Assembly: GCF_001027285.1 (NCBI RefSeq)
Contig: NZ_CP011509.1
Location: 8,394,501-8,458,500 of the forward strand
DNA: 64,000 bases
Direction of reading: 5' to 3'
From: Archangium gephyra
Lineage (GTDB): Bacteria; Myxococcota; Myxococcia; Myxococcales; Myxococcaceae
In this document: in pieces, positions 1-64,000 of the stretch
How the letters are laid out: each line of letters starts with the position of its first letter
How positions within the stretch are numbered: position 1 is the stretch's first letter
The notes under the pieces: model-generated
What the model saw: the letters and a program-made list of their open reading frames with translations, nothing else
What the model was told of the DNA's origin: nothing
Database searches by the model: none
Program-made: the position numbers and the translations under genes

Positions 1-2
1 CC

Positions 3-2159
3 CTGGCCAGCACCCGCGGCGAGCTGGACGCCACGGCCCAGACGCTGGCCGAGACGCAGGCCACGCTCTCCGACACGCAGGGCCGCCTCTCCGCCACCGA
101 GGAGACGCTGTCCACCACGCAGGGCGAGCTGGAGGCCACCTCCCAGACGCTCGCGCAGACGCAGGCCACGCTCTCCCAGACCGAGGAGACGCTGTCCGCC
201 ACGCGCGGCGAGCTGGAGGCCACCTCCCAGACGCTCACCGAGACGCAGAACACGCTCGCCGAGACGCAGGCCACCCTGGCCGACACGCAGGGCCGTCTCT
301 CCGCCACCGAGGAGGCCCTGTCCTCCACCCGGGGTGAGCTGGACGCCACCGCGCAGTCGCTCGCCGAGACGCAGGCCACGCTGGCCGATACCCAGGGCCG
401 CCTCTCCGCCACCGAGGAGACGCTGGCCACCACGCGCGGCGAGCTGGAGGCCACCGCCCAGTCTCTGGCCGAGACGCAGGCCACGCTGACCGACACCCAG
501 GGCCACCTGGAGCAGACCCGGGAAGAGCTCGCCCGCACCGTGCAGGATCGCACGGATCGCGAGACGGAGCTGCAGGCCGCCAACGCGGAGCTCACCCGCA
601 TCAGCGGCGTCCTCCAGGAGACCGAGGCCCTCAAGACGGCCATGGAGGAGGAGCTCTCCGAGCAGCTCGGCCAGGTGCGCAACGAGCTGGCCGAGACGCA
701 GGGCGCCCTCGCCGCCACCCGCGAGGCGCTCGCGGGCGAGCAGGCCGCCCACGCGCAGAACCAGCAGCAGGCCGCCGCCACCCAGGCGGAGCTGGAGGCC
801 GCGCTCGGCCAGACGCGCGACCAGAACCAGGAGCTGGAGGAGCAGCTCTTCCTCACCAAGCAGGAGCTGGGCAGCCGCGTCGCCGAGGTCACCCAGCTCG
901 GCTCGCAGCTCGCCGAGTCCGAGGACGAGCGCCACCGCGTCGAGGAGCGCCTCAACGCGCTCACCGCCGAGTCCCAGCGCCGCATCGACTTCCTGGAGAA
1001 GGACGTCGCCGCCAAGGGCCAGGAGCTGTCGGACACGCTCCAGAAGCTCACCGGCGTGACGCAGGAGAAGGAGCGTCAGCGCGAGGCCCTCAGCCGCGAG
1101 GTGGCCGCCAAGACCGAGCAGCTCAAGCAGCTCGACGCCCGCCGTCAGCAGGACGCGGAGCAGGCCAAGCGCAACACCGACGAGCTCAACCGCCAGGCCG
1201 CCGCCCTCAACACCGAGCTGGAGAACGCGCGCAAGCAGCTCGCCGCGCGGGAGGAACAGCTCCGCGTCGCGGGCAACAACCAGACGAAGCTGCTGTCGGA
1301 TCGCGACGGGCTGGCCCACCAGCTCGCCGAGGCCCAGGCACAGCTCCAGGCGCTCCAGCAGGCCCAGTCCCAGGAGCGCAACGAGGCCAAGCGCGCCGCG
1401 GACGACCTGGCCGCGAAGCTGTCCCGCGCCGAGGCCCGCGCCACCCAGCTCACCCAGGAGGTGCAGACCCGCGCCGCCGAGGCCGACGCCAAGGTCAAGG
1501 AGGCCCAGACGCAGCTCGCCGCCCGGGCCAAGAAGATCCAGGAGCTGGAGCTCGCCGTGGAGAACGCGGCCGGTGCCAAGACCCGCGTGGAGAAGGACCT
1601 CAACGCGAAGGTGGCCGCCGCCGACGCCAAGGCCGCCGACGCCGCCACGAAGCTCGCCGCCGCCGCCAAGGAGCGCAAGGACCTGGAGGCTCGTCAGGCC
1701 AAGGAGCTCGAGGAGCTGGCCAACCGCCAGAAGGCGGAGCTGGAGCGCCGCGATGCCCTGAAGGCCCAGGAGATCGCCCGCCTGCAGCAGTCGGTGCAGG
1801 AGAAGAGCAAGGCCCTCAAGGTCGCCGAGCTGGAGCTGGCCCGCTTCAAGACGAAGTCGCCCTCCTCCCCTGGCACCGCGACCGCGAAGTCCACCGCCAC
1901 GGCCAAGCCCCTGGCGGACGAGGACGACAGCGTGCTCACCACGCAGATGAACACCATCGTCCCCGCCGCTCCGGCCAAGGCCGCTCGTCCCGCCGCCAAG
2001 AACACCGTGGCCAAGAAGCCCGCCGCGGCCCCTCCCCCCGTCGAGGAGGAGGAGCAGGGCCCCACTGACCGCACCGTGGTCATGCAGATCCCCACGGGTC
2101 CGGGCGGTGCCGCGGACGAGGCCGACTGGACCTCGCTCGTGGACGAGCTCGACAAGTAG
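3..2159 (+). CDS. Long coiled-coil protein, 3' part (gene starts before the window)
   Basis: The reading frame is open from the first bases to TAG at 2157-2159, so the gene is cut by the window edge; at least 718 codons are visible. The first ~175 residues are perfect heptads of the form T-x-x-x-L-x-x, and nearly all the rest up to about residue 620 is charged Ala/Glu/Gln/Lys-rich coiled coil. The tail is Pro/Ala-rich and ends in an acidic segment finishing DELDK. There is no membrane segment or enzyme motif. The architecture resembles the coiled-coil halves of the myxobacterial motility proteins AglZ and FrzS, which carry an N-terminal receiver domain, but that domain would lie outside the window, so identity is not established. 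A structural or scaffold role is inferred. Confidence 0.75.
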   Translation: MASTRGELDATAQTLAETQATLSDTQGRLSATEETLSTTQGELEATSQTLAQTQATLSQTEETLSATRGELEATSQTLTETQNTLAETQATLADTQGRLSATEEALSSTRGELDATAQSLAETQATLADTQGRLSATEETLATTRGELEATAQSLAETQATLTDTQGHLEQTREELARTVQDRTDRETELQAANAELTRISGVLQETEALKTAMEEELSEQLGQVRNELAETQGALAATREALAGEQAAHAQNQQQAAATQAELEAALGQTRDQNQELEEQLFLTKQELGSRVAEVTQLGSQLAESEDERHRVEERLNALTAESQRRIDFLEKDVAAKGQELSDTLQKLTGVTQEKERQREALSREVAAKTEQLKQLDARRQQDAEQAKRNTDELNRQAAALNTELENARKQLAAREEQLRVAGNNQTKLLSDRDGLAHQLAEAQAQLQALQQAQSQERNEAKRAADDLAAKLSRAEARATQLTQEVQTRAAEADAKVKEAQTQLAARAKKIQELELAVENAAGAKTRVEKDLNAKVAAADAKAADAATKLAAAAKERKDLEARQAKELEELANRQKAELERRDALKAQEIARLQQSVQEKSKALKVAELELARFKTKSPSSPGTATAKSTATAKPLADEDDSVLTTQMNTIVPAAPAKAARPAAKNTVAKKPAAAPPPVEEEEQGPTDRTVVMQIPTGPGGAADEADWTSLVDELDK
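12..536 (+). repeat. 25 tandem heptad-coding (21-bp) units inside the coiled-coil gene
   Basis: Positions 12-536 encode 25 consecutive seven-residue units, each starting with Thr and with Leu at the fifth position. They fall into a higher-order period of mostly five units (105 bp) starting TRGELDA or TRGELEA. One block is a unit short and one is a unit long, as expected from slippage or unequal exchange in 21-bp steps. The array certainly continues to the left of the window or begins close to it. Confidence 0.9.
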
Positions 2160-2243
2160 TGTGGTTCACCGGCCGCGCGTGGCTCCCCTGCCGCGCGCGG
2201 CCGAAGTCCGCTGACAGGAGGACCCTCCGGGGCCGAGCGCGAG

Positions 2244-2270
2244 CAACTGGTCCGACTGTCGGACCAGTTG
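2244..2270. terminator. Perfect 12-bp hairpin between convergent genes
   Basis: CAACTGGTCCGA at 2244-2255 is repeated as its exact reverse complement at 2259-2270 with a 3-nt loop. It sits between the end of the coiled-coil gene and the end of the small minus-strand gene, so it could end transcription from both sides. There is no clear T tract, so a Rho-assisted or pausing role is also possible. Confidence 0.6.
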
Positions 2271-2319
2271 GTGACGAGCGCGGCCGGGAGGTGTCTCGGG
2301 TCGAGCGACGACGGACGGC

Positions 2320-2538
2320 TCAGAGCGCGGCGCGCGCCTGGCGGACGAGGTCCTTGAACTCGACGGTGGCGACCACCTCGCGCAAGGACACCCGGGTGCC
2401 ACGGGTCTGGGCCTGCAAGCGGGCCTGCTGCCAGCGATGCCGCATGGTCCGGGTGGCGACGTAGGCCAGCAGCAGCACGAAGGCTCCCGGAATCAGGGCC
2501 ACCGCCACCACGAGCACCATGCGCAACAACCAGGACAT
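2320..2538 (-). CDS. Small single-pass membrane protein (72 aa), unknown function
   Basis: The ATG at 2538 is preceded by a good GGAGG ribosome site, and the frame ends in TGA at 2320. The protein has one hydrophobic segment (about residues 5-28), then a short basic, Gln/Arg-rich cytoplasmic tail to residue 72. The open frame reaches much further upstream on this strand but overlaps the MoxR and glnE genes antisense, so only the short version is taken as real. It faces the coiled-coil gene convergently and is divergent from the MoxR gene. I do not recognise the family. Confidence 0.6.
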   Translation of the reverse strand: MSWLLRMVLVVAVALIPGAFVLLLAYVATRTMRHRWQQARLQAQTRGTRVSLREVVATVEFKDLVRQARAAL

Positions 2539-2724
2539 GACCGCCGCCTCCCCGCTACGAATGCGCGGCTCTATTGCACGTCGCGTGCCCATTGTGGGGA
2601 AATAATTTCTCAAGTTGTTCCGGCCACTTGCACAGCGAGCAACCGGCACGGGGGCGTGGAGAGGGCTGGAGGTCTGGCATTTTTGCCGCAGTGGCCTGAA
2701 AACCCTTCGGTTAAGTTGAGGAGC

Positions 2725-3666
2725 GTGAACACCCCCTCCCCTTCGACCCAAGCCCACATCCTGAGCAGCGTGGAGGACGCGGAGACGCGCCTCGAGCAGG
2801 TGGGATATCTGGCCTCTCCGGAGATCGCGACCGCGAGTTTCCTGGCGGATCGGCTGCAGAAACCCATCCTGGTGGAGGGACCGGCGGGGGTGGGCAAGAC
2901 GGAGCTGGCCCGGGCGCTGGGACAGGCCCTGGGGCGCGAGTTCATCCGCCTGCAGTGCTACGAGGGCCTGGACGAGGCGAAGGCGCTCTACGAGTGGGAG
3001 TACGCCAAGCAGCTGCTCTACACCCAGCTCCTGAAGGACAAGATCGGGGAGATGGTGCAGGGGACGTCGACGCTGAGCGAGGCGGCGGACCGGCTGGCGA
3101 CGAGCGACGCGGTGTTCTTCTCGGAGCGCTTCCTGCTGCCGAGGCCGGTGCTGAAGTCGCTGCTGTCGGACAAGCCGGCGCTGCTGCTGGTGGATGAGAT
3201 CGACAAGGCGGATCCGGAGTTCGAGGCCTTCCTGCTGGAGGTGCTGTCGGACAACGCGGTGACGATTCCGGAGCTGGGGACGTTCAAGGCGAAGCACATC
3301 CCGCGGGTGGTGCTGACGTCGAACAACGCGCGGGAGCTGTCGGACGCGTTGAAGAGACGGTGCCTGCACCTGCACATCGACTTCCCGGACCGGGAGCGGG
3401 AGCTGAAGATCATCCGCAAGCGGCTGCCGGAGGTGTCGAGGACGCTGTCGGAGCAGGTGGTGGAGGCGGTGGCGGCGATCCGGAAGCTGGACCTGAAGAA
3501 GGCGCCGTCGATCAGCGAGACGCTGGACTGGGTGCAGAGCCTGGCGTTGCTGAACGCGGAGTCGCTGACGGCGGACATGGTGGCGGCGACGTTGAACCTG
3601 GTGCTGAAGCACGAGGGTGACATCGAGAAGGCGAAGAGCAACCTGGCGCAGATCGCACAGGCCTGA
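2725..3666 (+). CDS. MoxR-family AAA+ ATPase
   Basis: This 313-residue AAA+ protein has Walker A GPAGVGKTE near residue 52 and Walker B LLLVDEIDKAD near residue 153. A sensor-1 type stretch VVLTSNNARELSDALKRR follows near 195. MoxR ATPases act as chaperones that help assemble or activate metal-dependent or large protein complexes, usually with a VWA-domain partner encoded next door. No VWA gene is visible here, since glnE follows. The GTG at 2725 was chosen because a GAGG site precedes it and the family begins near this point; the open frame reaches 2437 but that part has no MoxR character. Confidence 0.85.
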   Translation: MNTPSPSTQAHILSSVEDAETRLEQVGYLASPEIATASFLADRLQKPILVEGPAGVGKTELARALGQALGREFIRLQCYEGLDEAKALYEWEYAKQLLYTQLLKDKIGEMVQGTSTLSEAADRLATSDAVFFSERFLLPRPVLKSLLSDKPALLLVDEIDKADPEFEAFLLEVLSDNAVTIPELGTFKAKHIPRVVLTSNNARELSDALKRRCLHLHIDFPDRERELKIIRKRLPEVSRTLSEQVVEAVAAIRKLDLKKAPSISETLDWVQSLALLNAESLTADMVAATLNLVLKHEGDIEKAKSNLAQIAQA

Positions 3667-3695
3667 GCCAAACAAACACCCCAGCCAGACAAACA

Positions 3696-3795
3696 CCCCT
3701 CTCCCCCCGGGAGAGGGACGGGGTGAGGGTGCCAGGATCCCAGGTTGAGCCTGTGTAAACCCCCTCTCCCTCTGGGAGAGGGCTGGGGTGAGGGT
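3696..3795 (+). repeat. Dimeric palindromic intergenic repeat, copy A
   Basis: Two units, each a CCCTCTCCC / GGGAGAGGG palindrome followed by GGGGTGAGGGT, are separated by about 35 bp of less conserved sequence. It fills the gap between the MoxR gene and glnE and ends 4 bp before the glnE ATG. The same arrangement recurs at 13820, 14224 (inverted) and 19374, with a single unit at 20558. It looks like a REP/BIME-type element. Confidence 0.85.
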
Positions 3796-3799
3796 CGAG

Positions 3800-6700
3800 A
3801 TGACCTGGACCGAGGAGACGCTGAGGGCGGAGGGCTTCGAGAACCCGAAGCGAGCGGCCAAGGAACTCTCGGCGCTCTCGGCGGAACTGGGAACCCCGGC
3901 CGCGGAGCGAATCCACGAGGCCGCGAAGCGAACCTCGGAGCCCGACGAGCTCATCGCGGCCTTCGAGCGGATCCGCGAAGGCCTGCGAGGGCTCCCAGAG
4001 ACCCCCCTCACCCGCCTGTTGGACTGGCTCCCCGCGGTCCTCCACGCGAGCACCTTCGTGCCGCGACTGCTGACCACGAGGCCCGGGCTGCTGCGCTGGC
4101 TGGCGGGCTCCCGAACACTTACCCGAGAAAAACCCCGGGAGCACTACCGCCGGGAGGCGCTATGCGCCACGCGCCGCATCGCCCCGACGGACGCGGAGGG
4201 CCTGTACCGCCGCCTGCGCCGCTACAAGTACCGGGAGCTGCTGCGCCTCATGGTGCGCGACGCGACCCTGCGAGCCCCCATGTCGGAGCTCGGCCGGGAG
4301 CAGACGGCCCTGTCCGAGGCGCTCATCGGAGCGGCCCTCTCCTGGGCTGAGCGCTCCCTCCAGACGAAGTACGGGACACCCGACACGCCGGGCTTCTGCA
4401 TCCTGGGGATGGGGAAGCTGGGCGGAGAGGATCTCAACTTCAGCTCGGACGTGGATCTCATCTACCTGTACCGGGCGGACGGACACACGACGGGGGGCAC
4501 CTCGGGCTCACTGCCCACGGTGCAGTACTACACGCGGCTGGGCGAGGCGGTGACGCAGGCGCTGACGAAGGTGACGGCGGAGGGCTTCTGCTACCGGGTG
4601 GACCTGAACCTGCGCCCTCAAGGCCGAGCGGGGGCGATGGTCCTCTCCCTGCCGGCCTCGCTGGCGTACTACGAGACCTTCGGGCGCATGTGGGAACGGG
4701 CGGCGCTCACGAAGGCGCGGGCGGTGGCGGGAGACGCGACGCTCGCGGAGGAGCTGCTGAGCGAGCTGGGGCCGTTCATCTGGCGGCGGAGCCTGGATCT
4801 GTCGGCGGTGGACGGGCTGCGAGACCTGAAGGCGCAGATCGACATGCGCGGCAAGGCGAGCGCGGATGACGTGAAGCTGGGCCCGGGGGGAATCCGCGAG
4901 GTGGAGTTCTTCGTCAACGCGCTCCAGCTGTTGCAGGGAGGCAAGGACCCGAGCCTGCGCGAGCCGAGGACGATGAGGGCACTGCGCAAGCTGGAGCGAG
5001 CGGGCTTCGTCTCGGGGCCGGACGCGGACGCGCTGGAGGAGGCATACGTCTTCCTGCGCCGGGTGGAGAACCGGCTGCAGATGCTGGAGGAGCGGCAGAC
5101 GCAGGCGCTGCCCACGGGCGAGCGGGAGAGGCGCCGGCTGGCCACCTCGCTGGGCCACGCGGACTGGGAGACCTTCCGGGCCGAGCTGGAGCGGCACCGG
5201 CGCTTCGTGCTGGAGGCCTTCAACACGCTCCTGGGGCAGACGGCGAGGGACGAGGTCCCCGACGAGCCACTGCTGGCGCTCGCGCTGGACGCGGACCTGC
5301 CACCGGAGCAACGCCAGGTGGCGCTGTCGCAGCGGGGCTTCGAGGACCCCGAGCGGGCACTCGCCGAGCTGGAGCGGCTGGCGCGGGTACCCCACTCGCC
5401 CTTCACGGATGGAGGCTCGGGGGTGAAGGCGGTGCGGCTGCTGTCGGAGCTGGCGCAGACGCCGGACCCGGACCAGGCGCTGCTGCACTTCTCGGACTTC
5501 CTCGCGCGGCTGCACCAGCCCGAGGGCTACCTGCGGCTGCTCACGGGCATGCCGAGGGCGAGCCGCCGCCTCTTCAACCTCTTCGGGCAGAGCGACTACC
5601 TCTCGCGCATCTTCCTGCGGCACCCGGAGCTGCTGGACGCCCTGGTGCAGGCGCAGCTGGACGAGGCGAACAAGTCCACCGAGCGCATCCGCCAGGAGCT
5701 GGGGGCCCGGCTGGCGCGGCACCCGGACGCGGAGGCGAAGCACGGGGCGATGCCGCGCTTCAAGAACGAGGAGGTGCTGCGCATCGGGCTCAACGACATC
5801 GGGGGAGACCTGTCGGTGCCAGAGGTGGCGCGGCAGCTCACGGCGGTGGCGGACGCCATCCTCGACGAGTGCCTCTTCCTGGCCCTGGAGGAGCAGCGCG
5901 AGCGCTACGGCCTGCCGCTGGACGCGAGCGGGCAGCGCGAGGGGCTGGTGGTCATCGCCATGGGCAAGCTGGGCGGGTACGAGCTGGGCTACCACTCGGA
6001 CCTGGACCTCATCTTCGTCTACAGCGGCAACGGCCAGGCGGACACGAGCGGAGGCAGTCGCGGCGCCGTCACCCACCACGAGTACTTCGCCAAGGCCGTG
6101 CAGCGGCTCATGACGCTGCTCCAGGTGCAGCTGCGCGAGGGGCACCTCTACAAGATCGACGCGCGGCTGAGGCCCTCGGGAAACCAGGGCGCGCTGGTGG
6201 TGAGCCAGGATGCCCTGCGCGAGCACCACCAGAAGCGGGCACAACTCTGGGAGCGACAGGCGCTCATCAAGGCCCGGCCGGCCGCGGGAGACGCGGTGCG
6301 CTTCCGTACCGTGCGGGACGAGGTGCTCGCCCCGCTCGTCTACGAGCGTCCCCTGCCCCCGGACGCGGCGGCGGAGATCGACCGGCTGCGCACGCGCATG
6401 GAGCGCGAGCTGGCCCACGAGAACGCCCACCAGCTCAACCCGAAGCTGGGCCAGGGCGGGCTGGTGGACGTGGAGTTCACCGTCCAGTACCTGCAACTGG
6501 TGCACGGCCGGGAGCACCCGCGCGTGCGCGGCACCCACACGCTGGCCGCGCTGGAGGGACTCCAGGCCGAGGGCCTCCTGCCCCCCGAGGACGCCGAGGC
6601 GCTGCGCCAGGGCTACCTCTTCCTGCGCCGGGTGGAGAACCGGCTGCGGCTCGTGCACGCCAGCTCCCTGGCCCACATGCCCACCGGTGGCCGGCCCCTG

Positions 6701-6832
6701 GCACAGCTCGCGCGCCGGCTGGGAGTGCTCGGCACCGAGCCGGGAGAAACGTTCCTCGCCCAATACAGAGCCAGCGCCGCCCGCGTGCGGGACGTGTATG
6801 CTCGCGTCCTTCGCGCCCCACGCTCAGTCTGA
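3800..6832 (+). CDS. glnE: Bifunctional glutamine synthetase adenylyltransferase / adenylyl-removing enzyme
   Basis: GlnE controls nitrogen assimilation by adding AMP to, and removing it from, the active-site Tyr of glutamine synthetase in response to the PII signal. The 1,010-residue length fits the family. The two nucleotidyltransferase halves are both visible: GMGKLGGEDLNFSSDVDL near residue 202 (adenylyl-removing half) and AMGKLGGYELGYHSDLDL near 719 (adenylylating half), each with the G-x-x-x-D-x-D metal site intact. Helical linker regions with repeated FLRRVENRL motifs follow each half. The ATG at 3800 is preferred; an in-frame GTG at 3788 lies inside the upstream palindromic repeat. 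Confidence 0.95.
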   Translation: MTWTEETLRAEGFENPKRAAKELSALSAELGTPAAERIHEAAKRTSEPDELIAAFERIREGLRGLPETPLTRLLDWLPAVLHASTFVPRLLTTRPGLLRWLAGSRTLTREKPREHYRREALCATRRIAPTDAEGLYRRLRRYKYRELLRLMVRDATLRAPMSELGREQTALSEALIGAALSWAERSLQTKYGTPDTPGFCILGMGKLGGEDLNFSSDVDLIYLYRADGHTTGGTSGSLPTVQYYTRLGEAVTQALTKVTAEGFCYRVDLNLRPQGRAGAMVLSLPASLAYYETFGRMWERAALTKARAVAGDATLAEELLSELGPFIWRRSLDLSAVDGLRDLKAQIDMRGKASADDVKLGPGGIREVEFFVNALQLLQGGKDPSLREPRTMRALRKLERAGFVSGPDADALEEAYVFLRRVENRLQMLEERQTQALPTGERERRRLATSLGHADWETFRAELERHRRFVLEAFNTLLGQTARDEVPDEPLLALALDADLPPEQRQVALSQRGFEDPERALAELERLARVPHSPFTDGGSGVKAVRLLSELAQTPDPDQALLHFSDFLARLHQPEGYLRLLTGMPRASRRLFNLFGQSDYLSRIFLRHPELLDALVQAQLDEANKSTERIRQELGARLARHPDAEAKHGAMPRFKNEEVLRIGLNDIGGDLSVPEVARQLTAVADAILDECLFLALEEQRERYGLPLDASGQREGLVVIAMGKLGGYELGYHSDLDLIFVYSGNGQADTSGGSRGAVTHHEYFAKAVQRLMTLLQVQLREGHLYKIDARLRPSGNQGALVVSQDALREHHQKRAQLWERQALIKARPAAGDAVRFRTVRDEVLAPLVYERPLPPDAAAEIDRLRTRMERELAHENAHQLNPKLGQGGLVDVEFTVQYLQLVHGREHPRVRGTHTLAALEGLQAEGLLPPEDAEALRQGYLFLRRVENRLRLVHASSLAHMPTGGRPLAQLARRLGVLGTEPGETFLAQYRASAARVRDVYARVLRAPRSV

Positions 6833-6844
6833 GTCCCCCTGCCC

Positions 6845-8266
6845 GTGCTGCTGAAGCAACGCTTTCAAATCCTCCGGCCCCTCGAAGAGATGGAAGTGGC
6901 CCTGGTGCGCGCGGCGGTGGACTCGCCCTCGCTGCTGGACTCGCGCGAGGAGGCCGTGCTGCGCACCGCCCTGTCCCTGGCGCGCCTCTACAAGCTGCGC
7001 CACGAGGGCCATGACCACTCCCTGGAGACGTGGACGGCGCCCCTGCGCGAGGACGTGACGCGGAGGCTCGGCCCGGTGCTGCTCGGCGGGCGCCGCATCA
7101 CCCGGGACCAGTTGGTGCCACACGTGCGCGACCTGCGCGCCCCGGTGCTCAAGCTGCGCGACGAGCTCGTCCACCACCTGCACGGGCGCGTCCCCGAGGA
7201 CGTGCTCCACCGCGAGCTGCGGCACAAGTCGCTGGTGGTGGTGGCCGGTGGCGGAGGCGGCGTGGCCTACGTGTACCTGGGCGTCATGAGCCTGCTGGAC
7301 GAGCACGGCCTCAAGCCGTCGTTGCTGGCGGGCACCTCCATGGGCGCCATCCTGATGCTGATGCGCTCGCGCATGGCGCGCTTCGATCAGGGCGAGCTGG
7401 TGAGCATCATCCGCAGCCTCTCCTGGCGGAAGCTCTTCCGCTTCATCTCCACGGAGAACCGCTACGGGCTGCCCGCGGCGCTGCGGCTGTTCCTGCGCTC
7501 GGGCCTGGGCCGCTACTTCAACACGGGGCCGGGCCTACCCGAGTCGGGTCTGCGGCTGAAGGACCTGCCGGTGCCGATGATCGTCGCGGTGGGCGGCATC
7601 CGTCGGGGCATGCTGCCCAGGCCGCTCGAGTACTACGAGCGCCTGCTGGGCACGAGCCCGGTGAGCCTGCTCAGCCCCACGGGCGTGGCGCGCCGCATCC
7701 AGGCGGTGATGGGCACGCTCGCCGAGTTCTTCACCCGGCCGGAGATCATGGTGAGGCTCCACCTCGGCGCGGACGAGACGACGGCGGGGTTCGATGCCAT
7801 CGACGCGGCGGGCTTCTCCTCCTCGCTGCCCGGCGTCATCCACTACGACATGCTGCGCGACGACGCGCACATGCGCGGCCTGCTGGACGGGATGATGGAG
7901 GAGCAGGGCATCTTCCGGCTGCTGGACGGCGGGCTGGTGGACAACCTCCCGGTGAAGGCGGCCTGGAAGGCGGTGCACCACGGCAACATCGGCACGCGCA
8001 ACGCCTTCTTCCTCGCGCTCGACGGCTTCGCGCCCAAGCTGACCACCCCCTTCTGGCTGCCCCTGCAGCGGCTCGCCGCCATGACGGTGGCGCCCAACCT
8101 CCCCTACGCCCACCTCGTCAAACGCTTCGGCACCACCCTCTCCCCCCTGGAGCTGGTGCCTTCCGTTCAGTTGGCGACCAAGGCCATGCACTACGGCCGC
8201 AAGCAGCTCGGCGCGGACATGCCCTTCCTCTCCCGCATGTTGTCGCCTCTTCCCCACCTGGGGTGA
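6845..8266 (+). CDS. Patatin-like phospholipase
   Basis: This is a serine lipid acyl hydrolase of the patatin family. The oxyanion-hole glycine stretch is at residues 135-139, the nucleophile motif GTSMG has Ser at about 165, and the catalytic Asp is in DGGLVDN near residue 360. The first ~125 residues are a helical domain not typical of plant patatins. There is no signal peptide, so it is probably cytoplasmic or membrane-associated. The gene starts with GTG 12 bp after glnE and is probably co-transcribed with it. The natural substrate cannot be told from the sequence. Confidence 0.85.
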   Translation: MLLKQRFQILRPLEEMEVALVRAAVDSPSLLDSREEAVLRTALSLARLYKLRHEGHDHSLETWTAPLREDVTRRLGPVLLGGRRITRDQLVPHVRDLRAPVLKLRDELVHHLHGRVPEDVLHRELRHKSLVVVAGGGGGVAYVYLGVMSLLDEHGLKPSLLAGTSMGAILMLMRSRMARFDQGELVSIIRSLSWRKLFRFISTENRYGLPAALRLFLRSGLGRYFNTGPGLPESGLRLKDLPVPMIVAVGGIRRGMLPRPLEYYERLLGTSPVSLLSPTGVARRIQAVMGTLAEFFTRPEIMVRLHLGADETTAGFDAIDAAGFSSSLPGVIHYDMLRDDAHMRGLLDGMMEEQGIFRLLDGGLVDNLPVKAAWKAVHHGNIGTRNAFFLALDGFAPKLTTPFWLPLQRLAAMTVAPNLPYAHLVKRFGTTLSPLELVPSVQLATKAMHYGRKQLGADMPFLSRMLSPLPHLG

Positions 8267-8374
8267 CGGCCGTCACCCGCGACGCCCTCTCCATCGCCGT
8301 CTGACGGGCCCCCGAGCAGCCAGGGGACTCTTGGCGTGCCGGAAGGGGGGCAAATCGGCTAGAAGTACGAGTCG

Positions 8375-9709
8375 ATGCGCCCCGAGTACAACGCTCCCCC
8401 CAATCCCTTCAATCTCGAGAACCCGTCCATCCTCGACATCGCTCCGCCGGAGCCCAAGTCGCTGGAGGAGACGGGCCTGAAGATCGGCCTGCTCTCGGAC
8501 ATCGCCCTGCGCTACCTGTACTACCAGGGGACGGCCACGGGCATGGACATCGCCCAGGAGCTGCGCCTGCCCTGGCCCGGTGTCATCGAGCGCGTGGTGG
8601 ACTTCCTCACCGCCGAGAAGCTCGTGGACCTGCGGGGCGGCAAGGGCTTCGGCCGTGCCTCGGTGGACTTCATCCTCACCGAGAAGGGCCGCGAGTACAC
8701 CCGCGGCGCCATCGAGCGCAGCACCTACGTGGGCCCCGCTCCCATCCCCATCGAGCAGTACAACGCCCTCATCACCGCCCAGACGGAGGAGAGCCCCGTC
8801 ATCAGCCGCGAGGATCTGGTGCAGGGCCTCGCCCACCTCACCGTCAACGCGGACCTGATGGACAAGCTGGGGCCGGCGGTGAACTCGGGCCGCTCGCTCT
8901 TCCTCTACGGGCCTCCGGGCAACGGCAAGACGAGCCTCGCCGAGGCCATCAGCCGCATGTTCGGCGGCGAGGTCTTCATCCCCCACTGCCTGGAGATCGA
9001 CAACCAGATCATCAAGGTCTTCGACGCCCTCAACCACATCCCCATCACGCTCGAGTCCGAGCGCGATGCCGCGGGCCGGCGCGCGACCTTCGAGATGGAT
9101 CACCGCTGGCAGCTGTGCCGGCGCCCCGCCGTCGTCGTGGGCGGTGAGCTGACGCTCGAGACGTTGGATCTCATCTACTCGCCCACCGCGCGCTTCTACG
9201 AGGCGCCCTTCCAGGTGAAGGCCAACGGCGGGATGCTCCTCATCGACGACTTCGGCCGCCAGAAGGTGCACCCCACGGACCTGCTCAACCGGTGGATCGT
9301 CCCCCTGGAGAAGCGGGTGGACTTCCTCACCCTGCACACGGGCAAGAAGTTCGAGATCCCCTTCGATCAGCTGCTCGTCTTCTCCACCAACCTGGATCCC
9401 AAGGAGCTGGTGGACGAGGCCTTCCTGCGGCGCATCAAGTACAAGATCGAGGTCAACAACCCCGACGAGGAGGTCTACCGGGAGATCTTCGCCCGGGTGT
9501 GCGAGGCGGCCGGCATCCCCTACGTGGACCAGGCCGTCACCTACCTCTTCGAGCACTACTACAAGCCCCACAACATGCAGCTGCGCGCCTGCCACCCGCG
9601 GGATCTGGTGCAGCTCATCAAGGACGCGGCCCGCTACCGCCAGATTCCTCCGGCTCTCTCCAAGGACCTGCTCGACCAGGCGTGCGAGGTCTTCCTGGTC
9701 AGTCTATGA
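8375..9709 (+). CDS. AAA-family ATPase with N-terminal winged-helix-like region
   Basis: This 444-residue protein has Walker A GPPGNGKTS near residue 178 and Walker B GMLLIDDFGRQ near 288, followed by VFSTNLDPKELVDEAFLRRI, a typical sensor-1 and arginine-finger region. The first ~130 residues contain a stretch (YYQGTATGMDIAQELRLP and downstream) that looks like a winged helix. The family is conserved in delta-proteobacteria and cyanobacteria without an assigned role. It stands alone, with a gap of about 110 bp upstream and a promoter for the next gene downstream. Confidence 0.8.
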   Translation: MRPEYNAPPNPFNLENPSILDIAPPEPKSLEETGLKIGLLSDIALRYLYYQGTATGMDIAQELRLPWPGVIERVVDFLTAEKLVDLRGGKGFGRASVDFILTEKGREYTRGAIERSTYVGPAPIPIEQYNALITAQTEESPVISREDLVQGLAHLTVNADLMDKLGPAVNSGRSLFLYGPPGNGKTSLAEAISRMFGGEVFIPHCLEIDNQIIKVFDALNHIPITLESERDAAGRRATFEMDHRWQLCRRPAVVVGGELTLETLDLIYSPTARFYEAPFQVKANGGMLLIDDFGRQKVHPTDLLNRWIVPLEKRVDFLTLHTGKKFEIPFDQLLVFSTNLDPKELVDEAFLRRIKYKIEVNNPDEEVYREIFARVCEAAGIPYVDQAVTYLFEHYYKPHNMQLRACHPRDLVQLIKDAARYRQIPPALSKDLLDQACEVFLVSL

Positions 9710-9726
9710 GACAAGTAGCGTTTTAA

Positions 9727-9755
9727 TTGTCCTAAGCTGCTGGAATTTCTACAAT
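9727..9755 (+). promoter_or_regulatory. Sigma-70-type promoter for the Fic-like/nfo cluster
   Basis: TTGTCC at 9727-9732 and TACAAT at 9750-9755 are separated by 17 bp, in a locally AT-rich patch of an otherwise GC-rich region. It faces the gene starting at 9841 and would give a leader of about 80 nt. The downstream genes to 13798 follow closely and could all be read from it. Confidence 0.6.
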
Positions 9756-9840
9756 CAGGAAACCGTTGTTCCCGCTGGCCGGGTTTACCGTCCCGACCCG
9801 CCGGTCCCGCTGGCAGCCGGTGTGAAGGAGCGTCACGTCC

Positions 9841-10677
9841 GTGAAGGAACGCTACCAAGAGATCGACGAGAAGAACGAAACGCTGCGCGACTACCTTGGC
9901 ATCTTCAAGGACAAGAGCCGCGACTTCCTGGAGAAGTTCGAGATGTCGTGGATCTACCACGACGCGGCGCTCGAGGGGACGGTGTACACCCAGCAGGAAC
10001 TGGTGTCGGCGCTCTTCCCGGAGCGGGCCAGCATGGATCCCGCGATGATCCCCGTGGTGCTGGAGGTGCGCAACCACAAGGCGGCGTGCGACTTCCTGCG
10101 TGAAGAGGCGTCGACCACGGGCAAGAAGCAGACGCAGATCACGCTGACGACGATCAAGCGGATCCACGATCTCCTGTGCGGCAGCACGCCGGAGGCGCAG
10201 CAGGCGCGCGCCAACATCGAGCGGCGCGAGCGCACGGAGAAGGAGCTGACCAAGGAGCGCGAGCGCAGCGGCTACCGCAAGGACATGCCCCTGCACCGCA
10301 CGTACTTCCACGAGATCGCCCAGCCGGCGAAGATCCAGCCGATGCTGGAGAAGCTGGTGGACTACACGGGCAGCGCCGAGTACCGCGAGTTCCACCCCAT
10401 CAAGCAGGCGGCGGTGGTGCAGCACAAGTTCATGCAGATCTTCCCGTTCACGGAGAACAGCGGGAAGGTGGGGCGGATGCTCACCAACCTGGTGCTGCTG
10501 CGCAACGGGTACATGCCGGCGATCATCCACTCGATTGATCGTCAGCGGTACTACGAGTCGCTGCGAGGCGCCGAGGGCGTGTTCCGCGCGCTGCTGATGG
10601 ACGCCATCGAGAACTCGCTGGACAACGGCGTGAAGTACTTCAAGGACATGAGCCGGCGGTACAAGGCCATCAACTAG
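9841..10677 (+). CDS. Fic-fold protein with a degenerate catalytic motif
   Basis: The 278-residue protein has the layout of Fic (AMP-transferase) proteins. An inhibitory-helix-like DAALEG lies near residue 41, and the family core around residue 195-225 is followed by LTNLVLLRNGYMPAII, as in true Fic enzymes. The catalytic loop HPFx(D/E)GNGR reads FPFTENSGKVGR instead: the essential His is Phe201, and the GNGR glycine/asparagine pattern is lost. AMP transfer by the standard mechanism is therefore not expected. It may be a binding or regulatory pseudo-enzyme, or use another chemistry. GTG start; an AAGGAG ribosome site lies about 11 nt upstream. Confidence 0.8.
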   Translation: MKERYQEIDEKNETLRDYLGIFKDKSRDFLEKFEMSWIYHDAALEGTVYTQQELVSALFPERASMDPAMIPVVLEVRNHKAACDFLREEASTTGKKQTQITLTTIKRIHDLLCGSTPEAQQARANIERRERTEKELTKERERSGYRKDMPLHRTYFHEIAQPAKIQPMLEKLVDYTGSAEYREFHPIKQAAVVQHKFMQIFPFTENSGKVGRMLTNLVLLRNGYMPAIIHSIDRQRYYESLRGAEGVFRALLMDAIENSLDNGVKYFKDMSRRYKAIN

Positions 10678-10680
10678 GCC

Positions 10681-11514
10681 GTGCGCGTCGGGGCTCACGA
10701 ATCCATCGCGGGAGGCGTGAGCCGTGCGCTGGCGCGGGCCGAGGAGCATGGCGCGCGCAGCCTGCAGGTCTTCACGAAGAACGCCCGGGGCTGGAAGGCC
10801 CCGCCCCTCACCGAGGAGGAGTGCCACGCCTTCCGCGAGGAGGTGCGGCGCACGGGACTGCCCGTGGTGGCACACGGCAGCTACCTGGTGAACCTCGGCA
10901 CCGAGGAGCCGGCGCAGCGCGAGAAGTCGCTGGACTGCGTCGTCGAGGAGCTCACCCGGTGCGAGCGGCTCGGCATCCCCTTCCTCATCCTGCATCCCGG
11001 CGGACACCCGGACGAGCGGCGCGGGCTGGCGCTGATTTCCCGGGCCCTGGACGAGGTGCATGCGCGCACGCCGCGCTTCCAGTCACGCATCTGCCTGGAG
11101 GTGACGGCGGGCCAGGGCAACTGCCTGGGCTGGCGCTTCGAGCACCTGGCGGAGGTGCTGTCCCAGACGAAGGACGCGGGGCGCCTGGGCATCTGTCTGG
11201 ACACCTGCCATCTGTTCGCCGCCGGCTACGATCTCTCGACGGAGACCGGTTACCATGAGGTGATGGAGGAGTGTGACCGGGTGGTGGGACTGGAGCGGGT
11301 GCACTGCGTACACCTCAACGACAGCAAGAAACCGTTGGGGTGCCGGGTGGATAGGCACGAAGAAGTGGGCAAGGGAGCGATCGGGCTCACGCCCTTCCGC
11401 TGCCTGATGAAGGACGCGCGCTTCGTCAACACCATTGGAATCCTGGAGACTCCGTACCCCGAGCGTTACGCAGAAGCCATCAAGCGTCTCGAATCGTTGG
11501 CCCGGAGGAAGTAA
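10681..11514 (+). CDS. nfo: Endonuclease IV (AP endonuclease)
   Basis: Endonuclease IV cuts DNA 5' to abasic sites in base-excision repair. The 277-residue length fits the family. The expected start MRVGAHESIAGG and the metal ligands are visible: VVAHGSYLVNLG, FLILHPGGH, ICLEVTAGQGN, ICLDTCHLFAAGYD, VHCVHLNDSKKPLGCRVDRHEEVGKG and the final ILETP. The GTG start lies 3 nt after the Fic-like gene, so the two are almost certainly co-transcribed. Confidence 0.93.
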   Translation: MRVGAHESIAGGVSRALARAEEHGARSLQVFTKNARGWKAPPLTEEECHAFREEVRRTGLPVVAHGSYLVNLGTEEPAQREKSLDCVVEELTRCERLGIPFLILHPGGHPDERRGLALISRALDEVHARTPRFQSRICLEVTAGQGNCLGWRFEHLAEVLSQTKDAGRLGICLDTCHLFAAGYDLSTETGYHEVMEECDRVVGLERVHCVHLNDSKKPLGCRVDRHEEVGKGAIGLTPFRCLMKDARFVNTIGILETPYPERYAEAIKRLESLARRK

Positions 11515-11525
11515 ACACAGCACCC

Positions 11526-12653
11526 ATGCCTGCTACACCGACAGCCAACAGCCGCAGGACGCCCGGAAGCGGAGAGGGCACCGAGCCCGCGCCGCCACGG
11601 CTCGCGAACCTGCCGGCACGCGCCAAGCTGGAGCGGCTGCTCCGGGTGGCCAAGGGCCACAAGAAGGCCCTCGTGCTCACCCACGACAATCCGGATCCGG
11701 ACTCCATCGCCGCCGCGGTGGCGCTCGCCCAGCTGCTCGAGAAGCATGCGGGCGTGGAGGAGGCCCGGGTGGGCTACGGCGGCATCATCGGCCGGGCGGA
11801 GAACATCGCCTTCGTGAAGGTGCTCCGGCTGCCCGTGGTGCCCATCGCGCAGCTGGACCTGGACGAGTACGACCTGCTGGCGCTCGTGGACACGCAGCCG
11901 CCCACGGGCAACCACGCGATTCCGCCGCGCCTGCGCAGCGAGGTGGACATCGTCATCGACCACCACCCGCTGCGCAACGAGAGCCTGGAGTCGCCCTTCG
12001 CGGACGTGGGAGGAGACTTCGGCTCGACGTCGACGATGCTGGTGGAGTACCTGCGCGCCGCGGGGATGGAGCCGTCCACCGAGGTGGCCACCGCGCTCTT
12101 CTATGGGCTGAAGGCGGACACGCGGGATCTGGGGCGCGAGACGACCCAGACGGACATCGACACGTACCTGTGGCTGTTCCCGCGGATGCAGAAGCACCTG
12201 CTGGGGCAGATCGAGCACCCGGAGCTGCCGGCGCGCTACTTCCAGCTGTACCACACGGCCTTCGAGCGGGCGAAGGTGTACGGGGACACGGCGATCGTGA
12301 CGGACCTGGAGGAGGTCTACTCGCCGGACATGGTGGCCGAGGTGGCCGAGCGGCTGATGTTCCTCGAGGGGATGAAGTGGTCGCTGGCGTACGCGACGTA
12401 CCGCAACCAGCTCTTCCTGTCGCTGCGGGTGAAGGATCGGCGGATGAACGCGGGGCGGCTGATCCGGGAGATCTGCGAGGACTACGGCGGCTCGTCGGGA
12501 GGCCACGGCAGCATGGCGGGCGCGAGGATTCCGCTGTCGGGGAAGGCAACGCAGCGCAAGGCGGTGAAGCGCGAGCTGGTGCGCAAGTTCCTCGAGGCCT
12601 TTGGAGTCGCGGATGAGCGTCCGGTGGGGCTGCTGTCCGCGCCCTCGCCGTGA
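11526..12653 (+). CDS. DHH/DHHA1-family phosphoesterase (NrnA-like)
   Basis: This 375-residue protein of the DHH superfamily matches nanoRNase / pAp-phosphatase enzymes that degrade short oligonucleotides. Motifs in order are THDNPDPDSIAAAVAL near residue 57, LVDTQPPTGN near 121, the DHH triad in IDHHPLRNE near 145, and the DHHA1 substrate loop SSGGHGSMAGARIP near 325. Oligonucleotide turnover next to endonuclease IV would make sense but is inference. The 3' end overlaps the start of the cysteine desulfurase gene. Confidence 0.85.
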   Translation: MPATPTANSRRTPGSGEGTEPAPPRLANLPARAKLERLLRVAKGHKKALVLTHDNPDPDSIAAAVALAQLLEKHAGVEEARVGYGGIIGRAENIAFVKVLRLPVVPIAQLDLDEYDLLALVDTQPPTGNHAIPPRLRSEVDIVIDHHPLRNESLESPFADVGGDFGSTSTMLVEYLRAAGMEPSTEVATALFYGLKADTRDLGRETTQTDIDTYLWLFPRMQKHLLGQIEHPELPARYFQLYHTAFERAKVYGDTAIVTDLEEVYSPDMVAEVAERLMFLEGMKWSLAYATYRNQLFLSLRVKDRRMNAGRLIREICEDYGGSSGGHGSMAGARIPLSGKATQRKAVKRELVRKFLEAFGVADERPVGLLSAPSP

Positions 12654-13798
12654 TCTACTGGGACCACAACGCGGCGGCGCCGGTGCGGCCGGAGGTGGCC
12701 GCGCTGCTCGCGAAGGCCTATGCCGAGGGCGGTTGGGGCAACGCCTCCAGCGTGCACCGGAGCGGACGTGAGGCACGGGGCCGGCTGGACGCGGCGCGGG
12801 CCCGGGTGGCGCGCGTGCTGGGCTGTGAGCCGAAGGAGGTGTGCTTCACCGGCTCGGGCTCGGAGGCGGACGCGCTGGCGTTGAAGGGCGCCTGGCTCGC
12901 GCGGAAGGATACGCGGCGGCGGCGCGTGGTGAGCTCGGCCATCGAGCACCCGGCGGTGCTGGGAGCGTTGAAGCAGCTGGAGGCGCTGGGCGCGGAGGTG
13001 GTGCGGGTGCGTCCGGGACAGGACGGCCGGGTGCCACTGGAGGCGCTGCTGGAGGCGCTGACACCGGAGACGGCGCTGTGCTCGTTGATGTGGGCGAACA
13101 ACGAGACGGGCGTGGTGCAGCCGGCGGCGGAGCTGTCGCGGGTGTGCCGTCAGCGGGGCATCCTGTTCCACACGGACGCGGTGCAGGCGGTGGGAAAGCT
13201 GCCGGCACACCTGCACGAGGTGGACGCGGATCTGCTGGCGCTCTCGGCGCACAAGTTCGGAGGCCCGGCGGGAGCCGGAGTGCTGGTGGTGCGCAAGGGC
13301 GTGGAGCTGCAGGCGCTGACGCCGGGACACCAGGAGGCGGGACTGCGCGGAGGGACCCAGAACGTGCCCTACGCGGAGGCGCTCGCCCTGGCACTGGAGC
13401 TGGCGCACGAGGAGCAGCCGGCGCACGCGGCACGGGTGCAGCGGCTACGGGACACGTTCGAGCAAGAGGTGCGCTCGCGCATCCCGGACGTGACGGTGAA
13501 CGGAGAGGGCGCCCCCCGGGTACCGAACACGAGCAACCTGTGCTTCCACGGCGCGGACGGCGAGGCGCTGCTGATCGCGCTGGACCTGGAGGGCATCTGC
13601 GTGTCGTCGGGAGCGGCCTGCGCCTCGGGGACACTGACGCCCTCGCACGTGCTGCTGGCGATGGGACTCACGCCGGCCCAGGCACACGGCGCGCTGCGCT
13701 TCTCCCTGGGCCCGAAGGCGACGGAAGAGGAAGTGGCCCGGGTGGTGGAGGCCCTGACCACGCACGTCCCGAGGGCCCGGGCGCTGAACCTGGAGTAA
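12650..13798 (+). CDS. Cysteine desulfurase (NifS/IscS class)
   Basis: This is a PLP-dependent enzyme that takes sulfur from cysteine for Fe-S clusters or thiolated cofactors. The pyridoxal lysine is in LSAHKFGGP near residue 204, and the catalytic loop SSGAACASGT with the sulfur-accepting Cys is near 323. PLP-contact motifs GSGSEADALALKG and EHPAVLGAL also match. The GTG start overlaps the stop of the DHH gene (GTGA), so translation is coupled. No IscU or SufE gene is adjacent, so its sulfur acceptor is unknown. Confidence 0.9.
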   Translation: MIYWDHNAAAPVRPEVAALLAKAYAEGGWGNASSVHRSGREARGRLDAARARVARVLGCEPKEVCFTGSGSEADALALKGAWLARKDTRRRRVVSSAIEHPAVLGALKQLEALGAEVVRVRPGQDGRVPLEALLEALTPETALCSLMWANNETGVVQPAAELSRVCRQRGILFHTDAVQAVGKLPAHLHEVDADLLALSAHKFGGPAGAGVLVVRKGVELQALTPGHQEAGLRGGTQNVPYAEALALALELAHEEQPAHAARVQRLRDTFEQEVRSRIPDVTVNGEGAPRVPNTSNLCFHGADGEALLIALDLEGICVSSGAACASGTLTPSHVLLAMGLTPAQAHGALRFSLGPKATEEEVARVVEALTTHVPRARALNLE

Positions 13799-13819
13799 TC
13801 CGCTCCAATCCCCACTTCG

Positions 13820-13927
13820 CCCCTCTCCCCTCGCCCTCCGGGAGAGGGACGGGGTGAGGGTGCCACGGGTCCCAGGTTGAACCCGTGTCTGCTCCCTCTC
13901 CCTCTGGGAGAGGGCTGGGGTGAGGGT
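13820..13927 (+). repeat. Dimeric palindromic intergenic repeat, copy B
   Basis: Same two-unit element as at 3696: CCCTCTCCC...GGGAGAGGG then GGGGTGAGGGT, twice. It follows the cysteine desulfurase stop codon and, with the inverted copy at 14224, brackets a 55-codon gene. Confidence 0.85.
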
Positions 13928-13954
13928 CATCCCCTCCCCCACCGTGCCCCTCGG

Positions 13955-14122
13955 CTACCACTTCTGATCAGGCAACTGCTTCTCGCGGACGTCATCGGGG
14001 GGCTGGCCATAACCGGGCGAGCCCTCATGGGACTCCTGGATCTTGTCCGGCTTGCGCTCGACCTTGCGTTCCGTGTCCGCCTCGCGGGTCTCCTGCGGCT
14101 TCTGCTCCTTCTGGGTCGCCAT
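13955..14122 (-). CDS. Small hydrophilic protein (55 aa), unknown function
   Basis: The ATG at 14122 has a clear GGGAGG ribosome site and the frame ends in TAG at 13955. The protein is rich in Lys, Glu, Gln and Asp with almost no hydrophobic residues, and probably unstructured. It begins MATQKEQKPQETREAD and ends in a Gly/Pro-rich tail. It resembles small stress-associated disordered proteins in composition only. The gene lies alone between two oppositely oriented palindromic repeats. Confidence 0.6.
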   Translation of the reverse strand: MATQKEQKPQETREADTERKVERKPDKIQESHEGSPGYGQPPDDVREKQLPDQKW

Positions 14123-14223
14123 CTCGAATCCTCCCTCGCGCGCTGGCGCTGACCTCGTGCAGGGGAAGATCGGCATCGGACACAGGACTGGCATCCATGG
14201 ACCAGGCGGCCGGGGGAGCGGAG

Positions 14224-14328
14224 ACCCTCACCCCAGCCCTCTCCCAGAGGGAGAGGGAGCACACACGGAGCCAACCCGGGGTACCCGAAACCCTCACCCC
14301 GACCCTCTCCCGGAGGGCGAGGGAGGGG
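14224..14328 (-). repeat. Dimeric palindromic intergenic repeat, copy C (inverted)
   Basis: Reverse-complement copy of the element at 3696 and 13820, seen on the plus strand as ACCCTCACCCC followed by CCCTCTCCC/GGGAGAGGG, twice. It lies just after the end of the minus-strand Ser/Thr kinase gene. Confidence 0.85.
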
Positions 14329-14346
14329 ATGCACGCAGTGACGGAG

Positions 14347-15288
14347 TTACTTCGCGTCGGTGATTCCGAACAGCCCTCGCACCACGGCGGCGATGGCCAG
14401 GGGCGTGCCCACGCGCTCGTCGTAGTGCGGCGCCAGCGCGTCGGCGAAGGCCTCGGCCGTGACGAACCGGTCCTCGGGGTTCACCGCGAAGCCCCGGTGG
14501 ATGATCTCATCCAGCGCCTCGGGGATCTCCGGGCGGATGAGGCTCGGCGGCAGGTAGTCCCGGTAGACGATCTTCGTGAAGACCTCTTCCGGGGTGCTGC
14601 CGGTGAAGGGGCGCTGCAGCGTCAGCAACTCATAGAGCACGACGGTGGCGGCCCACAGGTCCACCGAGGGCGCGATCGCGCCCTGCAGCGCCTCGGGAGA
14701 CAGGTAGTAGGGCTTGCCGAGCACCTCACCGCCCTGGAGCACGCCGTCCACGCGCAGGCGGGCCACGCCGAAGTCGCCCAGCTTGATGTCCCCCAACCGC
14801 GAGATGAACAGGTTGGAGGGCGAGATGTCGCAGTGGACGATGCCCAGGGGCTCGCCCTGGGGGCCGGTGGCGGAGTGGGCGTAGCCCAGGGCCTCGAGCA
14901 GCGTGCGCGCCAGGTAGACGGAGAAGTCCAGGGGCAGGTGGATGCCGCGGTGCTTGCAACGGCGGAGGAGCTGCCCCAGGTCCCGGCCGTCCACCAGGTC
15001 CATGACGATGAAGTACTGGCCCTCGGCCACCCCCACGTCGAGCACCTGGACGATGTTCGGATGGTCCAGCTGCTTGGTGAGGCGGGCCTCGGAGGCGAAG
15101 AGGGCGACGGAGGCCGGATCCTTGGTGAGGGCCGGCAACAGCCGCTTGAGGGCCACCGTCCAGCCCTGGCGGGGTCCGGTACGGACGCGGGCACGGAAGA
15201 CCTCGGCCATGCCTCCCTTGCCGAGCTGCGACTGGATTTCGTAGTTGCCGAGGATCCGGGGGATCCGCGGCGTGGGAGAGGTGCTCAC
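14347..15288 (-). CDS. Soluble Ser/Thr protein kinase (non-RD type)
   Basis: A 313-residue Hanks-type kinase domain with no membrane segment or extra domain. The glycine loop is LGKGGMAEVFRA near residue 22, the ATP lysine is in VALKRLLP near 47, the catalytic loop is HCDISPSN near 152, and DFGVARL is near 172. SVDLWAATVVLYELLT follows in the C-lobe. The Arg before the catalytic Asp is Cys (HCD), so activation-loop phosphorylation may not be needed. The GTG start is 4 nt after the TPR gene stop, so the two form a pair. Substrates are unknown. Confidence 0.88.
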   Translation of the reverse strand: MSTSPTPRIPRILGNYEIQSQLGKGGMAEVFRARVRTGPRQGWTVALKRLLPALTKDPASVALFASEARLTKQLDHPNIVQVLDVGVAEGQYFIVMDLVDGRDLGQLLRRCKHRGIHLPLDFSVYLARTLLEALGYAHSATGPQGEPLGIVHCDISPSNLFISRLGDIKLGDFGVARLRVDGVLQGGEVLGKPYYLSPEALQGAIAPSVDLWAATVVLYELLTLQRPFTGSTPEEVFTKIVYRDYLPPSLIRPEIPEALDEIIHRGFAVNPEDRFVTAEAFADALAPHYDERVGTPLAIAAVVRGLFGITDAK

Positions 15289-15292
15289 GCGC

Positions 15293-16228
15293 TCAGGGTC
15301 CCGTCTGTTGCCGCCTTCCGGCAGAGGCCTTGTTGTTCGCGACTGCCTGCTGGAGCAGCCCCAGGTACTTGTTGAGGGAGGCCGCGTCCGAGCCCAGGAG
15401 CCTGTCCAGCTCCACGTCCTGCGAGCCCTCGGTGATGGCGAAACCCAGCTTCACCGCCTGCCCCAGGCTGGCCAGCGCCTGCTTCTTGTCCCCCAGCCGG
15501 CTGTAGGCGCAGGCCAGGTTGTAATGGATGCTCGACTCGCGCGGATTGAGCGACCGCGCCCGGCTCAGGGCGTCGATGGCGTCACTGGCCTGTCCGCGCA
15601 TCAACCAGGCCGTGCCCAGGCCGAAGAAGGCCACCCAGTTGCGATCGTCGTGGGTAATGCTCCGCTCGAACTCGGCCGCCGAGCCGCTCCACTCCTTGGC
15701 GCCCAGCAACCGGTTGCCCCGCTCCAGCGCCTCCTTGGCGGCCTCGGCGTTGCGCTTCTCCGTGCGCAGGCGCGCCACGCCGGACGGGCCCCCGCGCACC
15801 GGAGCCGGCGCGGACAGCGCCTGCGCCGGCTGCAGCACCAGGATGCCCCCCTTGCCCAGCCCCGGCACCTGGCACCCCGCCTGCGGCCGCACATAGGCCG
15901 TCAGCGACCGGTCCTCCGTGCTGTAGACGGCGAGCAGGGGCAGGGTCCCCATGGCCGGACAGGACGCGCCCTCCAGGCACAGGGTGAGCTGCCCCACCAG
16001 CACGTTGCCCAGCAACTGCCCCTCCAGCACCGGGCTCTGGGGCTTGAAGCGGCAGGGGCCGCCGTCAACGGAATAGGCGGCCAGCCGCTCGTGCTCGATG
16101 CCCAGCTCCACCCGGCCCAGCACGTCCGCCTGGTAGCTTCCCTGGGGCACGGCTTGTGCCCTGGCGGCGGCTCCGGGGGCTGCGGCGATGAGGGCCGCGA
16201 GGCCGATTGTTCTGGAAACGGACGCCAT
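15293..16228 (-). CDS. Exported TPR-repeat protein
   Basis: The 311-residue protein begins with a signal peptide (about residues 1-24, ending AAARAQA). A beta-rich region with paired cysteines spans about 30-140. From about 165 to 265 there are TPR repeats, including FFGLGTAWLMRGQASDAIDAL and YNLACAYSRLGDKKQALASL. A periplasmic or surface location and a protein-protein binding role are inferred. It is upstream of, and probably co-transcribed with, the Ser/Thr kinase, and divergent from the 6S RNA. Confidence 0.75.
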   Translation of the reverse strand: MASVSRTIGLAALIAAAPGAAARAQAVPQGSYQADVLGRVELGIEHERLAAYSVDGGPCRFKPQSPVLEGQLLGNVLVGQLTLCLEGASCPAMGTLPLLAVYSTEDRSLTAYVRPQAGCQVPGLGKGGILVLQPAQALSAPAPVRGGPSGVARLRTEKRNAEAAKEALERGNRLLGAKEWSGSAAEFERSITHDDRNWVAFFGLGTAWLMRGQASDAIDALSRARSLNPRESSIHYNLACAYSRLGDKKQALASLGQAVKLGFAITEGSQDVELDRLLGSDAASLNKYLGLLQQAVANNKASAGRRQQTGP

Positions 16229-16293
16229 GAGTGAAGTGGGAGCCCCTCCATCATAGGAGGTGGCCGCCTGCCTTGTAAACGCGCGGCAATGGC

Positions 16294-16322
16294 TTGACCC
16301 ATCCGCCCGGCGTTCTTATCAT
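16294..16322 (+). promoter_or_regulatory. Sigma-70-type promoter upstream of the 6S RNA and cyclo-ligase
   Basis: TTGACC at 16294-16299 and TATCAT at 16317-16322 are exactly 17 bp apart. The predicted start near 16329 is about 65 nt before the 6S RNA closing stem, so the RNA would be made as a longer precursor and trimmed. A small hairpin (16335-16352, TCCTGGG/CCCAGGA) lies in that leader. Confidence 0.6.
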
Positions 16323-16394
16323 TCCTTCAGGCATTCCTGGGTTTCCCCAGGAGTTTCGAGCATTTGCAGTCAGGAAAGGTTTGGTAGAAGGGTT

Positions 16395-16589
16395 GTCCCC
16401 TGCGGGGCGCGTGATGCCCAGCAGAAATTCGAACCGATACGTCCATCACGGGGTCCGTTTCGAGCTCCATGAGCAAGCCCTCCCCTCGCGGGATGAGGGA
16501 AGCCTACGGAGCCACGACTTCGAACCCCACCTGGCTTTTTAGGGTTCAATGGACGCTAGGCACACGGCCATACGGCGGGGGACTTTTTT
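16395..16589 (+). ncRNA. ssrS: Probable 6S RNA
   Basis: 6S RNA binds the housekeeping RNA polymerase holoenzyme and is often encoded just before the 5-formyltetrahydrofolate cyclo-ligase gene, as here. A 9-bp closing stem pairs GTCCCCTGC at 16395-16403 with GCGGGGGAC at 16575-16583 and is followed by six T. The length of about 190 nt, the inner TTCGAACC/GGGTTCAA segment on the 3' side, and a central terminal hairpin (CCCTC...GAGGG around 16480-16500) match the long-hairpin plan of 6S RNA. The stretch has no good coding frame, and the cyclo-ligase family length is satisfied by a start after it. Ends are approximate. Confidence 0.75.
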
Positions 16590-16615
16590 CTTCACTCTTG
16601 GCGGGAGCGGGGCAG

Positions 16616-17242
16616 GTGGCGAGCGAGACGGTGGCACAAGAGGGAGCGGCTCGGAAGGTGTCTCTGCGCGAGGAGCTGACGGCGCGGCGCAAGGCGATGA
16701 CGCCGGATATCATCGACGAGCGCGGGCTGAAGGTGCAGTCCAGGTTCCTGGCGACACCTTATTACCAAAAGGCGAGGACGGTGGCGCTCTACGCCCCCAT
16801 TCGGGGTGAAGTGCCCACGCGGGACATCCTCATCGCGGCACTGCAGGACGAGAAGATCGTCTGCTATCCGCTGTCCCACGTCCATGGACGCATCCTGTCC
16901 TTCCGGGCCATCAAGTCCGAGGCGGAGCTGGAGCCGGGCAGGCTCGGAGTACGCGAGCCCACCAACTCCGCCGAGCTCATCCCGGTGGATCAGATCGATC
17001 TGTTCGTGGTGCCCGGACTGGGCTTCACACGGGACGGCAAGCGGCTGGGCCGGGGCGGCGGCTACTACGACGCCACCCTGAAGGCGGCCTCCGCGCGCAG
17101 CCGCCGGGTGGGGCTGGCCTTCGGCGACCAGGTCGTCGACACCATGCCGACAACGAATGACGACGTGGACATGGACCTCGTCGTCACCGAGTCGGAGACA
17201 CTGCGCGGGCTCTACCGCGACTGGGACTTCCTGGACACGTGA
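16616..17242 (+). CDS. 5-formyltetrahydrofolate cyclo-ligase
   Basis: This enzyme converts 5-formyl-THF to 5,10-methenyl-THF with ATP, returning stored folate to one-carbon metabolism. Visible family features are the basic N-terminal SLREELTARRKAM, the middle YAPIRGEVPT, and the phosphate-binding LGRGGGYYDATL near residue 145. The GTG at 16616 follows a GGGAG ribosome site and gives 208 residues, the normal size. The open frame extends back to 16469, but that would run through the 6S RNA and is rejected. The stop overlaps the start of the ymdB-like gene. Confidence 0.9.
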   Translation: MASETVAQEGAARKVSLREELTARRKAMTPDIIDERGLKVQSRFLATPYYQKARTVALYAPIRGEVPTRDILIAALQDEKIVCYPLSHVHGRILSFRAIKSEAELEPGRLGVREPTNSAELIPVDQIDLFVVPGLGFTRDGKRLGRGGGYYDATLKAASARSRRVGLAFGDQVVDTMPTTNDDVDMDLVVTESETLRGLYRDWDFLDT

Positions 17243-18030
17243 AAGTACTCTTCATGGGCGATGTGGTGGGCAAGCCAGGCGTCACGGCGGTGCGCACCCT
17301 TCTTCCCAAGCTCATCGCGCGCCACTCGGTGGATCTCGTCATCGCCAACGCTGAAAACAGCGAGGGCGGTGCCGGGATCTCCCCCGAGTCGGCCGAAGCG
17401 CTGCTCGCCAGTGAGGTCAACCTCCTGACGAGCGGCAACCATTTCTGGACCAAGAAGCAGATCCTCCCGTGGGTGGAGGAGAATCCGCACCTGCTCCTGC
17501 GGCCGGCCAACTACCCCAAGGGGGCGCCGGGCCGGGGGCACACCGTCATCCAGACACCGGATGGACGCAAGCTCGGGGTGCTCAACCTCGAGGGGCGCGT
17601 CAACATGAAGCCCCTGGACAACCCGTTCACGGTGGCGCCGGATCTGGTGGCGGAGCTGCGCAAGCAGACGCCCTGCATCCTGGTGGACATGCACTGCGAG
17701 GCCACCAGCGAGAAGAACGCCATGGGCGCCCACCTGGACGGCAAGGTGTCCGCCGTGGTGGGCACCCACACCCACGTGCAGACGGCCGACGAGCGGATTC
17801 TTCCCGGCGGCACGGCCTACATCACCGACGTGGGCATGTGTGGCCCGCTGGACTCCGTCATCGGGATGAAGAAGGAGTCCTCCATCGAGCGCTTCATCAC
17901 CCTGCGCCACGTGCCCTACGAGCTGGCCAAGAACCTGGTCTACCTGCAGGGCGTCATCATCGACATGGATGACAAGACGGGCAAGGCGCGCGGCATCGAG
18001 CGCATCCGCGAGCACCTGCCGGGAACCTGA
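17239..18030 (+). CDS. ymdB: YmdB-family metallophosphoesterase
   Basis: This 263-residue protein matches the TIGR00282/YmdB family, two-metal phosphodiesterases that in Bacillus hydrolyse 2',3'- or 3',5'-cyclic nucleotides and affect biofilm and motility decisions. Metal-site motifs in order are FMGDVVGKPG near residue 5, ANAENSEGG near 36, SGNHFWTKK near 64, VDMHCEATSEK near 149 and VGTHTHVQTADE near 173. The GTG start overlaps the TGA of the cyclo-ligase (GTGA), so the two are translationally coupled. Confidence 0.9.
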   Translation: MKVLFMGDVVGKPGVTAVRTLLPKLIARHSVDLVIANAENSEGGAGISPESAEALLASEVNLLTSGNHFWTKKQILPWVEENPHLLLRPANYPKGAPGRGHTVIQTPDGRKLGVLNLEGRVNMKPLDNPFTVAPDLVAELRKQTPCILVDMHCEATSEKNAMGAHLDGKVSAVVGTHTHVQTADERILPGGTAYITDVGMCGPLDSVIGMKKESSIERFITLRHVPYELAKNLVYLQGVIIDMDDKTGKARGIERIREHLPGT

Positions 18031-18098
18031 GCGGCGCTCACGGCGCGTGACGTCCTTTGTCCAACCTGCCCGTGTTTTCGGGTAGGTTGCGCGGCGTC

Positions 18099-19361
18099 AT
18101 GTCCGAAAATCCGCTGCGCAAGGCGACCCCCCAGGAGCAGTTCGAGGAAGTGACCCGCGGCACCATGGACATCCAGGTGCCCGAGGAGCTCAAGAAGAAG
18201 CTCGAGCGCTCGTATGAGACGGGCAAGCCGCTCATCATCAAGGCGGGCTTCGATCCGAGCCGGCCGGACCTGCACCTGGGCCACTCGCTGCTGCTCACGC
18301 GCATGCGGCGCTTCCAGGAGTTCGGCCACCAGGTGGTGTTCCTCATCGGTGACTTCACCGCGCTGATCGGCGACCCCTCCGGGAAGAACGTCACGCGCCC
18401 CGCCCTCACCCGCGACGAGGTGAAGGTCAACGCGAAGACGTACCAGGATCAGGTCTTCAAGGTGCTGGACGCGGCGAAGACGCAGGTGCGCTTCAACTCC
18501 GAGTGGTTGGACAAGCTGGGCACCGAGGGGATGATCCGCCTGGCGGCGCGCTACTCGGTGCAGCGCATGCTGGAGCGCGACGACTTCAAGACGCGCTTCC
18601 GGGAGAACCGCTCCATCTCCATCCACGAGTTCCTCTACCCGCTGCTGCAGGGCTACGACTCGGTGGCGCTCAAGGCGGACGTGGAGCTGGGCGCGACGGA
18701 TCAGCTCTTCAACCTGCTGGTGGGCCGGCAGCTGATGAAGGAAGAGGGCATGGAGCCGCAGGTCATCATGACCGGGCCCATCCTCGAGGGCCTGGACGCG
18801 AAGATGGTCGACGGGAAGATCGTCGGCGACAAGATGTCCAAGAGCCTGGACAACTACGTGGGCATCAGTGATCCGCCGGAGCAGATCTACGGCAAGCTGA
18901 TGAGCATCACGGACGATCTGATGTGGCGGTACTACGAGCTGCTGTCGTCGCGGACGCTCAAGGAGCTGGGCGAGCTGAAGCAGAAGGTGACGAGCGGGGA
19001 GCTGCATCCGAAGGCGGCCAAGTCGGGCTTCGCGCAGGAGATGGCGGCGCGCTTCCACGACGCGGAGTCGGCCCAGAAGGCGATGCAGGCCTGGGAGGAG
19101 CGCTACTCGCAGAAGAAGATCGTCGCCGAGGACCAGCCGCTGGTGGAGGTGGCGATGGGCGGAGCACCAAAGCTGCCGCTGGCGAAGGCGCTGGCCGAGG
19201 CGAAGCTGGTGGCGTCCGTCACGGAGGCGCGCAAGCTGATGGGCCAGGGCGGCGTGCGGGTGAACGGGGAGAAGGCCACGGACCCCAAGCACGAGCTGGA
19301 TGCGGGCGAGTACCTGGTGCAGGTGGGCAAGCACAAGTCCGCGCGCCTCAAGCTGGCGTGA
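18099..19361 (+). CDS. tyrS: Tyrosyl-tRNA synthetase
   Basis: This class I synthetase charges tRNA-Tyr. The signature DLHLGHSLLL (HIGH motif) is near residue 57 and KMSKSLDNY near 246. A C-terminal S4 RNA-binding domain covers roughly residues 345-420 (VTEARKLMGQGGVRVNGEK). At 420 residues it fits the bacterial enzyme. The ATG at 18099 is chosen over the earlier in-frame ATG at 18057 because the family starts here. The gene is followed by palindromic repeat copy D. Confidence 0.95.
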   Translation: MSENPLRKATPQEQFEEVTRGTMDIQVPEELKKKLERSYETGKPLIIKAGFDPSRPDLHLGHSLLLTRMRRFQEFGHQVVFLIGDFTALIGDPSGKNVTRPALTRDEVKVNAKTYQDQVFKVLDAAKTQVRFNSEWLDKLGTEGMIRLAARYSVQRMLERDDFKTRFRENRSISIHEFLYPLLQGYDSVALKADVELGATDQLFNLLVGRQLMKEEGMEPQVIMTGPILEGLDAKMVDGKIVGDKMSKSLDNYVGISDPPEQIYGKLMSITDDLMWRYYELLSSRTLKELGELKQKVTSGELHPKAAKSGFAQEMAARFHDAESAQKAMQAWEERYSQKKIVAEDQPLVEVAMGGAPKLPLAKALAEAKLVASVTEARKLMGQGGVRVNGEKATDPKHELDAGEYLVQVGKHKSARLKLA

Positions 19362-19373
19362 CACCAACAAACA

Positions 19374-19475
19374 CCCCTCTCCCCTCGGGAGAGGGACAGG
19401 GTGAGGGTGCCACGCTCCCCTGGTTGCCCCTGTACGCCACCCCCTCTCCCTCTGGGAGAGGGCTGGGGTGAGGGT
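19374..19475 (+). repeat. Dimeric palindromic intergenic repeat, copy D
   Basis: Two units as in copies A and B, in the same orientation, between tyrS and the EndoU-like gene. It ends 15 bp before that gene's ATG and so would form most of its untranslated leader if transcription starts upstream. Confidence 0.85.
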
Positions 19476-19490
19476 ATCCTCCGCGGACCC

Positions 19491-20516
19491 ATGCGGACCC
19501 TCCCCCTGCTGCTGATTGCCCTATGTACCCTCCCCTTCCGAGCCCATGCCTCGGGCGCCTTCGTCTCCGGCACCCGGCTGGAGGCGGTGGCGGAACCCGA
19601 GTCCACCCAGGTCGTCTTCACCGTCGAGCCGGACAAGGCCTACCCCGTCCTCAAGAAGGGAGGCCCCGGGCGCGCGTGGTGCAAGCTGAAGGGCGCCACG
19701 CGCGAGGGCTGGGTGAAGTGCGACGGCACGGCGGAGCTGCCGGAGCAGCCGCGGATGAGCGGTGAGTACCTGGCCTCGAAGGACCGGGCCCCGGAGGCCG
19801 CTCCCATGCCAGCCAACATCCCCCAGGCCTCGGGCTGCGCGACCCGCTGCAACAACCCGCCCCTGTTCCGCCAGCTCCCCGCGCTCAAGCCGGTGGACCG
19901 CGAGGTGCTCGGCATGTGCCCGGCACGGCCGGACGCCTCGGTGAGCCGCGGCGACGTCCAGCGCTTCATGTCCGCGCACCTCGACGACCCGCGCATCCAG
20001 CGGGCCCTGTCCGCCGCGGGCCGCCCGGGCTCGCGCCAGGGGAACCTCGAGTGGCTCACCGGCCTGTGGGTCAGCACCGGGCCGCGCAACGCCTTCACCC
20101 ACGTCTTCTGCGGCGACGAGTGGCTGGACAAGAACATCGGCGGGCTGCACTACCTGCCGCGCTACGCCCAGCTCGAGTCCGAGGGGAAGCTGTGCTTCGA
20201 CGGCCCGGCGCGCGGCGGAAAGGCGCTCCAGGGCTCGCAGTACCTCATCCGCTTCCGCGGCGTGGCCCCCTGGTCCTGCGCCGAGAAGAAGCTCGGCGGC
20301 TTCGCGCAGGCGGAGGATCCCGTGGCCATGGTCGCCGTGGGCACCCGCGCCTTCGCCCGCTGCTGCGCGCGCGATGGAGCCAAGAAGGAGGGCGGCGTGT
20401 ACTCGGCGCCGGACCTCGGAGGCAAGGCGTGGCGCATCTGGTGCGGGACGCGCAATGGCACCTACGGCATCGCCACCCTCTACCCCACCGACGAGCGCCC
20501 CACCTGCGGCGAGTGA
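19491..20516 (+). CDS. Secreted EndoU/XendoU-like domain protein
   Basis: The 341-residue protein begins with a signal peptide (about 1-21, ending RAHA). A small domain with AWCKL and GWVKC, resembling a bacterial SH3 fold, follows. The C-terminal part carries FTHVFCGD near residue 203 and GLHYLPRYAQLESEG near 217, matching the two-His pattern HVF-G-E ... G-H-N-W of EndoU RNases. Several cysteines suggest disulfides outside the cytoplasm. EndoU domains occur as secreted RNase toxins; whether this one is active is not shown, and no immunity gene is evident. The earlier in-frame start at 19401 lies inside the repeat and is not used. Confidence 0.65.
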   Translation: MRTLPLLLIALCTLPFRAHASGAFVSGTRLEAVAEPESTQVVFTVEPDKAYPVLKKGGPGRAWCKLKGATREGWVKCDGTAELPEQPRMSGEYLASKDRAPEAAPMPANIPQASGCATRCNNPPLFRQLPALKPVDREVLGMCPARPDASVSRGDVQRFMSAHLDDPRIQRALSAAGRPGSRQGNLEWLTGLWVSTGPRNAFTHVFCGDEWLDKNIGGLHYLPRYAQLESEGKLCFDGPARGGKALQGSQYLIRFRGVAPWSCAEKKLGGFAQAEDPVAMVAVGTRAFARCCARDGAKKEGGVYSAPDLGGKAWRIWCGTRNGTYGIATLYPTDERPTCGE

Positions 20517-20557
20517 GCCGAAACCGCGACGGCCGGGGTACAATCCGGGAACCTCGA

Positions 20558-20599
20558 TACCCTCACCCTGTCCCTCTCCCGGGGGGAGAGGGGTGGGGC
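20558..20599 (-). repeat. Single unit of the palindromic intergenic repeat, copy E
   Basis: One reverse-oriented unit, with ACCCTCACCC followed by CCCTCTCCC and GGGAGAGGGG, after the EndoU-like gene. The second unit found in the other copies is absent. The remainder of the 224-bp gap before the next gene shows no further feature. Confidence 0.75.
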
Positions 20600-20739
20600 T
20601 CGAAGCTGGAGACAGGTGCGCATCCGGAGGCTCGTAGCCGGGGTGACACGCTCGTCAGGAATCCCGGATCCACGACTCGGGAACAGCCCGGCGGGACTCC
20701 TGTGGAGCGCCCCTTCCCTGCCGGGGCATACTGCGGCCC

Positions 20740-21432
20740 ATGTGTGGCCGCGTCACCATCCAGACCCCCGCCCTGGCGATCGCTCGTGAGTTCGCCCTCA
20801 CCGGCATCCGCACCGCCCTCGAGCGCCCCCGCTACAACCTCGCCCCCACCCAGCTCATGCCCGTCGTCATCAACGACGGCGAGCGCATGCTGGATGCCTA
20901 CCGCTGGGGCCTCATCCCCTCCTGGGCCAAGGAGGCCGCCATCGGCAACAAGCTCATCAACGCCCGCGGCGAGACCGTCTCCGAGAAGCCCAGCTTCCGC
21001 TCCGCCCTCAAGCGCCGCCGCTGCCTCGTGCTCGTGGACGGCTGGTACGAGTGGAAGCAGAGCACGAAGCCCAAGACGCCCTACCTCTTCCGCCGCAAGG
21101 ACGGCCGCCCCATGGCCTTCGCCGGCCTCTGGGAAGAATGGACCGCCCCCGACACGGGCGAGCTCCTCCGCACCTGCACCGTCATCACCACCGGCCCCAA
21201 CCACCTCATGGCCCCCATCCATGACCGCATGCCCGTCATCCTCTCGCCCGAGGCCCAGACGCTGTGGCTGCGTCCGGAGCCCCAGGAGGCCTCGGTGCTC
21301 CAGCCCCTGCTCGTGCCCAACGAAGACGAGCCCCTCGAGGCCTGGGAGGTGGCGCGCGTGGTGAACTCTCCCACGAACGACGTGGTGGCCTGTGTGGAGC
21401 GCGTGGCCAGCCAGTCCACGCTCCTGGTCTGA
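20740..21432 (+). CDS. yedK: HMCES/YedK (SRAP) protein, abasic-site DNA crosslinker
   Basis: SRAP-family proteins protect abasic sites in single-stranded DNA by covalent linkage through Cys2. The required N-terminal MCGR is present (Cys2 after Met removal). The other active-site residues are NARGET near residue 78, GWYEW near 107, and HDRMPVIL near 170. At 230 residues it fits the family. It is not next to an SOS gene here. No LexA box was recognised in the upstream gap. Confidence 0.93.
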   Translation: MCGRVTIQTPALAIAREFALTGIRTALERPRYNLAPTQLMPVVINDGERMLDAYRWGLIPSWAKEAAIGNKLINARGETVSEKPSFRSALKRRRCLVLVDGWYEWKQSTKPKTPYLFRRKDGRPMAFAGLWEEWTAPDTGELLRTCTVITTGPNHLMAPIHDRMPVILSPEAQTLWLRPEPQEASVLQPLLVPNEDEPLEAWEVARVVNSPTNDVVACVERVASQSTLLV

Positions 21433-21456
21433 GTCCCCCAGCAGAGAAGCGCCCCC

Positions 21457-21603
21457 ATGGACGGAATCAAGGTCTTCCTGATCATCCTCGCGGGCGGTGC
21501 CGCCATGGGCACCCTCTGGGGGCTCTACAAGTGGCTCATCGGCGAGCCCACCGATGACCCGACCCACTCCCCCGACCACGACTCGAGCGACGACTACGAG
21601 TGA
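21457..21603 (+). CDS. Small single-pass membrane protein (48 aa)
   Basis: ATG at 21457, stop TGA at 21601-21603, 24 bp after yedK. One hydrophobic segment (about residues 4-27, VFLIILAGGAAMGTLWGLYK) is followed by a highly acidic tail of Asp, Glu, Ser and Pro. The gene is too short for most gene finders, but codon use is typical. Function unknown. Confidence 0.5.
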   Translation: MDGIKVFLIILAGGAAMGTLWGLYKWLIGEPTDDPTHSPDHDSSDDYE

Positions 21604-21618
21604 CGGGCGCCCCGCCGC

Positions 21619-21825
21619 CTAGTCGCCGAAGATCTTCCGGAAGAAGCGCACCACCGAGAACGACACGGCCGTGTCGTCCGGCCGGCCCCGGGTGTCCTCC
21701 TCCAGCGCGACGGGAGGCTTCTGCGCCTCCGGCTCCACGGAGAAGACGCTGAACTCGTCGTCGCCGCCGAGCGCGTTGAGCGCCTTGCGCGAGGCATTTC
21801 CACGTGTGGGCTTCTGTTCGGACAT
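21619..21825 (-). CDS. Small hypothetical protein (68 aa)
   Basis: The ATG at 21825 follows a GGGAGG ribosome site. The protein is hydrophilic with a conserved-looking start MSEQKPTRGNASRKAL and an amphipathic C-terminal stretch VVRFFRKIFGD that could associate with membrane. It is convergent with the preceding small membrane protein gene. I do not recognise it. Confidence 0.55.
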   Translation of the reverse strand: MSEQKPTRGNASRKALNALGGDDEFSVFSVEPEAQKPPVALEEDTRGRPDDTAVSFSVVRFFRKIFGD

Positions 21826-21873
21826 GGGCCTACCTCCCGGTGTGCGCCGCGCGCCAGTGTAGGACGAGCCCCG

Positions 21874-22500
21874 TCACGGCGCCACGGGGGCCGGGGCGGA
21901 CGGAGCCTTGCGGCGCAGGCCCACCACGTACACCTCCATGCTGGCGCCCCGGGTGGCCTCGGGACGCACCAGCTTCACCTCCTCGAAGCCGGCGCGCACC
22001 TCGTCGCGGAACTCCTCGAACTCGCCGCCCATGAAGAGCTTGGCCACGAAGGCCGAGCCCGGACGGCCCCGCGTCACCGCCAGCTCCAGCGCCTTGCGTG
22101 CCAGCCGCAGGCTGCGGGCCTCGTCCGTGGTGCGGATGCCACTCGTCTTGGGCGCCATGTCCGAGATGACCGCGTCGTAGGGCCCGTCGTACAGCTCGCT
22201 CAGCTTCGCGTCGAAGTCGTCGGCCAGCACGTCCAGCACCGCCGTCTTCACGAAGGGCTGCGAGAAGGGCCGGATGGCGACGATGTCCACCCCGATGACC
22301 CGGCCGTTGGGGCCCACCGCGTCGGCCAATATCTGCAGGAAGCCGCCCGGCGCGGCCCCCAGGTCGAGCACCGTGGCGCCCTTCTTCAAGAAGGGGTAGC
22401 GCTTGAGGATCTCATCCACCTTGAAGGCGGAGCGGGCCCTCAACCCTTCTTGCTTGGCTTTCTTGAAATAGTGGTCTTTCGGACGGTAGGGCTTGCCCAT
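21874..22500 (-). CDS. rlmE: 23S rRNA 2'-O-ribose U2552 methyltransferase
   Basis: RlmE (FtsJ/RrmJ) methylates the A-loop of 23S rRNA during 50S assembly. The SAM-binding motif VLDLGAAPGGFLQ is near residue 46. The K-D-K-E catalytic set is present: Lys in ARSAFKVDEI, Asp in AVISDMAPKTSG, Lys in FVAKLFMGGE and Glu in ASMEVYVVG. At 208 residues it has the normal length. The ATG at 22500 (MGKPYRPKDHY) is preferred to one 7 codons upstream, which has no ribosome site. A short Ala/Pro tail is added at the C terminus. Confidence 0.92.
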   Translation of the reverse strand: MGKPYRPKDHYFKKAKQEGLRARSAFKVDEILKRYPFLKKGATVLDLGAAPGGFLQILADAVGPNGRVIGVDIVAIRPFSQPFVKTAVLDVLADDFDAKLSELYDGPYDAVISDMAPKTSGIRTTDEARSLRLARKALELAVTRGRPGSAFVAKLFMGGEFEEFRDEVRAGFEEVKLVRPEATRGASMEVYVVGLRRKAPSAPAPVAP

Positions 22501-22593
22501 GGCGATGGGGCTCCCTACCATCGGCTACTGTCTTCGGGAAGCCGGAGCAGTGACGGGTGTCGTGGACCCGTGAAACGGCGGACCGGAGGGGCC

Positions 22594-23001
22594 ATGCGAC
22601 TGTTCAGCGTGACGACGGCGGTGTGCGTCTCCCTGCTGACAGCGGCCTGCGCGGCGGGGTGTTGGTACCGCGCGGAGCAGCTGCGCACGGAGGCGGACTG
22701 GCTGCTGGAGCGCAGCAAGGCCCAGGCGAGCGAGTTCGCCCAGAGTTTCAACGACACCCTGGCCACCCAGCAGCTGGAGACGTTCGCCAGGCGCCGGGCC
22801 GTGCTGGAGCGGGCGCACCTGTGGCAGCGCGGCCAGGCACTGGGCATCATGTTCACCGTCATGGCGGGCGCCTGTGCCTGGGTGCTGAGCCTGATGCGCC
22901 GCCTGGATGGCGAGCTGGAAGAGGCGAGCCGGGAGCTGGAGGAGGCGAAGGCCGCCGAGCCGGTCCCCCTGGGAGCCACCGTCCGGCCCTCGCGTTCCTA
23001 G
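22594..23001 (+). CDS. Two-pass membrane protein (135 aa), unknown function
   Basis: ATG at 22594 with a GGAGG ribosome site directly upstream. Hydrophobic segments span about residues 4-23 and 82-99, with an Arg/Glu/Gln-rich helical loop between them and a coiled-coil-like C-terminal tail (LDGELEEASRELEEAKA). The layout resembles a small sensor or stator-like protein, but no known domain is evident. It is divergent from rlmE. Confidence 0.65.
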   Translation: MRLFSVTTAVCVSLLTAACAAGCWYRAEQLRTEADWLLERSKAQASEFAQSFNDTLATQQLETFARRRAVLERAHLWQRGQALGIMFTVMAGACAWVLSLMRRLDGELEEASRELEEAKAAEPVPLGATVRPSRS

Positions 23002-23064
23002 AGGACTCGCGGCGCGAGGAGCGCGCTGGTATGGACTCTCCCACCCTTGACGGGGAGGAGGAAC

Positions 23065-23352
23065 ATGCCGGGCTGCGCGCACTGCGGAGGCGAACTCGAC
23101 ATCGTGGGCAACCAGGTGGGGCGGCGGGACACCTGCCCCCATTGCGGCGAGGAGGTCCACTCGTGCCGCAACTGCCGCCACTTCGACGTGACGGTGGCCA
23201 AGCAGTGCAAGGAGCCCTTCGCCGAGGTGCCCTCGGACAAGGACGAGGCCAACTTCTGTGAGCTCTTCCAGGTGGGCGAGGGCGGCCTCCACGCCAAGGA
23301 GAACAAGGACTCGCTGCTGTCCGCCGCCGAGTCCCTCTTCAAGAAGAAGTAA
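23065..23352 (+). CDS. Small zinc-ribbon protein (95 aa)
   Basis: ATG at 23065 with a strong GGGGAGGAGG site. The first 45 residues hold three CxxC pairs: CAHC, CPHC and CRNC. Single Cys residues near 48 and 64 follow, consistent with two zinc sites. The rest is acidic and ends in KKK. Probably a small nucleic-acid or protein-binding zinc ribbon. No function can be assigned. Confidence 0.65.
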   Translation: MPGCAHCGGELDIVGNQVGRRDTCPHCGEEVHSCRNCRHFDVTVAKQCKEPFAEVPSDKDEANFCELFQVGEGGLHAKENKDSLLSAAESLFKKK

Positions 23353-23530
23353 CGGACGCACACCCGAGCGCTCCGCCCCGTGCGCGGCGAGCGAGCGGGA
23401 ACACTTCCCCTCCTGGCCGTCGAGCCAAATGTTCAGCGGAGGGCGGGAGCCCGGACGACACCCACCAGCTGACGCCTCGCACCGCTGAAAAGGAGAGCGA
23501 GCGCCAGGCCACTCCCGCTCGGGGGGCCGC

Positions 23531-29256
<5,726 letters not shown>

Positions 29257-29268
29257 GAACTCCCCGTC

Positions 29269-31476
29269 CTAGCGCTTCCCGGCCGGGAGGGAGGGCAGCA
29301 CCAGCGTGAAGGTGGCCCCCTGCCCCGGGCCGTCGCTGTGGGCCCTCAGCGAGCCTCCCAGCTCCTCGGCCGCCAGGGCGCTGGAGTGCAGGCCGAAGCC
29401 ATGCCCGTCCTCGCGGGTGGAAAAGCCGTAGTGGAAGATGCGGGTGAGCAGCTCCGGTGCGATCCCCACGCCATTGTCGCGGACCTGGATGCGCACGAGG
29501 CCGTCCGTGGGACCCTCCAGCGTCACGCTCAGCCGCCGCTGCTCCACGGGCAGCGTGTCCATGGCGTTGCTGGCGTTGCTGATCAGGTTGACCAGGATCA
29601 TCAGCACCTTGTGCCGGTCGGTCATCACCGGAGGCTGGGCCGCCAGGCGCCGCTCCACCTGGACCTGCTCGAGCGAGGGCCCGGTCGAGCTGATGCGTAA
29701 GGCGTCCTCCACCAGCTCCGCCAGGGAGACGGACTCCTGGAGCTGGGGACTCCTGGCATGGCGCTGCTGCATCGTGACGATGGTGGCGATGTGGTCGGTG
29801 TACCGGCTGACATCCTCGAGCAACCCGCGCAGCGCCTGTTGCTCTTCACTCATGTGCCGGCTCAACCGGCGCAGGAAGGGCACGACGTTCTTCCCGCGCT
29901 CGTCCTCGGTGAGGAAGCGGGCCAGCCGCGGCTGGTTCTCCTCGAGCAGGCCCACCACCCGGCCCACCTGCTCGAGCCTCAACCCGTCCAGCCGCTCCCG
30001 GGCCACGTGCGCCGAGGTGGTGACGCTGTTGAGCACGTTGCCCACGTTGTGCAGCACGTGGGTGGCCACCTCCGCCATGCCCGCCCGCCGCGCCGTGTCC
30101 ACCAGCCGCTGGTGGACGTCCTTCAGCTCCCGCGTGCGCTCCTCGACACGGTGCTCCAGCCACTCGTTGGCGTGACGCAGGGCCTCCTCGCGCCGGTGGA
30201 CCTCCTGGGCCATCCGCTGGAAGGCCTGGGCCAGCTGCCCCAGCTCGTCGTCGCGGGAGGTATCCAGCTCGACGTGGAAGTCCCCAGCCTCTACCTGCGT
30301 CGCCGCCCGGGTGAAGGCCAACAACGGGCGGGTGATTTTACGCCGCAACACCCAGAACATGATGGCCAGCTCCACCAGCAGCGACACCATGCCGAAGAAA
30401 GGCACGTAGCGCGCCGCGTGGAAGGCCGTCGTGGACACCTCGCGCCCGGACAGCACCGTGACGAAGTTCCAGCCGGAACCCGCCAACCGAGCCACCGCGA
30501 TGTACTCGTCATACTCCGCCAGCTTCAGCAACGTCTGCCCGTGCTGGCGGCCACGGACCCGCTCGTAGATGGTGCGCAGGTGGGCATCGGACCGCCCCGC
30601 GTCCAGGAGGTTGGAGGCGGCCATGCCACTCTCCCGCTTCAGCTGGGGATGGACGATGAGCTGGCCGTCGTCACGGAAGATGAGGTTGTACGCCCCGGGG
30701 AGCTGGTCATGGAGGGTGCGGGCCATCAGCTCGTCGAGCAGCACGTCATGGCCCACGGTCGCGATATGGCGGCCCTCCATGTCCAGCGGGGTGATGCCCG
30801 AGACCATCCACCGCTTCGAGGGCACATCCTCGAAGATGCCCGTCCAGACCGTCTCCCGCCGCGGGTTCTTCCCGGGCTGGCTGAGCGTGAAGAAGTCGCT
30901 GGCGGCGAGCGGGAAATCGGCCGCGATCTTCTGACACCAGTCCGGATCCTCCGGCCAGAACACGACCTCGGCGCCCTCCGGCAGGATGACGTAGGTGTCG
31001 GTGAAGCTCGCGCGCAACGCGGGCCCGTACTGGGCCACCACGTCATGGGCGGCCAGCAGCCGGCGGCGGAAGTCCACGTCCGCCGTCACCCCGCGGCTCA
31101 CGAAGACGCCCGGCATCCGCGTCCCGTCGAACCCCTGGGGCCGGTTGCGGATGGAGCCATCCTCGAGCCGGACGAACAGGCTGTTGAAGCGGGCATCGGG
31201 ATCCTGCTGACGCCAGGCGAGGATGCGCTCCTCCAGGGCCTTCTTGAGGAGCGCATGGTTGTTCTCGGCCAGGACGAAGACGGACTGCTCGCGCTGGCTG
31301 CGCTCGGAGACATAGTGCACGAGCCGCAGGAAGCTCTCGGTGCGCGTGGAGCGCAGGATGTGCAGGTAGCTGACGAGCGTGGTCAGGACGATGACCAGCG
31401 CGATGCGAGCCCCCATGCTGAGCAGGGTCGCGCGGGCCAGCGAGGAGCGGAAGTCAGGGGAAGAAGCCTGCGGCAT
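29269..31476 (-). CDS. Membrane sensor histidine kinase (cache-HAMP-kinase), paralogue 1
   Basis: The 735-residue protein has a membrane helix near residues 21-42, a large periplasmic sensor region to about 350 with a Cache-like layout, and a second helix near 360-380. A HAMP linker (RRKITRPLLAFTRAA...DELGQL) and a coiled coil ERTRELKDVHQ follow. The phospho-acceptor is probably the His in VATHVLHNVGNVLNS. ATPase motifs are NLISNASNAM, DNGVGIAPEL and GHGFGLHSSA. It ends 12 bp from the end of the giant kinase gene, converging with it. It is a close paralogue of the kinase at 38499. No response regulator is adjacent. Confidence 0.88.
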   Translation of the reverse strand: MPQASSPDFRSSLARATLLSMGARIALVIVLTTLVSYLHILRSTRTESFLRLVHYVSERSQREQSVFVLAENNHALLKKALEERILAWRQQDPDARFNSLFVRLEDGSIRNRPQGFDGTRMPGVFVSRGVTADVDFRRRLLAAHDVVAQYGPALRASFTDTYVILPEGAEVVFWPEDPDWCQKIAADFPLAASDFFTLSQPGKNPRRETVWTGIFEDVPSKRWMVSGITPLDMEGRHIATVGHDVLLDELMARTLHDQLPGAYNLIFRDDGQLIVHPQLKRESGMAASNLLDAGRSDAHLRTIYERVRGRQHGQTLLKLAEYDEYIAVARLAGSGWNFVTVLSGREVSTTAFHAARYVPFFGMVSLLVELAIMFWVLRRKITRPLLAFTRAATQVEAGDFHVELDTSRDDELGQLAQAFQRMAQEVHRREEALRHANEWLEHRVEERTRELKDVHQRLVDTARRAGMAEVATHVLHNVGNVLNSVTTSAHVARERLDGLRLEQVGRVVGLLEENQPRLARFLTEDERGKNVVPFLRRLSRHMSEEQQALRGLLEDVSRYTDHIATIVTMQQRHARSPQLQESVSLAELVEDALRISSTGPSLEQVQVERRLAAQPPVMTDRHKVLMILVNLISNASNAMDTLPVEQRRLSVTLEGPTDGLVRIQVRDNGVGIAPELLTRIFHYGFSTREDGHGFGLHSSALAAEELGGSLRAHSDGPGQGATFTLVLPSLPAGKR

Positions 31477-31630
31477 GAGTCGAGGTCCAGGACACCGGCC
31501 GGGATGCCCCCACTCCCCGAGGACGACCCACCCCCTGTGGCATGTCCGGCCGACGCAGCTCCGACTCTACGCGAGGACCCGCGGGGGCGGCACACAATGC
31601 CCCTCCGCCACGTGAGCAAATCGCTGGCGG

Positions 31631-31663
31631 CCTAGAAGCCGTACATCTTCGAGAGGATCTCCT
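31631..31663 (-). pseudogene. Remnant or duplicate of the acyl-CoA dehydrogenase 3' end
   Basis: CCTAGAAGCC, two differing bases, then ACATCTTCGAGAGGATCTCCT is repeated at 32161-32193, where it is the last codons of the acyl-CoA dehydrogenase gene. Read on the minus strand this copy would encode EEILSKMYGF and a stop. The two copies flank 497 bp carrying the small gene at 31762. The rest of the 31477-31761 gap shows no other feature. Confidence 0.65.
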
Positions 31664-31761
31664 CATCGAGATGAGGCAGTATCGAGCACCCGTCGGATTC
31701 CGAGGGTCGAGCCGTAGCGGTAGCAGCCACCTTTCTTCCAGGGAACAGAGAGGCTCTCCAC

Positions 31762-32133
31762 ATGAGTTACATGAACGCAGTCCAGATCGAGCAGCTTCTC
31801 AAGCTGGATCCGAGCGTGTACCTGCACTTCACGGACAGCCTTGGCTTCCACAGCATCCAGCAGGAGGGGCTGATCCGCACGAACACCAAGGGCTTCGTCT
31901 TCCTCACGCGAATGCCCTTCAGCGCGGAACAAGCCACCGTCAACCTCTTCATCTCGGCATCGACACACACGGGCCGGGGCTCGCACGTGTTCGTGCTGCG
32001 GCTCGACCCCGGGCTCCGCATCATTCCCACCAGCCAGAACTACGAGGGCTACGAGTACCGTGCCACCCAGTCCATCAAGCTGAAGCAGAACGAGGTTCTC
32101 TACGCGGGAGAGAACCCGTTCCGGCGGCGGTGA
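31762..32133 (+). CDS. Small protein with ADP-ribosyltransferase-like motifs (123 aa)
   Basis: The protein contains YLHFTDSLGFHSIQQEGLI near residue 20, the His-containing first motif seen in DarT- and RNA 2'-phosphotransferase-like ADP-ribosyltransferase folds. GFVFLTRMPFS follows near 44, and a possible catalytic Glu lies in LKQNEVLYAGENPF near the end. The whole length is one small domain with no signal peptide. Its base composition is less GC-rich than its neighbours, and it lies between two copies of the dehydrogenase 3' end, which suggests insertion. No antitoxin-like partner (macrodomain) is adjacent. The family call is a structural guess from motifs. The start could instead be the Met three codons on. 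Confidence 0.55.
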   Translation: MSYMNAVQIEQLLKLDPSVYLHFTDSLGFHSIQQEGLIRTNTKGFVFLTRMPFSAEQATVNLFISASTHTGRGSHVFVLRLDPGLRIIPTSQNYEGYEYRATQSIKLKQNEVLYAGENPFRRR

Positions 32134-32161
32134 CCCGGCGGCCCCGGGCACGAAGGCGAGC

Positions 32162-33301
32162 CTAGAAGCCAGACATCTTCGAGAGGATCTCCTTCATGAC
32201 CTCGGAGGTCCCGCCGCCGATGGTGATGAGGCGGATGTCGCGCCAGGCCCGCGCGATGTGCGTCTCCTCGATGTAGCCCATGCCCCCGAAGAACTGCTGG
32301 ACGTCGTAGGCCACCTTCTGCGCCAGGTCTCCCGCGAACAGCTTCGCCATGGAGATCTCCCGCACCGGGTTCTCCTTCGCGTCGAAGAGCGCCACCGCGT
32401 GGTACGTCAGCCGCTTGGCCGCCTCGATGGCCGCCATGTGCTCCACCAGCTTGTGCCTCCACACCTGGAAGCCCAACAGCGGCCTGCCGAAGGCCTGCCG
32501 CTCCTTGCCGTACGCGAGCGCGTCTTCAATCATCCGCTCCATCCCGCCCACCGCCGAGATGGCGCCCACCAGGCGCTCGCCCTGGAAGTTCGTCATGATG
32601 TGGTAGAAACCCTGGTTCTCCTCGCCCAGCACGTAGCGGCGCGGAATCCGGCAGTCCTCGAAGTAGAGGATCGCCGTGTCCGAGGACAGGTTGCCCACCT
32701 TGTCGAGCTTCTTGGACACCGAGAAGCCCTTCACATCCGTGGGGAACGTCACCAGGGAAATCCCCCCGTACCCCGGCCCGCCCGTGCGCACGCCCAGCGT
32801 GAGGAAGTCCGCCCGCGTGCCATTGGTAATCCACATCTTCGAGCCGTTGATGACGTAGTCATCCCCGTCCACGCGCGCCGTCGTCTGCATGTTCGCCACG
32901 TCCGAGCCCGCACCCGGCTCGCTCACGCCCAGCGCGGCGATCTTCTCGCCCGCCAGCGCCGGCGCGAGGAACTCCCGCTTCTGCTCGTCCGTGCCAATCT
33001 CGTTGATGATCGGCGTGGCCATCTGGCTCTGCACCAGCAGCGCCATGTTCACGCCCGCGTTGCGGCTGCGCGTCAGCTCCTCGGTGAAGGCCGTCACGTA
33101 CCAGTAGTCCAGCCCGCTGCCGCCGTACTTCGGATCATGGTTGATGCCGAAGAAGCCCAGCTCGCCACACTTCTGGAAGATCTCCCGGGGGAAGATGCCC
33201 GCCCGGTCCCACTCCAGCGCGTGCGGCGTCATCTCCTTCTCCACGAACGTACGCACCGTCTTGCGGAAGGCCTCATGCTCCTCGGTGAACGGGTTCAGCA
33301 T
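32162..33301 (-). CDS. Acyl-CoA dehydrogenase
   Basis: This flavin-dependent enzyme forms the alpha,beta double bond in fatty or branched acyl-CoA oxidation. The 379-residue length and motifs fit: [18 protein letters not shown] near residue 122, [11 protein letters not shown] near 155, and [19 protein letters not shown] near 340. The catalytic base is probably the second Glu of IEETH, as in short-chain family members. The C terminus reads [18 protein letters not shown]. Substrate range is not evident. A copy of its 3' end lies about 500 bp downstream. Confidence 0.92.
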
Positions 33302-33376
33302 GGTCGCTGTGGCTCCTCGGGATGATTGATTGGAGAGTCAATAGTACAAGGGTCGTCCTCGCGGACAAGGACACTC

Positions 33377-34459
33377 ATGACATCTGTCACCCTGGCACTG
33401 CTCGCGCTCCTGTCGGCCGCTCCGGCCGCACGCCCCTCGGCCGAGGAGGTGCTCCGCACGCAGTGCCGCACCTGGGCCGCGGACCCGAAGAATCCCTGGG
33501 CCCTCGCCCATGGCATCGCCGCCGAGGGCCGCGCCTTCAAGGCCCGCGATGGCCGCCGCGCCGCCGACGTCATCGTCTCGGACTTCCTCCGCCGCGAGGG
33601 CCCGGACCTCCGCTTCGACACCTTCGCCGCCGACGGCACGCCCGTGGAGCCCCACCCCAACCTGCTGGTGAAGACGCTGCTGCTCGCGGGCTTCCCCACC
33701 TCCCAGTCCTTCCGCGCACAGGGAGGCCCCGTCACCCTCGGCGCGCTCGTGGAGGACCTCAAGCGTGACTTCCGCCGCGATGCCGCCCTCTCGCCCCATG
33801 GCGCCTGGACGCTCGATGCCCTCTCCCATGCCCTGCCCCCGGGCGCCACCTTCACCCACGGCGCGGGAGAGACGGTGCGCCTCGACGCGGTGATGGACGA
33901 GGCGCTCGCCCTGCTCGAGCGTGAGCAGGCGGAGCTCCTGGCCGGAATGAAGGCCGGACTGCCCCAGGTGCCCAAGCGCAAGCAGGGCATCTACGCGCAC
34001 CCCTGTGGAGGGCTGCACCTCTTCCAGGCCGTCGCCAGCCACGCTCGCCACCCCGCGGTGCGCAAGGCCTGGGGCTCCCGCCTCGACACCCAGGTGGACG
34101 TGCTCGTCTACCGGCTCGGCTCCGAGTCCCGCCAGTACGACGCCGCCCTCACCTCCGCGCCTCCCGCGTACCGCCTCCCCGTGCTCGTACAGATGGTGAA
34201 GTTCTACGGGCACTTCCTGGAGACGCTCGGCCGCTACCGCGAGGAGACGGGCTGGAAGCCCACGCCCGAGCAGACCCGGGCGGTAGAGCAGGCGCGCGCG
34301 CTGCTCGATGGCGCGGTGCGTCGGCTCGATGCGTCAGGTGCCTTCCGCGACATGGAGTCCGTGAAGACGGCGCAGTACCAGCTCTACCTGGACCTCATCG
34401 GCGATGCCTGCCACGCCGCCCACGGGCTGAGCTACTGGAGGAATCACCTCGGAGGTTGA
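33377..34459 (+). CDS. Exported hypothetical protein (360 aa)
   Basis: The ATG at 33377 begins a signal peptide (about 1-18, cleavage near PAARPSA). The mature protein is mostly helical with scattered His and Cys (QCRTWAADP, HPCGGLHLFQAVASH, DACHAAHGLSYW), which could bind metal or haem, but no CxxCH is present. It is followed 14 bp later by a lipoprotein gene, so they may form an operon. I do not recognise the family. Confidence 0.7.
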   Translation: MTSVTLALLALLSAAPAARPSAEEVLRTQCRTWAADPKNPWALAHGIAAEGRAFKARDGRRAADVIVSDFLRREGPDLRFDTFAADGTPVEPHPNLLVKTLLLAGFPTSQSFRAQGGPVTLGALVEDLKRDFRRDAALSPHGAWTLDALSHALPPGATFTHGAGETVRLDAVMDEALALLEREQAELLAGMKAGLPQVPKRKQGIYAHPCGGLHLFQAVASHARHPAVRKAWGSRLDTQVDVLVYRLGSESRQYDAALTSAPPAYRLPVLVQMVKFYGHFLETLGRYREETGWKPTPEQTRAVEQARALLDGAVRRLDASGAFRDMESVKTAQYQLYLDLIGDACHAAHGLSYWRNHLGG

Positions 34460-34473
34460 TACAAGGGTCGACC

Positions 34474-37400
34474 ATGTCCTCCCCCCTCCGCCTCCTGGCC
34501 GCGAGTCTCGCCCTGATCGGGCTCACGCTCGCTGGCTGCAAGAAGGAGAGCTGCCTCGGCAATGATGAAGGATGCCGGGTCGTCAGCCCCTGCGAGAAAC
34601 TGAGCTACTCCTGTGAAGCCGCCTCCGGCTCCACGCTCGAGGTGCGCACCCTCACCCCCTCGGACAAGCGCGTGGGCAGCCATGCTCCCGGCACCGGCCC
34701 CGAGACCGTGCCCGGCGGCCTCAACGCCCTCGGCGCCCGCGGCGACATCCTCCTGGGCAATGAGCGGGCGGTGGCCGTCATCGCCGGCCTCGGCAACACC
34801 CACCTGCTGGATCCCAACGGCGGCTCGCTGCTGGACCTGAGCGCCCGCGGCAAGAACAACGACGGCCTCAACCAGGTGCTCCAGGTGGTGGGCATCCTCC
34901 CCGGAGACGCCGCGCACTACACGTCGATGAAGATCATCGACGAGCGCCCCACCCGCGTGGCGGTGCAGTTCAGCGGCACGCTCGACGGCAAGTCCGAGTT
35001 CCCCATCCACACCCTCTACGAGATGCGCCCGTGCGAGCCCGGCATCCGCGTGCGCACGGAGATCCTCAACACCGCCGTGGACCCGCAGCTGTGGGCCCTG
35101 TCGGACGGCTTCTACTGGAGCGGCCGCGAGGCCCTGCCCTTCACGCCCGCGGAGGGCTCGGGCTACCAGCACCCGTCTTTCAGCCTGCTGAGCATCGGGA
35201 ACGCCTTCAAGAAGTTCCCGTACCTGACGGCCGCCATGGCCTCGGACCCGGCCTCCAGCTACGCCCACGTGGCCTGCGGCGAGGCGGACCTGCTCGAGGG
35301 CTTCCAGAGCGATCAGATCTCCTCCTCGGGCCTGGGGCGCACCGTGGTGCAGCCGCGGGACTACCTCGTCTTCGAGCGCTTCCTCGCCGTGTCCGAGCGT
35401 GGAGACGTGGCCGCCGCCGCGGACCTGGCCCTCGAGGCCCGGCAGAAGCTGCGCGGCGAGAAGTACGTGACGCTCACCGGCATGGTGACCCGCAACGGGG
35501 CGCCCGCCTCCGCGTCGGGCCGCGAGGTCAGCGTCCTCGTCAGCGAGGGCGAGCTCACCGCCGCCGCGGCCACCCGCGTCCCGTGGACCCAGGTGACGCC
35601 CGACAAGGAGGGCCGCTTCCAGGCCCGCGTGCCCGCCGGCCGTGACTACGTGGTGGAGCTGCACGCCTTCGGCCGCAAGGTGGCCGACCGGCAGCTCGAC
35701 AACGTGAGCGCGGACACGGACGTGGGGACGCTCGCCGTGTCCTCCCACTCCCGCCTCACCGTGAACGTGGTGGACTGGGTCTCCAACGTCGGCCTCGACG
35801 CCGAGGTCTTCCTCGTCCCCGTGGACGCCCCCACCCTGAAGGACACCGAGGGCACGCTGCACGGCCGCTTCGGCACCTGCGCGCCGTGGCTCGGTCCGCC
35901 TCCGGGCCCCTCGCCCGCGTGCAACCGCTTCCTCGTGCACAACGGCACCGCCACCGTGGACGCTCCCGCCGGCCGCTTCCACATCTACGCCTTCAAGGGC
36001 CCCTTCTGGACGCTCGACCGGAAGACCGTGACGCTCGGCGCCGCGGACACCACCGTGGAGCTCGCCCTGTACAAGCTGGCGCTCCAGCCGCTCGGCACCG
36101 TGGGCGCGGATCTGCACGTGCACGGCGCTGCCAGCTTCGACAGCTCCATTCCCGAGTACGACCGTGTGCTGTCCTTCGCCGCCACGGACCTGGATGTCAT
36201 CGTCTCCACCGACCACGACGTCATCCATGACTATGGACAGGCGGTGCGTGGCCTGGGCCTGGAGAACAAGATGACCGCCGTGGTGGGCCTGGAGACCACC
36301 GGCCACATCCTCTGGATGAAGCGCCCCGGCGCCACCGTGCCGCTCGTGGTGGGCCACTACAACTTCTGGCCGCTCGAGTACGATCCGACGAAGCCGCGCA
36401 ACGGCGCCCCGTCGGACGAGCTCGTCGAGCCCGGTGAGCTGTTCGACCGCGTGAAGGAGAGCGCCCCCGCCTCGCTGCGCGACCAGCTCCTGGTGCAGCT
36501 CAACCACCCGTGGTCCGACGCCGAGTTCGGCCGCGACCTGGGCTACCCGCGCGCGCTCGCGCTCGACACGACGAAGAACCTGCCCACGCGCGATGACGGC
36601 ACCAGCGCCGGCATGTACGTGCGCACGCCCAAGGGCGGCTTCGCCAACAATGGCCAGCACGCCCAGGAGGTGATGAACGGCACGCAGAACGACATGCTGC
36701 TGCCCTACCGCGCCTTCTGGTTCTACACGCTCAACCAGGGCCAGTTCGCCGCGGGCACCGCCAACAGCGACTCGCACAGCCTCACCGACAACACCGTGGG
36801 CCTGCCGCGCAACATCGTCTACACCAGCGCCACCCCCGGCACCTCGTTCAACACCGCCGATTTCAACAGGTCCCTCAAGGCCGGTGAGTCCTTCGGCACC
36901 AACGGCCCCGTCATCGAGGCCACCGTGGACACCGCGAGCGGTGCCCGCCGCTTCGGCTTCACCCCGCTGACCCCCTCGGCGGACGCGAAGCTGCGGCTCA
37001 AGGTCTCCGCCGCCCCCTGGGTGCCCGTGGAGGAGGTGCGCATCGTCGTCAACGGCACCGTCGTGAAGACGCTGCGCGGCGCGGAGCTCTTCCACCCGGA
37101 GGATCCGCTCGATCTCAACAACGTGGAGCTCAAGCTCGTGCGCTACAACGGCAGCCTCTCGCTGTCCGAGCTGCTCGCGGGCGTGAGCGGGGATGCGTGG
37201 GTGGTGGTCGAGGCCGGCGCCTCCCTGCCGCTCGCCGCCGACTTCGGGGGCCCCGGTGGCGACAAGCCGGATGGCATCCCCGACACGAGCGACAACAACG
37301 GCGATGGCAAGGTGGATCGCGCCGACATCGCCGAGGGCTCCAAGTACGGCCCGCTGCGCACCCCCGCCCCGCCCACCAGCGAGAGCAGCCGGCAGTTCCA

Positions 37401-37509
37401 CTTCTCCCAGGTGGTCACCGGCGGCTACCCCATGTCCTTCACCAACCCCTTCCTCCTCGACCGGAACGGCAACGGACGCTTCGATGCCCCCGGCGTGGCC
37501 GCTCCGTGA
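34474..37509 (+). CDS. Outer-membrane-type lipoprotein with PHP (CehA/McbA-like) metallohydrolase domain
   Basis: The 1,011-residue protein has a lipobox LTLAGCKK, so Cys21 would be lipidated. A beta-rich N-terminal half (about 50-540) includes an Ig- or carboxypeptidase-regulatory-like segment. A PHP domain follows from about 545, with metal motifs GADLHVHGAAS, VSTDHDVIHDYG and LNHPWSDAEFG, and later NSDSHS. The C-terminal end has an EF-hand-like calcium loop DNNGDGKVDRAD near 950. CehA-type PHP proteins cleave phosphate or carbamate esters; the substrate here is unknown. The ATG at 34474 gives the signal peptide. It overlaps a possible GTG of the following gene. Confidence 0.8.
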   Translation: MSSPLRLLAASLALIGLTLAGCKKESCLGNDEGCRVVSPCEKLSYSCEAASGSTLEVRTLTPSDKRVGSHAPGTGPETVPGGLNALGARGDILLGNERAVAVIAGLGNTHLLDPNGGSLLDLSARGKNNDGLNQVLQVVGILPGDAAHYTSMKIIDERPTRVAVQFSGTLDGKSEFPIHTLYEMRPCEPGIRVRTEILNTAVDPQLWALSDGFYWSGREALPFTPAEGSGYQHPSFSLLSIGNAFKKFPYLTAAMASDPASSYAHVACGEADLLEGFQSDQISSSGLGRTVVQPRDYLVFERFLAVSERGDVAAAADLALEARQKLRGEKYVTLTGMVTRNGAPASASGREVSVLVSEGELTAAAATRVPWTQVTPDKEGRFQARVPAGRDYVVELHAFGRKVADRQLDNVSADTDVGTLAVSSHSRLTVNVVDWVSNVGLDAEVFLVPVDAPTLKDTEGTLHGRFGTCAPWLGPPPGPSPACNRFLVHNGTATVDAPAGRFHIYAFKGPFWTLDRKTVTLGAADTTVELALYKLALQPLGTVGADLHVHGAASFDSSIPEYDRVLSFAATDLDVIVSTDHDVIHDYGQAVRGLGLENKMTAVVGLETTGHILWMKRPGATVPLVVGHYNFWPLEYDPTKPRNGAPSDELVEPGELFDRVKESAPASLRDQLLVQLNHPWSDAEFGRDLGYPRALALDTTKNLPTRDDGTSAGMYVRTPKGGFANNGQHAQEVMNGTQNDMLLPYRAFWFYTLNQGQFAAGTANSDSHSLTDNTVGLPRNIVYTSATPGTSFNTADFNRSLKAGESFGTNGPVIEATVDTASGARRFGFTPLTPSADAKLRLKVSAAPWVPVEEVRIVVNGTVVKTLRGAELFHPEDPLDLNNVELKLVRYNGSLSLSELLAGVSGDAWVVVEAGASLPLAADFGGPGGDKPDGIPDTSDNNGDGKVDRADIAEGSKYGPLRTPAPPTSESSRQFHFSQVVTGGYPMSFTNPFLLDRNGNGRFDAPGVAAP

Positions 37510-37523
37510 ATCGAGGGCACCCC

Positions 37524-38354
37524 GTGAACCTGTCCCGACTGCTCTCCGCGCTCGCCGTCCTGCTGCTGCTGCCCGCCACCGCTTCCGCGGAGGGGGGGTG
37601 TGAGCAGTGGATCTCCCCGGCGCTCGCCGAGGGCCCCATCACCTTCGGCTTCCTGTCCGCCGATGTCGCCACCGGCCGCCGTGCCTGCCCTCGCACCGAG
37701 GTGGGCTTCGGCGTCCAGGGTGGCGCCATCATCGAGACGGAGAACTTCTACGGCGCCGTCACCGGGGCCGGCCTGCTCTCCGGCAGCTACGCCGTGCGCC
37801 CGGACCTGGAGGTGTTCGCCACGCTGGAGGCCACGCGCTTCCAGTTCGTCCAGAACGCCACCCTCACCGGCACCACCCTCCACCTCGGGCAGCTCACCGT
37901 GGGTGGCACCTGGGTGGCGCTGACGCGGGGCGCCTTCGTGCTCGCCCCGAGCGCGCGGCTGCAGCTGCCCACGTCCTTCGCGAGCCCGAGGACGCGCACG
38001 CTGGGCGCCGAGGTGGGCGCCGCCATGCTGTACCGGCCCACGAACCGCTTCGAGGTGCACGGGTACGCGGGCCTGGATGGGGACCTGGGCCTGGGGGCCG
38101 CCGCGGCGCTGCCCCGCGCCGGCTTCCTGATGAACGTGGGCACCGAGTACGCGCTGTGCAGCGGCTTCGCCGCCGTGCTCGATGCCAACCTGCACTTCGG
38201 CCACCGCGCCGTGCTGGACTACCTGGCGCCCGCGCTCGGGCTGCGCTTCCGCGCGGGCGAGCACTTCGGCGCGGAGCTGGGCGCCAGCGTGCCCCTGCTG
38301 GGTGCCGAGCGTGCACTCGCCATCGGCGGGCTGAAGCTCACGTACCGCATGTAA
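37524..38354 (+). CDS. Probable outer-membrane beta-barrel protein (276 aa)
   Basis: The GTG at 37524 (GAGGG site upstream) starts a signal peptide ending PATASAEGG. The rest alternates polar and hydrophobic residues in about a dozen short strands, and ends with LTYRM, a pattern typical of small outer-membrane barrels. A second possible GTG at 37506 overlaps the lipoprotein stop. Translational coupling to the PHP lipoprotein suggests a shared envelope task. No specific family is recognised. Confidence 0.65.
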   Translation: MNLSRLLSALAVLLLLPATASAEGGCEQWISPALAEGPITFGFLSADVATGRRACPRTEVGFGVQGGAIIETENFYGAVTGAGLLSGSYAVRPDLEVFATLEATRFQFVQNATLTGTTLHLGQLTVGGTWVALTRGAFVLAPSARLQLPTSFASPRTRTLGAEVGAAMLYRPTNRFEVHGYAGLDGDLGLGAAAALPRAGFLMNVGTEYALCSGFAAVLDANLHFGHRAVLDYLAPALGLRFRAGEHFGAELGASVPLLGAERALAIGGLKLTYRM

Positions 38355-38362
38355 CGCCGCAT

Positions 38363-38397
38363 CCGCCCTGGACATGCGGTAGACGTGTCCAGGGCGG
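38363..38397 (+). terminator. Terminator-like hairpin after the barrel gene
   Basis: CCGCCCTGGACA at 38363-38374 pairs perfectly with TGTCCAGGGCGG at 38386-38397 across an 11-nt loop, starting 8 bp after the stop codon. No T run follows. It separates the envelope genes from the kinase promoter. Confidence 0.6.
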
Positions 38398-38454
38398 AGG
38401 GGCGCCCAGGCGAGAAAACCCTCCAGGCGGGCAGTTCCCCGCCTACCCTGCGGC

Positions 38455-38480
38455 GGAATTCCCGGTCCGCGCCTTGTGTC
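38455..38480 (+). promoter_or_regulatory. ECF-sigma-like promoter of histidine kinase paralogue 2
   Basis: GGAATT at 38455-38460 and TGTC at 38477-38480 are 16 bp apart, the spacing of ECF-type promoters (GGAAC-N16-GTC). The 14-bp block CGGCGGAATTCCCG is found identically at 41451, with TGTC at the same distance, in front of the second response regulator gene. A start near 38488 would leave an 11-nt leader before the ATG at 38499. Confidence 0.5.
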
Positions 38481-38498
38481 AGTGCGGCCAAGTTCCTC

Positions 38499-40694
38499 AT
38501 GCCGCCCACTCCCCGACCTCGTGCACCGCTGGCCCGCTCGACGCTCATCAAGATGGGCGCGCGCATCGCGGTCGTCATCGCCCTGACGACCTTCTTCAGC
38601 TACCTCCACATGCTGCGCACCCTGCGCGGCGAGGCCCTCACGCAGCTGGAGCAACACGTCTCCGAGCGGGGCCAACGCGAGCAGGCCATCTTCCTGCTGG
38701 CCGAGGACAACCACGTCGTCCTCAAGCGGGCCCTGGAGGAGCGCATCCGCGCCCTGGGTCCCGAGGACCTCGGCCCGCGCTTCGACCGGCTCTTCGTGCG
38801 GTTGCCCGACGGCTCGCTCCGCAGCCGTCCCGAGGGCTTCGACGGGACGAAGATGACGGGCGTCTTCGTGCCCCGGGGCGTGAAGGTGGACGAGGACATG
38901 CGCCGCCGGCTGCTGGCCTCATACGACGTGCTCAACCAATACGGGCCCGCCTTCCACGTCCGCTTCGCGGACACCTTCGTCACGCTGCCCGAGGGGCCCA
39001 TCGTCATCTATTGGCCCGAGCGCCCCACCTGGGTCCATGACGCCGAGCCCGGCTTCATGGTCACCCAGCAGGTCTACTTCTCCACCAGCCTGCCGGAGAA
39101 CAACCCCGGGCGGCACACGAAGTGGTCCGAGGTCTACACGGATGAGGTCAGTGGCAAGTCCATGTCCACGTCCACCACGCCCCTGGACCTCGACGGCCGG
39201 CACGCCGCCTCCATCAGCCAGGACGTGATGATGGAGGAGTTGATGGCCCGCACCATCAGCGACCACCTGCCCGGTGCCTACAACGTGCTCTTCCGCGATG
39301 ACGGCACGCTCATCATCGAGCCCGACATGCAGCTGAATGGCTCGAGCTCACCGCCCGGCGCCGCGGGCCGGCAGGAGCACCTGCGGCGCATCATCGAGCG
39401 CGTACAAACCCGTCCGCCCCAGGAGACCGTGTTGGAGCTGCCGGCGTACGAGGAGTACCTCGCGGTGGCCCGGCTCCAGGGGCCCGGCTGGAACCTCGTC
39501 ACCGTGCTCCCCGAGCGCGTGGTGTCCCAGCCCGCCCTCCTGGCCGCCCGCTACGTGCTGCTGCTCGGCATGCTGTCGCTCGTCCTGGAGCTGGTCATCA
39601 TGGCCTGGGTGCTCAAGCGGCAGATCACCCGGCCCCTGCTGGTCTTCACCCAGGCCACCGACCGCATCGCCTCCGGTGACTTCCACGTGGAGCTGGACAC
39701 CTCGCGCAACGACGAGCTGGGTCAGCTCGCCCGCTCCTTCCGGAGCATGGCCGACGAGGTGCAACGCCGCGAGCAGGCCCTGCGCGAGGCCAACGAGAGC
39801 CTGGAGCAGCGTGTCGAGGAGCGCACCCGCGAGCTCAAGGACGTGCACCGGCAGCTGGTGCAGTCGGCCCGCCGCGCCGGCATGGCGGAGATCGCCACCA
39901 ACGTGCTGCACAACGTGGGCAACGTGCTCAACAGCGTCTACACCTCCGCCCAGCTCGCCAAGGAGCGCATGGCCGCCATGCGGCTGGAGCACGTGGGCCG
40001 CGTGGCCGGCATGCTCCAGGAGCACCAGGAAGACCTCGGCGCCTTCCTCTCCCAGGACGAGCGCGGCAGGAACGTCCTGCCCTTCCTGGGCAAGCTGGGC
40101 AACAACCTGCTCGAGGAGCGCAAGGCCATCACCACGCTGCTGGATGACGTGGGCCGCTACACCGAGCACATCGGCGACATCGTGAAGGTGCAGCAGAACT
40201 ACGCCCGCACGCCCCGGCTCCAGGAGCCCGTGCTCCTCGAGGGGCTGGTGGAGGACGCGCTGCGCATCAACTCGGCCGGGCTCACCCGCCACCAGGTCAA
40301 GGTGGTGCGTCAGCTGACGGAGCTGCCCCCCGTGCTCACCGACAAGCACAAGACGTTGATGATCCTCGTCAACCTCGTCAGCAACGCCAAGTACGCCATG
40401 GACGGTGTGCCTCCCGCCGAGCGGATCCTCACCCTGAAGCTGGAGCGCACCAGCTCCGGGCTGGTGCGCATCCAGGTCCACGACAACGGCATGGGCATCG
40501 CGCCGGAGCTGCTCACCCGCATCTTCCAGTACGGCTTCACCACCCGGGAGGAGGGGCACGGCTTCGGCCTGCACTCCAGCGCCCTGGCGGCCCAGGAGCT
40601 GGGGGGCGCCCTCACCGTCCACAGCGACGGACCCGGTCACGGGGCCTCCTTCACCCTGGAGCTGCCCTACGTCGCGGCTCAACAGGTCGCCTGA
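38499..40694 (+). CDS. Membrane sensor histidine kinase (cache-HAMP-kinase), paralogue 2
   Basis: The 731-residue paralogue of the kinase at 29269-31476 aligns from end to end, which supports the ATG at 38499 (MPPTPRPRAPLARSTL). Two membrane helices near residues 20-38 and 355-375 enclose a periplasmic sensor domain. HAMP (KRQITRPLLVFTQAT), the coiled-coil linker and kinase core follow. The probable phospho-His is in IATNVLHNVGNVLNS. ATPase motifs are NLVSNAKYAM, DNGMGIAPEL and GHGFGLHSSA. Two single-domain response regulators lie just downstream and are the likely partners. The signal sensed is unknown. Confidence 0.88.
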   Translation: MPPTPRPRAPLARSTLIKMGARIAVVIALTTFFSYLHMLRTLRGEALTQLEQHVSERGQREQAIFLLAEDNHVVLKRALEERIRALGPEDLGPRFDRLFVRLPDGSLRSRPEGFDGTKMTGVFVPRGVKVDEDMRRRLLASYDVLNQYGPAFHVRFADTFVTLPEGPIVIYWPERPTWVHDAEPGFMVTQQVYFSTSLPENNPGRHTKWSEVYTDEVSGKSMSTSTTPLDLDGRHAASISQDVMMEELMARTISDHLPGAYNVLFRDDGTLIIEPDMQLNGSSSPPGAAGRQEHLRRIIERVQTRPPQETVLELPAYEEYLAVARLQGPGWNLVTVLPERVVSQPALLAARYVLLLGMLSLVLELVIMAWVLKRQITRPLLVFTQATDRIASGDFHVELDTSRNDELGQLARSFRSMADEVQRREQALREANESLEQRVEERTRELKDVHRQLVQSARRAGMAEIATNVLHNVGNVLNSVYTSAQLAKERMAAMRLEHVGRVAGMLQEHQEDLGAFLSQDERGRNVLPFLGKLGNNLLEERKAITTLLDDVGRYTEHIGDIVKVQQNYARTPRLQEPVLLEGLVEDALRINSAGLTRHQVKVVRQLTELPPVLTDKHKTLMILVNLVSNAKYAMDGVPPAERILTLKLERTSSGLVRIQVHDNGMGIAPELLTRIFQYGFTTREEGHGFGLHSSALAAQELGGALTVHSDGPGHGASFTLELPYVAAQQVA

Positions 40695-40754
40695 GGAGGG
40701 GCTTTTCCCCTCCCCCTCAGGTTTGTCGTGCAAGAAAGAGAGAAAAATCTTACA

Positions 40755-40775
40755 GTCCCACCATATGTGGGGGAC
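40755..40775 (+). other. Hairpin in an AT-rich spacer before the first response regulator
   Basis: GTCCCAC and GTGGGGGAC flank CATAT in a short AT-rich stretch between the kinase stop (40694) and the regulator start (40882). It could be a terminator for the kinase or an operator. No convincing -35/-10 pair was found beside it. Confidence 0.35.
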
Positions 40776-40881
40776 AGAACACTCTAGCGGCTCGCGGCAA
40801 CCCACCCCTTGAACCCGGCTGTCGACGGGGCGGTGGCCGAACGGCTTCCGCCCGTGTCCTTCTATCGGCCCAGGAGCGTGC

Positions 40882-41394
40882 ATGAGCAATCCCACGGACA
40901 AGCGGCGGATCCTCGTCATCGATGATTCCGAGGCCATCCACACGGACTTCCGGCGGATCCTCAACCCCGAGCAGCGCCGCGGGCGGGACGATCTGGATCT
41001 GCTGGAAGAGGCGCTCTTCGGCCCGGCCCCCACCCGGAGCCATGACGTCGAGCCGGAGTTCCAGGTGGACTCGGCCTTCCAGGGACAGGAAGGCCTGAGC
41101 AAGGTGCGCGAGGCCCTCACGGAGGGCCGCCCCTACGCGCTGGTGTTCCTCGACTACCGCATGCCCCCGGGCTGGAATGGCGCCGAGACGCTCCGGCGGC
41201 TGCGCGCGGTGGCGCCCACGCTGAACGTGGTGCTCTGCTCGGCCTACTCCGACTACTCGTGGACGGAGATCTTCCAGGAGTTCGGCGAGCACCAGACGCT
41301 GCGCGAGCTGCGCAAGCCCTTCAACGGACAGGAGGTGCGCCAGCTCGCGCTCACCCTCTCCGCGCCCAAGGAGACTGCTTCCCGGTCCGGGTGA
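40882..41394 (+). CDS. Single-domain response regulator with acidic insert, copy 1
   Basis: The 170-residue receiver domain starts RRILVIDDSEAIHTDF, has the phospho-Asp in VFLDYRMPPGWNGAE near residue 93, the Ser in VVLCSAYSDYSW, and the conserved Lys in ELRKPFNGQE. Compared with CheY, about 45 residues (ILNPEQRR...LLEEALFGP) are inserted between helix 1 and strand 2. There is no output domain, so it must act by protein contact or phosphorelay. The next gene is a close copy, and the kinase just upstream is the likely donor. An AGGAG site precedes the ATG. Confidence 0.88.
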   Translation: MSNPTDKRRILVIDDSEAIHTDFRRILNPEQRRGRDDLDLLEEALFGPAPTRSHDVEPEFQVDSAFQGQEGLSKVREALTEGRPYALVFLDYRMPPGWNGAETLRRLRAVAPTLNVVLCSAYSDYSWTEIFQEFGEHQTLRELRKPFNGQEVRQLALTLSAPKETASRSG

Positions 41395-41454
41395 ACAGGG
41401 CGCCCACCCAGAACCCAGGGGCCCGCCTGACGAGCCCCCGCTCCCCTCTCCGGC

Positions 41455-41480
41455 GGAATTCCCGTGACCCCTCTGGTGTC
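41455..41480 (+). promoter_or_regulatory. ECF-sigma-like promoter of response regulator copy 2
   Basis: GGAATT at 41455-41460, a 16-bp spacer and TGTC at 41477-41480 repeat the arrangement at 38455-38480, within the same 14-bp block CGGCGGAATTCCCG. A start near 41488 would sit just before the ATG at 41497. Confidence 0.5.
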
Positions 41481-41496
41481 CATTGCGTCACACCCC

Positions 41497-42012
41497 ATGA
41501 GCCAGTGCGCGAACAAGAAGCGGGTCCTCGTCATCGACGACTCCGAGGCCATCCACACGGACTTCCGCCGGATCCTCAACCCCGAGCAGCGCCGCGGCCA
41601 GGATGATCTGGATCTGCTGGAAGAGGCCCTCTTCGGCCCGGCGCCCTCCCGCCTCACGGCTTCCGAGGAGACGGAGTTCGAGGTGGACTCGGCCTTCCAG
41701 GGACAGGAAGGCGTGGCCAAGGTGCGCGAGGCCCTGACGTCGGGCCGCCCCTACGAGCTGGTGTTCCTCGACTACCGCATGCCCCCCGGCTGGAATGGCG
41801 CCGAGACGCTGCGGCGCATGCGCACGGTGGCCCCCGCGCTGCGCGTGGTGCTCTGCTCGGCCTACTCCGACTACTCCTGGGGAGAGCTGCTCCAGGAGTT
41901 CAGTGACTTGCAGTTGCTGAAGGAGTTGCGAAAGCCATTCAATGGCCAGGAGGTGAGACAGCTGGCGCTCACCCTCACCACGCCGCCGGACGGTACTCCC
42001 GCAGCTACTTGA
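41497..42012 (+). CDS. Single-domain response regulator with acidic insert, copy 2
   Basis: A 171-residue tandem paralogue of the preceding regulator, with the same insert and phospho-Asp motif VFLDYRMPPGWNGAE, and Lys in ELRKPFNGQE. DNA identity is very high in the insert and strand-3 regions, so duplication is recent or kept uniform by gene conversion. The ATG at 41497 is chosen by alignment with copy 1. The last 8 bp overlap the end of the convergent PKS gene. Confidence 0.88.
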   Translation: MSQCANKKRVLVIDDSEAIHTDFRRILNPEQRRGQDDLDLLEEALFGPAPSRLTASEETEFEVDSAFQGQEGVAKVREALTSGRPYELVFLDYRMPPGWNGAETLRRMRTVAPALRVVLCSAYSDYSWGELLQEFSDLQLLKELRKPFNGQEVRQLALTLTTPPDGTPAAT

Positions 42013-44230
42013 GCCAGTAGCGCTCGCGCTGGAAGGGATAGGTGGGCAGGGCCACCCGGCGCCGCGCATACGGCGCATCGAAGGCCGCCCAGTCCACCTC
42101 CACGCCCTTCACGTACAGCTCGCCGAGCTGCTTCGACAGCCGCGGCCACTCCGCTTCTCCCGGGTTCAAGAGGAGCGTCTCGGTGCCCTCCAGCGCGCCC
42201 GCTTCCGTCCGTCCCCGAGGCTCCTGGCCCACCGCCCGCCGCAGGCCCTCCTCCAGGCCGAGCACTCCCGAGTCCACCGCCGCCACGTATTCGCCCACGC
42301 CCTGCCCCACGGACCTTCGCGGCACCACGCCCCAGGCCCGCCACATCCGCGCCAGGGCCCACTCCAGCGCGAACACCGCGGCCCCGCCGTAGGCCGGCTC
42401 CTTCAGCCGCGTGGAGTCCGGGCCGTACAGCACCTGCACCAGCGGCTTCTCCAGCACGCCCACGAGGGCCGCCGCGCACTGCTCCAGCGCCTCGCGGAAG
42501 ACGGGCTGTGACGCGTACAGCTCCCGGCCCATGCCACCAGGCCACGTGCCTTCGGCTCCAAAGACGAACGCCACCCTGGGCGCTACCGTCACCGGGCCTC
42601 GCGCCTCCGCCGCCAGGAGCCGCTCTCGCACCTGGGAGGCGTCACGGCCCACCACCGCCAGCCGGTGCTCGAAGTGCGCACGGCCCGCCGCCGCCGTGAA
42701 ACACACGTCGCCCAGCGCCTCGCGGCCCTCCTCCAGTACCCGCGCGTAACGGCCCACCTGCGCTCGCAGCGCCTCCTCGCTCCGCGCCGACAGCACCAGC
42801 ACGTGCTCCGGCCGCTCCACCTCCCGCTTCACCTCCGGCCTTGGCGGTGCCTCCTCCAGCACCACGTGCGCCAGCGTCCCCGTCCTCCCGTACGACGTCA
42901 CCCCCGCGAGGCGCCGGCCCTGCGTCGGCTCCCACGCCGTCAGCTCCACCGGCACCTTCACGCCCATGGACGCCCAGTCGATGTGCGGGTTGGGGTTCTT
43001 CAGGTGCAGGTGCGCCGGGAGCTGCCGGTGCCGCATGGCCAGCACCACCTTCATCATCCCCACCACTCCCGAGGCCGCCTCCGGATAGCCCAGGTTCGTC
43101 TTCACCGAGCCCAGCCACAGCGACTCCCCTCCCTGGCGCCCCTCCTTCAGCACCGCCCACATCGCCTCGGCTTCGATGGGGTCTCCCATCGCCGTGCCCG
43201 TGCCGTGCGCCTCCAGGTAGCTCACCTCGGCGGGCCTCACTCCCGCGGTCTCCAGCGCCTGGCGGATGACGGACTGCTGCGCCACGCCATTGGGCACCGT
43301 GAACGAGCTGCTCGGGCCGTCATGCCCCACCGCCGAGCCCCGGATGACGGCGAGGATGTTGGCGCCCCTCGCCTTCGCATCCGACAGCCGCTCCAGCACC
43401 AGCACCCCACAGGCCTCGGCGCGGCTGTACCCGTCCGCGGACGCATCGAAGGTCTTGCACCGCCCGTCCGGCGCCAGCGCCCCACTGCACGAGAGGTAGA
43501 CGCTCGCCTCCGGCGACAGGAGGAGGTTCACCCCCGCCGCCAACGCCATCGTGCACTCGCCATTCCTCAGGCTCTGGCAGGCCAGGTGCACCCCCACCAG
43601 CGACGAGGCACACGCCGTGTCCACCACCAGGCTCGGGCCCTGGAAGCCGAACAGGTACGACAGCCTCCCGGAGATGGCGCAGTTGGCCCGCGCGCCGATG
43701 AAGTACGGATCGATCGCCTCCAGTCCACCCTGGTCGAGCGCGAGCTGCCCGTAGTCGTTGTTCATCGCCCCCACGAACACGCCCACCCGATCCCTCCGGG
43801 TGCGATCCACCGCGTGCCCGGCCCGCTCCAGCGCCTCCCAGGCCACCTCCAGCACCAGCCGCTGCTGCGGATCCATGCTCTCCGCTTCCCGCCGCGAGAT
43901 GCCGAAGAAGCGCGCGTCGAACCGGTCCACGTCCCTCAGGAAGCCACCCCGCTTCGTGCGGATCTTCCCCTTCGCCCGCGGGTCCGGGTCATAGAGGGCG
44001 TTGGCGTCCCAGCGGCCCGGTGGAAGCTCGCTGGTGGCGTCCACCCCCTTCGCCATCAGCTCCCAGAAGTCGTCGGGGCCCTCCACGCCTCCCGGCAGCC
44101 GGCACGCCATTCCCACGATGGCGATGGGCTCACGGCGCGCGGCCTCGGCCTGCTCCAGCCGCGCCTCCAGCTTGCGGATCTTCACCAGCTGCTGCTGCAA
44201 CAACTGGCGGTAGTTGATCTCCTCGGACAT
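42005..44230 (-). CDS. Terminal PKS protein: ketosynthase lacking a catalytic His, plus degenerate acyltransferase
   Basis: The 741-residue third protein of the PKS starts with a docking coiled coil (residues 1-35) and a full ketosynthase. The KS keeps the active Cys in VDTACASSLVG near residue 206 and His in EAHGTGTAMGDP near 342. The second His motif reads KTNLGYPEAASG near 380 instead of N-x-GH, and the end of the domain reads GTLAH instead of GTNAH. The following acyltransferase region has GQGVGEYVAA instead of GHS-x-GE and lacks roughly 100 residues, but keeps the post-AT linker ending YPFQRERYWLK. There is no ACP or thioesterase. The ATG lies 8 bp after the previous PKS gene. Confidence 0.88.
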   Translation of the reverse strand: MSEEINYRQLLQQQLVKIRKLEARLEQAEAARREPIAIVGMACRLPGGVEGPDDFWELMAKGVDATSELPPGRWDANALYDPDPRAKGKIRTKRGGFLRDVDRFDARFFGISRREAESMDPQQRLVLEVAWEALERAGHAVDRTRRDRVGVFVGAMNNDYGQLALDQGGLEAIDPYFIGARANCAISGRLSYLFGFQGPSLVVDTACASSLVGVHLACQSLRNGECTMALAAGVNLLLSPEASVYLSCSGALAPDGRCKTFDASADGYSRAEACGVLVLERLSDAKARGANILAVIRGSAVGHDGPSSSFTVPNGVAQQSVIRQALETAGVRPAEVSYLEAHGTGTAMGDPIEAEAMWAVLKEGRQGGESLWLGSVKTNLGYPEAASGVVGMMKVVLAMRHRQLPAHLHLKNPNPHIDWASMGVKVPVELTAWEPTQGRRLAGVTSYGRTGTLAHVVLEEAPPRPEVKREVERPEHVLVLSARSEEALRAQVGRYARVLEEGREALGDVCFTAAAGRAHFEHRLAVVGRDASQVRERLLAAEARGPVTVAPRVAFVFGAEGTWPGGMGRELYASQPVFREALEQCAAALVGVLEKPLVQVLYGPDSTRLKEPAYGGAAVFALEWALARMWRAWGVVPRRSVGQGVGEYVAAVDSGVLGLEEGLRRAVGQEPRGRTEAGALEGTETLLLNPGEAEWPRLSKQLGELYVKGVEVDWAAFDAPYARRRVALPTYPFQRERYWLK

Positions 44231-44238
44231 GTCGGCCC

Positions 44239-47200
44239 TCACGAATCCTTGGCGAGATCCTCGGCCACCAGCCGCGCCAGCTCGGCGTCGGACAGGGCGT
44301 CGAGCGACTCCGCGAGTTGCCCCTCGGGCTCGGGCGCGGGGACGGGCTTCGTCTCCGGCGCCTTCGGCCGAGGCTCTTGCACCTCGAGCCTCAGCACGTT
44401 CTCCAGCAGGTGCCGCACCAGGAAGTCGATGGTGGGATGGTCCAGCGCCACCGTCGCGGGCACGGACACGCCGAGCCCCTTCTGCAGCACGTTGCGCAGC
44501 TCGATGGCCATCAGCGAGTCCATGCCCATCTCGGCGAAGCCCTGGCGCCAGTCGAGCTGCGAGGGCTCCAACCGGAGGATGCGCGCGACCTCCTCCTGGA
44601 GGCTGCTCTCCAACACCTGGACACGCTCGTGGGGCAGTGCGGCCTTGAGCCGCTCCGCGAGCGGATGGCGCGGCTGCGAGGAGGCCATCGCCGCGTTCGG
44701 CCCCGCGGTGGGACGGGCGGGTGCCACGGCCTCGTAGAAGGACGAGCGCCCCTTGGCCCCGAGCACCTCCAGGTACACCGGCCACTGGACGGACATGAGG
44801 GCCAGCTGGGGCCGGCCACTCGCGAGCGCCTCGCCGAACAGCGCGAGGGCCTGCTTCGTCGCGAGCGGACGGATGCCCCGGCGTTCGAGCGCACGCGCCA
44901 GGGTTCCATCCGGCGCGCCCACCATGCCCGTCTCCGCCCACGGGCCCCAGTCGAGGGACTGCGCCACCAGCCCGCGAGCACGCCGCTCGTGGGCGAGCGC
45001 GTCCAGGAAGGTGTTGGCCGCGGCGTAGTTGGCCTGGCCCCGAGAGCCGAGCATCGCGGAGGCCGAGGAGAAGAGGACGAAGAAGTCCAGCGGCCGGCCC
45101 TCGGTGAGCCGGTGCAGGTTCCACGCCCCCGCCACCTTGGGCGTCATCACACGCTCGAAGCGCTCGAGGTCCTGCTGCGGGAGTGCCCCATCATCCAGCA
45201 CCCCCGCCGAATGGACGATGCCGCGCAGGGGCGGCCCGTCCGTGTCGAGGCGCTGGAGCAGCCGCGCCACCTCCGCTTCGTTGGAGACATCCGCGGAGGC
45301 CACGGTGACGTGGGCTCCCGCCTGCTCGAGCGCACGCACCGCCTCGGAGGCCTGTGCCGAGGGCGCACGGCGTCCCACGAGCACCAGGTGACGCGCGCCC
45401 TGCTCCACCATCCACCGGGCCACCTCCAGGCCCAGCCCACCGAGTCCTCCCGTGACGAGGTAGGTGGCCTCCGCCCGCATGGGGAGGGAGCCGGCACGCG
45501 AGCCCGTGTCCTTGCGCAGCACCGGGTACAGGCGCACGCCACCCCGGAAGGCCACCTCGCGCTCGGGAGCGCCGCCGCCGCTACCCAGCTCGGCATACAG
45601 CAGCCGGACACTGCCCTCGAGGTCCTCGGGGTCCAGGTCCACGCGGGTGCAGCGCAGCTCCGGGGCTTCCAGGTCGATCACCCGGCCGAGCCCCCACAGC
45701 GGCGCCTGCGCGAGCGCGAGGCCCCCGCGCGTGTCCTTCACCGCCTGGGCGCCCCGGGTGACGATCCACACGGGAGGCGCCTCGTCGCGGCCCGCCAGCC
45801 CCTTCACGAGGTGCAGGGCCCCACCGCTCGCCTCCAGCGCGGCCCGCTGCACCGACTCCGCCGAGGCGTCGTCCGGGGTGCGCTGGTCCATGCCCCACAG
45901 GTACACCACGCCCGCGCAGCGGGCCGGCACGAGGGTGTCGATGGACACACGCGCGAAGCCCTCCGGACGCACGCGGAGCACGGGCGCGCCCTGCTCCTCC
46001 AGCATGCGCCCGAGCCGCTCGCCCACGCCCTGCGCATCCATCAGCAGCACCCAGGGCCGCTTGTCCGCCAGGGGGGCCGGGACGAGGGGCCGGGCTTCGG
46101 GCGAGGGCTTCCAGGAGACCTCGTAACGCGCCTCCTCCCGTCGCGCGTGCGTGCCGATCCGCACAGCCTCGCGGTTCGCCATCCGGGCCCGGAAGCCGAT
46201 CACCTCCGCCACCACCCCCTGCTCGTCGATGATGCGGAAGTCGCCCCCGATGAGCTCCCCCGCCTCGGCCCGTCCGCCGCCTTCCATGCGGGCGTGGCAC
46301 CACACCGTTCCCCGCGGCCTGCGGTAGACGGTGAAGCGCGAGACGCTGAAGGGAATGAGCATCGCGTCCGGGTAGCGGGCCTGGAGCTCCAGCGTCCAGC
46401 TCGTGAGCACCTGGAAGCACGAGTCCACGAAGCCCGGGTAGAGCGGGTAGTCCTCCAGCCTGTCCGGCAGCGAAGGCAGCCGCATCTCGCCGAGAATCTC
46501 GTCCCCCACGCGGGCCACGGAGCGGATCCACTGGTAGCCCGAGCCGAGCGTGTAGCCCTTCTCCCGCATGCCCCGGTAGATGTCCTCTCCCGAGATGCGC
46601 TCCTGGCCGCGGGCCAGCAACTCCTCGCGCGAGGTCCACGGCCTGGGCTGCTCCGCCGGGCCCACGCGCACGCCACCACTGGCGTGCAGCACCCACGTCT
46701 CCGCGCCACTGGTGTCGCCGAGCGACTTCACCTCGAACGCGTGGCCCTGCTCCTGGGGCGAGAGGATGACCTGGAGCGTGCGCTCCTCGTCCTCCGCGAG
46801 CACCAGCGCCTGGGGGAAGGCCAGGTTCTCGAGGGTGCACGCGGGTGTGCCGTACGTGTCCTCGATGACCGACAGCACCAGCGACACGTGCGAGGAGCCC
46901 GCCGCCACGATCGTCCCGTTGAGGCGATGGTCGTTGAGGTGCGCCGGACGCGAGGGCCCGTAGACCGTCTCGTACACGAGCGCATCGAGCGCCGGAGAGC
47001 GCAGCCGGCGGCCGAAGTGCGGGAGGCTCTCCGCCTCGTGCCGGGGCGCGAGGGCCGTGCGAGGCGCCGCGCTCCGCCACCAGTAGCGCTGGCGCTGGAA
47101 GGGATAGGTGGGCAGGGCCACGCGGCGCCGCTCGTAGGGAGCGTCGAAGGCCGCCCAGTCCACCGCCACGCCCTTCACGTACAGCGCGCCAAGCGTCTTC

Positions 47201-50200
47201 AACAGCCGCGGCCACTCCGCTTCGCCCGGGTGCAGGAGGAGGGCCTCCATGCCCTCGGTCGTGCCCGTCTCCGCATGCAGCCACGGCACCTTGCCCACCG
47301 CCATCCGCAGCCCTTCCTCCAGGCCGAGGACTCCGGACTCCACCGCCGCCACGTACTCGCCCACGCCCCGCGCCACCACCGCCTGGGGCACCACGCCCCA
47401 GGCCCTCCACAGGCGCGCCAGGGCCCACTCCACCGCGAACACCGCGGCCCGGCCGTACGTCTCCTGCTTCAGCAGCGCGGACTCCTCGCCGTACAGCACC
47501 CGCACCAGCGGCTTCTCCAGCACGCCCTCGAGCGCCTGCTCGCACAGCTCCAGCGCCTCGCGGAAGACGGGCTGCGTCTCGTACAGCTCCCGCCCCATGG
47601 CCATGGACGGCTCGGCTTCACCACTGAAGACGAAGGCCACCCTGGGCGAGGGGCCCACCGCGCGTCCTGGCACCACGCCCTCCACCTCGCGGCCCTGCTC
47701 CACCGCGGACAGCAGCTCGCTCATCCGCTGGGCGCTGCCTCCCACCACGGCCAGCCGGTGCTCGAAGTGCGCGCGGCCCACCGCCGCCGTGAAGCACACG
47801 TCTCCCAGCTCCCCACCGCCCTCCTCCAGCACCTGGGCGTAGCGGCCCGCCTGGGCCCGCAGGGCCTCCGCGCTCCGCGCCGACAGCACCAGCACGTGCT
47901 CCGGCCGCTCCACCTCCCGCGTCCGCACGGGCCCCGGCGGCGCCTCCTCCAGCACCACGTGGGCGTTCGTCCCGCTGAAGCCGAAGGAGCTCACCCCCGC
48001 GATGCGCCGGCCCTGCGTCGGCTCCCACGCCGTCAGCTCCACCGGCACCTTCACGCCCATGGACTTCCAGTCGATGTGCGGGTTCGGCTTCTTCAGGTGC
48101 AGGTGCGCCGGAAGCTGCCGGTGCTGCATGGACAGCACCACCTTCATGATGCCCGTCACGCCCGCCGCGGACTCCAGGTGGCCCAGGTTCGTCTTCACCG
48201 AGCCCATCCACAGCGACTCCCCGCCCTGGCGTCCCTCCTTCAGCACCGACCACATCGCCTCCGCCTCGATGGGGTCTCCCAGCGACGTGCCCGTGCCGTG
48301 CGCCTCCAGGTAGCTCACCTCGGAGGGCTTCACGCCCGCGCTCCCCAGCGCCTGACGGATGACGGCCTGCTGCGCCAGTCCGTTGGGCACCGTGAGGCCG
48401 CTGCTCGCTCCGTCCTGGTTCACCGCCGTGCCGCGGATGACCGCGAGGATGTTGTCCCCCTGTGCCCGCGCCTCCGACAGCCGCTTGAGCACCAGCACGC
48501 CCGCGCCCTCGGCCCGCGCGAAGCCATTCGCCGAGGCGTCGAACGTCTTGCACCGCCCGTCCGCCGCGAGCATCCGCGCCCTGCACACCGCCATCATCGG
48601 CTCGGGCGAGAGGATGAGGTTCACCCCCGCCGCCAGCGCCATCGTGGACTCGCCGGTGCGCAGGCTCTGGCAGGCCAGGTGCAGCGCCGTCAGCGAGGAC
48701 GAGCACGCCGTGTCCACCGCCATGCACGGGCCCTGAAGGCCGAGCGTGTACGACAGGCGCCCCGCCACCACGTTCAGCGAGGTGCCCGAGGCGTACCACG
48801 CGTCCACGTCCTCCGGCGCGCCCTGGAGGATGACGCGCGAGTAGTCCGCCGTGGTGATGCCCACGAAGACGCCCGTGCGCGTGTTGCGCAGCGCGCTCGC
48901 GTCCTGGCCGGCCCGCTCCAGCGCCTCCCAGGCCACCTCCAGCACCAGCCGCTGCTGCGGATCCATGCTCTCCGCCTCACGCGGAGAGATGCCGAAGAAC
49001 TGCGGCTCGAAGCGGTCCACCTCGCGCAGGAAGCCGCCGGAGCGCACGTACATCTTCCCCGGCGCTTCCGGGTCCGCGTCGTACCAGGCGTCCACGTCCC
49101 AGCGGTCCGCCGGAATCTCCGAGATGGCATCCGTGCCCTCGCGCAGCAGCCGCCAGAAGGCCTCGGGCGTGTCCGCTCCGCCCGGCAGCCGGCACGCCAT
49201 GCCGACGATGGCGATGGGCTCATCCGAGGCGGCTGGGACATGGACCTCGGGCGTGGCGGCGCGGGGCGCCTCCGACTCGAGCAGCGAGGAGAGATGCTCC
49301 GTGAGCGCCTTCACGGTGGGGAAGTTGAACGCCAGGGTCGCCGGCAGCGGGACGCTCAGCGCCTTCTGCAGCCGCTCCTTCACCTCCACCGCCATGATGG
49401 AGTCCAGCCCCATCTCGTTGAAGCCGCGCTCGTCCTCCACGGACTGGCCGGGTTGCAGGCCGAGGATGCGCGACACGGACTCCTGCACCAGCTTGCGCAG
49501 CGCCTCGCGCCGGGCGGTGGCCGTGGGGGCCTCGCGCCAGGGTGCCGGGGCGGAGCTCTTCACCACCGGAAGCTCCTTCGGCCCGGCGGCCAGCTCGGTG
49601 CGCAGCCGCGACAGCAGGGGCCGGGGGCCTCGGGCCTCGAAGATGGGCAGGAAGCGCTCCCAGCGGATGGTGGCCACCATCGCCTGGGGCACGCGCGAGC
49701 CCACGAGCCGCTCCATCCAGCCCAGCGCGGCCTGCCGGTCGAGTACCTCCACGCCCATGTTCATCAGCCAGCGGCCCTGCTCCTCGGAGGCGGCACCCCG
49801 GCCGCTCCACAGGCCCCAGTTGATGCTGGTGGCCGCGAGCCCCAGCGCATGCCGGTGCGCCGCGAGCCCATCCAGGAAGCTGTTGGCCGCGGAGTAGTGC
49901 CCCACGCCCGAGGAGCCCCACACCGCCGAGATGGACGAGAAGAGGATGAAGAAGTCCAGCGGCTCGTCCCGCGTGAGCGTGTGCAGGTTCCAGGCGCCGG
50001 CCACCTTCGGAGCCAGCACCCGCTCGAGCGTGTCCGCGTCCAGGTCCCGCACCCGCGACGTCGAGGACACCACCGCCGCGTGGACGATGCCGCGCAGTGG
50101 GGGCATGGACGCACGCATCCGCTCGAGCAGGGCCGCCATGTCCTCGCGAAGCGCCACGTCCGCCTGGGCCAGCAGCACCTTCGCGCCCGCCTCCTCCAGC

Positions 50201-53200
50201 TCGCGGACACCGGTGATGCGCTCGGCCAGCTCGCCGCCCTGGGCCAGGGCCGCGTCCCACTGCGAGCGCTCGGGCATGGCCCGGCGCGCGGTGAGCACGA
50301 GATGACGGGCACCCCGGCGCACCAGCCAGCGCGCCACCTCGAGCCCGAGCGCCCCCTGCCCTCCCGCGATGAGGTACGTGGCCTCGGCCTGGACGGGCAC
50401 GGGCTTGGACTCCGGAGACTCACGCTCCACCAGCCGCGCCACGTACCGCTGGCCGCCCCGCAGCACCATCTGGTCCTCGTCCCGCGCCGAGCGCAGCTCC
50501 TCCCAGAGTTGCCGCGCGCCGTCCTCGGGGCCCAGGTCGATCAACCCGCCCCAGCGGCCCGGGCTCTCCAGCGCCACGCTCCGCCCGAGTCCCCACAACG
50601 TCGCCTGCGCGGGCTCCACCTTCTCCACGCCCGAGCCCACCGACTGGGTGCTCCGGGTCACCACCCACAGCCGGCCACCGGGCTCCGGTGAGCCCTCCAC
50701 GACGCGCAGCATGGAGGCCACGCTGACGCAGGACTCGCGGATGCCCGGGCCTTCCACGCTCGTGACGTCCAGGGCTCCCAGGTACACCACCCCCGCGCAG
50801 GGCGAGCTCGCGGAGAAGCGCTCGCGCCACACCCGCTCCAGGGCCGTGGCATCCCCCGCGTCCACCTTCACGCAGGCGCCGCCCTGGGCCTCGATGCTTG
50901 AGGCGAGCTGCTCGCCCACCCCGCCGCGATCGCACAGCAGCAGCCAGGTGCCACTCGCCGGTGCGGGAGCGGACGCCGGGCGCGGCGCGGACTGCCACTC
51001 CAGCGCGTACAGATCGCCCCGCGTTCCGTCCGGTGCTTCCGTGGCGGAGTCCTGGTCCGGCGCGGGCTGTGCGGACTTCGCGGCGGGGGACGCCTCCGGA
51101 ATGGCCCAGTACCGCTGGCGCTGCCAGGGGTAGCGCGGCAACACCACCTTGCGGCGCGCGGGCTCGGGGTCCACCTTGCTCCAGTCCACCGCCTGGCCCC
51201 GGACGAACAAGCGCCCCAGGACGCCCAGCACCTGCTCCACGTCGTCCTTGCCCTTGCGCAGCGAGGGGAGCCACTCGGGCCCCTCGCCCAGGCACGCCTT
51301 GCCGAGCCCGAGCAGCGTGGTGTGCGGGCCCACCTCCACGTAGGTGTCGATGTCCAGGCCGCGCAGCGACTCCATGCCCTCCTGGAAGCGCACGGCCTCG
51401 CGGGCATGTCGGCGCCAGTAGCCCGGAGCGCCCAGCTCGTTGGGGCCCACCGGCCGGCCCGTGACGTTGGAGATGAGCGGCAGCTTCCCGGGAGCGCGCG
51501 CCATCCGGGACGCCCTCGCCTCCAGCGCCTCCAGCATGGGCTCCACCAGCGGCGAGTGGAAGGCATGCGAGACGTTGAGCTTGCGCGTCGCGATGCCCTG
51601 GGCCTCGAGCGCCGAGGTGACGCGCTCCACGGCCTCGGCCGCGCCGGACAGGGAGAGCTGGCCCGGTCCGTTGTACGCGGCGATGGACACGCGGTCCTGG
51701 TACGGCGCGAGCACCGGCGCCACCTGGGCCTCGGTGGCGAACACCATGGCCATGACACCGCCCGGAGGCAGGGCCTGCATGAGCCTGCCGCGCTCGGCGA
51801 TGAGGTCCAGCGCGTCCTCCATGGAGAGGATGCCGGCCACGCACGCGGCGGCGAACTCGCCCACGCTGTGTCCCATCACCGCGTCCGGCACCACGCCCCA
51901 CGAGCGCCACAGCTCCGCCAGCGCGTACTGCAGGGCGAACAGGGCCGGCTGGCTGTAGCCCGTCTGGTCGATGGGAGACGGCGCGCCGTCCCGCGGGTAC
52001 ATCACGGACAGCAGGTCCATCCTCGGCTTCAGCCGCGCGGCGCACCGGTCCAGCGCGTCGCGGAAGACGTCCGAGGTGTCGTAGAGCCGCCGGCCCATGC
52101 CGGCGAACTGCGAGCCCTGGCCGGTGAAGAGGAAGGCCACCCGGGGCGGGTTGTTGCCCGCCCTGCCCTGGGCCACCTGCTCCGGCTTCATGTCCGAGGC
52201 GAAGGCGGACAGGCTCGCGGCCAGGGCCTGCGGGGAGCCTCCCACCACGGCCAGCCGGTGCGGCAGGCGCGCGCGGGTGGTGTTGAGGGTGAAGCACACG
52301 TCCGCCGCGTCCAGCTCCGGGTGGGCGGTGAGGTGCTCGGCCTGACGGCGCGCCAGGGCCACCAGCGCCTCTTCCTTGCGAGCCGAGAGCGTCAGCAGGT
52401 GCGTGGGGCGTGGGGCGGGCGTGCGCGTGGGGGCGGCCGGGGGAGGCGCCTCCTCCAGGATGATGTGCGCGTTGGTGCCGCTCATGCCGAACGCACTCAC
52501 GCCGGCCAGCCGGGGCACCGCCGAGCGCTTCCACGGCTGGAGCTCGGTGGGGACGTAGAAGGGCGTGCCCTCCAGCCGGATGCGCGGGTTGAGGCGGCTG
52601 AAGTTGAGGTGTTTGGGGATGGCCTCGTGCTGAAGCGCCAGCACCGTCTTCATGAGGCCGGCGATGCCCGCCGCGGCCTCCAGGTGGCCCATGTTCGTCT
52701 TCACCGAGCCGAGCGCGCACCGCGAGCCATCCGGCCTCGGCCTGCCCAGCACGTCCACGAGCGCCTCGACCTCGATCGGGTCTCCGAGCGGCGTGCCGGT
52801 CCCATGCGCCTCGATGTAGCCGAGGGCGGAGGGGTCCACCTTCGCGCTCGCCAGCGCCTGCCGCAGCAGGGCCTGCTGGGCGAGCATGTTGGGCGCGGTG
52901 AGTCCCTGCGAGCGTCCATCCTGGTTGACGGCCGAGCCGCGGATGACGGCGAGGATGGTGTCGCCCTGGGCCTGCGCGTCCGACAGCCGCTTGAGCACGA
53001 CGAGGCCGCAGCCCTCGCCGCGCACGAAGCCATTGGCGCGGGCGTCGAAGGCACTGCACCGGCCGTTGGGAGAGAGCGCCTGCATGCGCAGGAGCGTCTC
53101 CGTGACGGACGGGTCCAACACGAGGTTCACACCGCCCGCGAGCGCCACGGAGCACTCATTGGCGCGCAGGCTCTGGCAGGCCAGGTGGATGGCCACCAGC

Positions 53201-53799
53201 GAGGACGAGCACGCCGTGTCCACCGCGAGGCTGGGCCCCTGCAACCCGAGCGTGTACGAGACGCGCCCGGGTGGGAAGCAGTGGCCGTTGCCGGTGCCGT
53301 AGTAGGCGTCGATGCGCTCGGGCTCGGTGGGCAGCAGCCGGTAGTAGTCATCCCCGGTGAGCCCCACGAAGACGCCGGTGGCCGTCTGCGCCAGCCGCTC
53401 CGGGTCCTGCCCCGCGTGCTCCAGCGCCTCCCAGGCCACCTCCAGCAGCAGGCGCTGGCGCGGGTCCATGCTGGTGGCCTCGCGCGGGGAGATGCCGAAG
53501 AAGGCCGCGTCGAAACCGCTCACGTCCTCCAGGTAGCCGGCCCAACGCGGCGCACTCGCGTCCGAGCCCACACGGCGTGAAGCGGGCTCGCGGCGGACGG
53601 CATCCCGCCCGGCCGCCAGCAGCTCCCAGTACGACTCTGGCGTGTCCGCTCCGCCGGGGAAGCGGCACCCCATCCCGATGATGGCGATGGGTTCGGTGCG
53701 GGCCCGCTCGAGCGAGTCGATACGGGCCTGCATCTTCTGCATCGCCATCACCGCACGAGCCAGGCGCTGCTTGAGCTCGTCCTTCACGTCCTCACTCAC
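44239..53799 (-). CDS. Type I PKS, two modules: KS-AT-KR-ACP and KS-AT(degenerate)-DH-KR-ACP
   Basis: The 3,186-residue protein opens with a docking coiled coil. Module A: KS with VDTACSSSLVA near 196 and NMGHLEAAAG; an intact AT with GHSVGE near 643 and HAFH near 743, pointing to malonyl-CoA; KR with GGQGALG near 1147 and Tyr near 1302; ACP Ser in MGLDSIM near 1467. Module B: intact KS (Cys near 1697, NLGHLESAAG); AT remnant with ARGVGEYVAA near 2144 in place of GHS-x-GE and an internal deletion; DH with HRLNGTIVAAG near 2290 (last Pro replaced by Gly) and Asp in GFVDSCFQ; KR with GGLGGLG near 2785 and the B-type VLDDG; ACP Ser in MGMDSLM near 3093. The GTG start overlaps the upstream stop. 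Confidence 0.93.
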   Translation of the reverse strand: MSEDVKDELKQRLARAVMAMQKMQARIDSLERARTEPIAIIGMGCRFPGGADTPESYWELLAAGRDAVRREPASRRVGSDASAPRWAGYLEDVSGFDAAFFGISPREATSMDPRQRLLLEVAWEALEHAGQDPERLAQTATGVFVGLTGDDYYRLLPTEPERIDAYYGTGNGHCFPPGRVSYTLGLQGPSLAVDTACSSSLVAIHLACQSLRANECSVALAGGVNLVLDPSVTETLLRMQALSPNGRCSAFDARANGFVRGEGCGLVVLKRLSDAQAQGDTILAVIRGSAVNQDGRSQGLTAPNMLAQQALLRQALASAKVDPSALGYIEAHGTGTPLGDPIEVEALVDVLGRPRPDGSRCALGSVKTNMGHLEAAAGIAGLMKTVLALQHEAIPKHLNFSRLNPRIRLEGTPFYVPTELQPWKRSAVPRLAGVSAFGMSGTNAHIILEEAPPPAAPTRTPAPRPTHLLTLSARKEEALVALARRQAEHLTAHPELDAADVCFTLNTTRARLPHRLAVVGGSPQALAASLSAFASDMKPEQVAQGRAGNNPPRVAFLFTGQGSQFAGMGRRLYDTSDVFRDALDRCAARLKPRMDLLSVMYPRDGAPSPIDQTGYSQPALFALQYALAELWRSWGVVPDAVMGHSVGEFAAACVAGILSMEDALDLIAERGRLMQALPPGGVMAMVFATEAQVAPVLAPYQDRVSIAAYNGPGQLSLSGAAEAVERVTSALEAQGIATRKLNVSHAFHSPLVEPMLEALEARASRMARAPGKLPLISNVTGRPVGPNELGAPGYWRRHAREAVRFQEGMESLRGLDIDTYVEVGPHTTLLGLGKACLGEGPEWLPSLRKGKDDVEQVLGVLGRLFVRGQAVDWSKVDPEPARRKVVLPRYPWQRQRYWAIPEASPAAKSAQPAPDQDSATEAPDGTRGDLYALEWQSAPRPASAPAPASGTWLLLCDRGGVGEQLASSIEAQGGACVKVDAGDATALERVWRERFSASSPCAGVVYLGALDVTSVEGPGIRESCVSVASMLRVVEGSPEPGGRLWVVTRSTQSVGSGVEKVEPAQATLWGLGRSVALESPGRWGGLIDLGPEDGARQLWEELRSARDEDQMVLRGGQRYVARLVERESPESKPVPVQAEATYLIAGGQGALGLEVARWLVRRGARHLVLTARRAMPERSQWDAALAQGGELAERITGVRELEEAGAKVLLAQADVALREDMAALLERMRASMPPLRGIVHAAVVSSTSRVRDLDADTLERVLAPKVAGAWNLHTLTRDEPLDFFILFSSISAVWGSSGVGHYSAANSFLDGLAAHRHALGLAATSINWGLWSGRGAASEEQGRWLMNMGVEVLDRQAALGWMERLVGSRVPQAMVATIRWERFLPIFEARGPRPLLSRLRTELAAGPKELPVVKSSAPAPWREAPTATARREALRKLVQESVSRILGLQPGQSVEDERGFNEMGLDSIMAVEVKERLQKALSVPLPATLAFNFPTVKALTEHLSSLLESEAPRAATPEVHVPAASDEPIAIVGMACRLPGGADTPEAFWRLLREGTDAISEIPADRWDVDAWYDADPEAPGKMYVRSGGFLREVDRFEPQFFGISPREAESMDPQQRLVLEVAWEALERAGQDASALRNTRTGVFVGITTADYSRVILQGAPEDVDAWYASGTSLNVVAGRLSYTLGLQGPCMAVDTACSSSLTALHLACQSLRTGESTMALAAGVNLILSPEPMMAVCRARMLAADGRCKTFDASANGFARAEGAGVLVLKRLSEARAQGDNILAVIRGTAVNQDGASSGLTVPNGLAQQAVIRQALGSAGVKPSEVSYLEAHGTGTSLGDPIEAEAMWSVLKEGRQGGESLWMGSVKTNLGHLESAAGVTGIMKVVLSMQHRQLPAHLHLKKPNPHIDWKSMGVKVPVELTAWEPTQGRRIAGVSSFGFSGTNAHVVLEEAPPGPVRTREVERPEHVLVLSARSAEALRAQAGRYAQVLEEGGGELGDVCFTAAVGRAHFEHRLAVVGGSAQRMSELLSAVEQGREVEGVVPGRAVGPSPRVAFVFSGEAEPSMAMGRELYETQPVFREALELCEQALEGVLEKPLVRVLYGEESALLKQETYGRAAVFAVEWALARLWRAWGVVPQAVVARGVGEYVAAVESGVLGLEEGLRMAVGKVPWLHAETGTTEGMEALLLHPGEAEWPRLLKTLGALYVKGVAVDWAAFDAPYERRRVALPTYPFQRQRYWWRSAAPRTALAPRHEAESLPHFGRRLRSPALDALVYETVYGPSRPAHLNDHRLNGTIVAAGSSHVSLVLSVIEDTYGTPACTLENLAFPQALVLAEDEERTLQVILSPQEQGHAFEVKSLGDTSGAETWVLHASGGVRVGPAEQPRPWTSREELLARGQERISGEDIYRGMREKGYTLGSGYQWIRSVARVGDEILGEMRLPSLPDRLEDYPLYPGFVDSCFQVLTSWTLELQARYPDAMLIPFSVSRFTVYRRPRGTVWCHARMEGGGRAEAGELIGGDFRIIDEQGVVAEVIGFRARMANREAVRIGTHARREEARYEVSWKPSPEARPLVPAPLADKRPWVLLMDAQGVGERLGRMLEEQGAPVLRVRPEGFARVSIDTLVPARCAGVVYLWGMDQRTPDDASAESVQRAALEASGGALHLVKGLAGRDEAPPVWIVTRGAQAVKDTRGGLALAQAPLWGLGRVIDLEAPELRCTRVDLDPEDLEGSVRLLYAELGSGGGAPEREVAFRGGVRLYPVLRKDTGSRAGSLPMRAEATYLVTGGLGGLGLEVARWMVEQGARHLVLVGRRAPSAQASEAVRALEQAGAHVTVASADVSNEAEVARLLQRLDTDGPPLRGIVHSAGVLDDGALPQQDLERFERVMTPKVAGAWNLHRLTEGRPLDFFVLFSSASAMLGSRGQANYAAANTFLDALAHERRARGLVAQSLDWGPWAETGMVGAPDGTLARALERRGIRPLATKQALALFGEALASGRPQLALMSVQWPVYLEVLGAKGRSSFYEAVAPARPTAGPNAAMASSQPRHPLAERLKAALPHERVQVLESSLQEEVARILRLEPSQLDWRQGFAEMGMDSLMAIELRNVLQKGLGVSVPATVALDHPTIDFLVRHLLENVLRLEVQEPRPKAPETKPVPAPEPEGQLAESLDALSDAELARLVAEDLAKDS

Positions 53800-56700
53800 T
53801 GCTTGTCCTCCCAGCCCGCCAGCACGTCATCCACCATCTCGAGCAACTTCCCTTCCGACAGCTCCGCGAGCTGGTGGGCCTCCGGCTCCGCCGTGGCGGG
53901 AGACCGGTTCATGAGGATGGGCTGCTCCGCCGGGGCGGCGGGAGCCGGTGAATCGGACGACTGCCTGGGGGTGAGCCCCAGCTGCTCCAGCAGGTACACC
54001 GCCAGCGCCGCCAGGGTGGAGTGCGCCCACAGCAGCGTCACCGACAGCTTCAGCTCCAGCGTGGCCTCGATGCGGTTGCGCAGCTCCAGGCTCATCAGCG
54101 AGTCGAGCCCCAGGCCGCGGAACGGCTCGTGCCGTCCCACGCGCGACGGATCGATCCGCAGCACCTGGGCGAGCCGCTCGCGCAGGTAGCTCTCCATCTT
54201 GCCCGTCCGCTCGCTCGCGTTGGCCCGCCGCAGCTCCAGCAGCAGGGCGGAGCGGCCGCGCTGGCCCTCGCCATGGCGCTCCGCGGCCAGCTCCTCCCAG
54301 ATGCGCAGCGACGCCGCGCTCGGGAAGAACTCCAGCCACTGGCGCACGTCGAGCGACACCGCGCCCACGTGCACCGCGCCCTCCTGCAGCAGGCGCTCGA
54401 GCATCATCTCGCCCTGGCGCGGGGTGAAGCTGGCCATGCCCTGGTGCGCCAGCCGCTCGCCGCGGTTGGAGTGCGCGGCGGCCAGACCCACCTCGGAGAA
54501 GGGACCCCAGTTCACGCTCAGCGCCGGCAGGCCCTGCTGGCGCCGGTAGTGGGCCAGCGCATCCATGGCCGCGTTGGCCGCCGCGTAGTTGCCCTGGCCC
54601 GGCAGTCCCAACAGCGCGGACATGGACGAGTAGAGGACGAAGAAGTCCAGCGGCTCGTCGCGGGTGAGCATGTGCAGGTTCCACGCGCCCTGGATCTTCG
54701 GAGCCATGACGGTGCGGAAGCGCGCCGGCTCCTGCTGCTCCAGGGTGCCGTCATCGAGCACGCCCGCGCAGTGCAGCACGCCGCGCAGCTGGGGCAGGTC
54801 CCCCCGCGTACGCGCCACCACCTCGGACAGGCGCCGGGCGTCCGCCACGTCCGCCTTCGCCACCTCGATGCGCGCCCCCTGGGCCCGCAGCGTCTCCAGC
54901 TCCTTCTGGACGGCCTCGGAGGGAGTGCTCCGGCCGGTGAGCAGCAGATTCCGCGCGCCATGCCCCACCAGCCAGCGGGCCGCCTCCAGGCCCAGGCCAC
55001 CCAGGCCACCGGTGATGAGGTACGTCGCGTCCTCGCGCACCCGGAAGCCCGAGCGCGGCGGCACCACGCGCAGGTGTGGATCATCCATGGTGACGACGAG
55101 CTTGCCCACGTGCTGGCCCTGCGCCATCTCGCGGAAGGCCTCGGAGGCCTGCGACACGGGGAAGGCGCGGTGGCGCACGGGCTTGAGCGTGCCCGAGGCC
55201 ATCTGCTCCACCACCTCGTGCAGCAGCCGCGAGCACAGCGCCGGGCGCTGCTCCCTCAGGCCCACCAGATCGATGGCCGCGTAGATGAGCCGGCGGCTGA
55301 ACTGCGACAAGTCCAGCGCGCGTCCGGCGTGGATGTCGCGGTTGCCCACCTCCAGGAAGCGGCCATCCGGAGCCAGCACCTCCATGCTCCGGGTGATGGC
55401 ATCACCGGAGAGGGAGTTGAGCACCGCGTCCACGCCCTCGCCCTTCGTGAGGCGCATCACCTCGTCGGCGAAGGCCAGCGTGCGCGAGTCCATCACGTGG
55501 GGAATGCCCATCGAGCGCAGCAGCTCGCGCTTCTCCGGCGTGCCGGCGGTGGCGAACACCTCCACCCCCATGGACTGGGCGATCTGCACCGCCGCCAGGC
55601 CGAGTCCGCCCGCGGCGGAGTGGATGAGGACGCGCTCGCCCTTCTGCAGCCGGGCCAGGTGGTGCAGCGCGTACCAGGCCGTCATGAAGACGCTGGGGAT
55701 GGAGCTGGCCTCGACCGCGCTCATCCCGGCGGGACGGCGCACGGCGAAGCGCGCATCCGTGACGACGTGCGAGGCCATGGCCGAGGGCGCGAAGGCCACC
55801 ACCTCGTCTCCAGCCTCGAGGTTCGTCACCCCCTCGCCCACCGCCACCACGCGGCCGGCGCAGTCGAGCCCCAGCGGCAGGCCCTCCAGCGGAACGCCGG
55901 GGGCACCGCCCTTGCCCTTCATCACGTAGAGGCCCATGGTCTTCATCACGTCGATGAAGTTGAGGGCCGAGGCCTCGACGGCGATTTCCACCTCGCCCGG
56001 GCCGGGCTTGCGCCGCTCGGACATGCGCACGGACACGCCGCCGAAGGAGCCCGCCGGGGGCGTCTCCACCTGGAAGGGACGGCCCGCCACGGGCAGCAGC
56101 GGCTCCATGAACAGCTCCTTCGCACCCGAGCGCCGGACGAGCCGCGCCACGAAGCGCGCCCCCGCCCGCAGGGCCACCTGCTCATCCTCCGCGCGCGCGG
56201 CCAGCTCGCGGCCCAGGGCTTCCACGTCCACCAGGGGCGAGGAGGAATCCAGGTCCACGCACGTGCAGCGCAGCTCCGGGTGCTCGTGTCCCACGGCGCG
56301 TCCCAGGCCCCAGAGAGCGGCCTGGAGCGCCCCCGTCACGGGCGAGCCCAGCACGGGGTAGGCACCCCGCGTCACCAGCCACAGGCGCGGAGGATCCCTC
56401 CACCCGAGCCGCAGCACCTCCTGGACGATGCGCAGCGCGCCGCCGCAGGCCCTCACGGCCTCGTCGATGGCCTTCTCGCCCGGCATGTCCGGGGCCGGCA
56501 TGTCCAGGCCCCACAGGTACGCCACGCCCGCGCAGGCGCCGCCGGACGGCAGGCACTGCTGCAACATGGCGCGCATCTCCTCGCGCGAGCCGGGCGTCAC
56601 CGCGAAGTGCCGGGCCCCCAGCTTGCGCAGGCCCGAGCCCGCCTCCACGCGGATGCAGGCCCCGCCCCAGGACTCCAGCATGTCCGCGAGCGAGGCGCCC

Positions 56701-59700
56701 ACGCCGGAAGCGTCCTGGAAGATGAGCCAGGGCGACTCGTCCGAGCCGGGCTCGAACACCGCGGGCAGACCCACCCGGCGCCAGGCCAGCTCGAAGAGCG
56801 AGCGGTCCTGCTCGGAGCGGGCGCGGCCGTAGCGCGTGGGCAGCGCGGAGAGCTCCAGGCCCTCCACCTCGGCGAGCGGGACGCCCTGCCCGTCGAGCAG
56901 GACGACGTCGCCCTCGAGGGGCATGCCCTTGCGCCAGGACTCCGGCGGAGGCAGGCGCGCATGGGCCCACCTGGGCGTGCCCTTGCGCAGCACCTCGAAG
57001 CGGCGCAGGCGGACGGGGACGTAGGTGGTGTCACCGGCGGGCAGCGCCTCCAGCAGCACCTGCAGCGCCGCGTCGAGCACCGCGGGGTGCAGCTCGCCCT
57101 GCTGCACGAGCGACTCGGGCGGGGAGATGCGGCCCACGGCCTCGCCGTCCTGACGCCACACCTCCTTGAGTCCGCGGAAGGTGGGGCCGTACTGGAGCCC
57201 GCGCTGCTCCATGTCCAGGTAGTGCACCTCGGTGAGGCGGACCTCGGAGCACCGCCGTTGGACGTCCTCCACCTTCACCGCGGGCAGCGCGCCGCGTGCG
57301 TTGGAGTCCGACGCGCGCACGCGCCCCTGGGCGTGTACCGTCCACATCTCCGCGCTGCTGCCGCCCGGCGTGGGGATGAAGCTGGACACCTTGAAGGAGA
57401 TGGCGCCCGTGGAGCCCACGTCCACCAGCAGCTCGGCCCGGCGCGTGCCGTCCCCGAGCAGCGCCAGCGCCTCGTGGATGCGCACGTCCTCGAGCGTCCA
57501 CGGCCCGGGGCCGAGCGCCGACTGCACCGCCGTGGACACCCAGTCCAGGTACGCCGTGGTGGGGAGGATGATGGTGCCCTGCACCCGGTGGTCCGCCAGC
57601 CAGGGCAGGTTGCGCGCGCCCACCTCCACGTCCCAGAAGAAGGCCCCGGGACGCAGCGACGAGCGGCGCACCGGCCCCAGCAGCGACTGGTTGCGCTCCT
57701 CGCGGGACAGCTTGGGGGCGGGGTTCGCGCCCGGCTGGAACCAGCAGTCCTGGCGCTGCCAGGGGTAGTCGGGCAGCCGCACCAGCCGGCCCCCTTCCGG
57801 GTGCAGCGCCTTCCACTCCACCTCGCGGCCGGCCGCGTAGAGGCCGCCGAGCGTCTCCAACATCACCTCGCGCTCGGGCTGCTCGCGCCGCACGGACGGC
57901 AGCACGGTGGCCTCCATGCGCAGGTGGGCGATGGTCTGCTCGATGGCGGGCAGCAGCACCGGGTGCGGGCTGATCTCCACGAAGAGCGAGTGCCCGTCCT
58001 GGGCGAGCCGCTCCACCACGGGGGCCAGCAGCACGGGCTCGCGCAGGTTGCGCACCCAGTAGGCCGGCTCCAGGTCCGCGCCGTCCGTCACCTCGCCCGT
58101 CACGGTGGAGAAGAGCGACACCTCGCCACGCCGGGGCGCCAGGCCCTCCAGCGCGCGCAGCAGATCCTCTCGCAGCGGCTCCATCTGCGGGCTGTGCGAG
58201 GCCACGTCCACCTTCACCCGGCGGCAGAAGACGTTGCGCGCCTCCAGCTTCTCCAGCACCTGGGCGAGCGCGTGCGGCTCGCCGGAGAGCACGGTGGAGC
58301 GGGGGCTGTTGCTGGCCGCCACGGACAGCCAGTCCTCCAGGCCGCGGATGGCCATGCGGGCCTCGTCCAGGGTCAGCTCCACCATGGCCATGCCGCCCTG
58401 GCCGCTCACCCGGCGCAGCAGCAGGCTGCGGCGGCAGATGATGCGGGCCGCGTCCACCAGATCCAGGGCGCCGGCCACGTGCGCCGCGGCCACCTCGCCC
58501 ATGCTGTGGCCCACCACCATGTCGGGCACCACGCCCCAGGCGCGCCACAGCCGCGCCAGCGCCACCTGGATGGAGAAGAGCGCGGGTTGGACCTGATCGA
58601 TGCGCTCCATCCACGCCCCGTTGTCCGAGGCCAGCAGCTCCATGAGCGACCAGTCCACGAAGCGGCGCAGCGCGGCGTCGCACTGCTCGAGCGCCGAGCG
58701 GAACACGGGCTCCTCGGCCATGAGCCGGCGTCCCATGCCGAGCCATTGCGAGCCCTGGCCGGGGAAGACGAACACCACGGGCTGGTGCCGGCCATCCGCG
58801 TGGCGGGTAACGGAGAGCCCCGGGCGGACCTCGCCGCGCAGGAAGCCCGCCAGGCCGTCACGGGCCTCGGCGGGGGTGTGGGCCAGCAGGGCCATCCGGT
58901 AGTTGAGGTGGCTGCGGGAGACGGACGCCGAGTAGCAGACGTCCCGCAGCGACAGGGGATGCGACTCCAGGCGGGCGACGACCCTGCGGGCGGCCTCCGC
59001 GAGCGCCTCGGGCGTCTGCGCGGACAGGGGCAGCAGGTGCGTGCGGCCCGGAGGCAGGGCGGGCGGCTTGTCGGAGGGCAGCACGGCCACCGGCGTCTCC
59101 GGCGGCGGCAGCGCCTCCCAGCGCACCTGGACGCCCCGCACATGCAGCGCGCCGAGCGCCTCCAGCAGGGAGGCCCGTGCCTCGTCGCGGCGCAGCGAGC
59201 CCACCACCAGGCCCGTGCGTCCGGCCTTGCGCAGCAGCTGCTCCACGGGGCGGCACAGCACCGGGTGCGGGCTGAGCTCCACGAAGGAGTCGACGCCCTC
59301 GGCCACCAGCCGCTCCACGGCCTGGGCGAAGCGGACCGGCTGGCGCATGGTGCGGCAGCGCGCGTCTCCCATGCGGCCGTCCGCCCCCACCTCGCGCGCC
59401 ACGGTGGACACCCAGCGCACGCCCTCCTTGCGCTCCCACAGCTTCTCCTGGGCCGCCTCCAGCTCGTCGCGCAGCGGCTCCCACTGGCGCAGGCGGCTGG
59501 CGCGGTACACCTTCCACACCGCGTCCGCGGCCTCCATGCCTCCGGCGATGCACGCCGCGGCCACCTCGCCCACGCCGTGGCCCACCACCACCTCGGGCTC
59601 CACGCCCCAGGCGCGCCACAGCGCCGCCAGCCCCACCTGCACCGCCAGCGTCAGCGGCTCGGCGGCGTCCTCGTCCGACAGCACCCGCGCGTGTGGATCC

Positions 59701-61508
59701 CTCAGCGCCTCCACCAGCGACCAGCCCGCCAGCGGCATGAAGGTGGTGTCCAGCGCCTCCAGCCGCGCGCGGAACACCGGCTCCATGGCCAGCAGCTCGC
59801 GGCCCATGGCCGGCCACTGCGAGCCCTGGGGCGCGCAGATGAAGGCCAGGCGCGGCGCCTCACCCGGCTCGCTCGTGAAGAGGCCCGTGCGGCGCTTGCC
59901 CTGCCGGAAGGACTTGAGCAGCGTGGCCAGCTCCGCGCGCGTGCGGAAGGTGAAGGCCGCGCGGTGCGCCCCCTGCCCCGCGTACGGCGCCCAGGTGCGG
60001 CACAGGTCGCGCACGCACACCGGCTCCTCGTCGTGCTGCACCAGCTCCTCGGCCTTCGCCGCCCGGGCCAGCAGCTCCTCCGCGCTGTCCGCCGCCAGGG
60101 CCAGCAGCTCCTCGCGGCCCACCGGCGACTCCTCCAGCACCACGTGCGCGTTGGTGCCACCCCAGCCGAACGCGCTCACCCCCGCCGTCGCGGGCTCGTC
60201 CTCGCTGGGCCACGGCATCACCCGCTGCGGCAGGCTCAGCCGCAGCTCGCCGAAGGGAATGCGCGGGCTCGGCTCGCCGTGCATCATGTGCGGCGGCACC
60301 AGCCGGCGCGAGATGGACAGCGCCACCTTGATGAGGCCCGTAATCCCCGCCGCGCCCTCCAGGTGGCCGACGTTCGCCTTCACCGAGCCGATGAGCAGCG
60401 GCCGATCAATCGCCCGCCCCTCGCCCAGGGCCGCGCCCAGCGCGCTGGCCTCGGTGGGGTCTCCCAGCGCGGTGCCCGTGCCGTGCGTCTCCACGTAGTG
60501 CACGCGGTTGGTGGGCACGCCGGCGCGCGCGTACGCCTCGCGCAGCAGCGCCGCCTGTCCGGGCACGCTCGGCGCGGTGAGCCCGTTGCCGGTGCCGTTG
60601 TTGTTCACCGCGCTGCCGCGGATGATGCAGTAGATGTGCGCGCCGGAGGCGAGCGCCGCCGACAGCGGCTGGAGCACCACCAGCCCCGCGCCCTCGCCGC
60701 GTCCGAAGCCGTCCGCTCCCGCGGCGAACGCCTTGCTGCGCCCGTCCGGCGCCAGCCCGCCGAACTTGGACAGCAGCACGTTCGCCTCGGGCGAGAACAT
60801 CAGGTTGACGCCGCCCACCAGCGCCAGCCTCGACTCCCCCGAGCGCAGGCTCTGGCAGGCCAGGTGCACCGCCACCAGCGACGAGGAGCACGCCGTGTCC
60901 ACCGTCAGGCTCGGCCCCTTGAGGCCCAGGAAGTAGGAGAGCCGGTTGGCCACGATGTTGAGCGACTGGCCCGTCGCGCTGTGCAGCGTCACCGCCGCGC
61001 GCTCGCTCAGGTGCCGGTCCGCGTAGTCGTGCCAGATGGCGCCCATGAACACGCCCGTGCGCGAGCCCTTCAGGCCCACCGCCGGCACGCCCGCGTCCTC
61101 CAGCGCCTCCCAGCACACCTCCAGCATCAGCCGCTGCTGCGGATCCATCTCCGCGGCCTCGCGCGGGGAGATGCCGAAGAAGAGCGGATCGAATCCGCTC
61201 ACCCGGTCCAGGAAGTAGCCATGGCGGGTGTTCATCTTCCCGGGCGACTGCGGATCCTCGTCGTACCAGGTGCCGTTGTCCCACCGGTCCGCGGGCACCT
61301 CCTGGAGCAGATCCTTCCGCTCACACAGCAGACGCCAGAAGGCCTCCGCGTCTGGTGCGCCTGGCAGACGGCAAGCGAGCCCCACCACGGCAATGGGCTC
61401 CGCCTCCTTTCCCCCTTGCGCGGCCCCGGCCTCGGCGCCCGTCAATTCCTGCTCCGCCTTGGTGGCGGATCCGGCGCCCGGCCCCAGCTGGCTCTCGCTT
61501 TCCGTCAT
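53796..61508 (-). CDS. Type I PKS, first module: KS-AT(degenerate)-AT-DH-ER-KR-ACP
   Basis: The 2,570-residue first protein has a disordered N-terminus and no loading ACP. KS: VDTACSSSLVA near 205, ETHGTGTALGDP near 341, NVGHLEGAAG near 379. A first AT region has GHGVGE near 643, with Gly for the nucleophilic Ser and the substrate region deleted. A second, full AT has GHSMGE near 1001 and VASH near 1103, suggesting methylmalonyl-CoA. DH has HRVQGTIILP near 1306 and Asp in AVLDAALQ near 1478. ER has HSAAGGLGLAAVQ near 1966. KR has GGLGGLG near 2166 and B-type VLDDG. ACP Ser is in GLGLDSLM near 2469. The ATG at 61508 follows an AGGAAGG site. KS-AT-AT tandems are known from myxobacterial starter modules. 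Confidence 0.93.
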   Translation of the reverse strand: MTESESQLGPGAGSATKAEQELTGAEAGAAQGGKEAEPIAVVGLACRLPGAPDAEAFWRLLCERKDLLQEVPADRWDNGTWYDEDPQSPGKMNTRHGYFLDRVSGFDPLFFGISPREAAEMDPQQRLMLEVCWEALEDAGVPAVGLKGSRTGVFMGAIWHDYADRHLSERAAVTLHSATGQSLNIVANRLSYFLGLKGPSLTVDTACSSSLVAVHLACQSLRSGESRLALVGGVNLMFSPEANVLLSKFGGLAPDGRSKAFAAGADGFGRGEGAGLVVLQPLSAALASGAHIYCIIRGSAVNNNGTGNGLTAPSVPGQAALLREAYARAGVPTNRVHYVETHGTGTALGDPTEASALGAALGEGRAIDRPLLIGSVKANVGHLEGAAGITGLIKVALSISRRLVPPHMMHGEPSPRIPFGELRLSLPQRVMPWPSEDEPATAGVSAFGWGGTNAHVVLEESPVGREELLALAADSAEELLARAAKAEELVQHDEEPVCVRDLCRTWAPYAGQGAHRAAFTFRTRAELATLLKSFRQGKRRTGLFTSEPGEAPRLAFICAPQGSQWPAMGRELLAMEPVFRARLEALDTTFMPLAGWSLVEALRDPHARVLSDEDAAEPLTLAVQVGLAALWRAWGVEPEVVVGHGVGEVAAACIAGGMEAADAVWKVYRASRLRQWEPLRDELEAAQEKLWERKEGVRWVSTVAREVGADGRMGDARCRTMRQPVRFAQAVERLVAEGVDSFVELSPHPVLCRPVEQLLRKAGRTGLVVGSLRRDEARASLLEALGALHVRGVQVRWEALPPPETPVAVLPSDKPPALPPGRTHLLPLSAQTPEALAEAARRVVARLESHPLSLRDVCYSASVSRSHLNYRMALLAHTPAEARDGLAGFLRGEVRPGLSVTRHADGRHQPVVFVFPGQGSQWLGMGRRLMAEEPVFRSALEQCDAALRRFVDWSLMELLASDNGAWMERIDQVQPALFSIQVALARLWRAWGVVPDMVVGHSMGEVAAAHVAGALDLVDAARIICRRSLLLRRVSGQGGMAMVELTLDEARMAIRGLEDWLSVAASNSPRSTVLSGEPHALAQVLEKLEARNVFCRRVKVDVASHSPQMEPLREDLLRALEGLAPRRGEVSLFSTVTGEVTDGADLEPAYWVRNLREPVLLAPVVERLAQDGHSLFVEISPHPVLLPAIEQTIAHLRMEATVLPSVRREQPEREVMLETLGGLYAAGREVEWKALHPEGGRLVRLPDYPWQRQDCWFQPGANPAPKLSREERNQSLLGPVRRSSLRPGAFFWDVEVGARNLPWLADHRVQGTIILPTTAYLDWVSTAVQSALGPGPWTLEDVRIHEALALLGDGTRRAELLVDVGSTGAISFKVSSFIPTPGGSSAEMWTVHAQGRVRASDSNARGALPAVKVEDVQRRCSEVRLTEVHYLDMEQRGLQYGPTFRGLKEVWRQDGEAVGRISPPESLVQQGELHPAVLDAALQVLLEALPAGDTTYVPVRLRRFEVLRKGTPRWAHARLPPPESWRKGMPLEGDVVLLDGQGVPLAEVEGLELSALPTRYGRARSEQDRSLFELAWRRVGLPAVFEPGSDESPWLIFQDASGVGASLADMLESWGGACIRVEAGSGLRKLGARHFAVTPGSREEMRAMLQQCLPSGGACAGVAYLWGLDMPAPDMPGEKAIDEAVRACGGALRIVQEVLRLGWRDPPRLWLVTRGAYPVLGSPVTGALQAALWGLGRAVGHEHPELRCTCVDLDSSSPLVDVEALGRELAARAEDEQVALRAGARFVARLVRRSGAKELFMEPLLPVAGRPFQVETPPAGSFGGVSVRMSERRKPGPGEVEIAVEASALNFIDVMKTMGLYVMKGKGGAPGVPLEGLPLGLDCAGRVVAVGEGVTNLEAGDEVVAFAPSAMASHVVTDARFAVRRPAGMSAVEASSIPSVFMTAWYALHHLARLQKGERVLIHSAAGGLGLAAVQIAQSMGVEVFATAGTPEKRELLRSMGIPHVMDSRTLAFADEVMRLTKGEGVDAVLNSLSGDAITRSMEVLAPDGRFLEVGNRDIHAGRALDLSQFSRRLIYAAIDLVGLREQRPALCSRLLHEVVEQMASGTLKPVRHRAFPVSQASEAFREMAQGQHVGKLVVTMDDPHLRVVPPRSGFRVREDATYLITGGLGGLGLEAARWLVGHGARNLLLTGRSTPSEAVQKELETLRAQGARIEVAKADVADARRLSEVVARTRGDLPQLRGVLHCAGVLDDGTLEQQEPARFRTVMAPKIQGAWNLHMLTRDEPLDFFVLYSSMSALLGLPGQGNYAAANAAMDALAHYRRQQGLPALSVNWGPFSEVGLAAAHSNRGERLAHQGMASFTPRQGEMMLERLLQEGAVHVGAVSLDVRQWLEFFPSAASLRIWEELAAERHGEGQRGRSALLLELRRANASERTGKMESYLRERLAQVLRIDPSRVGRHEPFRGLGLDSLMSLELRNRIEATLELKLSVTLLWAHSTLAALAVYLLEQLGLTPRQSSDSPAPAAPAEQPILMNRSPATAEPEAHQLAELSEGKLLEMVDDVLAGWEDKQ

Positions 61509-61837
61509 GGATGTTGCCTTCCTGTGTCCGTCAAAGGTCCACTGCACTGTCGGCCCATGTCAACCGGCCGGCCGTCAATGAATTGCGTCTCTCACGGGTT
61601 TCGCTTGGTTTTGCGGTCCCGGACCGTTGGTGCCTCTCACGGATGAATCTCCCCCCAGCATGCGCCCACACGTGACTCGCGGAGAAATGCGAGGCGCTGG
61701 CTCGACTTGCCGCAAAATCGCATGTCTCAGTTTGCATGTGTAGCGGGTAAAGACAGACCCCCACACTTTACGGGAGATCCGGGATTCTTGACGCCCCGTG
61801 TCTCCCGTATGAAATCCCAGTCAATTCCTGGCAGAAC
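61509..61837. other. Untranslated region upstream of the PKS operon
   Basis: About 330 bp without a credible gene separates the racemase-like gene from the PKS. It is locally AT-richer and probably holds the PKS promoter, though I could not identify one with confidence. It contains a direct repeat CTCTCACGG at 61589-61597 and 61634-61642 (45 bp apart), a second pair GCATGT at 61720-61725 and 61734-61739, and a hairpin at 61769-61809. Confidence 0.5.
61769..61809 (-). terminator. Terminator-like inverted repeat after the racemase-like gene
   Basis: TACGGGAGA at 61769-61777 and TCTCCCGTA at 61801-61809 are perfect reverse complements around a 23-nt loop, about 30 bp past the stop of the minus-strand gene. 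No T run follows. It would separate that gene from the PKS operon; an operator role is also possible. Confidence 0.45.
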
Positions 61838-63010
61838 CTATTTGACCAGTCTTTCAACTTCTTCCGAGCTAAAGCCTGCCTCGGAGAGAATTTTATGTGA
61901 GTGCTGTCCAAGAGCCGGGGGAGGACGCAAAGGCGTCTCGCCCAGGCGCAGCGGCGTGAGGAGGTGGGTCACTCTTCTCCCACGTTGGGTGTCTTCAGAC
62001 TCCACGAACAGATTCCGGGCGCGGAGCTGGGGATCCGCCAGCACTTCGTCGCCTTCGAGTACGGGTTCGACACACACATCCGAGCCCGCGAAGCGCTCCG
62101 TCCAATACGCCAGGGGATGCTCGGCGAAGATGCGGGAGAACTCCGCCTTCACGCGCGCGCCGGCCTCGCCGGTGTCATACGCCTCCGCGAGCAGGTCCGG
62201 CCGTCCCAACACCTGACACACCCCGGCGAGGAACTTGGGCTCCAGCGCGCCCACGGACAGGTAGCGGTCATCGCTCGTGCGGTACAGCCCGTAGCAGGCG
62301 AAGCCGCCATTGAGCGTCTCCTTGCCGCGGCGCAAGGGCTGGCCCTGCTCGCCCATGAAGAGCCGCGCGGCCAGGTGCATGTGGAGGAAGGCCGTGGCGC
62401 CATCCGTCATGGACACGTCCACGAAGCGGCCCTGTCCGGTGCGCTCGCGCTCGTGCAGCGCCGCCAGGAGGCCCACCAGCGCGAAGAGGCTGCCGCCGCC
62501 GATGTCGCCCAGCTGCACGCCGGGGAAGGCCGGTGCGCCGTCCGCCTCGCCGCCGTAGCCGAGCACGCCCGCGCGCGCCGCGTAGTTGAGATCATGCCCC
62601 GCCTTGAGCCGGTCCGGCCCCGTCTGCCCGTAGCCGGAGATGGCGCAGTAGACGAGCCGCGGGTTCTCCGCGTGCAGCACGCTCCAGCCCAGGCCCAGCT
62701 TGTCCATGACGCCGGGCCGGAAGCTCTCCACCAGCACGTCGTAGCCGCGCACCAGGCGCTTGAAGGCCTCGCGCGCCTCGGGGGCCTTGAGGTCCAACGT
62801 CAGCGAGCGCTTGTTGCGGTTGAGCCCGTAGAAGAGCGCGCTCTCGTCGTCGCGCAGCGGGGCCATCTGGCGGAGGTAGTCACCGCCCTGGGGATCCTCG
62901 ACCTTGTCCACCGTGGCGCCGAGATCGGCGAGCACCAGCGTGGCGTAGGGGCCGGGCAGAAGACGGGAGAGATCCAGGACCTTGAGTCCGGACAGGGGAA
63001 GCGTGTTCAT
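61838..63010 (-). CDS. CaiB/BaiF CoA-transferase family protein, alpha-methylacyl-CoA racemase-like
   Basis: The 390-residue protein belongs to class III CoA transferases. The start LSGLKVLDLSRLLPGPYATLVLADLGA, then NRNKRSLTLDLK near residue 70 and ESFRPGVMDKLGLGW near 98, are typical. The catalytic region AGHDLNYAARAG near 140, with His and Asp adjacent, and QLGDIGGGS near 170 are the pattern of alpha-methylacyl-CoA racemases, which invert the 2-methyl centre of acyl-CoA. The ATG at 63010 is preferred to an upstream GTG with Pro-rich leader. Involvement with the neighbouring PKS, which probably uses methylmalonyl units, is possible but unproven. Degradation of branched fatty acids is the simpler role. 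Confidence 0.85.
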   Translation of the reverse strand: MNTLPLSGLKVLDLSRLLPGPYATLVLADLGATVDKVEDPQGGDYLRQMAPLRDDESALFYGLNRNKRSLTLDLKAPEAREAFKRLVRGYDVLVESFRPGVMDKLGLGWSVLHAENPRLVYCAISGYGQTGPDRLKAGHDLNYAARAGVLGYGGEADGAPAFPGVQLGDIGGGSLFALVGLLAALHERERTGQGRFVDVSMTDGATAFLHMHLAARLFMGEQGQPLRRGKETLNGGFACYGLYRTSDDRYLSVGALEPKFLAGVCQVLGRPDLLAEAYDTGEAGARVKAEFSRIFAEHPLAYWTERFAGSDVCVEPVLEGDEVLADPQLRARNLFVESEDTQRGRRVTHLLTPLRLGETPLRPPPALGQHSHKILSEAGFSSEEVERLVK

Positions 63011-63121
63011 GGTGGGGGGGTGGGGCTGGGGGGGAGGACAAAAAAGAAGCGGCGCGGCCCCGGAGGAGGAGCACACGCCGCCCGTGGAGCCACGCGCCCG
63101 AGGGCGCGGCTCCGTATGAGA

Positions 63122-63451
63122 CTAGCCGAGCAGCTTCGCCAGCTTCATGGCGAGGCCCATGTCCATCGGCTTGAACTTGAGCTTGCCCTGCATGGCGGCC
63201 ATCTGCGCGTTGAGCTGCTTGGCGCGGATCTTCACGAAGTCGTCGTTGCTGACGGTGACGGTCATCTTCGGGCTGCCCTCGGCGCCCTTGGTCACCCAGC
63301 CCTCGGACTTGGTGCAGTCCAGCGTCCAGGTGCCGCCGTTGTCGCCGGTGATGTTGAAGTGGATGACCGAGTTGATGTCCTTGGCCAGCTCCGGCTTCTC
63401 CTTCAGCACGCCCGGAATGTCGTTCTCGATGATGTCCTGTGCGCTCGCCAT
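63122..63451 (-). CDS. SCP2 sterol-binding-domain protein (109 aa)
   Basis: A stand-alone SCP2 domain, a small cavity protein that carries lipids or acyl-CoA. Recognisable features are the start DIIENDIPGVLKEKPEL, the sheet FNITGDNGGTWTLD, MTVTVSNDDF and the C-terminal GKLKFKPMDMGLAMKLAKLL, which matches the family's membrane-associating helix. A strong AAAGGAG ribosome site precedes the ATG at 63451. It lies 111 bp upstream of the racemase-like gene on the same strand; both fit acyl-CoA or lipid handling. Confidence 0.9.
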   Translation of the reverse strand: MASAQDIIENDIPGVLKEKPELAKDINSVIHFNITGDNGGTWTLDCTKSEGWVTKGAEGSPKMTVTVSNDDFVKIRAKQLNAQMAAMQGKLKFKPMDMGLAMKLAKLLG

Positions 63452-63550
63452 CGCTCTCTCCTTTGAGGAATTGACTGGTGAATCAACGACCGGGCGGCAC
63501 CGTAATGACGGGGCCCGGGCGGGTCAAGCCGCTGGTGGCTCGCGGGAGGC

Positions 63551-63964
63551 TCAACGTCCGGCGCTGGAGGCCTGGGCCTGGCTGAGCGAGCGCCGGACCA
63601 TGTCCAGCAGATCATTGAGCTCGAAGGGCTTGGCCAGGTGGCCCACCGCGCCAATGTCCGTGGCCTTGCTGCCCACGTTGCGATCCGCGCTGAGGACGAT
63701 GAGGGGGATGCCGGCCACGGAGGGCCGCTGCCGCATGCGCTGGGCGAACTCCCAGCCGTCCATCACCGGCATCATCAAGTCCAGGAGGATGAGCTGGGGC
63801 GGATCCGGCTCGAGCCGCTCCAGGGCCTCCTTGCCATTGCGGGCGCGGCGGATCTCGAAGCCCTCGGCCTCGAGGATCTCCGAGAGGGCCTCGAGGATGT
63901 CCGGGTCGTCATCGACCACCAGCACGACGTTGGACCCCTGGTGCTGAAGATTGGCGGAAGACAG
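63551..63964 (-). CDS. Single-domain response regulator (CheY-like)
   Basis: A receiver domain with the acidic pair in LVVDDDPDI, the phospho-Asp in LILLDLMMPVMDGWEF, Ser in PLIVLSADRNV, and the conserved Lys in GHLAKPFEL. No output domain follows. The usual start would be a GTG at 63925, but this cuts into the first strand and has a weak ribosome site. A CTG at 63964 has AGGAG six bases before it and gives a natural N-terminus (SSANLQHQGSNVVLVVDDD). The frame also stays open to the window end, so a longer protein is possible. Confidence 0.82.
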   Translation of the reverse strand: MSSANLQHQGSNVVLVVDDDPDILEALSEILEAEGFEIRRARNGKEALERLEPDPPQLILLDLMMPVMDGWEFAQRMRQRPSVAGIPLIVLSADRNVGSKATDIGAVGHLAKPFELNDLLDMVRRSLSQAQASSAGR

Positions 63965-64000
63965 GTTCTTCTCCTGAGTGGCGCGCGCCCTCGATTTTCG

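What the first reader, a model, noticed from the sequence alone, without database searches (positions are those of the whole stretch)
42005..44230. Terminal PKS protein is a KS0-AT0 without ACP or thioesterase
The KS has Tyr where the condensation His should be (NLGY for NLGH) and GTLAH for GTNAH, and the protein stops right after the post-AT linker. KS domains without this His are known as non-elongating KS0 in trans-AT systems, where they pass chains on. Here nothing follows. The protein may hold the acyl chain for release to an external partner, act as a gatekeeper or thiolysis site, or be a decaying duplicate.
Basis: partly seen in the sequence, partly recalled or inferred. Interest (0 to 1): 0.7.

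Follow-up and report, generated by a model that had tools for sequence, protein, structure and literature searches.

The report
Conserved chain-releasing ketosynthase end-piece
The last protein of a small soil-bacterium polyketide assembly line has lost the parts needed to build the chain further but keeps a specially rewired active site, so it is probably not a decaying leftover but an end-piece that takes the finished chain off the line.

Summary
PKS-C (42005-44230, minus strand, 741 aa) is docking helix-KS-linker-truncated AT and stops at the post-AT linker, with no ACP or thioesterase. It is not a chance truncation or a pseudogene. Ten of ten held genomes of two genera (6 + 4) carry it as the last gene of the same three-gene operon. 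All ten end 2-11 residues after the linker's last conserved Trp, though their downstream DNA differs. All ten keep Cys207, His342 (HGTGT) and Lys377 and replace the NxGH His with Tyr382. The gate loop is rebuilt in all ten (Tyr447, Arg449, Leu/Val453). An exact Tyr-motif pattern hits these 10 genomes, once each, and none of the other 185 phylum genomes searched. The KS is under purifying selection (median dN/dS 0.20 and 0.15), while the dead AT drifts (0.49 and 0.37). It is not the usual trans-AT KS0, which loses the HGTGT His. The nearest working analogue is CalA3, an ACP-less terminal PKS module whose KS releases the chain. Most likely PKS-C is a dedicated off-loading KS: it docks on PKS-B, takes the chain on Cys207 and lets water or the chain's own hydroxyl remove it. 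The reaction is untested.

The parts
42005..44230 (-). PKS-C: docking helix - KS (Cys-His-Tyr) - KS-AT linker - truncated AT0 - post-AT linker, 741 aa
   Evidence: ORF and translation; Pfam; orthologues in 10 of 10 held genomes of two genera, window included
44132..44230 (-). N-terminal docking helix, aa 1-33, lowest dN/dS of the segments measured (median 0.056 in g1, 0.018 in g6)
   Evidence: helix 2-32 in the model; the CurL match reaches into it
42851..44131 (-). KS domain, aa 34-460
   Evidence: Pfam; whole-protein model mean pLDDT 87.5, pTM 0.90; Z 58.7 to CurL 4mz0 over 721 aligned, rmsd 2.7
43610..43612 (-). Cys207, KS nucleophile, kept in 10 of 10
43205..43207 (-). His342 of HGTGT, kept in 10 of 10
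43100..43102 (-). Lys377, kept in 10 of 10
   Evidence: position
43085..43087 (-). Tyr382 in place of the NxGH His; Tyr in 10 of 10 PKS-C, His in 43 of 43 other KS rows
42872..42898 (-). rebuilt gate loop (loop 1), aa 445-453 TSYGRTGTL instead of SSFGxSGTN: Thr445, Tyr447, Arg449, Thr450, Leu/Val453
   Evidence: loop roles from PMC7138838 (passages); register is my reading
42587..42850 (-). KS-AT linker domain, aa 461-548
   Evidence: Pfam PF22621 and PF16197; model
42161..42586 (-). AT0 remnant, aa 549-690: Gly at the Ser position in 10 of 10, C-terminal part of AT largely missing in the window protein
   Evidence: Pfam match 2-115 of 319; alignment
42008..42160 (-). post-AT linker, aa 691-741, where the protein ends
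44239..53799 (-). PKS-B, 3186 aa: KS-AT-KR-ACP-KS-AT0-DH-KR-ACP plus C-terminal segment that looks like a docking partner (by eye); thought to deliver the chain to PKS-C
   Evidence: B-C gap 8-10 nt in 10 of 10 genomes
53796..61547 (-). PKS-A, 2583 aa: KS-AT0-AT-DH-ER-KR-ACP; overlaps PKS-B by 4 bases

Best explanation
PKS-C is the dedicated chain-releasing subunit of the three-protein assembly line A-B-C. Its N-terminal helix docks on the C-terminal end of PKS-B, and the last ACP of B passes the finished acyl chain to Cys207 of the KS (inferred; helix and Cys conserved). The module is not expected to elongate: it has no ACP, its AT is dead, and the His that takes part in decarboxylative condensation is Tyr (letters shown, consequence inferred). 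The AT piece survives only as a scaffold remnant. Instead the rebuilt pocket (Tyr382, Tyr447, Arg449, Leu/Val453, with His342 and Lys377 kept) lets a nucleophile take the chain off Cys207. With no conserved partner gene seen beside the operon, the likeliest nucleophile is water (free acid) or a hydroxyl of the chain itself (lactone) rather than a dedicated acceptor (inferred). It arose once, from an elongating KS-AT module, before the two genera split (inferred from the tree; transfer between them is not excluded).
For: Present in 10 of 10 held genomes of genera g1 (6) and g6 (4), 71-91% identity to the window protein. All ten end 2-11 residues after the last conserved Trp of the linker although downstream genes differ: in g1 convergent genes like the window's response regulators (the window's tested by Pfam, the others by resemblance); in g6 others, among them an SDR (G034) and a SnoaL-like plus AMP-ligase pair (G031). 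Cys207, His342 and Lys377 invariant; Tyr382, Tyr447, Arg449 and Thr450 invariant and 453 Leu (8) or Val (2), against 43 other KS rows with His (43/43), Phe (43/43) and Asn (42/43) at 382, 447 and 453. 10 of 195 phylum genomes match the Tyr pattern, one copy each. KS dN/dS median 0.203 (15 g1 pairs) and 0.146 (6 g6 pairs), below PKS-B KS1 (0.251, 0.166) and KS2 (0.305, 0.255); in the same protein AT0 is 0.488 and 0.368 and the docking helix 0.056 and 0.018. Internal control: the dead AT motif varies (H to Q/R/E/P) while the KS residues do not. The ten form one group (100/100) on a stem of 0.33 changes per site. Intact predicted fold. No further ACP and no TE match in the window, and no ACP-like motif in the 1.2-7.2 kb held downstream in 10 of 10. 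Precedent: CalA3, an ACP-less terminal PKS module with Gly for the AT Ser, releases the chain by KS-catalysed amidation or hydrolysis (PMC10006239: abstract, sections 4 and 10, part 1 of 2 of section 9, and passages).
Against: No biochemistry: Cys207 acylation and the released product are not shown. CalA3 keeps Cys-His-His, and its H372A mutant lost amidation; its C197A mutant also showed increased hydrolysis (4.46-fold), so the higher hydrolysis in H372A (4.15-fold) is no clean proof of a KS hydrolase. The NxGH His is thought to help Cys acylation (recalled), so its loss could weaken loading. In the seven closest pairs the KS0 dN/dS (0.133) is slightly above KS1 (0.094) and KS2 (0.124) of PKS-B, and AT0 (0.198) is little above the working AT (0.159). 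The related g19 cluster shows no TE in its last protein's tail or the next gene, so release without TE may not need a PKS-C of this kind. ACPs and TEs elsewhere in the genome exist and cannot be excluded as partners.
Confidence: 0.55

Rival explanations
1. Transacylase to an external acceptor: PKS-C holds the chain and passes it to a discrete carrier protein, CoA, or an amine or alcohol acceptor encoded elsewhere.
For: KS0 domains in other lines act as transacylases between ACPs (PMC8456789, PMC7619045; passages), some of them at the end of a protein with the ACP on the next one (split bimodules); CalA3 uses a separate amine, 3-HAA. Arg449 sits where CalA3 residue 439 would touch the acceptor if the +10 register holds (inference).
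Against: No conserved partner gene seen beside the operon (downstream looked at in 10 of 10, and gene calls; upstream in 7 of 10, window). The upstream SCP2-CaiB pair looks like core metabolism: CaiB in 89 of 96 family genomes, next to SCP2 also in 5 of 5 g7 loci looked at, with no KS motif in their 4.1 kb.
Confidence: 0.17
2. Non-catalytic cap or gatekeeper: PKS-C dimerises and occupies the docking end of PKS-B, blocking wrong partners or holding the chain, while release is by a distant hydrolase or spontaneous.
For: The docking helix has the lowest dN/dS; the AT is dead; [quoted passage not shown]
Against: A cap would not need Cys207, His342 and Lys377, all invariant in 10 of 10, while AT motif letters vary in the same protein.
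Confidence: 0.14
3. Still a condensing KS: the Tyr tolerates decarboxylative condensation and a carrier protein works in trans.
For: HGTGT His and Lys kept; module B2 also lacks a working AT, so sharing of domains probably occurs in this line.
Against: No ACP for this module in the window or, by motif, in the downstream DNA held for the ten operons; His is invariant in 43 of 43 other KS rows.
Confidence: 0.06
4. Decaying duplicate of the PKS-B second module.
For: 70% identity to that module's KS-AT0 in the same genome over 28-740; AT truncated; end overlaps the neighbouring gene by 8 bp.
Against: Ten orthologues without internal stops, purifying selection on the KS, specific invariant changes, one old origin.
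Confidence: 0.04

Closest known systems
CalA3 (calcimycin PKS, Streptomyces chartreusis; PMC10006239)
   Same: Chain-release PKS protein with docking domain, KS and inactive AT (Gly for Ser), no ACP; the KS carries the catalytic function and releases the chain of the preceding protein's ACP.
   Different: CalA3 keeps Cys-His-His and carries inactive DH and KR domains as a structural lid; PKS-C is Cys-His-Tyr with a truncated AT and nothing after it. PKS-C is closer in sequence to CurL (718 bits) than to the chains that I take to be CalA3 (8i4y, 7wvz; about 418 bits; that they are CalA3 is recalled), so it looks like an independent invention.
BonD terminal [KS] (bongkrekic acid; PMC12560621, passages)
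   Same: Atypical KS at the end of a line without TE, proposed by its authors to take part in off-loading.
   Different: Ser-Ala-His instead of Cys-His-His, last domain of a module in a trans-AT line; here Cys-His-Tyr, a separate protein, a line with its own ATs.
Non-elongating KS0 of trans-AT PKS (e.g. HtmA1 KS3, PMC8456789; MmpE KS0, PMC7619045; passages)
   Same: Takes a chain from an upstream ACP on a retained Cys without elongating it.
   Different: HtmA1 KS3 has Cys-Asn-His (first His lost; MmpE's triad was not looked up), and both pass the chain to an ACP of the same or next protein.
CurL KS-AT (4mz0) and the g19 relatives' last module
   Same: Same fold with docking helix; among the three alignments shown, CurL gives the best single matching stretch (662 bits; the top total score, 7zma, sums several stretches); g19 C' shares the docking helix and follows PKS-B'.
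   Different: g19 C' has the NxGH His; it seems to have a working AT and to continue with a methyltransferase and an ACP (across an assembly break).

Membership tests
Non-elongating KS0 of trans-AT PKS | Active-site Cys kept | tested here: met
   Cys207 in 10 of 10
Non-elongating KS0 of trans-AT PKS | First His (HGTGT) substituted, second His kept (pattern in the papers seen) | tested here: not met
   HGTGT His kept in 10 of 10; NxGH His is Tyr in 10 of 10
Non-elongating KS0 of trans-AT PKS | ACP on the same or the next protein receives the chain | tested here: not met
   Protein ends at the post-AT linker; no carrier match follows in the window; no motif in downstream DNA held for ten operons
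CalA3-type ACP-less release module | Last PKS protein, docking domain, no ACP | tested here: met
CalA3-type ACP-less release module | AT inactive by loss of catalytic Ser | tested here: met
   Gly at the Ser position in 10 of 10
CalA3-type ACP-less release module | KS with Cys-His-His | tested here: not met
   Cys-His-Tyr
CalA3-type ACP-less release module | Inactive DH and KR lid | tested here: not met
   Nothing follows the AT linker
CalA3-type ACP-less release module | KS releases the chain in vitro | not testable with these tools
   needs enzyme assay
BonD-type terminal [KS] | Ser-Ala-His triad | tested here: not met
   triad from PMC12560621
KSQ loading KS | Gln in place of the active-site Cys (recalled) | tested here: not met
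   Cys207 present
Pseudogene | Stops, frameshifts or relaxed selection in homologues | tested here: not met
   10 full-length open frames, KS dN/dS medians 0.15-0.20

The most novel reading that the evidence does not exclude
A new kind of release catalyst: a Cys-His-Tyr ketosynthase, evolved once from an elongating cis-AT module and independently of CalA3, that off-loads a 5-hydroxy-2-enoyl chain by intramolecular O-acylation as an unsaturated delta-lactone, replacing the thioesterase. The chain shape is inferred from the order A (reducing), B1 (KR only), B2 (DH-KR).
Probability: 0.15. Interest if true: 0.78.

Novelty: new variant of a known kind. Interest (0 to 1): 0.58.

Why it matters
How modular PKS lines without thioesterases let go of their products is largely open; KS-mediated release is shown for CalA3 and only proposed in the other cases I read of. 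A 741-aa protein with a natural His-to-Tyr swap, a rebuilt gate loop and nine orthologues is a small, testable system for how a condensing enzyme becomes a releasing one. It also warns against discarding ACP-less terminal KS-AT proteins as broken modules.

Tried and rejected
Pseudogene or local truncation by the convergent response-regulator gene: rejected, since the same end is found in ten genomes with different neighbours. SCP2-CaiB as part of the cluster: rejected as probable core genes (CaiB in 89 of 96 genomes at E up to 1e-120; next to SCP2 with no KS motif in 5 of 5 g7 loci looked at, out of 12 loci fetched). Trans-AT KS0: rejected by the His pattern. The first AlphaFold job with ten close orthologues failed (mean pLDDT 45.5); the second with 53 rows gave 87.5. 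The one genome-contig scan gave only two loci, both named Archangium. The plasmid tblastn gave only matches under 60% identity (1276 records). CalA3 does not appear by name in the 50 rows; that is no evidence against likeness. Rows 1 and 2 there (7uwr, a KSQ-AT, Z 59.8, rmsd 3.4, 680 aligned; CurL, Z 58.7) differ by 1.1, so the order means little. A paper search for KSX/ACPX gave nothing; the search for SalC brought no SalC paper, only NaPDoS2 and a review in the listing, so monensin KSX and salinosporamide SalC remain recalled analogues, not used as evidence. A search that included 'histidine to tyrosine' listed 10 of 122 papers, none with that phrase. Ten searches in an open-access library do not prove that Cys-His-Tyr KS are undescribed.

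Limits: one search listed matches at E of 1e-180 or better and scored at most 11 candidates per genome; one search covers 195 phylum genomes and one exact degenerate pattern only; one search used 53 of the 59 KS stretches found (six cut short by a locus end dropped), and the 43 comparison rows are related to one another, not independent. The dN/dS pairs are not independent either; for the PKS-B AT0 in g6 only 2 of 6 pairs could be measured. The tree is rooted at the midpoint and the branching inside the 25-row group is open, so whether PKS-C came from the PKS-B module or from a g19-like C' is not resolved. The CalA3 register (+10) is checked by Cys197, His332, Lys367 and His372 only.
Full report
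What is there. The window lies in a 12,489,432-base single-contig genome. Three PKS genes run on the minus strand. PKS-A (53796-61547) is KS-AT0-AT-DH-ER-KR-ACP. PKS-B (44239-53799) is KS-AT-KR-ACP-KS-AT0-DH-KR-ACP. PKS-C (42005-44230) is docking helix-KS-truncated AT. A and B overlap by 4 bases and B and C are 8 bases apart. PKS-C's 3' end overlaps that of a convergent response-regulator gene by 8 bases.

The finding is right at the letter level. The KS has KTNLGY and GTLAH, the AT has GQGVGE and matches only positions 2-115 of the 319-position AT model, and the protein ends at the post-AT linker. No carrier-protein match (PF00550) beyond the three of A and B, and no thioesterase match (PF00975), lies in the window at E up to 0.01.

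It is old and conserved. In the search of 96 family genomes the ten best matches are one per genome: six of six g1 genomes and four of four g6 genomes, the window included. All have the order A-B-C on one strand, with B-C gaps of 8-10 nt. All ten proteins (741-784 aa) end in the same linker, 2-11 residues after its last conserved Trp. Downstream differs: in g1 convergent genes like the window's response regulators; in g6 other genes, including an SDR in G034 and a SnoaL-like gene plus an AMP-ligase in G031. So the end point is inherited, not made by the local neighbour.

The active site is rewired, not ruined. In ten of ten, Cys207, His342 and Lys377 stay; Tyr382 replaces His (His in 43 of 43 other KS rows), Tyr447 replaces Phe (43 of 43), Leu or Val453 replaces Asn (42 of 43), and Arg449 takes the place of a residue that is Phe, Met, Leu, Ala, Trp or Gly in the others. 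In FabF, loop 1 (GFGG, with Phe400 as gate and flanked by Asn404, which is tied to Asp265 of loop 2) opens and closes the pocket, and the Phe400 amide makes part of the oxyanion hole (PMC7138838, passages). By my reading of the register, Arg449 is at the gate Phe and Leu453 at Asn404, while the Asp (Asp304) stays. Gly302 and Phe310, near or in loop 2, are also clade-specific. The rows are the 53, out of 59 found.

Selection. In g1 (15 pairs) median dN/dS is 0.056 for the docking helix, 0.203 for the KS and 0.488 for the AT0; PKS-B KS1 has 0.251, KS2 0.305, its working AT 0.280 and its own AT0 0.670. In g6 (6 pairs) the figures are 0.018, 0.146 and 0.368, against 0.166 and 0.255 for the two KS and 0.224 for the working AT. 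In the seven closest pairs KS0 is 0.133 against 0.094 and 0.124, and AT0 0.198 against 0.159 for the working AT, so the contrast is weaker there. A KS kept about as tightly as its condensing neighbours, beside an AT whose motif varies, points to a catalytic role for the KS and a scaffold role at most for the AT.

Origin. In a tree of 59 KS stretches the ten Tyr forms are one group (100/100) on a stem of 0.33 changes per site, inside a group of 25 (100/99) with PKS-B second-module KS, one fragment of G080 and the g19 relatives (midpoint root, inner order open). In g19 (G057, G058) a related cluster has an NRPS gene upstream, and its C' shares the docking helix but has NLGH and GTNAH; a 513-aa tail with methyltransferase and carrier domains appears to belong to C' (across an assembly break). 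So a working module most likely came first.

Rarity. The Tyr pattern hits 10 of 195 phylum genomes, one each, with no hit for the reversed control. The same pattern with His hits 57 of 96 family genomes, 318 times by my sum.

Structure. With 53 rows AlphaFold gives mean pLDDT 87.5 and pTM 0.90, an intact KS plus linker plus AT remnant (lowest confidence at 673-676); CurL KS-AT aligns at Z 58.7, 721 residues, rmsd 2.7. A shared fold shows no function.

How it works (inferred). The conserved docking helix and the docking-like C-terminus of PKS-B (by eye) suggest that the last B ACP delivers the chain to Cys207. Without ACP, AT or the second His, condensation is unlikely. CalA3 shows that an ACP-less terminal module can release the chain by its KS, by amidation or hydrolysis (PMC10006239: abstract, sections 4 and 10, part 1 of 2 of section 9, other passages). 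PKS-C differs in the triad and lacks CalA3's DH-KR lid. As no conserved partner gene was seen, water or the chain's own hydroxyl is the likeliest nucleophile. The caveat is that CalA3's C197A mutant also hydrolysed more, so that assay does not prove a KS hydrolase.

Known kinds. In the passages seen, KS0 domains have an altered first His or HGTGT motif (PMC8456789, PMC8302727, PMC5772238). BonD's terminal [KS] is Ser-Ala-His and is proposed for off-loading (PMC12560621, passages). Terminal KS0 of some algae are proposed for release or transfer (PMC4661987, passages). PKS-C works like CalA3 in my reading but fails its triad and lid features, so it is filed as a new variant. A survey lists T1PKS among the conserved unknown clusters of Archangium (PMC12766979, passages); whether it is this one is not known.

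Noticed in passing
window 47200-47643 (PKS-B second module AT0): PKS-B module 2 also has a dead, truncated AT (ARGVGEY), and in the four g6 genomes most of it is gone, so its ACP is probably loaded by another AT: an AT-less module inside a line with its own ATs.
   Followed up: partly
window about 59058-59846 (PKS-A first AT): PKS-A has two ATs in a row; the first has GHGVGE (Ser to Gly), the second GHSMGE and a VASH motif (recalled as methylmalonyl-type).
   Followed up: partly
L050, L059, L049 (G057) and L048, L051, L088 (G058): Related NRPS-PKS cluster in genus g19 with an active last module apparently ending in methyltransferase-ACP and no thioesterase in that tail; contigs break in the KS-AT repeats.
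   Followed up: partly
window 40882-42012: Two adjacent, similar response-regulator genes behind a HAMP/HATPase kinase gene (38385-40694); the second overlaps the 3' end of PKS-C by 8 bases convergently.
   Followed up: no
window 61838-63451: SCP2 and family III CoA-transferase genes upstream of PKS-A; the CoA-transferase is found in 89 of 96 family genomes, so it looks like core metabolism rather than part of the cluster.
   Followed up: partly
window 44239-53799 (PKS-B DH): The PKS-B DH reads DHRLNGTIVAAGSSH, with Ala where the usual HxxxGxxxxP motif (recalled) has Pro; the g19 relative has Pro. Its activity is uncertain.
   Followed up: no
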